Below are positions 1 through 43,838 of a stretch of 43,838 nucleotides of DNA, in pieces. The stretch spans positions 61,865 to 105,702 of the forward strand of contig RQSC01000056.1 in NCBI GenBank assembly GCA_013416795.1, read 5' to 3'. Under the pieces are notes generated by a model that was not told where the DNA came from, searched no databases, and saw nothing but the letters and a program-made list of their open reading frames with translations. The position numbers and the translations under genes are program-made. This stretch comes from Prasinococcaceae sp. CCMP 1430 (lineage: Eukaryota; Prasinodermophyta; Palmophyllophyceae; Prasinococcales; Prasinococcaceae). The number at the start of each line of letters is the position of its first letter. Positions within the stretch are counted from its first letter, which is position 1.

Positions 1-449
1 CCGTCGGCGCGCGGGCCTCGCTGATGGCGGAGCCGTCGCGCGCGGCGTCGCCCGCCACCGTGGGGTTCAACGCGCACGCGCTCGTCGGCGGCATGCCCGC
101 GGCGGCGCTCGCGAGCGGCGCGCCCTTCGCGAGGGAGGGCATCGTCATCTCGTCGCCCTTCGGCTCGCCCATCAAGCCGCGGGCGCGCATGATGACGCCC
201 ATGTCGCCCTCGCCCGTCGGCGCGCGGGCCTCGCTGATGGCGGAGCCGTCGCGCGCGGCGTCGCCCGCCACCGTGGGGTTCAACGCGCACGCGCTCGTCG
301 GCGGCATGCCCGCGGCGGCGCTCGCGAGCGGCGCGCCCTTCGCGAGGGAGGGCATCGTCATCTCGTCGCCCTTCGGCTCGCCCATCAAGCCGCTGGCGCG
401 CATGATGACGCCCATGTCGCCCTCGCCCGTCGGCGCCATGCTGCCGACG
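1..449 (+). repeat. 213-bp tandem direct repeat inside a coding region
   Basis: Bases 1-23 match 214-236, and 24-236 match 237-449 almost exactly. The one difference I found is g181 versus t394, changing Arg to Leu. The period (213 bp) is a multiple of three, so the frame is kept. The array continues beyond the left edge. Confidence 0.9.
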
Positions 450-1094
450 GGCATGTCGCCGATCGCCATGAAGCATTTCGCGCCGCTGAGCCCCCTCAAA
501 CCCGGCGAGCTGGGGCTCGCGATGGGCATCGCCGGCGGCTTCGCCGGGCGCGGGGCCGCGGCGGTCGGCGCGCCGCCGGCGCTCGCGCGGTTCTCGGGCG
601 CGGGCAGCATCGAGATGGACGGATCCCTCGGCGATTCCACCGATCGCCAGGTGCTGCTGGACGACCTCTTCACCGCCGAGCTGCTCGGGCCCGAGGGCAA
701 GGGGGCGGCCAACGCACTCGCCGGCGCGGGGGCGCCCGGGACGCACCTCCGCAGCGACGGCGGGAGCGGACAGCACGTCGAGTCGGGGGGCAGCGAGAGC
801 TTCACCACGGGCGACGCGAGCGCGTGCACGCCGGGGACCATCCGCCGCCAGGGCAGCCTCAAACAGACCACCCGGAGCTCCGCGGACATGCGCCGCTCGT
901 ACGACGTCCTCGCCGTGGGGCGCAACGGCGGGTCGCGCGCGGTGGGGGCGACCGACAGGCGGCGGCGGCCCGCGGCGTGGCGCGGATCCCTCGGACAGCT
1001 GGGCGACGGTCTGGTCGACCTTGACTCGCCCGACTCGAAGCGGCACTCGCTGGACGTGCGCAAGCTGGGCTCGGCTGCGCCGGTACGCCGATGA
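3..1094 (+). CDS. 3' part of an unrecognised Ser/Pro/Ala-rich protein with a tandem repeat
   Basis: The reading frame is open from the left edge of the window to a TGA at 1092-1094, so the 5' end is missing. I do not recognise the family. The N-terminal part consists of a 71-residue unit present twice (starts at 24 and 237), with a partial upstream copy running off the edge. The unit is rich in small residues and contains SSPFGSPIKP and MTPMSPSPVG segments, which look like proline-directed phosphorylation sites. The C-terminal third is basic and has several RxxS-type motifs (RRQGS, WRGS, KRHS) and an acidic stretch DRQVLLDDLFTAELLG. This composition suggests a disordered regulatory or signalling protein. 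No transmembrane segment or catalytic motif is visible. Coding status is supported by the long open frame and in-frame repeat, but in such GC-rich DNA this is not conclusive. Confidence 0.5.
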   Translation, partial: VGARASLMAEPSRAASPATVGFNAHALVGGMPAAALASGAPFAREGIVISSPFGSPIKPRARMMTPMSPSPVGARASLMAEPSRAASPATVGFNAHALVGGMPAAALASGAPFAREGIVISSPFGSPIKPLARMMTPMSPSPVGAMLPTGMSPIAMKHFAPLSPLKPGELGLAMGIAGGFAGRGAAAVGAPPALARFSGAGSIEMDGSLGDSTDRQVLLDDLFTAELLGPEGKGAANALAGAGAPGTHLRSDGGSGQHVESGGSESFTTGDASACTPGTIRRQGSLKQTTRSSADMRRSYDVLAVGRNGGSRAVGATDRRRRPAAWRGSLGQLGDGLVDLDSPDSKRHSLDVRKLGSAAPVRR

Positions 1095-1775
1095 GCGACC
1101 GGGCGCGCCCCCTTGCGCCCCGCGTGGCTGCGCACGAAGCACGCACTGCACGCGGACTCTACGACATTGAGAACGAAAGCACGGCTCGGCTCGGTGGTCG
1201 CATATGCGCCCGAGCGAGGCACTTCATAGGCGGCGCGACGCGCGGCGCGCAGTTGATTCCCGCCGCAACCCGCACGAGCGCTGGACCAGCAGACAAGGGG
1301 CCTCCCTGCTGCCGTCGGGGTGTGAACAGCGCATCATCATGAACAATAATCTAGCACAGCTTGACACACGCTCTGTCCGCACCGCGTGCTCACCCAGCGC
1401 CACGAGCTCCGCCGCGCGCGAGACGCCTGCGCGCCCCCACGCGGCGACCTTCCACGCTCGCGCCCCGCGCCGCCCGTGCTCACGGCCCTCGGCCCGGCCA
1501 GGTCACAGCCCGCCGGCGCGCGCGGCGCGAGGCTCTGGGACACACAGAGAGAAAGGGTGAGGGATTTGATTGAGGTTTCATGTACCCTAAATACGTGCTC
1601 GTGACTTCGTATGAATTTGAATGTGTGTGTATTTTAGACCCTGATTGAACGCTGGCTGGGAGAAAAAGCGCGGGGGTGCTGCGCGCATGCGCGTGCGGCT
1701 CGCTCGCGCGCTCGCCATTGATTGCGCGCGCGGCGCCGGCGGCGCGCACCCCCTGGCTTGCCGGCGTTGGCCGCG
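1095..1775. other. Intergenic region with A/T-rich promoter-like stretch
   Basis: No gene is supported here. GC falls sharply at about 1560-1640, just upstream of the ZC3H15-like gene, and this stretch contains ATTTGAT (1564-1570) and another ATTTGA (1615-1620), forms of the motif seen upstream of other genes in the window. Open frames in 1204-1604 are low-complexity Arg/Ala/Pro products typical of GC-rich noncoding DNA. Confidence 0.5.
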
Positions 1776-2676
1776 ATGGGGCCGAAGAAGAAGGTGGACC
1801 CGAAGGAGGCCAAGGCGGCCGCCAAGGCCAAGGCCGAGAAGCGCCAGAAGGTGCGCGGCGCGGCGCGGCGCGGCGCAGCTGCGCGCGGGGCGATGCGGGA
1901 GGGGCCGCGCGGCGCGCGGCCGGCCGGGCGCCTTGCGACTCGCGTTGCTGACGCCAATGCCGCGCCGCCGTCCGCGAGCGCAGGAGGCGGCGGACAAGAC
2001 GTTCGGCCTCAAGAACAAGAACAAGAGCAAGAAGGTGCAGGCGTTCGTCAATGACGTCAACCGCAGCGCGACCATGCAGGCCAAAAAGAAGGGCGAGGCG
2101 AGGGAGAAGCCGCTGACGCTTGCCGAGAAGCGCAAGCTGAAGGCCGAGCAGGAGAAGGCCAAGCATGAAATGGCCATGCTGTTCAAGGAGGTGCCGAAGT
2201 CCAAGAACGAGCAGCAGGTGGCGGCGAAGGAGGAGGAGGAGGACCTGTCACACCTGTCGCTGGAGGAGTGGATCGAGCACAAGCGCGCGGGGCTGGGGCT
2301 GTCGAGCGGCGCGCGCGTGCTCCTGACAGACGCGTCCTTCAAGGAGTGGCGGGACAGGATCAACGCGGAGCGCAAACGGGCGGAGGAAGAAGAGCGGGCG
2401 AAGCGCTTCAAGGGCAACCGCCTCACGGGCCGGGAGTTCTTCGCGCAGGCCAACCCCGACACCTTCACAAAGGACGACGAAGAGGGCGGCGTCGACCTGC
2501 GGCAAGAGTACGGCAAGGCGAGCTCCGACATCGACTCCGAGGAGGAGCCCGAGGAGCTCACGGCAGCGGACGAGGCGGCGCTCGAGGCGCTCGACGAGGC
2601 GGACCTCGCGGCGCTGGAGGGCGCCGACGCCGACGCGCTCGCCGCGGAGCTCGAGGGCGCCGCCATCGCCGAGTGA
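1776..2676 (+). CDS. ZC3H15/TMA46-like DRG-family regulatory protein lacking its CCCH zinc fingers
   Basis: Model: exons 1776-1850 and 1984-2676, intron 1851-1983 (GTGCGC...GCAG, phase 0), 255 residues. Known members (human ZC3H15/DFRP1, yeast Tma46) bind and stabilise the DRG1/Rbg1 GTPase and associate with translating ribosomes. Seen here: a Lys-rich start MGPKKKVDP, the family signature DKTFGLKNKNKSKKVQ just after the splice, a charged helix ending in LFKEV, then the DRG-binding-type region with LSLEEWIEHKRAGLG, SFKEWRDRI and LTGREFF, and an acidic Asp/Glu tail. In known members two CCCH fingers lie between the LFKPV-like site and the SLEE region; here only about 20 residues (KSKNEQQVAAKEEEED and flank) separate them and no Cys/His cluster occurs. 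The frame is continuous there, so no exon is simply missed. The protein is correspondingly short compared with roughly 345-426 residues in yeast and human. Confidence 0.8.
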
Positions 2677-3095
2677 GGCGTGCCGCTATACCCGCGCGTG
2701 CACGCGCGCGCCGCCGCGCGCATGGCTTGCGCACAGAAGGACGCGTCGCCGCCGGCCGCGCCAGGCACGGGCGGCGCGCCACCCTAATTGCGAATAATGA
2801 TGGGAGCGTACTGTACACGCACCGAGAGGCTCTGGCGCGGGCGAGCGTGCGCGACGGGATCGCGACCCGTTTCTGTCCCGGGCGACCGCGGGTGCGATGG
2901 GCGGCGCGGCGTGGCGACCGGGGAGGGCACGAGCGCGCGCGGCGCGCGCCCACGCGGCGCGCGGCAGTGGGAGTCTGTGCGCGCGAGCGTGTGAGAGTAC
3001 AATGGGGTGCGTTACATATCAAGTGTACAACCGTGCGCACGTGCCTGTTCTTGAGCAACCAGGGGGCAGCTCGTCCCTCGCTCGCACTCGAGCGC
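2677..3095. terminator. Convergent 3' intergenic gap with two TGTACA palindromes
   Basis: This lies between the tail-to-tail ends of the ZC3H15-like gene (+) and the J-domain gene (-). It contains TGTACA at 2812-2817 and 3024-3029 inside locally A/T-richer sequence. Similar palindromes occur in other convergent gaps of the window, so a role in 3'-end formation is inferred. No gene is seen. Confidence 0.4.
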
Positions 3096-3842
3096 TCACG
3101 CCCAGCCCTCGACGTTGTGGGCCTTGGCCGCCGCGGCGCGCTGGAAATCGTCCAGCGAGGCCTCGCGCTCCGCTCGTCGGCGCGCGCGCACCGCGCTGAG
3201 GTTCCTGAGCTGCGCTTTGGCGTGGGCGGCCATCTGCGCCGCCTGGGCCGGCGTGATGCGCTCGCGCGTCTCCTCTCCGTAGATGGGGTCGTCCCCGGCG
3301 ATGTTGAAGTCCGCGCGCCTGTTGGGCTTGTCCCGCCCGGTCTTCCTCGCCTGCCGTCGCTGCGCCGCCTTGGCGCGCAGGCCCGCCATCTGCATCGCGG
3401 TGCGCTCCTTGGGCGACATCGGCGTGCCGTCGGCGGGCCTGCCCCCGAGGCCCCCGCCGTTGCGCACAAAGTTGCGCCACTCCTCCCACGCGCTCCGCCC
3501 GCGCGGCAAGCGGCCCACCCTGCGCTGCGCGTCGTACGCGGTCCGCGTCACGTCGTCGCTGAGCAGGTCGAAGGCGAGCTTGAGCGCCAGGAAGCGCTCC
3601 GTCGCCGTGGCCTCGCACGCCGCCACGTCCGCGCCGCCCAGCGCGCACATCCGGTCCGGGTGGAGCTCCTTGGCCGCTCGCCGGTACGCGCCCCTGATCG
3701 CCGCGCTGTCCGCCGAGGGCGTCACGCCGAGCTCGGCGTACAGGTCGGGCCCGGGCCGATCGACCGACCGCGCGCCGGACGCCGACGCTGCGGATCGCCG
3801 CACGGACGCCCGCCTCCCCCTCCGCCCGCGCGCCCATGCCAT
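3096..3842 (-). CDS. J-domain (DnaJ-like) co-chaperone
   Basis: The product is 248 residues. Residues about 33-95 form a J-domain: DLYAELGVTPSAD, then a basic helix AIRGAYRRAAKEL followed by the HPD tripeptide (61-63) that stimulates Hsp70 ATPase, then helices with FLALKLAFDLLSD and the RTAYDAQRR end. An insertion after HPDR (MCALGGADVAACEA) lengthens the loop relative to typical J-domains. The C-terminal half is basic and helical (KAAQRRQARKTGRDK; RARRRAEREASLDDF) with no Gly/Phe or Cys-rich zinc region, making it a type III (class C) J-protein. The first ~28 residues are Arg/Ser/Ala-rich and could be an organelle presequence; this is weak. The start at 3842 is the first in-frame ATG. Partner Hsp70 and location are unknown. 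Confidence 0.8.
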   Translation of the reverse strand: MAWARGRRGRRASVRRSAASASGARSVDRPGPDLYAELGVTPSADSAAIRGAYRRAAKELHPDRMCALGGADVAACEATATERFLALKLAFDLLSDDVTRTAYDAQRRVGRLPRGRSAWEEWRNFVRNGGGLGGRPADGTPMSPKERTAMQMAGLRAKAAQRRQARKTGRDKPNRRADFNIAGDDPIYGEETRERITPAQAAQMAAHAKAQLRNLSAVRARRRAEREASLDDFQRAAAAKAHNVEGWA

Positions 3843-4714
3843 CGTCGTTCATTCGCTCCGCGTGTGTGTGCCGATGCGTCGCAGGCGGGCGAGGGGCTCC
3901 GCCGTCGCCTTCCCCCCCGCGCGGCGGCTCCAAAAAACGCGCGCGCGCGCGTCGACCGCTTTCCGCAGTTCTCCCCCCGCGCGCCGCGCGTGCGTTCCCG
4001 CACGCGCTTTCGCGGAACGCGCGCGGCGAAACGCCGACGATTCCGCGCGCTCGTCGCGCCCGCTTTTCCCACGCACGCGGTGACTCAGCGGCCTCGGCGC
4101 CGGCCACACGCGCGACAAAAATCCCGCATTTCGCGCACATTTTACGCTCTTTGTTAGCTCTTTTCCATATCTTTTGACCTCGTATACTTTCTGGAATTAT
4201 TGGGATGTTGTCAGACACATCCGTAAAATCGAATATTCCCGCATGCACTCCCTCCCCCCTGGCGCGCGCAACCGTCGCGGCACGCGGGGGACCGCACGCG
4301 TGCGTTTTGATGGGACACAGGTCAAAATCAACGCGGAGGGCGCGTTTTGCCATAAAAATCAACGCGAGGCGCGGGCGCAAGTCAAAGGGCATGCGAGCAT
4401 GCGGGAAGCTTCCACTGTTGAACCCTCAACCGTAAATCTGCCTTCTGAGGGGTGGGAGGTTGGGGTTGTGTGGAGTTTGCGCCGGAAGCGTGACAGCGGG
4501 CGCACCGAGCCCGGTGCGGGCTGTCTGGGACCGCGCGCGCACACGCAGGCCAGGCCCGGTGGGAGGCATACGCTCCCACTGCGCCAACCGCGCGCGCCAC
4601 TCTGAGGGCGTCACCGAGCGAGGCGGCGCCATATTGCGCGCGCGCGTGCGCCAACGTGGGAGCCTGGCAGGGCAGCGGGCGACAAAGGTTGTGTGGTCTC
4701 TGTCTTCGGCGGCC
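3843..4714. promoter_or_regulatory. Divergent promoter region with TTTTGACC/TTTTGAT motifs
   Basis: The region separates the divergent J-domain (-) and PLAC8 (+) genes. An A/T-rich stretch at about 4110-4245 holds TTTTGACC at 4172-4179; further on are TTTTGAT at 4305-4311 and the inverted form GTCAAAA at 4321-4327. The same motif recurs upstream of other genes. No coding sequence is supported. Confidence 0.5.
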
Positions 4715-5790
4715 ATGCGCAGTGACAGCGTGCTGGCGTCGAGCGACGATGACTCCGCCGAGCAGCCCGAGGCCGCGCTTCTGAGCGCTGGGCTCGACAG
4801 CGCCGCCGCCGAGCCCGCCGTTGAGCTGGAGGCGGCGCCGCAGGCCACGGGCGCCTCGCGTGGCGACCGGGAGTATGCGGCCTTGCCACTCGAAGACGAG
4901 CAAGAAGTTGAAACGGAGGCACCGCCCGAGCAAGCCATGCAGCCGCCTTCCCAGCCAGTATTGCAGCCTGGTGTCTTCCAAGTAGATGCACCTGATCGCC
5001 CCCTGTCGCTCTGGTACCTCCCGTGCTGCAACGTCGCGAACGACTCCATGTGCCTGTACTACACAATGTGCTCTCACTGCGCGCACGGTCCGTGCGCGCA
5101 CGGTACGCGGCGCGTTTGTTCATTATGTGACGGCCGAGCTCCCACCTCACGGCTGGCCGGCTGACACTCTGAGGCGCTCGCGTTGGAACCACACTGACGC
5201 CCATGTTCTCCTTTGCACTCATAGCCGACACCTATGCCGCGTTCGATGCGGTTGAGTTGCTCGATCAAGGGGATGGCTCTGAGATCGACGACGACACAGT
5301 CCGAGAGACGCTCGCAGACGAGTTCACTGCCGGCACTACCTGTCTCAATCCTAATGACAGTCAGTGCATCTTCATGCGCCTTATGGCAGTGCCGTGCATC
5401 GCATGCATGGGTGTGACGGTTGGCCTCGGCTTATTCGTCCCTGACACGGGCTTTGACTGTTGCACACCATGTTCCGCTTGTTGCGGCCTTCTGCGGTGGC
5501 CGTTAGTGTGCCTGCTTAATTGCGGCCAACCATATGCGGCGACCGTCTTTGGTCTGCTCGGTGGGTACGACCTGCTGTTTTTTGTTTCGCGTGCTTGCGT
5601 CGCCTACCCAAGGCGTCGCCGACTGAGAGAACGCTACGGCATTCCTGCAAGCCAGAACCTGTGCGGGTCCGACCTGCTTACCAAACTCGTCTGCTGGCAC
5701 TGCTCGGTAAGTCAGGAGCACAGTTTCGTGCGATCCAAGTACCTCGAGGCGTGCGACCGACTACGAGCGGCAAGAGGGCACGGCGAGTGA
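4715..5790 (+). CDS. PLAC8-family cysteine-rich protein
   Basis: Model: exons 4715-5087 and 5225-5790 (312 residues), intron 5088-5224 ending TCATAG, phase 1. A second donor at 5103 (GTACGC) is equally phase-compatible and would add five residues (GPCAH). PLAC8 proteins (plant FW2.2/PCR, animal placenta-specific 8) are small Cys-rich membrane-associated proteins linked to organ size, metal transport or calcium influx. Seen here: an acidic N-terminal ~120 residues, then a core with PLSLWYLPCCNVANDSMC, a Cys-rich hydrophobic centre (CIACMGVTVGLGLFV, CCTPCSACCGLL), and the typical C-terminal pattern RRRLRERYGIPAS...LLTKLVCWHCSVSQEHSFV. The long middle insertion between the two Cys clusters exceeds that in small PLAC8 proteins. 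A membrane location is likely. No function beyond family membership can be given. Confidence 0.75.
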
Positions 5791-6126
5791 CTCGCAGTGA
5801 GCGTACAGGGAAAATAGTGCACGCCCAACGCTGCCTGCCATACTACTGTGCTAAGCCTGGAGGGGCATGCGCAGTCGTATCATGGCTGGCGACTGTTGGC
5901 ACGCTTGGTGTTTACGACTCGTGCTGCTCACGGCTTGTGCCTTCCGACCGCTGTCGGCGGAGCTCTCTCCTGGCTAGGCGGGGGCGCGCGGCGGGCGCCA
6001 CATGATCGCATCGCATCCGCATTTGCGCTTGGGCGTGCGCACATCCGAAGCTGGCCTCAGGCGGTGCCGAGACGTCCCCCGGCGGCGCCTCGACTCCTTT
6101 GGCGGCGGACGGAGACTCGGAGAGAG
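5791..6126. other. Convergent intergenic gap
   Basis: It lies between the PLAC8 gene (+) and the subtilase (-). Only a weak GTACA (about 5803-5807) resembles the 3' palindrome seen elsewhere. No gene is supported; open frames through it are shadows of the subtilase. Confidence 0.35.
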
Positions 6127-7491
6127 CTACTGCGACCGGAACAGGCCGAGCGACGGCATCCGCCACTCGCCGCCGCTGCGGAGCGGAAGCTCGGCCCACA
6201 GGGTGCAGATGCCGAAGCCGAAGAGCTGGTTCTTTCCCGATCCGGTATCTGGGCCGACCAGCGCCGTGTCGACGGCCTCGGACTTGAGCAGCGCGTGCAG
6301 GTCGACAGCGGCCGCCACATCCTCGCCGGAGCGTCGCGCCACGCGGGAGCGCAGCAGCGCGGCCATCCCCGCGACGCAGGGCGAGGCCATCGACGTGCCG
6401 TCGTACTCAGCGTACCCGCCGCCCGGCACGCAGCTGATGACGTCCTGACCGTCCGCGGCGACGTCGACGCGCATGTTGGTGTTGGAGAAGAAGACTCCGT
6501 TCTGCGCCGCGGGCGTCACCTCGCCCGTCTCGTCATTGAACTCGCACGCCGCAACGGCCAGCGTTTCCGGGAAGTACGCGGGATACGAAATCTCGGGGTC
6601 CGAGAGGGCGTCCTTGAGCGACCGTGCCGTCTGCTCGTTGCCTGCGGCGGCGATCAACGCCACGTTGCGGTCGCGCGCGTACTTCAGCGCCGCCTGCTGC
6701 GCATTAGATGGGAAGCCGCTGCCCAAGCTCATGTTGATGACGTGGCAGCCGTCATCCACGGCGTCCCTGATGGCATTGACGATGTCATCCGTGAAGCCCC
6801 TTCCGTCCGTACCGAGGACGCGGTAGTCGTACAGCTGCGCCCCTGGCGCCACGCCCGCGAGCAAGTTGTCCTTGGACGGCGCCGCGGCGATCGTGCCGGC
6901 GACGTGCGTGCCGTGGGGGTTGAAGGTGGAGGGGTCCTCGACCTTGCTGCGATCGCCGTTGGCGTTGCGCATGGCGACGTAGTCGCGGCGCCCGAGCAGC
7001 TTGCCCTTGAGCGCCGGGTGGCTGTCGTCGATGCCGGAGTCAATGACGCCAACGACGGTGCCCTGGCCAGTCTGCCCCTGCAGCCAATACTGGGAGGCGC
7101 CGGTGAGCCAGACGGCAGTCGGGACGAAGACCTGCTCGGCTCCATCGAGGAGGCCGTCGCTTGCCGTGTGCGCCTTGAGCGCATTCGCGTCCACGTAGAC
7201 GCCGTAGTGCGCGTCCAGGTTGGCCATGTCCTCCTTGGGGATCTCGTGCAAGGGCGCATCGCTGTCCCAGAGAGCGGGGGGAGGGCAGGGTCAGAATGCC
7301 GTCGGCGCCGCCCGCCACCACTGTGGGGCGTAGAGCGCTTGCTGGCTGGCGTGCTGGAGCGCTCGAACATGCGGCAGCTCATGTAATGAGTCGACATACG
7401 CATTGACGGGCAGTCGCACGTACCTCGGCAGAGTTGGTGCGCCATCGCCGCTCTGCTGCAGCAGCGGCTTGTCCTCCTCGCTGGTGCGCAT
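6127..7491 (-). CDS. Subtilisin-like serine protease (family S8), no signal peptide
   Basis: Model on the minus strand: exon 1 7491-7424, intron 7423-7262 (donor AG|GTACGT, acceptor GGACAG, phases match), exon 2 7261-6127; 400 residues. Short start MRTSEEDKPLLQQ, so no signal peptide. All catalytic elements are present in exon 2: Asp in VVGVIDSGID, His in NPHGTHVAGT, the oxyanion Asn in AAAGNE, and Ser in DGTSMASP. The length matches a bare protease domain with a short N-terminal region (about 60 residues before the Asp motif), so a typical I9 propeptide is reduced or absent. The family cleaves peptide bonds; without a targeting signal an intracellular role is inferred. The dileucine-like EEDKPLL near the N-terminus could be a sorting signal, but no transmembrane anchor is seen. 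Confidence 0.88.
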
Positions 7492-8300
7492 GTCGCCCTC
7501 GTGTTCGCTGCTGCCGCGTTTGGTGCTGCACGGGTGGACAGACCTGCGAGTGTCAGGCCTTGACCGTGCGCGTGCGGCGCGCGCGGGCGCTACCGCAGGC
7601 ATGCTGCGCGCGCACGCCACCAGCATCGTCTGCTGCGCTGACCTGGTGGTTCGATCGAAGGCTCGAGGCTGGCTGCGTGGGCACGTCGTGCGTAGCACGG
7701 GGGTGGGAGGCGCGGTGCGGCGGGTACGCGGTGTGGCACACGCCCCCTCCATCCCGTCATGACACGCTTGGGAGCCGCGGCGAGCGCCGCGCGCTGCCGC
7801 GGCGTCGGCGCGCCGCGCTGCCGTGTTTCGCGTAAGACCCGCACCCAACCAGCTGATATTGTAACGAACTTCTCGGAATGTGCCAACTCGAGCGTAGCGA
7901 ATCGTGCGCCGAGCCGCACAGGCCAGCTGGCGCTCGACAGACCGCGCGTCGGCGCTTCCTCGTGGCGCCCGCGCGTATCTCCAGCGGATCCCCGCTCAGC
8001 GCGTGAAGGGCGCGAGTGTGTGTGGGCGTTTCGCCACGCTGCTGACTGGGCCGCAGCCGCGCGGCGAGCAGAAGCGCCTCGCTCAGCGTCGGTCGGGGAG
8101 GCTCAGGATAATGGCAATTTTGGCACGGTCACGAGCACCACGCGTGCTCCACGCACCCACACGTGACGTTGTCGTTGACTTGGTGCTCCCCAAACAACCA
8201 GAAACTGTCATTTTGGTACGCAGTCCATTGCAGCTTGGAACGCGTATGGGACAGTTGGCTCCGTGCTCAGCTCAAGCTCCGAAGCTGGCGCGCACACTTC
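7492..8300. other. Intergenic region upstream of subtilase
   Basis: It holds the subtilase promoter side and about 800 bp of GC-rich sequence without a convincing gene. Open frames are short or Arg/Ala-rich. A locally A/T-richer patch (about 7850-7910) is the only composition change. Confidence 0.35.
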
Positions 8301-8757
8301 CAGTGATGCCCCAACGCCAAGGAACGCTGAGGTTGCTGCATGCCGTACGCTTTTTTTCTCAGCTTTGCATCTCCAACGAAACCCTCCCTGAACCCCAAAC
8401 ATTGCACCGCAAACGCAGGCGGAGTGGCGGTGCCAGCCACGCCGCACCCGTCCGCGACCTCGGGCCGCGTCACCGCGTTGCTCATCAAGCAGCGGCTCCC
8501 ACGCATCTGACGCGAAAAACACGCGTGTGCCGGCGTGCGAGCTCACGTCGGACCATCTGGTGCCAGCGCAGCGCGTGAGCTGGCCAGCATTCTCTGTTGG
8601 ATTCGAGCTTTCGTTTTGATGAGCCTCGGATGTCGCAGATGGTTGAGATTTGACATTGCAGGCGAGTTCAAGCCGATGCAATTTGATACGGACCCGTTGT
8701 GGGAGAACGTGGTGCCATCGGTTTGGCGGTTGGTCGCATTCTCTGTCGAACGACGGC
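8301..8757 (+). repeat. Upstream direct repeat, copy 1 (before gene A)
   Basis: About 457 bp closely matching 15862-16321 by eye (roughly nine bases in ten), with identical long blocks such as the one around TTGCATCTC and the CCCTCCCTGAACCCC tract. The copies contain TTTTGAT (8614-8620), ATTTGAC (8648-8654) and ATTTGAT (8691-8697) at matching places. Small indels break every reading frame, so it is more likely regulatory or a mobile-element remnant than coding. Confidence 0.85.
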
Positions 8758-9402
8758 GCGTCCTCCCGCCCGCAGTGTGCCCCCGGCGTATCCCTGCGCA
8801 AAGATTGCGAGTTTGCTCTTCGCCGCGGGGATGCTGACGCGGCGAGCACACGCTCATGGGCAGCCAATTCAAAGACATTTTGGTTCCCGCAAGACCTATG
8901 TATCGCATCGAACGCGTCTACACGTGGCCGTTGACATGCATCGCCCCACGTAGTCGCCAACTGTTTGTTAATTCTTCCAGCTGCGATGCGTGCACACTTA
9001 AGTGGGTCCTGCCATCAAAACGGTGCGCACGTGCGTGGTGTCACGCCAAGGCGCCCATGCGCCCACCCTACGCCGCCGGCGCTGCCGCTGTACAGCGCGC
9101 GCACTGGCATGCGCGTGCGCGCCCGTCGTGGGCTCATGACGGCTGCGTGCTGGCGACGGCGCCACTGCGCTACCGCGGCGCACACAAGTGAGCGCGGAGC
9201 GTGACGCACTGCCACCAAGCGAAGGGGCGCGCTGCCACTGAAGGTTGTCGAGAGAGCGAGCGCACACCCCTCTGCCCACTTGCTGGTGTTGGTAGTGCTC
9301 GTGAGAGTGTTGTTGTCCCTGGCCACTGTGTGGCCATCCGTGGCCATCTATCCGGTTTACGTCAGGGTAGTCGCGGTCCATCGAGTTGGACCCTCGTGCA
9401 TC
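8758..9402. other. Leader region of gene A
   Basis: About 645 bp between the upstream repeat and the ATG of gene A. No supported gene. The frame of gene A stays open back to 9280 but lacks an earlier ATG. Confidence 0.35.
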
Positions 9403-11636
9403 ATGGCGGAGCCATGCACCAGCCATGCCGCTCCTGGTCAGCGCACGTCAACAGCTGATGAAGACAACATGCAGAAACTACTAGGTGTCCTCACCGACGC
9501 GAGGAGTGGCAACGCATGGAACCATTGGAACGAGCTGGACCCGATCCAAACAGAGGATGTGCCCGCACTTGCTGCCGCAGTGTCAAACAGCACGAGGCCA
9601 CTTGGTCAAGACAACATTCACATTTGGGAGTTGTGTGGGCCTTGTGATATGGAGCGAGAGAGCGTGACCGACTGGCGGCGCGAGGCTCTTCTTCTCCTGG
9701 GTTGCAGCCAAGCCATTGCTTTGGCCGCCGAGGACATACGCAGACCGTGGTTGGCGCCTGTGGCGAGCACATTCCTAAGACTCGGAACTGCACTTCTTGA
9801 CGCACCCATGCAACGAGTGGTTCGCGCATGGCAACACTGCGTCGATGGCATCATTGAGGTCGCGAGACTGCTGTGCTATTTCGAACGCAGTGGTGAGGCT
9901 GAGCTTGAGAGTGGCAATCGCAGCACGAGCACCGATAGTCGGTGGCGTATTCGGCGCTGGGCATTGAGCAACACAACTCCTGGACGCGAGATCGACATCG
10001 CGCTGCTGCAATTTGCGTTGCTTGGGGCGATTATCACCGAAGAGATCGCAAAAGACTCTCGTGCCAGTCTTGTTACTGCTGCGCTCGCGCCCGGCCCCTC
10101 CTCAACCTCCGAGAGACTGTCCCAAGCAGTGCAGGTGGTGGAACAGAGGTGCGGGATCAAGGAGAGGGTGCCTACGATCCAAGAGAACGTCAGGACGCTC
10201 ACGGAACTCAGCGGACCGCATCCACTGTCCGACACGTACGCAAAGCCTGGAACGATGGTAATGGAAAGGTCCGAAGTTGGCGATCGCATTTATGCTCTCA
10301 AGTCCATGAGAGCGCATGAAATCAACACCTGGCGCGCGTCTATTCCTGAGCAGGCCCAGCTTGCTCTAAAGTTGGTCCGCTTTCATGTGGGCAACGGCGA
10401 CTATCCGCACCTGACAGACATGAGGGAGAGGAGATGTGCTTGGTACGATTTTCTCGTCAGGCATGGTGCAGAGCACGTTTCCGAACAGAAATACGCAGCT
10501 GAGCTCTGCCAAGATGTGCAAGTTCTTTGGCGACCGCTATTGGCTTCCAAGGTGAGGGTGACCTACATGAGCGCGCAAGACCGCAATCTCCTGCTGGGCG
10601 CATCGGTAAGAGGCCCGTACTCCGTTGGTGCAGAAGGGAATATCAGAAGGGATTCCTCGGTATCACTCGTGACAGTCTTCGAGACAGATTATGATGAACC
10701 TGGGGATCAGTACAAGTCAGACGCGCAGGCAAGCGAAATGGCCGCCCGCGCGGCCAATGACTACTTCGGAGACCCTGCCGCGGGCGCCTTTCTCAAGGCG
10801 GCTATGGACACGGACGTACTTGAAAAGGCCGATGGCGATTATCGACAGGCACGAAAACATCTCGGTCGTCACCGCCTGGCTCTGGAGCTCCTGAGTACGA
10901 TGCTGAACAAGATTGAGACCTTTGGACAGAAAAAAATCAGGACGCAGGTGATGGGCACTACGGACGCCAGTTTAGCCGTGAGGCTGAAGGCGTCTGCAAA
11001 GAATTTTCTCAAATTCGCAACCACATGTTCCTGCCAGACGATGCACTGGAAGGCGTACGTCGTGGAGGTGCACTGGTGGGCGCTAGGGAGTGACGGGCGC
11101 TGGACAACCACTGAGTTCGAGAAGGTGTAGATGACTTGAGTCACCTGCTTTGGCGTTCTCGGTGACGCTACCTACATCGGCCATTCGACACATTCGTACA
11201 GAGCTCTTCAAGGGCGGCACACAGTCTGCGAGAGCGGCACAAAGCTCTACGAGTCAATACGAACTTGCAAAAGAAGCTCTTCAAGCCGCTCGCCGAAAGC
11301 GGATTTTCCCCCGACTGGCAGCACCACTGGTCACCGCTCTCGCCGTTGCGCGTGTGGGTCTTCGTCTGGGCAGCCATCGAAGACGTTGCGCAGATCACCA
11401 TTCAGCTCATATTCCTGCTCAACGAGTCAGACGACTGTTACCCGACGTACAACGAGGCCACTGGAACGACGGTGTCGATAGTCTTTGGCGCGCTACGCCT
11501 GCTGCTAGACATAGCACTGATTCTTCCGTCGCTCAACCTGAGCAAACGCGCAAACCAGGCTGCCAAGACTGTCGCAAAGCGTCTACGAAGTGTCCGTACT
11601 GCAACCTGCGGCGCAAAGAGCACGGACGAGACCTAG
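9403..11636 (+). CDS. Gene A: unrecognised protein with a C-terminal membrane module shared with gene B
   Basis: Model: exon 1 9403-11124 and exon 2 11202-11636, intron 11125-11201 (GTGTAG...GTACAG, phase 0), 718 residues. Without splicing the first frame stops at 11128-11130 and the shared module is lost. The first ~574 residues match no family I know: soluble-looking, mixed alpha/beta, with CGPCDMERESV and CSCQTMHW Cys pairs. Exon 2 encodes a short helix SLRERHKALRV, then FSPDWQHHW and SPLSPLRVW, a hydrophobic segment VWAAIEDVAQITIQLIFLLN, an NEATGTTVSIVFG segment and a second hydrophobic stretch LRLLLDIALILPSLN. This module is very like the end of gene B. It is inferred to be a membrane-attached protein. 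The start is the first ATG followed by convincing sequence; the splice is predicted, not observed, and if wrong the 3' part is a degenerate fragment. Confidence 0.55.
11202..11516 (+). repeat. Shared C-terminal membrane module, copy in gene A
   Basis: This stretch aligns by eye with about 20300-20623 in gene B at protein and DNA level (about 85% of bases from 11295). Its left limit coincides with the predicted exon 2 acceptor. The same DNA past about 11516 no longer matches. Confidence 0.8.
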
Positions 11637-11752
11637 TAACGCACGTGTTCGCGACCTACCTACCGCATAGCGAGGCTGCGGGCACGAGTCGCACAATTTG
11701 AGATTGGGTGCGTGCGACACGAAAGCATCGCAGTCCCAATGCGGGCGCGACA

Positions 11753-12117
11753 TCACCGCGGCGGCGCCTCCCCTCGGCTCCTCTGAGCGTCCGCGATGAT
11801 CTGCGCGAGCAGCTCGTCGGGCAGCGCCAGCGCGGCCGGGGTCGCGCCGTCGTCGTTGGCACGACCAGGGTCCGCGCCCCGCTCGAGCAGCAGAGACACC
11901 ACGCTCTGCTCCTTGGCCTCGGCGGCCGCTGCCAGCACCGTGTGACCCGTCGCGTCCGTTCTCTCCGGATCCGCGCCGGCGTCGAGGAGCATGCGCACGC
12001 ACGCGGCGCGCCCTGCCATCGCCGCGCGGTGCATCGCGGTGAGGCCATTGCGGTCGGCGACGTTGAGTTTGATCGGCTGTCCCCAGGGCGTGCCGTCGGC
12101 GGCGCTGCTGCCTCTCA
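11753..12117 (-). pseudogene. 3' fragment of a Nas6/gankyrin-like ankyrin gene
   Basis: On the minus strand this encodes the last ~120 residues of the Nas6-like protein at 20819-21892, including the stop codon (11753-11755). It contains two clear ankyrin units (RNGLTAMHRAAMAGRAACV..., TGHTVLAAAAEAKEQSVV...) and the DDGATPAALALPDELL end. The match, almost base for base by eye, stops at about 12117, inside what is exon 3 of the full gene; sequence upstream is unrelated. The frame stays open to 12532, so a chimeric ORF is possible, but that upstream part is Arg/Ala-rich without a recognisable domain. It is most simply a truncated duplicate. Confidence 0.75.
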
Positions 12118-12934
12118 CAGCACAAAGTCTGGTAGCCAGATAGCACACTCCCGGCGCCCCATCAGCCACGTCTGTGCGCGGTGCGCGCCCTGCTAATTTT
12201 GTTGCAAATTTGTGTACCCCGACAAGCGGATGTGACAACGACATCCTCGGAAGTCGCCAACTTGAACTCCACTTCGCTAGCCCGCGGCCCCGCACCGGCG
12301 CTTCCCCGCGCGTACCTGTAGCGAATCCGCGCGCAGATACGCCCCAGTCGCGAGCAGTGGAAGGCGCTCGATCGACAGACATGGTCGCTGTGCTGACGTG
12401 GCGAGGACGCGCTTCGGCGACGGCGCGTTCGACCACACGTGCGACGCGGCCTGGCTGGGCAATTGCGGCGCGTCGAAGCGTGGGGATTCGCCATTGACTG
12501 CCCGCGCGTCCCGAGCAACCGTTCCATGGCAATTCTCATAACCGCCTCCCAACTTCGGCCAACGGTGTGCGATTTTTCTAAACCCCAATGTCGGTGTGCA
12601 CGACGGATTTGGCTATTGCTGCATTGCAGGAGCGCCCGCACAGCGCGCGCGCTGACAGCGCTGGCTGGCGCGCAGAAGCGCACGCGCATGACGCGCGTGC
12701 GCGGGCGCCGCTAGAGCGCTCGCGCCGCGTCGCGCGCTCTCGTCTGAGGCAGCCAGTGGGATACGACGTCGCGGGGCGGGACTTGGATCGCCCACCCTCC
12801 CTGGGGCCTGCGCCGAACGGGCCCGCGCTCCTTCCGCGCCTCCGGCCGCCCGCGCGGTCCCGCTGCCACATTGCGCGACCCACACGCTTCGCGCACCGAC
12901 AACCACACTACGCAAAACTTGCACCAGAGTGATC
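12118..12934. other. Intergenic region upstream of the lipoxygenase
   Basis: No supported gene. It carries some A/T-richer segments (around 12190-12250 and 12565-12610) but no clear TTTTGAYC motif. It presumably contains the lipoxygenase promoter. Confidence 0.3.
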
Positions 12935-15598
12935 ATGGCGATGGCGTCGGCAGTCACCGCGCTGCCCCTTGGCCGGCCGCCCCGTACTTCGGCGACGCTC
13001 GCTGACGCGCGCAGCCGCGGCCGGAGCCGTCGTGCACGCCCGCGCGCCTGTGCGTACGAGGTGCGCGTGCGTGTGGCAGATCAGCGTGGCGCAGGCACAA
13101 AAGCCAGCGTTCTTCTGACGCTTGTCGGCGACGAAGGCAAAATGACAGACATTGAGATCAAAGCTGATGATGGCCTGTGGGGACGTCTTCGTGGCTTCAG
13201 CAAAGGCGGCACGGAGTACCACACGCTTGAGGATGGCGCTCAGGTTGGCGAGCCCGGGGCAATCGTTCTCAGGATGAACACAGCAGACGACGATGGCTTC
13301 AATGCGCTGGAGAGGCGGATCCGGAAGGCGATCGTGGATGGCTCACCCGATATCCCCAAAGCAACGAGTGCCTACATCTTGCGAGACTTCGACGTGTATC
13401 ACGACATTGACGACGCGCTGGGCGTGGCTGAGGTCGACGTGAGGTGCGTCGCCACCAACCGCATGTGGCGTTTCCCGCTGTACACGTGGCTCTCCGCTGC
13501 CGAGGGCAAGCGCGAGGCGGCCGTCGCTTTCTGCGGGCGCGGCTGCCTGCCGCAGGAGACGCCGGATCACCTCAAGTTCTTCCGCGAGATGGATCGGAAA
13601 TTCGGGAGCTATGCGATTCAGCTGAACAGCGTTAAAGGGGGAGCGGTGGCAGCGGCAGTCAAGCTGCCATTGCCCATATCGGAGGCCTTCAACGACGGGA
13701 AGAGGGCGACTTTCGTCGGTGGGGCAGCGCGCGTCGTCACCAGCCGACTCAAATTTTGTTCTTGCCCCGGGGGGTCGACGAAGATGGCGCTTTCACGTCC
13801 GTGCGCAAGGCTTCGTCAGCGGTGCACAAGACGCTCCGTGACAAGGCCAACGGCCCCGACGGCTCGCCTGATGCCTTCGCCGACGAAACCTTTGGTGCCA
13901 TGTTCCTTGCAGGCCCGCTTGCGGGCTACTTCGAGCGTGTTGAAGCAGATGAGGGCGGCGCACTGCTGCCCGAGCGGCTGAAGCGCGCGGGGATTGATGA
14001 CAAGCTATTCGAGGGGCATCCATATGCGCCGCCAAAGGGCGCAACGCTCGCCAGCGAAGCAAGAGCAGGTCGGCTCTTCTGGACGTCGGCGAAGTCGCTC
14101 GAAGGCTGCGCGCTGCCTGATTCCCATCTCAAGCACATCAAGCACCACGTCTCGCCCGGGGCTGCCGTATTGCTGCTCTCGCGGCCCGACCTGTCGCCGC
14201 CGCAGCTGCTGCCGCTGGCAATCTCGTTGGAGGAGCACAAAGGGGCACCGCTCTTTAAACCGGACGACGAAGAGTGGGCCTGGCGCACGGCCAAAGCCCA
14301 CGTCTTGTGCAATCTGGCGCTCGTACATCAGGTGGGCCTACACTGGAGCGAATGCCACGCCGCCGCTGAGCCCATGTGCGGTGCCGTTCAGAGCCGGCTG
14401 TCGTACCTGCATCCGCTGCGGCGCCTGCTCATGCCGCACATCAACTACACGCTGGCCATCAACGCCTCAGCGCGCGGGACCCTCCTTCAGCCAAGGGGCG
14501 TCATCGAGACGCTATTCGTAGCTGGCCCCAACGGTGTGGACTTCGACCAAGAAACTGCCGAGGCATGGTCCAAGGAACTGGGCGTGAAGGTGAAGCCCAC
14601 CAAAGTCAGCTTTGCAGCCAACTACTGGGCCAAGTGGGAGGGCTACACGGACCTGCCACGCATGCTCGAAAAGCGCGGGCTGAAGGAGTCGGCCGGCCTG
14701 CCGGACGACATGTTCCCCTTCCGCGCCGATGCGCTGCCGCTGTGGGACGCCATCAACACGTGGGTGGGCGAATACCTGGGTGTGTGGTATGAGAGCGACC
14801 AGGACTGCGTAGAGGATGACGAACTCAAAGAGATGATCGACGAGCTCGTGAAGGGGCTTGGCAACTGCCCCGAGGGCGTGCGCATAAAGTACGCTGAGGC
14901 GGCGACATCAAAGAAAGAGCTGCATTCTCTGATCGCGTCTTTCATCTTCCAAGTGAGCGTCATGCACGCGGCGCGCAACTTCACGCAACATAAGTGGTTC
15001 GGCGCGATCGGTCTCGCGCCCTTCAATGTGCGCACGCCGCCGCCGTCCGACAAGACGGGATGCGACCAGCAAAGCTTCTGCGATATGCTGCCGAGTCCCC
15101 AGGACACTCTGAGCGGCGTAGGCATCGTGAAGCTACTCTCGACGGTGCGTGCGCATGCGTTCACATCTGCTCCGCAGAGGTGCACATGCAACGGCAACAT
15201 CGCGTTCGCGCCGCGCTGCGATGGCGAGCGCGTTGCCCGGCCGCGTTGGTGGTGTCCCTGCTGCATTGCACGTTCTTGCACGCCGTGTGCGCGCGCGTGC
15301 AGCTGCCTCAGCACATACGAACGCTGCGATGGCAGCGCGTACAGCTCGCTGACCGGTCTGGCTTTCTTCCGCGATCCCCCGACATGGTCGTATCTAGTAC
15401 TCAAAAGGCGACCAGTACCTCGGTAGGCCTTCACGTGACTGGATCGAGTGCCCTGAGGCCGAGCGTGCGCAAGCAAAATACCGCAAGCGCTTGGACAAGG
15501 CCACCAGGGCCGCTTGGAAGCGTGAGCTTGCACGCAGAGAGGCACAAGCGATCTCGTACGACGCGCTGCTCAAAGTTCCGACGTCTGTCGCTATCTAA
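12935..15598 (+). CDS. PLAT-domain lipoxygenase with an apparent frameshift
   Basis: Lipoxygenases add O2 to polyunsaturated fatty acids, the first step to oxylipins. An Arg/Ala/Ser-rich start of about 36 residues (possible transit peptide) precedes a PLAT domain (AYEVRVRVADQRGAGTK, LLTLVGDEGK). The catalytic domain keeps the H-x4-H-x4-H-x17-H-x8-H motif (codons 14326, 14341, 14356, 14410, 14437). Iron ligands are His 14341, His 14356, His 14965, Asn 14977 (MHAARNF) and a C-terminal Ile (15593-15595, ending VPTSVAI). The last part needs an intron 15145-15415 (donor GTGCGT, phase 0) and exon 15416-15598; a few expected residues at the join are missing, so a microexon or other site may be used. 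Between about 13745 and 13775 the coding frame moves by one base at A3T4/C4G6 runs. This could be an assembly indel, a real mutation or, less likely, a 29-base intron. The start is the ATG at 12935. Confidence 0.85.
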
Positions 15599-15861
15599 GT
15601 ATGATAGCTAGCTCTTCGATGCTGCTGGTTGCTGGAGTCACGCACACAGTTGGTGGCTTGCGGAGTGGCGCCTAGCGGCTCTACTGAGAAGAACGATCGT
15701 GCAGAGAGAGAGGGGGGCAGTTGACGTCGTGCGCAAACCAGTACTACAGGTATCGTACAAGAGGGCCGGCTAAGGGGGGGGGGAGGGGGGGGGAAGAGAG
15801 GAGACAGAAAGAGATACGGATTCAGAGACAGAGACAGAGTAGTAAGATATTTGGCGCCCCT
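15599..15861. other. Gap with poly-G and purine-rich low complexity
   Basis: Between the lipoxygenase and the second upstream repeat. It contains a G-run tract with single A interruptions at about 15774-15800, followed by GA-rich sequence to about 15840. No gene seen. Confidence 0.5.
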
Positions 15862-16321
15862 CAGTGACGCCCGAACGCCGAGGAGCGCTGAGAATGCTGC
15901 ATGGCGTACGCTTTGCAGCTCAGCTTTGCATCTCATACGAAACCCTCCCTGAACCCCAAACATTGCACCGCGAACTCTGGCGGAGTGGCCGTGCCAGCTG
16001 CGCCGCACCCGTCCGCGTCCTCTGGCCGCGTCACCGCGTTGCTCATCAAGCAGCGGCTCCTACGCGTCTGACGCGAAGAAGACGAGGCAGGCTTGCGAGC
16101 TCACGTCGGACCCTCTGGTGCCAGCGCAGCGCGCGAGCTCGCCAGCATTCTCTGTTGGATTCGAGCTTTTGTTTTGATGAGCCTTGGATGTCGCAGATTG
16201 GTTGAGATTTGACATTGGAGGCGAGTTCAAGATGATGCAATTTGATACGGACCCGTCGTGGGAGAACGCGGTGGTGCTATCGATTTGGCGGTTGGCCGCG
16301 TTCTCTTTTAAACGAAGGTGC
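15862..16321 (+). repeat. Upstream direct repeat, copy 2 (before gene B)
   Basis: The partner of 8301-8757, in the same orientation and ending about 643 bp before the ATG of gene B (copy 1 ends about 646 bp before gene A). It keeps TTTTGAT (16172-16178), ATTTGAC (16207-16213) and ATTTGAT (16240-16246). Relative to copy 1 it has a one-base and a three-base insertion in this part. Confidence 0.85.
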
Positions 16322-16963
16322 GCACGCCGCGGGCCGGAGGAAATCTTTGCCATAGATACGGTTGCACACGTCAGCGAGCCCGTGCGTGGGTGTGGTTCGC
16401 CTTACTAAGCAACCAGAGCTTGCGCTCGGAGCCTCGGAGGCAGCAGTTGTGCGGCTGCGGTTAACACTGGCGCCCGCGAACGCGCGCCCGCACACCGCGA
16501 TGCCGCGCCTTTTGCACTCGTCGGTGTAGGATCGCGCTGACCCCTTCTGTAGTGTCCAGCACTGCATGCGGCCCGCAAAGGGAGTGTGTGGCGAGGCACA
16601 TAGTGGCACACAGTGCGCGCGTCGAGCGCAGGCGGGGCCGTGGGCACAGTGCAGGCTGCGCAGTGCGCCGGTGGCATAACGCGCCCGCCCGACACGGCGG
16701 CACAGCGGAGCGAGTGGGACGCGCGCCGAGCACGTCTTCCTTTCAGTAGCGGCGCGGGGCAGCATAGCGCGGCAACGCGGAGCAGCGGGGCAGCACGGCA
16801 GAGGTAGCGCAGAGGGCGTTGTCTGCGCAAGACGACTGCAACAAGTGACGATGAAGCGCAGCGCTGAGTGAGTCTGAGGACAGCTCAAAGCGAAAACGTG
16901 CAGCGCGACAGCAGCACAACGATATCTCGGCGTACTGAGCGGCCCGCTTTCGTGCTGTGCACC
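16322..16963. other. Leader region of gene B
   Basis: About 640 bp without a supported gene. The gene B frame is open back to 16868 but without an earlier ATG. Little similarity to the matching stretch before gene A is visible. Confidence 0.35.
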
Positions 16964-19900
16964 ATGAGGCCCGGCGGTGATGTGCTACTCATTATACTGT
17001 GGCCGCTGCGCGCGTGGCTTGCAAGCCTCTCAATGGCTGCCCCTTCGACGGCAGCGTCCACTTCGCCCCAGCGCATGTGGCTCGCTACTTGTGGATCGTG
17101 CAAGTTCTTCGATGAAGGCGGCACGCTGGTGCGCGAGACACCACCGAGTGATTGCCAGAGCCATAGCTGCTGCGGTCAGTGCGTTTCCCTCAACCTAGGG
17201 GAGTGCGCAACCTGTGGCAACCTGAGGGCGCTATCGCAGAATGTCTTCGAAGGCATGTCCGAGCTCGAAAGTCTGGACCTGGAAGACAACAATTTGATGT
17301 CGCTGCCGAAAGACATATTCGCCGATCTGACCAGCCTTCAGGATCTGGACGTGAGCAACAACCAGCTGCGCTCGCTGGCAAACGAGCCATTCGCGGATCT
17401 GACCAGCCTGCTCAGGCTGGACGTGAGCAACAACCTGCTGGGCTCGCTGGCAAACGAGCCGCTGGCAAACAAGCCATTCGCGGACCTAGACAAATTGGAG
17501 AAGCTGGACATGGGCCAAAATCAGCTGAGCTCGCTGCCGATTGGAACGTTCGACGGCCTGCGTAACCTTCAGACGCTCGCCATGGACGACAACAATCTGA
17601 TCTCCAGTTCGCTGTCGACTGGAGTGTTCGCGGACCTGGTCAACCTGACGGTGCTTGGCATGAGCAGAAATCAACTGCGCGCGCCGCTGTCGGACGGAAC
17701 ATTCACAGGCTTGGCCACGCTTGAGGAGCTATACATGAAGCAAAATCAGTTAGGCTCGCTGCCGAACGGAACATTCGCGGGGCTGACCGGGTTGCTGGTT
17801 CTGAGCCTCAGAGACAATCAGCTGAGCTCGCTGTCAAGCAGAGCGTTTATGCATCTGACAAAGCTACAAAAGCTATTCATCAGCAACAACCCGCTAGACG
17901 CGGCCTCGCTGTCGGACGGGCCATTCACGGACCCGGAGTACCTGAAAGACCTTGAGAACCTGTATATGAGAGATTGCAAGCTGAGCAAGCTGCCGGATCG
18001 AGCGTTCGCCGGCCTTGGCAAGCTGCGGGTGCTAGGCATCAGGGACAACCCACTGCGCGAGCTATCGAGCGAGTCTTTTGTGAATCTGGCCAGCCTTGAA
18101 GTGCTGGACATGCGCGACAACGATCTCAACGGATCTCAACCGATGGGGCTGCTCAAGCCGCTGAGCAGCCTTACGACGCTCTCGCTGGGAAATACTAGTT
18201 CTAGTAGTACTGGTGTCGACGCAAGATCGGTGTGCTTCCACGAGTTGCCTCCGTTGGCGGTCGCGGAATACATTCGCGGGCTGCCTGTGACCGCGTGGAA
18301 TAGTCGCCAATGCACCCCGACCGATTGCAGCCCGCTGCGATGTGGTACATGCGCGTTCGTGGTTGACTCTGGTACATTGCGTGCTTCTGACGAGAGTGGG
18401 AATGTCCGAGTCGCGCGTGATGAGTCTGCAACAACCACTGATTCGAGCATTTCGTGCGGCGATTGCGTTGGGCTCAACCTGTCATTCAGTGGCGTGCGCT
18501 CTTTCGAAAGTGGCGTGTTCGAGGGGCTCGACCAGCTCCGGTACCTGATCCTCGCCGACAGCGACGATGCGACTATACAGGAACCCGTTTCTGGTGGTGC
18601 AAAGTCTGATACCGGTACGAATCACGGCCTACGGATCAACATGGTGTCGATGTTAGAGGCAACAAACAAAAACTTCACGCCAAACTTGGCGAGACTGGAC
18701 GTGCGCTCGTTCGGCAGCTGCATCTTCTATCTGAACTACACCGGTGGGCGTGTAAAGGAAGGGATTACAGAGCTTCGACGCTGGTCACCTTTCGGCTTCA
18801 GAGATTGCGGTGTGATAGACGATACGGGGGAGAAGATCTCACCACGCAGCGGACTCCTGGACCTGGCGAATGCCGAACTGGACAGCATTTCCTCCGATGT
18901 GTTTACAGAGCTGAGAGAGCTAAAGACGCTGAACCTTCGGAACAACAATATCTCAGCGTCTCCGCTTGTTCATCTTGAGAGCGCCAGAGACTTGGCATCA
19001 ATTGAGACGATCGATCTACGCGACAACGACCTGCGGTCCTTGGAGCTAACGAGTAGCATTGATTGCTCTTATTTGTCTTCGGTGTCAGGCGAGGACGGCG
19101 TCAAACAGCCGGTGCTACAATTCCGTCCTGGCAATGACAAAATCAAACGCATCGCGCATCCCAGATTTTGTCCCTCCACCGACAAGAACTGCACACCCAC
19201 CTGCGAATGCCCCAAAGACGCGGGTTTCGGGAAGGTATTCGTGATGGTCAAAATCGAGGGCACCTATGTGTGCGTGGAAGACTTCTGGCCGGATTTCTGG
19301 TACAAGTTTCTGCTGCCGCTCGTGGGGACGATCATTGTTGTTTTGTTCGCGTTAATGCTTCAAATGTGGCTACTTTCTGCCTTCCACAAGCACCACCGCC
19401 ACGTCCACACGAGTAGGGGCGAGGCTGCAGAGCTCAGAGAAGTCACTCTCACGTCGCGATACCTGCAGTTCGGTGTTGCCGAGAGCATGGCTCTGCTTAC
19501 GTCTGTCATGCTTTCGGTTGGCGATGTGGTGACGGACGTGCTCTTCATCACCGACTTTGTGAATGACACATGCAGGGAACTTCAGAAACCATCTATCGTC
19601 TTTTTGGCGGTTCCAGGAGGTATGATGCTCGCTGCTGGCATCGCTACCGTCATCGCTGGCATGGATCACATCGACTGGGAAAACCGGCCGTGCCAAAGAT
19701 GGCGTCCGAGTCGGCTGCTAGATGGTACGGAGCGTGCAAAAGACGTGTCCTATCCGACGCGACTCAGACTGCGAGTGGCTCGTCAGCCCGCTACAGACGA
19801 GGAGGGCTTCGCCCAGCGCCAGGTCGTCTCTAACGCGTCATCGCTCTTCACGCTGGCCGTGTGCGTGGCAGACTTCAACGCCATCAAGCTCTTGCCGTGG

Positions 19901-20692
19901 ACTGTCAGCAGGGTGCCTCCCAGCTGTTGCAAAGACGTATCCTTGCAGCAGGAGGAGGCGGAAGAGAACGAGCAGCGCGAGGAAGAGGAGAGGGCAGACA
20001 GGCTAGAGGAAAGAGCGGATGTGGAGGCGGCGGCGGCGGATGCCCAGGCGGTGGCAGAAGAGAACAGCCTGAGACAGAATGAGCGGCAGGCGTTGCGAGG
20101 GCTCCACGTTTGGCCCGACCCGACTCATCATCACCTGGCTTTTGGAAGGGAAAACATTTGGCCCGACCCGAATCCGAATCTTTATCACCGCACCCTCTCT
20201 GTGATACGGCGTTCTAGGATCTGGAATGGCCAGTGGACTCGGGCTTTTAGTAATAGGATGAGCAACCTGGAAGGGAGGTGCGAAGCTGTGCAAAAGAAAC
20301 ACACACGTCTGCGAGAGCGGTATGAAGCTCTGCAAGGGCAGCGCGACGCTCTGCAAGACTTTAGACGCCTGCAAAGGAAACTTTACCAGCCGCTCGCAGA
20401 CAATGCATTTTCACCCGACTGGCAGCACCCATGCTCGCCGCTCTCGCCGCTGCGCGTGTGGGCCCTTGTCTGGGCGGCCATCGAAGACATTGCGCAGATC
20501 GCCATCCAGCTCACGTTTCTGCTCAACGACGCAGATAACTGCTACCCGACGTACAACGAGGCCACCGGAACGACGGTGTCGATTGTATTCGGCGGGCTAC
20601 GCCTGCTGCTAGGCACAGCATCAATGATAGCGACACTACGCGTCATGGCGCGGCGGCGGCGGCGCGCAAAAGAAAGTGAACGAGAAGACTAA
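16964..20692 (+). CDS. Gene B: LRR receptor-like multi-pass membrane protein
   Basis: A single open frame of 1242 residues. The ATG at 16964 is chosen because it begins a signal peptide (MRPGGDVLLIILWPLRAWLA). The ectodomain begins with a Cys-rich cap (CGSCKFFDEGGT... CCGQCVSLNLG), then about 13 leucine-rich repeats of roughly 24 residues (for example SLQDLDVSNNQL). A second cap-like unit (CGTCAFVVDSGT... CGDCVGLNLS) and a third (SFGSCIFYLNYTGG...) start shorter LRR groups. A transmembrane helix follows (LLPLVGTIIVVLFALMLQMW, about 19300-19375), then further hydrophobic segments near 19455-19560, 19600-19665 and 19830-19900, a charged coiled coil (about 19940-20100 and 20260-20395), and the C-terminal module shared with gene A. 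There is no kinase, TIR or death domain. The IEDIAQIAIQLTFLLN helix recalls the E-x-x-PQ helix of XK-type proteins, but only weakly. A surface receptor or adhesion role is inferred. Confidence 0.85.
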   Translation: MRPGGDVLLIILWPLRAWLASLSMAAPSTAASTSPQRMWLATCGSCKFFDEGGTLVRETPPSDCQSHSCCGQCVSLNLGECATCGNLRALSQNVFEGMSELESLDLEDNNLMSLPKDIFADLTSLQDLDVSNNQLRSLANEPFADLTSLLRLDVSNNLLGSLANEPLANKPFADLDKLEKLDMGQNQLSSLPIGTFDGLRNLQTLAMDDNNLISSSLSTGVFADLVNLTVLGMSRNQLRAPLSDGTFTGLATLEELYMKQNQLGSLPNGTFAGLTGLLVLSLRDNQLSSLSSRAFMHLTKLQKLFISNNPLDAASLSDGPFTDPEYLKDLENLYMRDCKLSKLPDRAFAGLGKLRVLGIRDNPLRELSSESFVNLASLEVLDMRDNDLNGSQPMGLLKPLSSLTTLSLGNTSSSSTGVDARSVCFHELPPLAVAEYIRGLPVTAWNSRQCTPTDCSPLRCGTCAFVVDSGTLRASDESGNVRVARDESATTTDSSISCGDCVGLNLSFSGVRSFESGVFEGLDQLRYLILADSDDATIQEPVSGGAKSDTGTNHGLRINMVSMLEATNKNFTPNLARLDVRSFGSCIFYLNYTGGRVKEGITELRRWSPFGFRDCGVIDDTGEKISPRSGLLDLANAELDSISSDVFTELRELKTLNLRNNNISASPLVHLESARDLASIETIDLRDNDLRSLELTSSIDCSYLSSVSGEDGVKQPVLQFRPGNDKIKRIAHPRFCPSTDKNCTPTCECPKDAGFGKVFVMVKIEGTYVCVEDFWPDFWYKFLLPLVGTIIVVLFALMLQMWLLSAFHKHHRHVHTSRGEAAELREVTLTSRYLQFGVAESMALLTSVMLSVGDVVTDVLFITDFVNDTCRELQKPSIVFLAVPGGMMLAAGIATVIAGMDHIDWENRPCQRWRPSRLLDGTERAKDVSYPTRLRLRVARQPATDEEGFAQRQVVSNASSLFTLAVCVADFNAIKLLPWTVSRVPPSCCKDVSLQQEEAEENEQREEEERADRLEERADVEAAAADAQAVAEENSLRQNERQALRGLHVWPDPTHHHLAFGRENIWPDPNPNLYHRTLSVIRRSRIWNGQWTRAFSNRMSNLEGRCEAVQKKHTRLRERYEALQGQRDALQDFRRLQRKLYQPLADNAFSPDWQHPCSPLSPLRVWALVWAAIEDIAQIAIQLTFLLNDADNCYPTYNEATGTTVSIVFGGLRLLLGTASMIATLRVMARRRRRAKESERED
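20300..20623 (+). repeat. Shared C-terminal membrane module, copy in gene B
   Basis: The partner of 11202-11516. It encodes the end of the coiled coil, FSPDWQH, SPLSPLRVW, two hydrophobic segments and YPTYNEATGTTVSIVFG between them. Here it is not set off by an intron. Confidence 0.8.
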
Positions 20693-20818
20693 GAAGTTAA
20701 GCGCGCGGCTTTGACCTACCGCCGGCGACGCAGGGCGGACGTGCGTTGCACAGAGCGTGACAGGGCGCGTGCGCGCTTGCGACGCGCAGCCCTCGCAGCC
20801 CTCGCTCGCATACCAACC

Positions 20819-21181
20819 TCATCGCGGCGGCGCCTCCCCGCGGCTCCTCTGAGCGTCGATGATGATCTGCGCGAGCAGCTCGTCAGGCAGCGCCAGCGCG
20901 GCCGGGGTCGCGCCGTCGTCGTTGGCACGACCAGGCTCGGCCCCCCACTCGAGCAGCAGAGACACCACGCTCTGCTCCTTGGCCTCGGCGGCCGCTGCCA
21001 GCACCGTGTGACCCGTCGCGTCCGTTCTCTCCGGATCCGCGCCGGCGTCGAGGAGCATGCGCACGCACGCGGCGCGCCCTGCCATCGCCGCGCGGTGCAT
21101 CGCGGTGAGGCCATTGCGGTCCGCGACGTTGAGTTTGATCGGCTGCCCCGAGGGCGTGCCGTCGGCGGCGCTGCCGCCCCT
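20819..21181 (-). repeat. Source copy of the truncated ankyrin fragment
   Basis: This part of exon 3 matches 11753-12117 nearly base for base; differences cluster in the first ~140 bp (for example around the 11866-11885 / 20930-20950 pair) and at the far end. Same orientation relative to the neighbouring membrane gene in both places. Confidence 0.85.
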
Positions 21182-21892
21182 CGCCTCGAGGAGCGCCCCC
21201 AGGGCCTCCTCGCGCCCCTTGCTCGCGGCGAGCGACAGCGCGGTGGCGCCCGCGTTGGTCTTGGCGTTGAATACCTTGGAGGCGGCGGCTGCAGAGGGCG
21301 CGCGCGAAGGTGCGCGCACGTCAGCTGCGTGTGCGTTCAGTCGCCCTCGATCAGCCGGCAAGAGCACAAAAGCACACGCACCTCCCGCGTCCTGGCTCTC
21401 GGACTCGAGCAGCTCCCGGGCGTGCGCGCTCACAACAACCGCCATCGCACGCACTGCCGCGGCGAGCCCCTTCGCTGCGGCAGTGTGCATGGGCCCCCAG
21501 CCGGCTGCGTCCTTGCAGGCGATCAGTCTGACGGCGACGCCAGCCCGCTCCTCGCAGAGCCGCGCGGCAGCGGCGGCGTGGCCCTCGGCGACCGCGCGGT
21601 GCAGCGCGGAACGCTCGTCGGCATCGCGCGCGGTGAGGATAATGTCGTTGTCGAATGCCGCGAGGGCGTCCAGGTCTCCCTTGGACGCGGCCTCAATGGC
21701 GAGCTTGCGCAGCTCGACCTGCGCGAACGGGAATGCGGCGCCAGCACGAGCGCGCATCAGCACACAGCCAGCAATGTCAGCCTTGGCGCGCCAGCAGCGC
21801 CGCGTCGCACTAGGCCAGTGCCCGCACGGCGCGCCACGCGCTCGCACCTGCGCGTCCTTCGCTCCGCTCGACTGCCCCCCTGCTGCCGCCAT
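20819..21892 (-). CDS. Nas6/gankyrin (PSMD10)-like ankyrin-repeat protein
   Basis: Model on the minus strand: exon 1 21892-21848, intron 21847-21719 (CAG|GTGCGA...GCGCAG), exon 2 21718-21382, intron 21381-21289 (GGAG|GTGCGT...TGCAG), exon 3 21288-20819; 283 residues. Both introns are multiples of three (129 and 93 bp), so the frame is also open unspliced. Nas6/gankyrin is an assembly chaperone of the 19S proteasome cap. Seen here: ankyrin units with DADERSALHRAVAEGH, KDAAGWGPMHTAAAKG, TNAGATALSLAASKG, RNGLTAMHRAAMAG and TGHTVLAAAAEA, in the same order and wording as gankyrin, plus a charged C-terminus. A longer linker (ELLESESQDAG) sits after the second repeat. It ends only 126 bp from gene B, tail to tail. 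Gankyrin identity is by pattern; another ankyrin protein is possible. Confidence 0.72.
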   Translation of the reverse strand: MAAAGGQSSGAKDAQVRARGAPCGHWPSATRRCWRAKADIAGCVLMRARAGAAFPFAQVELRKLAIEAASKGDLDALAAFDNDIILTARDADERSALHRAVAEGHAAAAARLCEERAGVAVRLIACKDAAGWGPMHTAAAKGLAAAVRAMAVVVSAHARELLESESQDAGGACAFVLLPADRGRLNAHAADVRAPSRAPSAAAASKVFNAKTNAGATALSLAASKGREEALGALLEARGGSAADGTPSGQPIKLNVADRNGLTAMHRAAMAGRAACVRMLLDAGADPERTDATGHTVLAAAAEAKEQSVVSLLLEWGAEPGRANDDGATPAALALPDELLAQIIIDAQRSRGEAPPR

Positions 21893-22140
21893 AGCGCGTG
21901 CACCACTGCGCCCCTGTTGCGCGGTCTGGCGCCAGTATGGCACATTTCCATTTCCTGTGCCCGGCGCCACCACACAGCGCGCTCGCAGCGCGAGCGGCAC
22001 GGGGTGCCGGCAGGAGAGGTGAGGCAGGGCGGCAGGCGGGCCGTCCGAGCGGCTCATCGCACACACTCGTCGGTAAGCGAGCGCTAGCAACCTCTCCGCC
22101 CGCCGGAGCCCGCACCCGCCTCGTCAACAGCCCGGCAGCG
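21893..22140. promoter_or_regulatory. Short divergent promoter
   Basis: Only 248 bp separate the start codons of the Nas6-like gene (-) and the aminotransferase (+), so they must share or abut promoters. Unlike several other divergent gaps it is GC-rich and lacks TTTTGAYC. Confidence 0.45.
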
Positions 22141-23427
22141 ATGGCGAGCTCAATGTGCACGCCCGCAACCGCGGCCACGACAGCAGCTCATCGTACCCCA
22201 GGCCGTGCCCCCCCCCGCCGGATCGCACCGGCGGCAACGAGCCAAAGCGCCCTGGCATCGCGCGTCGCAGGCCTGAAGAACGAGGGCGCGTACGCGGTGC
22301 TCGCCGCCGCGCAGGCGCTCGAGGCGCAGGGCCGCGACGTGGTGCACCTGGAGATCGGCCAGCCGGCGTATCCGACGCCGGACCACGTCGTCGAGGCGGG
22401 CGTCGCCGCGCTGCGCGGCGGCCAGACCAAATACAGCGCGCCCGCGGGCGTGGCCGCGCTGCGCGACGCCATCGCGGCGCACGTGAACGCCACGCGCGGC
22501 CTGGACGGCGCGCAGGCCATAAGCGGCGCCAACGTGGTGGTGGGCCCGGGGGCGAAGCCGGGCATCTTCGCCGCCGCGCTCGCGCTCGTCGAGCCCGGCG
22601 ACGAGGTGGTCTACCCCGACCCAGGCTTCCCCAGCTACGGCGCGGCGGTCGACGTGTGCGCCGGCGTGCACGTGCCCGTCGCGCTCACCGCCGACGGGGC
22701 AGGCTTTGACATGGACGCGCTGGAGGCGGCCATGTCGGAGCGCACCAAGCTCATCATCGCCAACTCCCCGGGCAACCCCACCGGCGGCGTGATGCCCGCG
22801 GCGGACGTGCGGCGCATGTGCGAGCTCGCCAAAAAGTACGACGCGTGGGTGATCAGCGACGAGATATACTCGCGGCTGGTGTACGACAGCGCGGAGGGCG
22901 CGTGCCTGTCGCCGCTGGCGGTTGAGGGCATGGCGGAGCGCACGGTGATGGTGGACGGCTTCTCCAAGACGTACTGCATGACCGGGTGGCGGCTGGGCTG
23001 GGCCGTCGCGCCGGCCGCCCTCGCGGAGCGCATGGAGCTGCTCAACGTGCACAACTACGGCTGCACGGCGACCTTCACGCAGGCGGCGGGGCTCGCGGCG
23101 CTCGAGGGGCCGCAGGACAGCCTGGAGGAGATGCGCGCCGAGTACGAGCGGCGGCGCGACTTCGTGGTGGGCGCGCTCAACGCCATGGAGGGCGTCCACT
23201 GCCCCGAGCCGGCGGGGGCTTTCTACGCCTTCCCGGACACGTCGGCCCTGGGCATGAAGAGCGCGGACCTCGCGTCGCTGCTGCTGCAGGAGGGCGGCGT
23301 GGCCCTGCTCCCCGGCACCGACTTCGGCGCGCAGGGGGAGGGCAAGCTGCGCCTGTCCTACGTGAGCTCGATGGCCGAGCTCGAGGAGGGCCTCACGCGC
23401 ATGGAAAAGGTGCTGCGCGGTCTCTGA
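22141..23427 (+). CDS. Class I/II PLP-dependent aminotransferase, aspartate/prephenate aminotransferase type
   Basis: The product is 428 residues; the ATG at 22141 gives a ~32-residue Ala/Thr/Arg/Pro-rich start without acidic residues, typical of a plastid or mitochondrial transit peptide. The fold-type I catalytic set is present: YSAPAGVAALRDAIA (about 98-111), YPDPGFPSY (158-166), NSPGNPTGG (208-216), ISDEIYSRLVY (238-248) with the cofactor-binding Asp and Tyr, and the Schiff-base Lys in DGFSKTYCMTGWRLGW (Lys276). The substrate-carboxylate Arg lies near KLRLSYVSS at the end. The spacing and motif wording fit the prokaryotic-type aspartate aminotransferase group (subfamily I-gamma), which in plants is a plastid enzyme acting on aspartate and prephenate. 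The exact substrate cannot be told from sequence alone. Confidence 0.85.
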   Translation: MASSMCTPATAATTAAHRTPGRAPPRRIAPAATSQSALASRVAGLKNEGAYAVLAAAQALEAQGRDVVHLEIGQPAYPTPDHVVEAGVAALRGGQTKYSAPAGVAALRDAIAAHVNATRGLDGAQAISGANVVVGPGAKPGIFAAALALVEPGDEVVYPDPGFPSYGAAVDVCAGVHVPVALTADGAGFDMDALEAAMSERTKLIIANSPGNPTGGVMPAADVRRMCELAKKYDAWVISDEIYSRLVYDSAEGACLSPLAVEGMAERTVMVDGFSKTYCMTGWRLGWAVAPAALAERMELLNVHNYGCTATFTQAAGLAALEGPQDSLEEMRAEYERRRDFVVGALNAMEGVHCPEPAGAFYAFPDTSALGMKSADLASLLLQEGGVALLPGTDFGAQGEGKLRLSYVSSMAELEEGLTRMEKVLRGL

Positions 23428-23582
23428 GACACTCGCCGTCGGACGCTCGCGTCGCGCTCGCCGGAGAGTCTATGTATACATGACCATTCCATTCTCATTT
23501 CGGTGTAACAAGCAGCGCGAGAGCAAGAGAGAGACGCGAACAAGGCCCTCCTCTCGCGAGCAAGCGCTCGGCGCCTCCCGCC
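23428..23582. terminator. Convergent 3' gap with TGTATACA palindrome
   Basis: TGTATACA at 23473-23480 lies between the ends of the aminotransferase (+) and AP-4 beta (-). Being its own reverse complement, it could serve both genes. Confidence 0.45.
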
Positions 23583-26084
23583 TCAGCCCACGAAGCGCAT
23601 CAGCGCGCCCTCCAGCACCTCCTTGCACGCGCCGGCCAGCGACGCGTCCTCGGTCTTGATGGTACCCGAGGCCGCGTTGCCGGTGCAGTCCACGTTGAGC
23701 TCGATGAGCGCGAGGGACACCTGCCCGCCCACGCCCGCGCCGCCCTGGCAGTGCGCGTAGAGGAAGTACTTGTACGCGGGGTGCGCCCCACCCGACGCGA
23801 TGCAGTTCACGCCGGCAGACGCCAGGTGCGTGATGAGCGGGCGCGGGCCGCCCGCCAGCGACGCGCCCCCACCCGCGCCCAGCGGCGCGCCGGCGACCGT
23901 CGCCGCCGGCTCCATCGCGCCCCACGCGGCCTGGAACGCCGCGGGCGCCAGCGCGGCGCCCTGCACGAACGTCACGGCCGGGCGCGGCGGCGAGGGCGCG
24001 GGCGCACCCGCGCCCATGCCGCCCATCCCGAGCAGATCCTCGAGCGGATCCGAAAGCGGCGGCGCGGGCGCCTGCCCACCAGGTGCCGCGGGCTGGTCGA
24101 AGCCGCCGAGCAGGTCGATGGGATCGTACGCCGTGCCCCCCCCCGCGCCCGCCCCTGAAGGCGTGCCGCCCGCGTCGTCCCCGTAGTCCGCGTCCAGGTC
24201 GAGCAGGTTGTTGTCAGCGAAGGCGGACTGCTCCGCCGCGCCGCCGCCCATCGCGCCTTCGTCAGGGCCAGCCTCGCCGCCCGCGCCAAACTGGTCCGCC
24301 GGATCGGAGGTGACGAACGCCGCCGCGGGCTTGTTGTAGATCACCGAAAGGCTGTTGAACTCCTCGAAGATGGCATCCCTGGCGGCTTGGCTCTGGCCCG
24401 AGGCGAACTCCACCACGGCGTCCTTCGGCGCGGCGATGACGCCGGACGCGTCGGTCGCCGAGTGCTGCAGGAGCCGATAGTACATGAGGGCGCGGTCGTG
24501 CACGTCCATGTGCTCGTCCTCGCACCCGGCCGCCAGCACGCGCCCCAGCATGGCCTGGCACTCGGGCGGGCGCTTGAGGAACAGCTTGGTCGCCGCGGCG
24601 AGGAGCTCCAGGCGCACCTCGGGCGAGGCCTCGTCCGCGAAATCGTCGAGCATGGGCTCGAGCGAGTACGGCGCCGAGGGTATCACGTGGCCGAACTCGC
24701 CCAGCATCCACACGAGCGCGGCGCGAGCGGCGGGCTCGGTGACTGAGTTCGGGGAAATGGCCGCCGCCGCTTCGAGGATGTCGAACGCGCGCTCGGGGAA
24801 CCGGCGCAGCAGGTCCTTGGCCACGATGAGCGTCTCGGACACGAGGTGCGGCGAGTCCGCGTCGAGAAAGCCCAGCAGGCGCTCCGAGATGCCGCCCATG
24901 TCCTCGGTGCGGAGCGCGATGGAGCCGATCGCGTGCAGCGACGCGCGCGCAATGGGCACGTCGATGTCCGCCGCGTACTCGCTGAGCTCCGTGACGATCT
25001 CGTACACGTTGTTTTGGTCCGCCACCTCGGCCAGCATCGAGAGCTTCACGCGCTTCACGTAGGCCGGGTCGCTGTACCGGCAGTAGAACTGCTTGTAGTC
25101 GAGCGAGAACAGCGAGGGCGCGCGCGACACCAGCAGCTTGAGGTGCGACAGCACCGCAAAGGCCACCTCGGGGCTCGCGGTGGACGCCAGCGTCAGCAGC
25201 GGCGCCTTGACGCGCTCGTACACCTGCTGGTGCACCTGCTCGATCTCCATGGTGATGTGCAGGAAGAGCTTGGTGGTGGCGAGCACGATGGCGCTGTTGG
25301 TGTGCGACATGCGGTCCTCGAGCAGGTTCATGAAGGCGAACACCTCGTCGGCGTTCTCCGGCTTGTACGCGCACACGAAGTCGATGACCATGCACTGCGC
25401 GTACTCGGAGAACTCCTTGATCCTGTTGAGGAGCGAGTACACCAGCGCCTTGGTGGCCAGCCCCTCGACGCCGCCCTCGATTTCCACCAACGTCGACAGG
25501 CAGTTGGCGACCACGCCCGCGTCGCGATCGCCCGTCACCATGGCGCGCAGGGTGTCGACGAAGCCCGCGTCGACGCACGCGCTGGGGTCCAGCGCGTAGA
25601 GCTTGAGCACGCCCATGGCCGCCGTCTTGCGCACGTAGGCGCTCTCGTCCTCGAGCCCCGTGCGCAGCGGCCCCACCAGGTACTCGACGAGGTTGGGCAC
25701 GCGCAGCGAGCCCAGCGAGCGCAGGGCCAGCCCGCGGATGGTCGGGTCGGGCTCTGCGCAGTCCTTCTGCAGCGCGTTCACGGTGAGCAGCGCCAGGTCG
25801 GGCTTGCGCATCGCGTACGTCGAGATGTACAGGTACAGCATCTTCTTCAGGACCGGGTCGTCGGCGCTGCACGCCATGATCATCTCCGTGAAGAGCCCCG
25901 ACACGTCGATGGAGATCGTCATGTACGAGATCACCTTGCGGAAGGTCTCTTGCTTGGCCTCGCGCACGCCCGCCTTGGTCGAGCCCGCGAGCGAGCGCAG
26001 CCGCGAGCGCAGCTCCTCAAGCTCGCCGCGCCGCTCGCTGCCGCGGCCCGGCGCGGCCTCGCCCGCGGCGCGCGCGGGAGCCAT
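23583..26084 (-). CDS. AP4B1: AP-4 complex subunit beta
   Basis: The product is 833 residues with no intron. The AP-4 adaptor works at the trans-Golgi network in cargo sorting without clathrin. The adaptin trunk (about residues 20-560) begins with ELEELRSRLRSLAG and carries motifs closer to AP-4 beta than AP-1/2 beta: KVISYMTISIDVSGLF, RGLALRSLGSLRVPNLVEYL, LNRIKEFSEYAQCM, VHQQVYERVKAPLLTL and DYKQFYCRYSDPAYVK. A Gly/Ala/Pro-rich hinge (about 600-715) contains short acidic-Leu motifs (NLLDLD, DLLGGF, DPLEDLLG) but no perfect LΦxΦ[DE] clathrin box that I would defend. The appendage-like C-terminus contains VNCIASGGAHPAYKYFLYA, as in AP-4. The ATG at 26084 lies just before the conserved region; the frame is open further upstream to 26339 but Arg/Ser-rich and unlike adaptins. 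Confidence 0.93.
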   Translation of the reverse strand: MAPARAAGEAAPGRGSERRGELEELRSRLRSLAGSTKAGVREAKQETFRKVISYMTISIDVSGLFTEMIMACSADDPVLKKMLYLYISTYAMRKPDLALLTVNALQKDCAEPDPTIRGLALRSLGSLRVPNLVEYLVGPLRTGLEDESAYVRKTAAMGVLKLYALDPSACVDAGFVDTLRAMVTGDRDAGVVANCLSTLVEIEGGVEGLATKALVYSLLNRIKEFSEYAQCMVIDFVCAYKPENADEVFAFMNLLEDRMSHTNSAIVLATTKLFLHITMEIEQVHQQVYERVKAPLLTLASTASPEVAFAVLSHLKLLVSRAPSLFSLDYKQFYCRYSDPAYVKRVKLSMLAEVADQNNVYEIVTELSEYAADIDVPIARASLHAIGSIALRTEDMGGISERLLGFLDADSPHLVSETLIVAKDLLRRFPERAFDILEAAAAISPNSVTEPAARAALVWMLGEFGHVIPSAPYSLEPMLDDFADEASPEVRLELLAAATKLFLKRPPECQAMLGRVLAAGCEDEHMDVHDRALMYYRLLQHSATDASGVIAAPKDAVVEFASGQSQAARDAIFEEFNSLSVIYNKPAAAFVTSDPADQFGAGGEAGPDEGAMGGGAAEQSAFADNNLLDLDADYGDDAGGTPSGAGAGGGTAYDPIDLLGGFDQPAAPGGQAPAPPLSDPLEDLLGMGGMGAGAPAPSPPRPAVTFVQGAALAPAAFQAAWGAMEPAATVAGAPLGAGGGASLAGGPRPLITHLASAGVNCIASGGAHPAYKYFLYAHCQGGAGVGGQVSLALIELNVDCTGNAASGTIKTEDASLAGACKEVLEGALMRFVG

Positions 26085-26740
26085 GCTGGGCAGGGGGGGA
26101 AGCCGCGCCGCGCCGCACCGAGAAAACCGCGCGCTCCCGCCCCGCGCCGCGCCGCCCCCCCTTTTCCTCCCACTCGCGCGCGAGAGAGCGAACGACCGAG
26201 CGAAAGAGAGGAAAAAAAGGACCAGCGAAGGGCGAACGCGGGGGGCAGCGCCCGACGAGGCCTCCGCAGAACGGCACCCCCCTACCCCACCACCTGGCAG
26301 CCCCGCGCGCTCACGCGCGCGCTCTGTGGCGTGTGCCACGCTGCAGGCCGCCTTCGAGCGCCTTCACGTGCGCGCGCGCAAAACGCTCGCGAACCCCCGC
26401 CTCTCAAATTAATGCGTTTTGACCTAGATCGCCCGTGGGTTATTTCACCTCAAATTGAAAGCTAATGGGGGAAGCAGAGGAACGGGGGGGTGTTGAAGCG
26501 CGAGAGCGTGCGCCGCAGCAGCGCCACAGCGCGGGCGCCGCAGCGCGTGGGCATAGAGGCGAGGGGCTCGGCGGGCCAGAGACTGGAGCGCGCAGGGTGG
26601 AGGCTCAGCGGCGCTCGCGTGCGTTTCGCTGCTTCTCGCGCGTGCGCTCGCGAGCTCTCGCCCGCAGCAAGGGGGGGGGGCGTGGCCGTCGCGAAGCGCG
26701 CGCGGCGCCTCCGGCTGTTGGCCGCTCGCGGCGACGCGAC
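26085..26740. promoter_or_regulatory. Divergent promoter with TTTTGACC
   Basis: It separates AP-4 beta (-) and sphingosine-1-phosphate lyase (+). TTTTGACC occurs at 26417-26424 in a short A/T-rich island (26400-26465) that also holds CAAATT on both sides. The rest is GC-rich and without a supported gene. Confidence 0.5.
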
Positions 26741-28384
26741 ATGGACGCGGCGATGGCGCTGCTGGCGGACGCGCGCGGCCGTGCGAACAGGCGCCTTGCG
26801 GGGTACGACGCGGCCACTGCGGCGGTCATCGGCGCAGCGGCGGCACTGGGCGCGCGCTGGGCGCTTGCCACGCTCGCGGAGGCGGAGAAGTCCGTGCGCG
26901 CCAAGGGCTTGAAGATGGCGTCCACCGAGGCCGCCATCGCCCTCGCGATGGCCGTCCCCGGCGTCGCCGCGTTCAAGGCGCGCGAGCAGGCCAAGGTCCT
27001 GGCGAAGATGCACAAGGACAAGCCGCCGCGGGAGGACGCCCTCTTCGAGCTGCCCGCGGGGCGCAGCGCCGGGGAAGTCGCGAGCGCGCTCGGCGCGATG
27101 AAGGACATGGACGCGGCGTGGCAGGCGCGCACCTCGGGCACGGTGTACATGGGCAGCGAAGGAATGGCGGAGCACGAAGAGCTCGTAGGCAAGGCGGTCA
27201 CGCAGTTCCTGCACAGCAATCCGCTTCACGGTGACCTCTTCCCCTCCGCGCAGCGCTGCGAGGCCGAGGTTGTCGCCATGTGCGCGTCGCTGCTTCACGG
27301 GGACGTCCGCACCACCGGCGTGGTCGGCAACATGACGTCAGGCGGCACCGAGTCAATTTTGATGGCGGTCAAGTCCGCGCGCGACTACGCGCGACAAACT
27401 CGCGGCATCACGGATCCGGAACTCGTCATGTGCGAGAACGCGCACCCGGCGTACGACAAGGCCGCGTCCTACTTCGGCCTCCGGGTCGTTCGCACGCGCG
27501 CGCGACCCGGCGCACTCGATGCCGATCCGGCGGCGATGCGCCGGGGCTGCTCGCGCAACACCGTGTTGCTCATCGCGAGCGCGCCGTCGTATCCGCACGG
27601 CGTCGTGGACGACGTCACGGAAATCGCGGCCACCGCGAAGAGCCTCGGGGCGTGCTGCCACGTCGACTGCTGCCTCGGAGGCTTCGTGGTGCCCTTCGCC
27701 AAGGCGGCCGGCGTGGACCTGCCGCCCTTCGACTTCGCCGTCCCGGGCGTCACCAGCATCTCCATAGACACGCACAAGTACGGCCTGGCACCCAAGGGCT
27801 CGAGCGTCGTGCTCTACCGCAGCAAGGAGCTCCGTCGCTGCATGTTCAGCGCCGCAACGGAGTGGACCGGCGGCCTCTACGTGAGCCCGTCGGTGGCCGG
27901 GAGCCGCGTGGGAAGCCTCGTGGTGGGCGCGTGGGCCGCGCTCGTGCACGTCGGCGCCGACGGCTACGCCAGCAACGCCAAGAAGATCCTGGACGCCGCC
28001 AAGCAGATGGCCCAGGGCATCGCCAAGATCGACGGCCTCGAGATCGTCGGGCGACCAGACGCGATGGTGGTCGCGTTCGGCTCGGTTGACCAGAAGGCGC
28101 TCGACATCTTCAAGGTCAACGACGCGCTGGCGGACAAGGGCTGGAGCCTCAATCCGCTGCAAAAGCCGTCGGCGCTGCACTTCTGCCTCACAATGCAGCA
28201 CGTCGACGGCGCTGTTGATGACTTCCTTCGCGACCTGGCGGAGTGCGTGGCCTACGTGCGCGCGAACCCCAGCTGGGACGGCTCCGGCATGGCCCCAATC
28301 TACGGCATGGCGACCGCCATGCCCGACCGAGGCGCCATCGCGGATTTGTTGACCTACTACATGGACTCAAGCACGGACGTCTGA
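26741..28384 (+). CDS. SGPL1: Sphingosine-1-phosphate lyase
   Basis: The product is 547 residues. The enzyme is an ER-membrane PLP enzyme that cleaves sphingosine-1-phosphate to phosphoethanolamine and a long-chain aldehyde, the exit step of sphingolipid breakdown. Seen here: an N-terminal hydrophobic segment (about 23-46, AATAAVIGAAAALGARW) as membrane anchor; SGTVYMGSE and FLHSNPLHGDLFPS near 131-170; GNMTSGGTESILMAVK (196-211) for phosphate binding; ENAHPAYDKAA with His235; HVDCCLGGF with Asp309; and SIDTHKYGLAPKG with the Schiff-base Lys346. The C-terminus is ordinary for the family and the length is usual (about 550-590). The ATG at 26741 gives the expected lumenal tail and anchor; the open frame further upstream is Arg-rich noise. 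Confidence 0.95.
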   Translation: MDAAMALLADARGRANRRLAGYDAATAAVIGAAAALGARWALATLAEAEKSVRAKGLKMASTEAAIALAMAVPGVAAFKAREQAKVLAKMHKDKPPREDALFELPAGRSAGEVASALGAMKDMDAAWQARTSGTVYMGSEGMAEHEELVGKAVTQFLHSNPLHGDLFPSAQRCEAEVVAMCASLLHGDVRTTGVVGNMTSGGTESILMAVKSARDYARQTRGITDPELVMCENAHPAYDKAASYFGLRVVRTRARPGALDADPAAMRRGCSRNTVLLIASAPSYPHGVVDDVTEIAATAKSLGACCHVDCCLGGFVVPFAKAAGVDLPPFDFAVPGVTSISIDTHKYGLAPKGSSVVLYRSKELRRCMFSAATEWTGGLYVSPSVAGSRVGSLVVGAWAALVHVGADGYASNAKKILDAAKQMAQGIAKIDGLEIVGRPDAMVVAFGSVDQKALDIFKVNDALADKGWSLNPLQKPSALHFCLTMQHVDGAVDDFLRDLAECVAYVRANPSWDGSGMAPIYGMATAMPDRGAIADLLTYYMDSSTDV

Positions 28385-28559
28385 GGCGATACTACAGTGT
28401 ACAGTACGCGTCGCGCGTCGCCTGCGGCATGCACACCGTTGTCACGCATGTACACTTTTGTTTTGCACGCATCGTCGCGCGACGCCGCGCGCTCAAGCTG
28501 GGTCTCGCGCAGTGGTACAAAAGATAAAAGGTGTATGTATACAAGCGATGCCCGCGCAG
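28385..28559. terminator. Convergent 3' gap with TGTACA and TGTATACA
   Basis: Between the lyase (+) and the TOR1/SPR2-like gene (-). TGTACA at 28398-28403 and 28449-28454, and TGTATACA at 28536-28543, give three palindromes within 150 bp. Confidence 0.5.
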
Positions 28560-30377
28560 TCACTTCTGCGTCCAGGCGTGCGCCAGGCGCAGGTGTTCGT
28601 CGCGAGCCTGCTGCCCGCCCGGCCCGCGGTACTTGCGCCCGAAGGTGTCCAGCGCTGTGAGTAATTCCATCCTGTCGTCGTCCTGGAGCGAGAGCTCGAC
28701 GACACCCACCTGTGCCACCCACAAAATTGCCAATTCTGCGTGCGTGTCGTCCAACACCATGCTCCCGAGGCGCTTCACCACCGCTCCGCCGGTCTCAGGC
28801 GTGAGCTTGTGCAGGCACGGGTCCACGCGGCCGAGCAGTCGAACCAGGGCGGAGTCGCTGCCGCGCTGCGAGTTGAGCGCCTCATGGAACGCCGCGTTCA
28901 GATTGCCCTGTTCAAGGTGGGCCAGCACGCGCTGCCAGGGCGTGTGCCCGGAGCCAAAGCCGGAGCCCGCACCTGACGACGGCCCAGGTGGCGCATGCGT
29001 GCCCACCACCGGTGGGCGAGCCTTGCCAGGAAACGCGTTCTCATCCAAATGCGCGCCAACGCTGCCATCGACAACCCGTCCGCCCTCGGCCTCCGATGGC
29101 ATCGCCCTCCCTCCCCTGGCAGTGAACGCACGAACCTCCCTCTCGAGCGTGTCCACCCTCGCCTCCACCCCGGACATGGCCACCCGTGTGCTCGTGCTGA
29201 ATTCCGCGACCATTTGAAGCAGCTCATCCTGCTGCGCGGCCAGGCGCCGCAACTCGACGAGGATGTCTGTCGCATCCGACTGCGAGAGTCCATCCATGCG
29301 GAGCGCGGGGGCAGGTGGAGCCTCTGGTTCAGGTTGTGGTTGTGGTTGTGGTTGTGGTCGTGGCTCAGGCTCAGGCTCTGGCTCAGGCGAAGCGTCCCTT
29401 TCATCTGGCTTCGCTGCAACCTCTGGCTCATTGACGGCCTCAGTAGACACATCTGCGCGCACGTCCTCTCCCAACACGAGCTCTGGCTCCAGTGCGTTGC
29501 CGATGACAGGCCCCTCACTGATCTCCCCCTCGGGAGGCAGCGCGGACACGACGAGAGGCACATCGCGCTTGTGGAAGAAGGCGTCATTGGGCTTCATCTG
29601 CAGCGCCGACCGCGCCCGCCGGCCGCGAGACGAAAGTCCGCCTCTGCTATCGTCTTCGTCGTCGCCACCGTCGACCCCGACCAGTCGCTCTACAGCGCGA
29701 GTGGCCTCGGTGACCGCGCTGCGCACGCTCGCGACGCGGTCATATCGAGCGCCTTCCAACGCGCTTCGCGCCTGCGACGCGTAACGCAGGAGGTCGTGCG
29801 GCAGGGAGGACGCCATCTCGACGATGAGCCGCGCGCCCGAGCGGCGAGCGGCGAAGTCCTTCGGGTCGGCCAGCGCTTGCTCCGCGAGCCGCAAGAGAGT
29901 GCCGGCGTGCGCCTGCGCCTCAGCTCCGAGCGCCAGGAGCGCGCCAAGCGCGTCGAGCGCCTCGCGCCTCGCGCCGAAGACGGGGCGCTCGACATGGCGC
30001 AGCAGCTTGGGGAACGCCGCCGTGGCCGAGCTGCGCCGCGCCGAGTCGCTCACGGTCGCACCGATCATGGCAGTCAGGCAGTGACAGGCGGTGGCCTGAA
30101 TGGCCGGATCAGAGTCGTGCATCGCTTCGATGAGCGGCCGCCAAAGCGCTTCGAGCTCGCCCGCGCTCGACCCCGCGGCGCCGCTCGCAGCGAGCGCGGC
30201 GAAGGCATCGGCGCACGCATCGCTGACGGGGTCGCGCTGCTCGGCTGACCCGCTGCGCGTGCCCCCCCGCACGGTCCCCTTGAAGTGCCGCAGCAGGTGC
30301 GCCACGAGCCGCGGCACGTGCGCCGCGAGCGCGCGGCCTTTGGTGCGCGCGAGCGCAGCGAACGCGCCAAGTAGCTG
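28560..30377 (-). CDS. TORTIFOLIA1/SPIRAL2-like HEAT-repeat microtubule-associated protein (5' end unresolved)
   Basis: About 605 residues are supported. In plants TOR1/SPR2 proteins bind microtubule minus ends and control cell twisting; TOG-like HEAT repeats bind tubulin. Seen here: HEAT-type helices from QLLGAFAALARTKGRALAAHVPRLVAHLL through DACADAFAALA, DPAIQATACHCLTAMI and ERPVFGARREALDALGALLALG; a Glu/Pro/Gln low-complexity linker (PEPEPEPEPRPQPQPQPQPE, 29330-29400); a coiled coil (ILVELRRLAAQQDELLQMVA; VEARVDTLEREVRAF); and a C-terminal helical domain with PWQRVLAHLEQGNLNAAFHEAL and DSALVRLLGRVDPCLHKL, the pattern that ends plant TOR1/SPR2. No ATG opens the frame and the first HEAT helices are missing, so at least one upstream exon is likely; the frame is open to 30452. 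Neighbouring GGTCAAAA (30447-30454) is a minus-strand TTTTGACC. Confidence 0.72.
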   Translation of the reverse strand, partial: QLLGAFAALARTKGRALAAHVPRLVAHLLRHFKGTVRGGTRSGSAEQRDPVSDACADAFAALAASGAAGSSAGELEALWRPLIEAMHDSDPAIQATACHCLTAMIGATVSDSARRSSATAAFPKLLRHVERPVFGARREALDALGALLALGAEAQAHAGTLLRLAEQALADPKDFAARRSGARLIVEMASSLPHDLLRYASQARSALEGARYDRVASVRSAVTEATRAVERLVGVDGGDDEDDSRGGLSSRGRRARSALQMKPNDAFFHKRDVPLVVSALPPEGEISEGPVIGNALEPELVLGEDVRADVSTEAVNEPEVAAKPDERDASPEPEPEPEPRPQPQPQPQPEPEAPPAPALRMDGLSQSDATDILVELRRLAAQQDELLQMVAEFSTSTRVAMSGVEARVDTLEREVRAFTARGGRAMPSEAEGGRVVDGSVGAHLDENAFPGKARPPVVGTHAPPGPSSGAGSGFGSGHTPWQRVLAHLEQGNLNAAFHEALNSQRGSDSALVRLLGRVDPCLHKLTPETGGAVVKRLGSMVLDDTHAELAILWVAQVGVVELSLQDDDRMELLTALDTFGRKYRGPGGQQARDEHLRLAHAWTQK

Positions 30378-30934
30378 ACCTCTCGCCCCCCACCCCCACC
30401 CCTGAGCGCCTCGCCCCCGCAGCGGGGCGCACGCGCTGTGGCGCGCGGTCAAAATCGAACGCGCGCTCGCCGCCGCCGCCCCCGCCGAAACGAAACACCC
30501 TCGATTTCATCAGGAAATGCCCAAACCTCACCACCGCTTCGCCGAGCGTCTCACGCGCATGAAACCGCAAAAATGACCCGCGCGAACGAGGACACCCCCC
30601 TTCGATCCATCGTCGAGACCGCGGCTCAGACAGACCGCACACGCAGAAAGAGAGAGCACGTCAAAAGGTGTTGCTACAAAAAGTAGATGCATTTTGATAT
30701 GGGGCTGTGAGATTGGATGGCGTTCGGTCGGTCGTAACTGCCACGTGGGCAAGCGTGCGGCGCGCGCGTGCGGGCGCCGGCGCCACACGCGGCCCGCGGG
30801 CCGCACGGGCGCGGCTCCCGGGCTGTCTCTCTCTCTCTCTCTCTCTCTCTGTCTCCCTCGCGCGCTCTATCTCTGTGTGGACCTAGCCTCGCGTCGCCTC
30901 GCCTGGCGCGCGCCAGGTCTGTGGTGAGCGCGCG
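30378..30934. promoter_or_regulatory. Divergent promoter region with TTTTGACC (-), ATTTTGAT (+) and a CT repeat
   Basis: GGTCAAAA at 30447-30454 reads TTTTGACC toward the TOR1/SPR2-like gene, and ATTTTGAT at 30691-30698 reads toward the MOSC gene, each in the direction of its gene. A (CT)n microsatellite of about 28 bases lies at 30824-30851 in the MOSC leader. Part of the first exon of the TOR1/SPR2-like gene may be hidden here. Confidence 0.5.
30824..30851. repeat. (CT)n microsatellite
   Basis: An uninterrupted CT dinucleotide tract of about 13-14 units in the 5' leader of the MOSC gene. Confidence 0.9.
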
Positions 30935-31798
30935 ATGGCGCGGCCGCGTGAGGTTGCGGGCGACTGCGGCGACTGCGAGCAGGAGGCGGGCTGCCAGGCG
31001 CACCTGGGGACGATCGGCCGACTCTCGCGAAGCGTTGAGGCGCGGCCGCTGCCGCCGATCGACGGCGAGCCGGGTGCGGTGTCCTACTACATGCGCGAGG
31101 ATGCGCCCGAGCTGAGGCTGGTCACGAGCGAAGGTATTGCCGGTGACCGGCGCCTCTCGCCGAGCCACCTGACCCGAGCTCGCGATATACTGTTCGTGGA
31201 CCCGGAGACGCTCCGCCGAATTCGGAGCGATCAAGCCGACGATGCCGGAGATACGAAGGACAGCGACGACGCGACCATGGTCGGCCAGAACGTCACGCTC
31301 AATGAGGGTGCGCGCATCGCGGAATGGTGCGTCGGCGATGAGATCCGCGTCGGCCGCACCGCCGTGGTGCGCCTCACAAGCTGCCGCCGGCCCTGCCCCA
31401 AGAACGACAACGCGCACGGCGCTGGCGCTTGCCAGCGCATGCACGAGGGTGCGCTCGGCGGAGTATTTGGCACTGTCATAGCGGGTGGGGTCGTCCGTGT
31501 GGGCGACTCGATCAGCCTTTTGCGGCGGATCTCACCTCGTTGGACGTGCGTCGGAGTGCACCTGGCGCTCTACGGCAGCACGCCCGAGATCAGCCCGGCC
31601 GTCCTGCGGGAGATCGCGCGGCTGCCGCACCTCGAGGGCCCGCGGTACAGGGACGTCGCATTGCGGCGAGCGCAGCAAGCAGAAAAGTCAGATCCATCTC
31701 CCTGGATGGACTTTCTGAGCACCCGCGCAGCCAGGTCGGTGATCCTGCTGGCGGCATGCGCGCTTGGTTGGACGCTCGGCGGACGAGCTGGGAGCTGA
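30935..31798 (+). CDS. MOSC-domain protein with C-terminal membrane tail
   Basis: The product is 287 residues. MOSC domains (C-terminal domain of molybdenum-cofactor sulfurases, mARC, bacterial YiiM) bind molybdopterin and handle sulfur or amidoxime reduction. Seen here: a start GTIGRLSRSVEARPLPPI, EGIAGDRR (67-73), VGQNVTLNEGARIAEWCVGDEIRVG (116-140) and VVRLTSCRRPCPK with Cys150 as the conserved candidate ligand and Cys154 nearby, then GVFGTVIAGGVVRVGDSI. It is a stand-alone domain of the YiiM type, without an aminotransferase-like sulfurase part. Unusual is a hydrophobic C-terminal segment (about 268-284, SVILLAACALGWTLGG) flanked by Arg, which would make it a tail-anchored protein. CxxC pairs near the start (CGDCEQEAGC) are also uncommon. 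The ATG at 30935 fits the start of the domain. Confidence 0.8.
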   Translation: MARPREVAGDCGDCEQEAGCQAHLGTIGRLSRSVEARPLPPIDGEPGAVSYYMREDAPELRLVTSEGIAGDRRLSPSHLTRARDILFVDPETLRRIRSDQADDAGDTKDSDDATMVGQNVTLNEGARIAEWCVGDEIRVGRTAVVRLTSCRRPCPKNDNAHGAGACQRMHEGALGGVFGTVIAGGVVRVGDSISLLRRISPRWTCVGVHLALYGSTPEISPAVLREIARLPHLEGPRYRDVALRRAQQAEKSDPSPWMDFLSTRAARSVILLAACALGWTLGGRAGS

Positions 31799-32384
31799 CA
31801 GACGCGGTCGAGGTCGGCTTCGCGACCAGCTCGCACGCGGCGAGCGCCTCCAGAGGGGCATCGCCGGCGGTTCCGACGTCTCTTGGCTACAGCCCGAGCC
31901 CTCCGCCCCCCGCTCGCTCGCCCGCGCGCCGGCCACGGAGAGCCGGCGGAGGTATGGGTACTGCTTGAGCTCTGGCGGCCTTCGTGCCAACATTCGACGT
32001 AAGATTTGAACGACCGCACTTTCATTTTGACCACTTCCAATTTTGAATATACCGTGATACGGTGTTTTCAATTTGATCAGGAAAAGATCGGAAGCTTTTT
32101 GTCCTGGCAGTCTTGTTTTGATTGCATTGTATGAAAAGGCTGTTGTGTTCGCGGCGCTGCCAGCGGGGCGAGCGTCACCGCCGGCGCTGCCACACTGCCC
32201 GCACGGGGCGCACCGGGGGCTGGGAGGGGGCGCCGCGCCGCGCGCGCGGCGGGGAGCGCACGACGCCCCCGCGTCGCCGCAGCAGCCTTTCGTCGCGAAC
32301 GGCGGCGGCGCGCCGGCGGGCCCGGGCCCGGCGTCGAGTCCCGTCTCAATCCTCTGCGCGGGAGTCGGCGCAGTCGGCGGCGGT
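31799..32384. promoter_or_regulatory. Exo70 upstream region with TTTTGACC and TTTTGAT
   Basis: One of the most A/T-rich parts of the window (31985-32135). TTTTGACC at 32025-32032, TTTTGAA at about 32041 and TTTTGAT at 32116-32122 all point toward Exo70. The Exo70 frame is open from 32073 but has no ATG before the conserved region. Confidence 0.5.
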
Positions 32385-34727
32385 GACCCCGTCTTGGCGT
32401 ACCGCGCGCGAGCCGCGAACGTGCGCGCAGCGCTTGCGGCGTCGGCAGCGACGCGCTCGGAGGTCATCGGGGTGCTGGACAGCCTCGAGGCTACCATGTC
32501 GGGGCTCGCCGCTGCGATGGCTCCCATCCAGGCGCGCACGCGCTCTTTGGGCGTGGGCCAGGGCAACGTGCGCGCCGCGCGTGCGTCGTGCGAGCGCGTG
32601 CTCGCAATGCTCGACGCGCCGCGCAAGTACGAACGCAGCATCGCCGCCGGTGCGAGTGGCACCTCGCTCAGACCGTTCCTCGAGGCCGTGGACGAACTGG
32701 AGAGCGCGCGCGACTTCCTGGACGAGCGCAGGGACATGCGCGGCGTCGATGACGCGCTCGCGCGCACGAACTCGCTCCTCGCTTCCGCCGGACCGCACTG
32801 CGAGCGCGAGTTCAAGGTCAGGCTGGTGCCGCCCGAGCTACGTGCGCTGCTTGCATCCCCCGGACGGCACCCCGAGGGCGAGACGACGGTCAGGCTGGTG
32901 CCGGCCGAGGTGCGTTCGGCAACCCTCGGCGGTACCTTCACCGCTGGCAACAGCCGTGTCGCAAACGCTCCGAGGTCAAGACGCGAGAGGGGGGGCTCAG
33001 GCAGCAGCGCCGTAACGCCTGCCTCCTCGGCGGGTGCCGAGGAGGGCGACGAGGCGGACGACGGCGGCGGCGCCCCCCACCTGGCAGCCCCGATGCCAAG
33101 CAAGGATGAGATGCCGGCCCTGGCGGCGCTCGCCGCGGCCGCTCACAGGGCGGGGAGGGGCGCGGGGATATCATCCGTGTACCTGTCTAGCCGGGCGAGC
33201 GCCGTCTCTAAGGCGCTCGAGTCTCTTGACATGGCCGCCTTTCCGGGCGGCGACTTCCAACCCGGTGCAGTGGATGCAGTCGCGGCGCTCTCGCCCATCA
33301 CGCCAGAGGTGGGGGCGCGCTCGCATGCGAGCAACGCGCGCACGCCACACGCCCCAGGAGCGCCCAACGCGCCGCCCGTCGAGTGGACCGAGGAGACCAG
33401 GCGCGTGCGTGTTTGGCGAGACGCCATCAGCGCACTGGCAGGCAGAGTGCTGCCTGCAGAGCTCGAGCTCGCCACCGAGGTGTTCGGCATGTGCAACGAA
33501 GAGGCCGCCGAGGGCGCCTTCGCTCAGGTTGCCAACCATGCGCTCGCCGCCCCGTTGCGATTCGCACGCGCTGCGGCCGCGCGGGGTCCTGGCGGCGGGT
33601 CCGTCGGCGTCCACACTGCCCGGTCGCCTGGCGGATCCTCACCTGTTGTCCCTGAGCGCAGCTTCCTCTTTCTCGACATGGTGCTAACGCTGGACGAGGC
33701 CAAAGCGGCCCTCGAGACTGCAAGCGGTAGGGTGTCCCATGGCGACAGCGTGGTCAGAGGCCGCGAGGCGGCACGGCGCGAACCCATTCGGGGCACGGTG
33801 GCCGAGCTGGCCGCCTGCCGCGCGGAGCTGGCACATGCCTCTGCGAGCTCGGTGCGGAGCCTCATCAGCGCCGTGAAGACCGACGCCAGCTCCTCGGTGC
33901 CGGCCAAGGGCAACGTGCACCCTCTCGCTGCATATTCGATGAATTTCCTGCGCAGGCTGGTGGCGTACCCTCCAGCGGTGCTCGCCGCCGCCGTGGGCGC
34001 CGACGCTGCGTCGCCGGCAGATCTCGACGCGCTCCTCGCAGACGTGTGCCAAGGCGTAGCCGACGCGCTCGCTGTGACCTTGGAGAGGAAAGCCGTGGCA
34101 GGCTACCCCAAGAATCACGCGCTGCGTGCGCTGTTCCTCATGAACAACGCGCAGTACATCTCACGCCACGCGAAGAAGTCCAGGTACCTTGGCCGGCTGC
34201 TAGGAGAACGGTGGCTGAAGGAGCGCAAGGCGGAAGTGCACGCGCAGGCCGACGAATACCGGCTGCGGTCGTTCGAGAAGCTCATGGAGCTGCTCACGCG
34301 CGATGCGGGCAGCGAAGGCCAGCCATCGGGAATCAAGCAGGTGAACGCCATCGTCGATGATATCCTCAAAACGCAGCGGTACTGGACGATCGCAGATGCG
34401 AATCTGCGCGACAGGGTGCGGCGCTCCATCGCGCGCGCGATACTGCCACCGTACGCCGCGTTCGCCGAGCGCTGCAGCGTGGCGGCCGCGGCGTCGACTC
34501 CCAGCGTCGCCGGCGCCATCGTTGGCAAATTGAGCGGTGGCCAGGCGCTGAAACACTCTCCCGCCGACCTGGAGTCAATCATCGGCGAGCTCTTCGCATT
34601 CGGAGAGGCGACTGATGACGAGACGGAGACACCGTCTGCATCCGTGCGCAGCGGCTTCACCCACGCGAGCCACGGCGTCCCATCTAGTCATGGCACCGGA
34701 GCTGGCAACGGCGCAGCCGCACACTAA
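32385..34727 (+). CDS. EXO70: Exocyst complex component Exo70 (5' end unresolved)
   Basis: About 780 residues are supported. Exo70 tethers secretory vesicles at the plasma membrane, binding PI(4,5)P2 through its C-terminal domain. Seen here: the N-terminal coiled-coil pattern (TRSEVIGVLDSLEATMSG, PIQARTRSLGVGQGNVRAA); a long Ala/Gly-rich middle; and the family's C-terminal rod with HPLAAYSMNFLRRLVAYP, the signature ALRALFLMNNAQYISRHAKK, YLGRLLGERWLKERKAEV and SFEKLMELL. The last segment (LKHSPADLESIIGELF) matches the Exo70 end; a Ser/Gly/His tail follows. The frame has no ATG upstream of the conserved N-terminus, so a first coding exon must lie upstream with an unrecognised splice; the nearest ATG (32131) is in another frame. 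The linker of about 250 residues between the N-terminal helices and the C-terminal domain is longer than usual. Confidence 0.88.
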   Translation, partial: DPVLAYRARAANVRAALAASAATRSEVIGVLDSLEATMSGLAAAMAPIQARTRSLGVGQGNVRAARASCERVLAMLDAPRKYERSIAAGASGTSLRPFLEAVDELESARDFLDERRDMRGVDDALARTNSLLASAGPHCEREFKVRLVPPELRALLASPGRHPEGETTVRLVPAEVRSATLGGTFTAGNSRVANAPRSRRERGGSGSSAVTPASSAGAEEGDEADDGGGAPHLAAPMPSKDEMPALAALAAAAHRAGRGAGISSVYLSSRASAVSKALESLDMAAFPGGDFQPGAVDAVAALSPITPEVGARSHASNARTPHAPGAPNAPPVEWTEETRRVRVWRDAISALAGRVLPAELELATEVFGMCNEEAAEGAFAQVANHALAAPLRFARAAAARGPGGGSVGVHTARSPGGSSPVVPERSFLFLDMVLTLDEAKAALETASGRVSHGDSVVRGREAARREPIRGTVAELAACRAELAHASASSVRSLISAVKTDASSSVPAKGNVHPLAAYSMNFLRRLVAYPPAVLAAAVGADAASPADLDALLADVCQGVADALAVTLERKAVAGYPKNHALRALFLMNNAQYISRHAKKSRYLGRLLGERWLKERKAEVHAQADEYRLRSFEKLMELLTRDAGSEGQPSGIKQVNAIVDDILKTQRYWTIADANLRDRVRRSIARAILPPYAAFAERCSVAAAASTPSVAGAIVGKLSGGQALKHSPADLESIIGELFAFGEATDDETETPSASVRSGFTHASHGVPSSHGTGAGNGAAAH

Positions 34728-34876
34728 GTGAGTGCGCCCGCGATGTCGCGGAATGCCGCCAGGATGTATGTATACTTGTTATCTGTACTACGAGGTCCTC
34801 CCCAATAGGCCGCATGCGCAGGCCGCCCACCGGCGCGCGGCGAGCGGAGCAGAGCGCACGCCACCGAAGCGTGGCT
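34728..34876. terminator. Convergent 3' gap with TGTATACT
   Basis: TGTATGTATACTTG around 34765-34778 lies between Exo70 (+) and capping protein beta (-); it is one base off the TGTATACA palindrome. A further TGTA follows at about 34784. Confidence 0.4.
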
Positions 34877-35761
34877 TCACTCGCCGCTCTTGGCCCGGCG
34901 CTTGGCCATCATCTCCGCGATCAGGCCGGTCTGCATGGTGAAGGCCTGCGAGCTGGCGTGTTTGATGGAGACCGGGCCCACGTCGTTGGTGGACGCGCCC
35001 GCGGTGCGGAGCAGCCCCACGACCTCTTGGGTCTTGCCGAAGTATACCTGGTCGAGCGAATTGCGCAGCTTGCCCTCCATCTCCTCGATAGCCTTTCCAA
35101 TATTGGTGAGGTGCGACTCGTCCGGCCTTGTGGCGGATGCTCGTTTCTTTGCCTGCCGCGTGATGTGGCCCGCCAGCGAGAATTCGCCGCCCGAGCCATC
35201 CTTGGTCCGCAGGTACAGCATGACCGTCGAGGTCAGCGTGTACGTGCTCAGCCCATCCGCGCCCGTCTCGTCCACCTCAACCACGTGCACGGCATCCCAG
35301 GAGCCGTCGTTGGCGTCCACGCGCTTCCCGCCCTGTTTCTTTATCAGGAAGCACCCAGCGAAGCCCCCGTCGGCCTCCCAGAGGTACACGCTGGAGAGGC
35401 CGCCTTCGTAGTACAGCTGCCTGTACGCAGACCACACTTCGTTGGCCTCGATCTCCTTCGCGCGCAGGTCCGCCGAGGGCAGCGTGGGTGGCTCTTGGTC
35501 GGCGGCGATCGCCGGGAAGTACTGGTTGCTCCACGGCGAGCGATAGCTGTCCCCGTCGCGGTTGTAGTCGCAGCACAGGTACGACCGGCCCTTGCCCGCG
35601 GGCGACTCGTCGCACACGACCTTCAGCGGCGCGTCGATCCGCGAGCGCAGCTCGTCCTCGAGGTCGGGCGCGAGCGCCACGAGTTTCTCCAGGTTTTCGC
35701 TCACGGCCTCGGGCGGCAGCCGCCGCATTAGGTCGAGCGCGCAGTCGAGCGCATCAGGCAT
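34877..35761 (-). CDS. CAPZB: F-actin-capping protein subunit beta
   Basis: The product is 294 residues and intronless. With the alpha subunit it caps actin barbed ends. The sequence follows the family closely from start to end: DCALDLMRRLPPEAVSENL, YLCCDYNRDGDSYRSPWSN (about 62-80), LRAKEIEANEVWSAYRQLYY, SSVYLWEADGGFAGCFLIKK, WDAVHVVEVDE, YTLTSTVMLYL, FSLAGHITRQ and HLTNIGKAIEEMEGKLRNSL. The C-terminal helix (tentacle) that binds actin follows VYFGKTQEVVGLLR. The length is normal (about 270-300). The ATG at 35761 matches the usual start; the open frame extends upstream to 36070 but is low-complexity. The alpha subunit is not in the window. Confidence 0.97.
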   Translation of the reverse strand: MPDALDCALDLMRRLPPEAVSENLEKLVALAPDLEDELRSRIDAPLKVVCDESPAGKGRSYLCCDYNRDGDSYRSPWSNQYFPAIAADQEPPTLPSADLRAKEIEANEVWSAYRQLYYEGGLSSVYLWEADGGFAGCFLIKKQGGKRVDANDGSWDAVHVVEVDETGADGLSTYTLTSTVMLYLRTKDGSGGEFSLAGHITRQAKKRASATRPDESHLTNIGKAIEEMEGKLRNSLDQVYFGKTQEVVGLLRTAGASTNDVGPVSIKHASSQAFTMQTGLIAEMMAKRRAKSGE

Positions 35762-36354
35762 GGCTGCACCCGGTGCGCCGCGCCCCGCACCCCCCTCCCC
35801 CCCCCCCCTCGCCTCGCCCCTGCGCCCTCTCACAGCGCGCGCACAAAAACCGACGCACCGAGCCGGCGCACGGCACACCCGCCGCGCCGCCGCCGCCGCC
35901 AATGCCCTCCACACCGCCGCAGCTCCTCCGCGCGTCGAGGGATCCGCGATCCCGCCCGCACGCGCGCGCTGCCGGACAGCAGGGGCGCGCCCCGCGCGCT
36001 CTGGCGCCCGGCGCCGTTCGAACGCCCTCCTCCCGCAGTGCCAACGCGCACGCGCTCGCCGGGTCCCCAACTAAAAAAAAAAAAAAGCTCAGGGACCTCA
36101 TCACTTTGAATGCGTGGCGCCACGCGATGCGGGCCAGACCGCTGCGGTATGGAAGGCGATTTGATCTTCGATGCCACTTTTCTTGTTTTTTTTTTTTTTT
36201 TAAATTGAGTGTGAGTGTGTGTGAGCGACGGTGCTTCTCAGTCGTCGCACTCTTTCCCTTTTTTAAATTTACGGATTGGATTTCGGATGAGAAGTTCTAA
36301 AAAGTGAATACGATCATTGATGAAAAATCGGAGGTAAATTGATTTCGGTGGCGA
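35762..36354. promoter_or_regulatory. Divergent promoter with ATTTGATC, poly-A and poly-T
   Basis: Between CAPZB (-) and tRNase Z (+). ATTTGATC at 36159-36166 faces tRNase Z. An A-run starts at about 36072 and a T-run spans about 36187-36202. The 36060-36350 part is A/T-rich, the rest GC-rich without a gene. Confidence 0.5.
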
Positions 36355-37876
36355 ATGGCGGAAAGCGGCGTCGCCGGGGCGCGCGCGCGCTGTGGCGCAC
36401 CCATGGGGGGAGTGGGAGAGTCGAGCCGCGCGCTGTGGCTGCTGTGGCTGTGGCTGCAGGCGCGCGGGGGTGGTGGGGTGGCGGGGTCGCGCGGGCGCCA
36501 CAGCGCGCGCGCGATGCGCGCCGCGGGGAGTCGTCGCCTCGCTCAGGCCTGCCCCAGGGGAGCGGCGTCACGCAGCGCGGCAGCGGCGGCGGCAGCCGCG
36601 CCAGAGGTCGCTGACGACGTCAGCGACGGCGGCGCGGATGGCGGAACGGGGACGGCGGGGAAGACCTCCGGCAAGCGGCGCGGCCGCGCGCGCCACGCGT
36701 CGCTCGAGGTGAACGGCCTCCCGGTGGAGGGCCTGTCCGTCGGCGGGCAGGAGACGTGCATCATCCTGCCGACGCTGCGCGTCGCCTTCGACTCGGGGCG
36801 GTGTCCGCAGCGCTGCGTCTACCAGGTACGCGCGGAGAGTCAGCGAGCGTCCGCGCCCGTGCGCGGACTTCCTTAGCGGAGAGAGACACGAGAGCGCGTG
36901 TGTGCGTCTGCGCGCTCCTCAAGCCCTGCTCTGACACGTGGCGGCTGGTGCTGGCTCTGGCTACCCCCCACAGGACACCATGCTCGTGTCGCATGGCCAC
37001 ATGGACCACATCGGCGGGCTGCACAACTATGCGGCCACGCGTGGCATGCTGTCGCTGCCGGCGCCCGACGTGCTTGTACCCAAGCCAATCGCGCCTGCGG
37101 TGGCGCGCATGATGGAGTCTTGGGCGGAGCTCGACGCGGGGGAGCTGAAGCACAACCTCGTCGGTGTGCTGCCAGGGTGCGTGCTCGGGCGTCTCCGTCG
37201 CACACGGGCGCGTGCGTGGTCGTGCGCGTGCATGTGCGCGCGTGCCCCGAGCCAGGAGTCTGTGAGGCGCCTCTCCTGTGTGCGTCGCCCCCCTCGCGCC
37301 TCACACGCTGACGCGCTTGCGCGATTCCCCCCTTCACGCTTGCCATGCGCACGCAGCGACGAGCATGCGCTGAGCAGCCCCAAGGGCTACTTCGTGAAAC
37401 CCTTCACGACCACGCACGTGGTGCCCTCCCAGGGCTACGTGGTGTGCTCGCGCAAGCAGAAGCTGCGTGAGGAGTACCTGGGCTTGCCGGGCGCCGAGAT
37501 CAAGGCCTTGCGCCAGGCGGGCGAGGACATCACGCGCACGGTCGAGGTGGCGGAGGCGGCTTTCACGGCTGACACGACCATGGACTTCGTGAAGGTGGAT
37601 GCGCCGGAGACCAGGCTCGCGCTCAGCGCCAAGGTGTTCTTCATGGAGTGCACCTTCGTCGACGACACGATGACCGCCGAAGATGCCCGCGAGTACGGCC
37701 ACACGCACCTCGACGAGATCGTCGCCAACGCCGACGCCTTCGCCAACGTGGGCGCGCTCGTGCTCATCCACTTCTCGCCGCGGTACAGCATTGAGACCAT
37801 CCTCGAGTGCCTCGACAGGAAGCTGCCGCCCGAGCTCAAGGAGAAGGCGGTGCCGCTGCTCGAGGGATTCAGGTAG
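36355..37876 (+). CDS. Ribonuclease Z, short form (plant TRZ1/TRZ2 type)
   Basis: Model: exons 36355-36825, 36974-37176 and 37357-37876; introns 36826-36973 (CAG|GTACGC...CCACAG, phase 0) and 37177-37356 (GTGCGT...CGCAG, phase 2); 397 residues. The enzyme removes the 3' trailer of precursor tRNAs. The core is a metallo-beta-lactamase fold: LPVEGLSVGGQETCII and FDSGRCPQR, then the zinc motif SHGHMDHIGGL (His164, His166, Asp168, His169), ELKHNLVG, FTTTHVVPSQGYVVCS, AFTADTTMDF, the PxKVRN-equivalent region absent as in short forms, YGHTHLDEIV and ALVLIHFSPRYS. The wording is closest to plant TRZ1/TRZ2. The first ~110 residues are Arg/Ala/Gly-rich, with KTSGKRRGRARH before the core; this could be an organelle or nuclear targeting region. 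A later ATG (36514) is a possible start. Confidence 0.92.
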
Positions 37877-38784
37877 AGCTCGCCGCGCGGCAACGCCGCA
37901 TCTAATAATATCGATACAACTTCCCCCGCGCCCACGCCCGCGCGCGAGAGAGCCCGTCCAACGCAAGCGCGTCGCGGCCAGGCCCGCCGGACAGCGTGGC
38001 CGCCCTCGCCGCCTCTGCCACCGTTGCCGCCTCCACCGCCTCCGTCGCCTCCGCCGCCACTGCCTGTGCTTCAGCGGCACGGGCAGGTCAGAACGAGAGC
38101 GCACACGCCCCCACATCAAAACGAGAGCTTTTGGGGGGGGGCGACAATCGCTCGCATTCCCGCGGCGTCGGCGCATTTTTCCGCCGGCGCGCGTTTTCCG
38201 CTTTTATCGCGCGCGCGCCCGTCGCGCCGCGCGGCGCACCTTCGATCTGATATGAGAAATGTGCGGTTGGGGGAGCGTGCGCGGTCCGGACGTTTGCGGC
38301 GCGCGCGCACGGGATGTGCCACACCACGCGCAAAGCGCGCCACCACACCACCCACCGGCCCGCTACCCCCCCCCTTTCCTCTTTCTCTCCTGGACGGTGC
38401 GTGCGAGTATCGGCGCGCGCGTCGCTCGTGCGGAGCGGTCGTCGTTGTCTGCTGCTTCCGTTCGTGGCGCCCGCGCGTGCGCGCGCTGACCGTGCGGCGT
38501 GCGGCGCTTGCACTCCTGCGCGCGAATGCCTCTTCTCGTCTCTTGCTTTCCTGCCGCACCCCCTTGCGTTTGCGCGAGCGCAGGCTGCTGCGCGAGAGGC
38601 CAGGACTCGCTGGTGTCTGCAAGCGAGCGCGTGCGAGGCGGCGAGGGGGGCTCCAGAGGTGTCGCGGCTCCGACCGGCTCCCATACGCGCCTCTGCACTT
38701 GGCCGCCCCACGTGGCCTCGCGTTTCCCAATCCCATCGTTTAGTAGAGCGAGCGCGCAGCTCGATTCCTTATTGGCGTGCCACG
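37877..38784. other. Intergenic region upstream of the S/P/T-repeat gene
   Basis: About 900 bp without a supported gene. Open frames on both strands are Arg/Ala-rich shadows. ATCAAAAC at 38115-38122 is a minus-strand GTTTTGAT. Two (GCC)n-like tracts occur near 38000-38060. Confidence 0.4.
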
Positions 38785-41289
38785 ATGATGGCGCGCGCAC
38801 TCTGGGCCCTGGCGATGTTCGGCGGGGCGGCGGTTCTCGGCGCTGCGCCGACCGCAGGCGAGGAGGGCGTCTCGGTATTGGAGACGCTGCGTCCCATGTT
38901 CTACTTTTCGGACAGCGATGGCATTCCATTCACCGTCACTGATGTGCGCGGGGAGCTCGAGGTAGACCAGTTCGACCCCGTGATGGGAATTCTGCAGACG
39001 GTGACTGTCTGCTATTCCGGAGGCATCAGGTCCAACGGCACGCTCACCAACACTGCGAGCTCCACGGCCGTCTTCGACGGCAGTGTCTTCGCGAATCTGC
39101 GGGTGTTCGGACCGTCGGAGAGGACGACGATCGACGACGACCCGGACGGCCCTGGCTCACAGTGTAGCTTTTGGCCATTTCCGTACAACTGCCTCGCCAA
39201 CTTGACGACGACGTGGAAGAACCGCACCGTCGCTCCTGGCGAGACTATTGCGCTCGAGGAGGTCGTAGCATTCACAGTGCAGGGGGAGACCGCGAATGTC
39301 CCCGCATGGATGGACGGTACATCCGGGCTGGGACGAGATGATTCATTGATGTTCGCACCGCGCAGCTTTCTGAGTTCGTCAGAGGTCTGCCTTACTGCGA
39401 GGGACCCCGAGACGATCGGCGCTTTCTCCGGGAAGGGTACGGCAAAGTTCCCCTACGCCACGCAGGCAGATCAGCGGTTCAGCGGGCTCGGCGGGAACGA
39501 AATCCGCCAGATAAGCACGCTGGTCTCTGCCAACGTCGAGGTGAAGTACGGGTGGAGTACGGCGGCTCCCACGACTGCTCCCACCACGGTGCCCTCATCC
39601 GCCCCGACGATGGCACCCACGGAGTCGCCCACTAGCGGCGCACCGACATCGGTCCCATCCGCCTCGCCATCTGCAGCCCCCACGGGTGCCCCGACTATGG
39701 CCCCATCGACCGCCCCTACCGCGCCGCCTACTGGAGCGCCATCTGACGCGCCCACTGGTGTGCCATCTGTGTCCCCAACGTCAGCGCCATCGGACTCGCC
39801 GTCGGAGGCCCCCACGGCAGCACCGTCGGAATCGCCGACTCTGTCACCGAGCGAATCACCAACGGACGCGCCAACGCTGAGCCCGTCCCTGTCACCGAGC
39901 GACGCGCCTACCGCAGCGCCGTCGGATTCGCCCTCAGAGAGCCCCACGTCAGCACCGTCCGAGTTCCCAACACTGTCACCGAGCGACTCACCAACGGACG
40001 CGCCGACGCTGAGCCCGACACTGTCACCGACCGCCGTGCCGTCGCTCCCGCCAGGCATGTGCTTGTGCGAGTGTTCCCCGAGCGAGACCGACACGCCAAC
40101 TCTGAGCCCCACGACATTCGCCCCGACGCTCTCGCCAACCGAGATGCCGACCCTCGCGCCATCGCTGTCACCGACCGAGATGCCGACCCTCGCGCCATCG
40201 CTCTCGCCAACCGAGATGCCGACGCTCGCGCCATCGATGTCACCCACCGAGATGCCGACGCTCGCGCCATCGCTCTCGCCAACCGAGATGCCGACGCTCG
40301 CGCCATCGATGTCACCCACCGAGATGCCGACGCTCGCGCCATCGCTCTCGCCAACCGAGATGCCGACCCTCGCGCCATCGCTGTCACCCACCGAGATGCC
40401 GACCCTCGCGCCATCGCTGTCACCCACTCAGATGCCGACCCTCGCGCCATCGCTGTCGCCGAGCGAGGCCAGGAGCGACCCGCACTTCGTTGGCCTCCGT
40501 GGACAGACCTTCCGCATCGAGGGCGACGATGGCGTCAACTATGCGCTTCTTTCAATGCCAGAGCTCGCGCTGAACGCCCACTTCAGCACAGCGTACGCTA
40601 CAGGCCCAAGCAATGCCCCCCGGCCCCAAAGTACGTGGATGAGTGCGATCGCAGTCGTGACACCAGAACACAGTGTCGTCTTCAGCGTCGACGGCGCGTC
40701 TTGCGCGCTCGCGGACGCCGCCCCTGAAGGGGAAGGCGACCTCGTGGTGGGCTGCGATGGCAGTGCCAGCATCGTCTCGCTTTCCATCGACGGCACAACG
40801 GTCCCTGTCGCTCGCACGGGAGTGGTATTCATGGCACCAGAGCTGTCCCTGGTGATTTCAAGCGTCAGCTCATTTGACTCGGCGGCACCGGCTGCCATGA
40901 CGCGGGCCACGCTCTTCAGCGACAAGCTTGATCTGCTGGTCGATTTCGTCGGGCCGCGCGCCGCATGGGGGGTCGCTCCCGCGGACGCGCCCATGTTCAG
41001 CCACCTCAACATGCGCATGGACCGCTTGCAGCTCGATCTCGAGGCACACGGCTTAATCGGCATCACGCAGCACGTCAAGATAGACGGGCACGGCAACGTG
41101 ATCATGTCTGATCAGGACGGGGACGTCATCGACGGACAGGTGAGCGAGTACCAGCTGGCATCCCTCACCTCGACCGAGTTCAAGTTTAGCGTGTTCGATG
41201 CCCCGGGCGGCGAAGGCGAGGGCGATGGCGCTGAAACGGCAGAGATGATCACGAGTGCGGGGTTCTTCAGCGGCGAAGGCGAGCGCTAA
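38785..41289 (+). CDS. Secreted S/P/T-repeat protein with choice-of-anchor-E-like and VWD-like domains
   Basis: The product is 834 residues. A signal peptide (MMARALWALAMFGGAAVLG) marks export. Residues about 30-250 form a beta-rich domain with FDPVMGILQTVTVCYSG and NGTLTNTASSTAVFDGSV, which resembles the choice-of-anchor E domain (a beta-sandwich found in bacterial surface proteins); several NxS/T sites are visible. About 255-565 is a Ser/Pro/Thr-rich stalk, first irregular (TAAPTTAPTTVPSSAP), interrupted by a short Cys segment (PPGMCLCECSPSE), then nine near-identical 12-residue units. The C-terminal ~265 residues begin SDPHFVGLRGQTFRIEGDDG, the start typical of VWD-like domains, with ALNAHFSTAYAT following. 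An extracellular matrix or cell-surface role is inferred. There is no C-terminal transmembrane segment. The ATG at 38785 (followed by a second at 38788) begins the signal peptide. Confidence 0.85.
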   Translation: MMARALWALAMFGGAAVLGAAPTAGEEGVSVLETLRPMFYFSDSDGIPFTVTDVRGELEVDQFDPVMGILQTVTVCYSGGIRSNGTLTNTASSTAVFDGSVFANLRVFGPSERTTIDDDPDGPGSQCSFWPFPYNCLANLTTTWKNRTVAPGETIALEEVVAFTVQGETANVPAWMDGTSGLGRDDSLMFAPRSFLSSSEVCLTARDPETIGAFSGKGTAKFPYATQADQRFSGLGGNEIRQISTLVSANVEVKYGWSTAAPTTAPTTVPSSAPTMAPTESPTSGAPTSVPSASPSAAPTGAPTMAPSTAPTAPPTGAPSDAPTGVPSVSPTSAPSDSPSEAPTAAPSESPTLSPSESPTDAPTLSPSLSPSDAPTAAPSDSPSESPTSAPSEFPTLSPSDSPTDAPTLSPTLSPTAVPSLPPGMCLCECSPSETDTPTLSPTTFAPTLSPTEMPTLAPSLSPTEMPTLAPSLSPTEMPTLAPSMSPTEMPTLAPSLSPTEMPTLAPSMSPTEMPTLAPSLSPTEMPTLAPSLSPTEMPTLAPSLSPTQMPTLAPSLSPSEARSDPHFVGLRGQTFRIEGDDGVNYALLSMPELALNAHFSTAYATGPSNAPRPQSTWMSAIAVVTPEHSVVFSVDGASCALADAAPEGEGDLVVGCDGSASIVSLSIDGTTVPVARTGVVFMAPELSLVISSVSSFDSAAPAAMTRATLFSDKLDLLVDFVGPRAAWGVAPADAPMFSHLNMRMDRLQLDLEAHGLIGITQHVKIDGHGNVIMSDQDGDVIDGQVSEYQLASLTSTEFKFSVFDAPGGEGEGDGAETAEMITSAGFFSGEGER
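40132..40458 (+). repeat. 36-bp coding minisatellite, nine units
   Basis: Units encode TEMPTLAPS(L/M)SP; the last has TQM. Third and ninth-position codons alternate (TCGCTCTCGCCA, TCGATGTCACCC, TCGCTGTCACCC), and the middle of the array alternates Leu and Met, giving a 72-bp higher-order period. Confidence 0.9.
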
Positions 41290-41731
41290 TCTTCACCATA
41301 CTACGTACCGACTACTACGACTTCATACCGACGACACCTTTGTGTGATTTTAGCTCATCCTACGTACACCTACCGACACAACGACCGACCACAACGAACG
41401 AATCAGAAAGGTGGCAGCACTGCACGATGGATGGGGAGCTTGCATGCAAACTGAGCACCGTCGCCGGGCACGCATCCCCTGCCTCAACTCCCCATCAGTG
41501 CTGCGACCACCACACGACGACGCATTCCTGCATGACTGCATGAACTGGCCACACGACAGACTGCCCAAAGCGATTGCACGGCGCCCATTCGCTCTTCGCA
41601 AGCGCCCGCATGGCTACTCTTGCGCAGCGCGCACCCGCCCGACTGCGCGAGAGACTACAGTAGCACCTGCACGCGACTTTCCGACATGCCAGGGGCACGC
41701 GCGCACGCGCGCGAGCCCGTGCCTGCATCCG
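41290..41731. other. Convergent intergenic gap
   Basis: Between the S/P/T-repeat gene (+) and the methyltransferase (-). It contains ACGTAC-type repeats (about 41303 and 41361) but no TGTATACA. No gene is supported. Confidence 0.4.
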
Positions 41732-43059
41732 TCAGAGGTGTTTTCGCTTCTTGGTACCATGGTGCCCTCGGTGCTTGCCCGCGGCGCCCCCACGATCCCT
41801 GACGCTGCCGACTCTGTCGCCGTTTGGCACGCCGCCACCTCCGCCGGCCCTGTTTCCCCCGCCCCCGAAGTCACCGTTGAAACCGTCGCGCACGTGCGGG
41901 GGCAGCTGCTCGACGGAGCGCGCGAGCGCCGGGGCGCGCCTGCCCTCGCTGAGGCGCTCGCGCGCCGCGCGCCGGAAGGCTTCCAGCAGCGCGCCGGCGG
42001 AGGACTGCGGCGGCGCGCCCGCTCCCGCGCTGGCCGCGTCAGCGCGCGCGCGAGGATGCGAGCGCGCGCCTGCGTCGCGGCCGGCAGGCAGAAGCGCACC
42101 TTGTCGCCGAGGACCATGTACCAGAAGCTCACGAAGGGCGATGTCTTCTCGCCCTTGGGCCCGCTGTGCGTGTGCTTGTGCACGCGCCAGCCACGCGGCG
42201 CCCAGTACGAGTAGCGCTTCTTGGGCGCCACGTAGGCCACTTCGCGCGCGCGCTTACCGCCCCCCACGCGCGCGGCGAACGTCGCGTAGTAGTCCTTGTC
42301 CACCACCCAGTTTGGCATGAGCATCAGTGCGGGTCGGCCCGCGCCAGCGCACAGCGGCCCCTCCACAAAGTCCAGGAGCTTCGCCACGTGGTCGGCGCTG
42401 TACGGCGGGTTGGTGACGAGCACGTCGAACTCGGGCACCTTGCCCGCGGCCGCCACGGCGTAGAAGTCCTCGCACTCGTTGTGCACGGTCTCGAAGCCCA
42501 GCGAAGCCAGGTTGGCCTTTACGGCACCGTTGCAGTAGTACGGGTCGTACACGCGCAGCTTGGCATCGCTCACGCCGAGCCGCTTGGCGTGGGCGGACAG
42601 GATGGAGGCGACGTCCGCGTAGGCCTCCACCGCCGTCTCGCAGTGGTCGCGGTCGTCCGCCACGAAGGGGTGCGCGGGCTTGGGCGTTGGCTTGCTGGCC
42701 TCCCGTTGCTGCTCCTCGAGCTCCTTGCGCCTGAGCGCCTTGAGCGCCTTCTTGGAGAGCTTTGGCTGCTGCTGCTGACCCTCCTGCCCCTGCTCCTGCG
42801 CGCCGCCCTCGCCTCGCGCGCCTTCGGTGGCCGCGTCTCCGGCGCCGCTACCAGGGCTGTCAGAGGCATGCACGTTGAGCACGACGGCCTCATCCACCCA
42901 CTCGCCGACGAGCTTCGGCTGCCCATCGGCATCGCGCGCCATGCCATCATACACGCGGCCGGTCGCGCGGTCGAGCAGGTACAGGCCATCGCCGTGCACG
43001 ACGCCCTCGAGCTCTGCCGGCGCGCCAGCGCCGCCATCGCCACGCCTGCGCTTGCCCAT
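41732..43059 (-). CDS. NPPY-motif class I methyltransferase-like protein
   Basis: Model on the minus strand: exon 1 43059-42100, intron 42099-42005 (AAG|GTGCGC...CCGCAG, phase 0), exon 2 42004-41732; 410 residues. Without splicing the frame continues into an implausible Arg/Ser tail; the spliced end (ALLEAFRRAARERL... GTKKRKHL) looks natural and ends with a basic nuclear-signal-like motif. Residues 95-125 are a Lys/Glu-rich helix. The core contains LRVYDPYYCNGAVKANLASL (168-187, in the place of the SAM-binding motif I), NECEDFYA, and FDVLVTNPPYS (211-221), the catalytic NPPY of N6-adenine or glutamine methyltransferases. LMLMPNWVVDKDYY and KKRYSYWAPRGW follow. Motif I lacks the usual Gly-rich loop, so activity is unproven. 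The substrate (nucleic acid or protein) is unknown. Confidence 0.75.
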
Positions 43060-43120
43060 TGGTGGCGGCACGTGCGTGGCAGCACGCCCAGCCGTACACA
43101 GACGACCTGCTCGACTCCAC

Positions 43121-43831
43121 CTACCACGCTCGTGTGGGTGTACCCAAGGGCGTCTGCGGGCCTGGATGCGAGCGCGAGCGCGAGCGCGAGCTCGAGCGTG
43201 CGAGCGCCTCGCGGCCGCCCTCGCTTGCGTGCCCGCGGTCTCCGCGCGTGCCGAAGAGCGCCTGGCCGACGAGACAGCGCTGCGTGCTTTCGACGCGCCG
43301 CAGGCGCAGAACGCCAGCAGTGCAGACGGCGCTCGCCAGGCGCGCCCCGCTCGCGCGGTCGCCTTGGCTGCCGCCGGCGTTGCGGATTGGCACGAGGTTG
43401 TACTTGACGCCTGCGTGCAGGTGGCTCGCGCTCGGGAAGGGCGCTCGCGCGCCGGCGGCGTTGCCCCACCGCCACGCGGCGCCTCCAGCGACGCCGCGCA
43501 CGAGCTCGCAACCTCGCAGCGCCTCGCACGCCTCCGCGGCGTGTTTGGGCCGCACGAGCAGCCGCGCCACGTGGAGCTCGTCGGCGAGCTCCGCGAGCGA
43601 GAGCGCGAGCTCACACGTCTTGACGCACTCGCCGCAAAGCACGCGCGCGCCACCGCCGGCCCTCCCGCCGTGCGGCAGCTCGACGCACGCCGGCAGCGCG
43701 CCCAGCTCTGCCAGCGGCGCGCCGCGCCCACGCACGCCGCAGCACGCGCACGTGCCGCGCAACCCCCCGGCAGTCACCGCCTCGCCTCCACCGCCGCCGT
43801 GCTTGTATGCACGGCTGCGCGCCGCGCCCAT
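43121..43831 (-). CDS. Unrecognised Cys-containing ORF at the right edge
   Basis: A 236-residue frame from an ATG at 43831 to a stop at 43121-43123, 61 bp upstream of the methyltransferase on the same strand. It contains CACCGVRGRG, CVELPHGG and CGECVKTCELALSLAELADEL, spacing that could bind zinc, then RLLVRPKHAAEACEALRGCEL and LHAGVKYNLVPIRN, which look like real protein. The end is a Ser/Arg run (SSSRSRSRS) made from a GAGCGC repeat and is less convincing, so an intron or frame change near 43380 is possible. The gene may begin outside the window. No family is recognised. Confidence 0.4.
   Translation of the reverse strand: MGAARSRAYKHGGGGGEAVTAGGLRGTCACCGVRGRGAPLAELGALPACVELPHGGRAGGGARVLCGECVKTCELALSLAELADELHVARLLVRPKHAAEACEALRGCELVRGVAGGAAWRWGNAAGARAPFPSASHLHAGVKYNLVPIRNAGGSQGDRASGARLASAVCTAGVLRLRRVESTQRCLVGQALFGTRGDRGHASEGGREALARSSSRSRSRSHPGPQTPLGTPTRAW
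43166..43200. repeat. (GCGAGC)n short tandem repeat
   Basis: Five or so units of GAGCGC/GCGAGC, encoding the Ser-Arg run of the edge ORF on the minus strand. Confidence 0.7.
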
Positions 43832-43838
43832 GCGCTCG

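Follow-up and report, generated by a model that had tools for sequence, protein, structure and literature searches.

A putative chimeric gene inside a duplicated LRR membrane-protein segment of Prasinococcaceae sp. CCMP 1430

Genes and repeated blocks of the window

The DNA analysed here (the window, 43,838 nucleotides with a GC content of 66.6%) lies on contig C104 of a 24.5 Mb assembly of 145 contigs from Prasinococcaceae sp. CCMP 1430. The genome is compact, GC-rich and eukaryotic, and the neighbour genes are eukaryotic as well (beta-adaptin, Exo70, F-actin capping beta and TORTIFOLIA-like). Two membrane-protein genes of the forward strand, named here gene A and gene B, are each preceded by a copy of an upstream block and followed by ankyrin sequence on the opposite strand (Table 1). 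A PLAT/lipoxygenase gene is found between the two copies, and beyond gene B there are the full ankyrin gene and an aminotransferase gene. Scans of the window for RNA families and tRNAs gave no match. Two other repeats are present: a 213-bp direct duplication (99.5%) at the very start of the window (1-436), which is either very recent or an effect of the assembly, and a 36/72-bp tandem array (40112-40467) that encodes a Pro/Thr/Ser-rich repeat (Pfam PT repeat) in a 1012-aa frame.

Table 1. Features of the two copies and of the DNA between them, in window coordinates
Feature	Position	Strand	Basis or remark
Upstream block, copy A	8301..8760	+	88.6% identical to 15862-16322; possibly promoter or 5' region
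Gene A, putative first coding exon (~574 aa)	9403..11124	+	Open frame 9205-11130
Gene A, putative 77-nt intron, GT..AG, phase 0	11125..11201	+	Removes TAG at 11128, joins frames
Gene A, second exon: last part of membrane module, two hydrophobic helices	11202..11637	+	81.5% DNA identity to 20329-20620; C2 paralog alignments; hydropathy
Ankyrin 3' end, copy A, cut at duplication boundary	11753..12116	-	95.6% identical to B copy over 367 bp
PLAT/lipoxygenase gene between copies, outside duplicated blocks	12938..15598 (ends approximate)	+	Pfam PLAT and Lipoxygenase 4.6e-44
Upstream block, copy B	15862..16322	+	Pairs with copy A
Gene B: signal peptide, LRR ectodomain, ~6 TM helices	16964..20692	+	LRR_8 1.5e-62; PDB LRR matches; hydropathy; full-length C2 paralogs
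Gene B membrane module matching gene A second exon	20301..20692	+	Self-comparison, alignments
Full-length ankyrin-repeat gene 3' of B, convergent	20819..21892 (ORF 20819-22123)	-	Ank_2 1.4e-20

The original prediction described three blocks that recur in the same order, and self-comparison recovers exactly those three pairs, far beyond chance. In the self-BLAST of the window these are the upstream pair (8301-8760/15862-16322; 88.6% identity, E 2e-169), the membrane-module pair (11225-11516/20329-20620; 81.5%, E 5e-77) and the ankyrin 3' end pair (11750-12116/20816-21182; 95.6% over 367 bp, E 2e-169). In a more sensitive comparison, the last two merge into a single collinear block (11198-12116/20301-21182, 78.5%). 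Neither comparison gave any significant match between the interiors that separate the upstream and downstream blocks, which measure 2437 bp in A (8761-11197) and 3978 bp in B (16323-20300), in agreement with the proposal that the two membrane genes are unrelated between the blocks. The almost equal distances from repeat to ATG that had also been pointed out (646 and 643 bp) are arithmetically right, the first of them resting on a presumed ATG, since the start codon of gene A is uncertain. The spacers themselves, however, are not homologous: their global alignment does not score above dinucleotide shuffles (36 of 200 reach the same score), and 27% of their positions are identical when they are placed side by side without gaps at equal offset. 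Because of this lack of homology, the near-equality of the distances is probably a coincidence.

The upstream block is present in exactly two copies in the assembly. Its substitutions are spread over the three codon positions (17/10/19, without codon periodicity) and there is a 1-bp indel, so that the block is non-coding; a regulatory role, possibly as a promoter, is plausible. The ankyrin 3' end is also found in two close copies in the genome. On the A side the match stops at 12116, so that no more than the C-terminal ~124 aa of the B-side protein are represented, while the B-side gene continues.

Gene B and its LRR relatives

Gene B is a 1274-codon open frame in which LRR arrays lie between Cys-rich caps and the last two membrane helices form the module in common with gene A. 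Its product presumably works at the cell surface, as an LRR receptor or an adhesion protein. It shares with the receptor-type LRR membrane proteins (TLR-like, LRR-TM) the signal peptide, the LRR arrays flanked by Cys and the membrane helices, but it ends in a module of about six helices instead of a TIR or kinase domain or a known 7TM domain. This C-terminal part has no match in Pfam and no relatives among viral and prokaryote contigs, and its single-sequence structure prediction (pLDDT 50) was too poor for a fold search. A likeness of the membrane part to XK-related scramblases had no Pfam support and is not claimed.

A search of the genome for further copies gave only the two known ones for the upstream block and, for the module, a tandem pair of genes on contig C2 together with one distant relative on contig C60 (138205-138903), all of them without the upstream block. 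The C2 genes are 34-36% identical to gene B across most of the protein, and the C60 relative has, by eye, the motifs DVxSDVLF, LLPW and EDxAQ of the module. An LRR ectodomain followed by a C-terminal multi-TM region is thus present in gene B, in the C2 pair and in the distant C60 gene, while gene A lacks the LRR. Since all the relatives outside the window are LRR-plus-multi-TM genes like B, the architecture of B can be regarded as ancestral and that of A as derived. In the module tree, in which C60 has a very long branch, the modules of A and B group as sisters with a support of 96/93, and they have in common an LSP insertion that is absent from C2. This disposes of the objection that the two modules might be no closer to each other than to distant members of the family.

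The tandem LRR-TM genes of C2 are long (approximately 16,000-29,000 of that contig), with 5' ends that are 84% identical and LRR arrays of different lengths; both contain a single in-frame stop, a TAG or a TGA depending on the gene, which would correspond to pseudogenes, introns or errors. On contig C52, a 200-bp segment (754751-754950) is 99.5% identical to window positions 19722-19921, which are part of gene B. It abuts an N, has unrelated surroundings and is probably an artefact of assembly gap filling.

The putative fusion in gene A

The first region of gene A is in a different reading frame from the module, and the putative intron, read off the sequence, would connect the two. The homology between A and B starts at 11198, adjoining the putative splice acceptor. 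Searches with the first region against Pfam, NCBIfam, PHROG and PDB sequences gave no match, and neither its own genome nor viral or prokaryote contigs yielded a relative. The region contains neither LRR nor any other Pfam domain, the ATG model has no signal peptide, and the single-sequence structure prediction (pLDDT 36) was too poor for a fold search. In frame just 5' of the presumed ATG, positions 9205-9402 encode a strongly hydrophobic stretch (AHLLVLVVLVRVLLSLATV) without in-frame ATG, which an upstream exon could turn into a signal anchor. As modelled, the product would probably consist of a cytosolic region of about 574 aa and unknown fold, followed by two C-terminal membrane helices. 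Because about four of the approximately six helices of the family are missing, the earlier statement that the membrane module had been kept in both copies is true only for its last part.

It could be argued that gene A is not a true fusion, and that a decaying module fragment simply lies beside a gene with no relation to it, or beside an open frame that arose by chance. The frames are indeed separated by the stop at 11128, and the first region lacks homologs in all the collections mentioned above and has weak codon-usage support. Nonetheless, 574 open codons have a chance of approximately 1e-10 at the local composition, and the GT..AG intron is in phase, with the edge of homology at its acceptor. 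In addition, the A module is intact and nearer to the family consensus than that of B: it contains no stops, has a shorter branch in the tree and, where both C2 proteins agree, departs alone at 3 positions, compared with 6 for B. The absence of stops and the fewer departures indicate that the A module is not visibly decaying, which argues for constraint on it, although the pairwise dN/dS between the two modules (0.4-0.55) is not decisive in this respect. With these points in mind, the absence of a fusion is considered improbable.

Origin of the locus and comparison with known systems

The explanation that we favour with some confidence is a local segmental duplication, followed by a swap of the interior of copy A that gave rise to a fusion gene; that is, an ordinary case of new-gene formation. 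According to this explanation, one local duplication would have copied the upstream block, the LRR multi-TM gene and the 3' third of its convergent ankyrin neighbour, and the boundary of the duplication, falling inside the ankyrin gene, would have left copy A of the latter cut short. Copy A would later have lost about 4 kb of its interior, comprising the ectodomain and about the first four membrane helices, and approximately 2.4 kb of unrelated DNA would have taken its place, supplying a new exon spliced via a small intron to the surviving last exon of the module. Copy B would have retained the ancestral architecture. The locus has the hallmarks of a segmental duplication, with homologous blocks in collinear order at either side and a neighbour gene cut at the boundary, and this portion of the original prediction, with its kept ends and differing interior, is borne out. 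A point against this explanation is that the copies are not directly adjacent, the lipoxygenase gene lying between them. The searches of its own genome and of viral and prokaryote contigs gave no donor for the unique region of gene A.

The divergence of the blocks is quite uneven. Substitutions amount to 46/457 (10%) in the upstream block, 16/367 (4%) in the ankyrin end, 54/292 (18%) in the module and 30/106 (28%) in the spacer between module and ankyrin (module versus ankyrin, p 7e-9; upstream block versus spacer, p 5e-6). To explain this with a single duplication, some of the blocks must have been constrained or converted later: the figures would fit if the upstream block and the ankyrin end had been under constraint, or if gene conversion had acted on the flanks afterwards. 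A different history, in which A and B are older tandem duplicates whose flanks were made alike in more recent times, by gene conversion or by a second copying, while the module kept its older divergence, would account for the much greater divergence of the module and its adjoining spacer, and also for the abrupt increase in identity close to the stop codon of the ankyrin gene. Against it, the ankyrin sequence is under protein constraint (dN/dS about 0.15-0.25) and has a higher GC3, and the difference between module and ankyrin at fourfold sites (7/36 versus 7/76) is not significant (p 0.14). Such an older origin is thus rated as rather unlikely, though less so than the absence of a fusion.

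The preferred reading, duplication and swap, also differs from the comparison with variable-receptor loci made in the original prediction, in which promoter and membrane module are conserved and the ectodomains between them would be exchanged again and again. The kept ends and differing interiors are what such a locus would present, and the C2 pair likewise has similar 5' ends and differing LRR arrays. However, the assembly holds no third copy of the upstream block, the module-bearing genes are few and all but A have LRR regions, and the unique part of gene A, as modelled, has no hallmark of an ectodomain. Since the other module-bearing genes carry LRR ectodomains like that of B, gene A is a single odd copy and not one of a set of exchanged ectodomains; the comparison is not supported, and repeated exchange is given hardly any credence. 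A hotspot between the upstream block and the module exon, where differing N-terminal parts (including a non-LRR region) would be spliced onto a common membrane module, with alternatives segregating among strains, is scarcely more credible. If other strains had other interiors, the locus would count among the candidates for diversification loci of microbial eukaryotes.

Two known systems are relevant here. In brown algae, LRR-ROCO genes with shuffled LRR exons and variable LRR arrays have been proposed as immune receptors (PMC11378527). The present family resembles them in consisting of LRR genes with variable LRR arrays, but each LRR of the brown algal genes has its own exon, whereas in gene B they share a single open frame, and what was exchanged in gene A is not LRR. 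In Drosophila yakuba, chimeric genes are reported to have formed via tandem or segmental duplication with exon shuffling (PMC5460883). Those chimeras and the present locus have in common that the duplication boundary cuts a neighbour gene and that a copy gains new partner sequence; unlike them, the part replaced here falls within the unit that was duplicated, and no donor of it emerged from the collections searched. The present case belongs with the chimeric genes derived from tandem duplication (PMC5460883) rather than with LRR exon shuffling.

Read in this way, the locus would be a clean example of a chimeric gene that arose within the duplicated segment of an LRR membrane protein, its fusion point coinciding with a putative splice acceptor. 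The analysis also brings to light a small family of LRR-plus-multi-TM proteins, and the membrane module at their C-terminus lacks a Pfam match.
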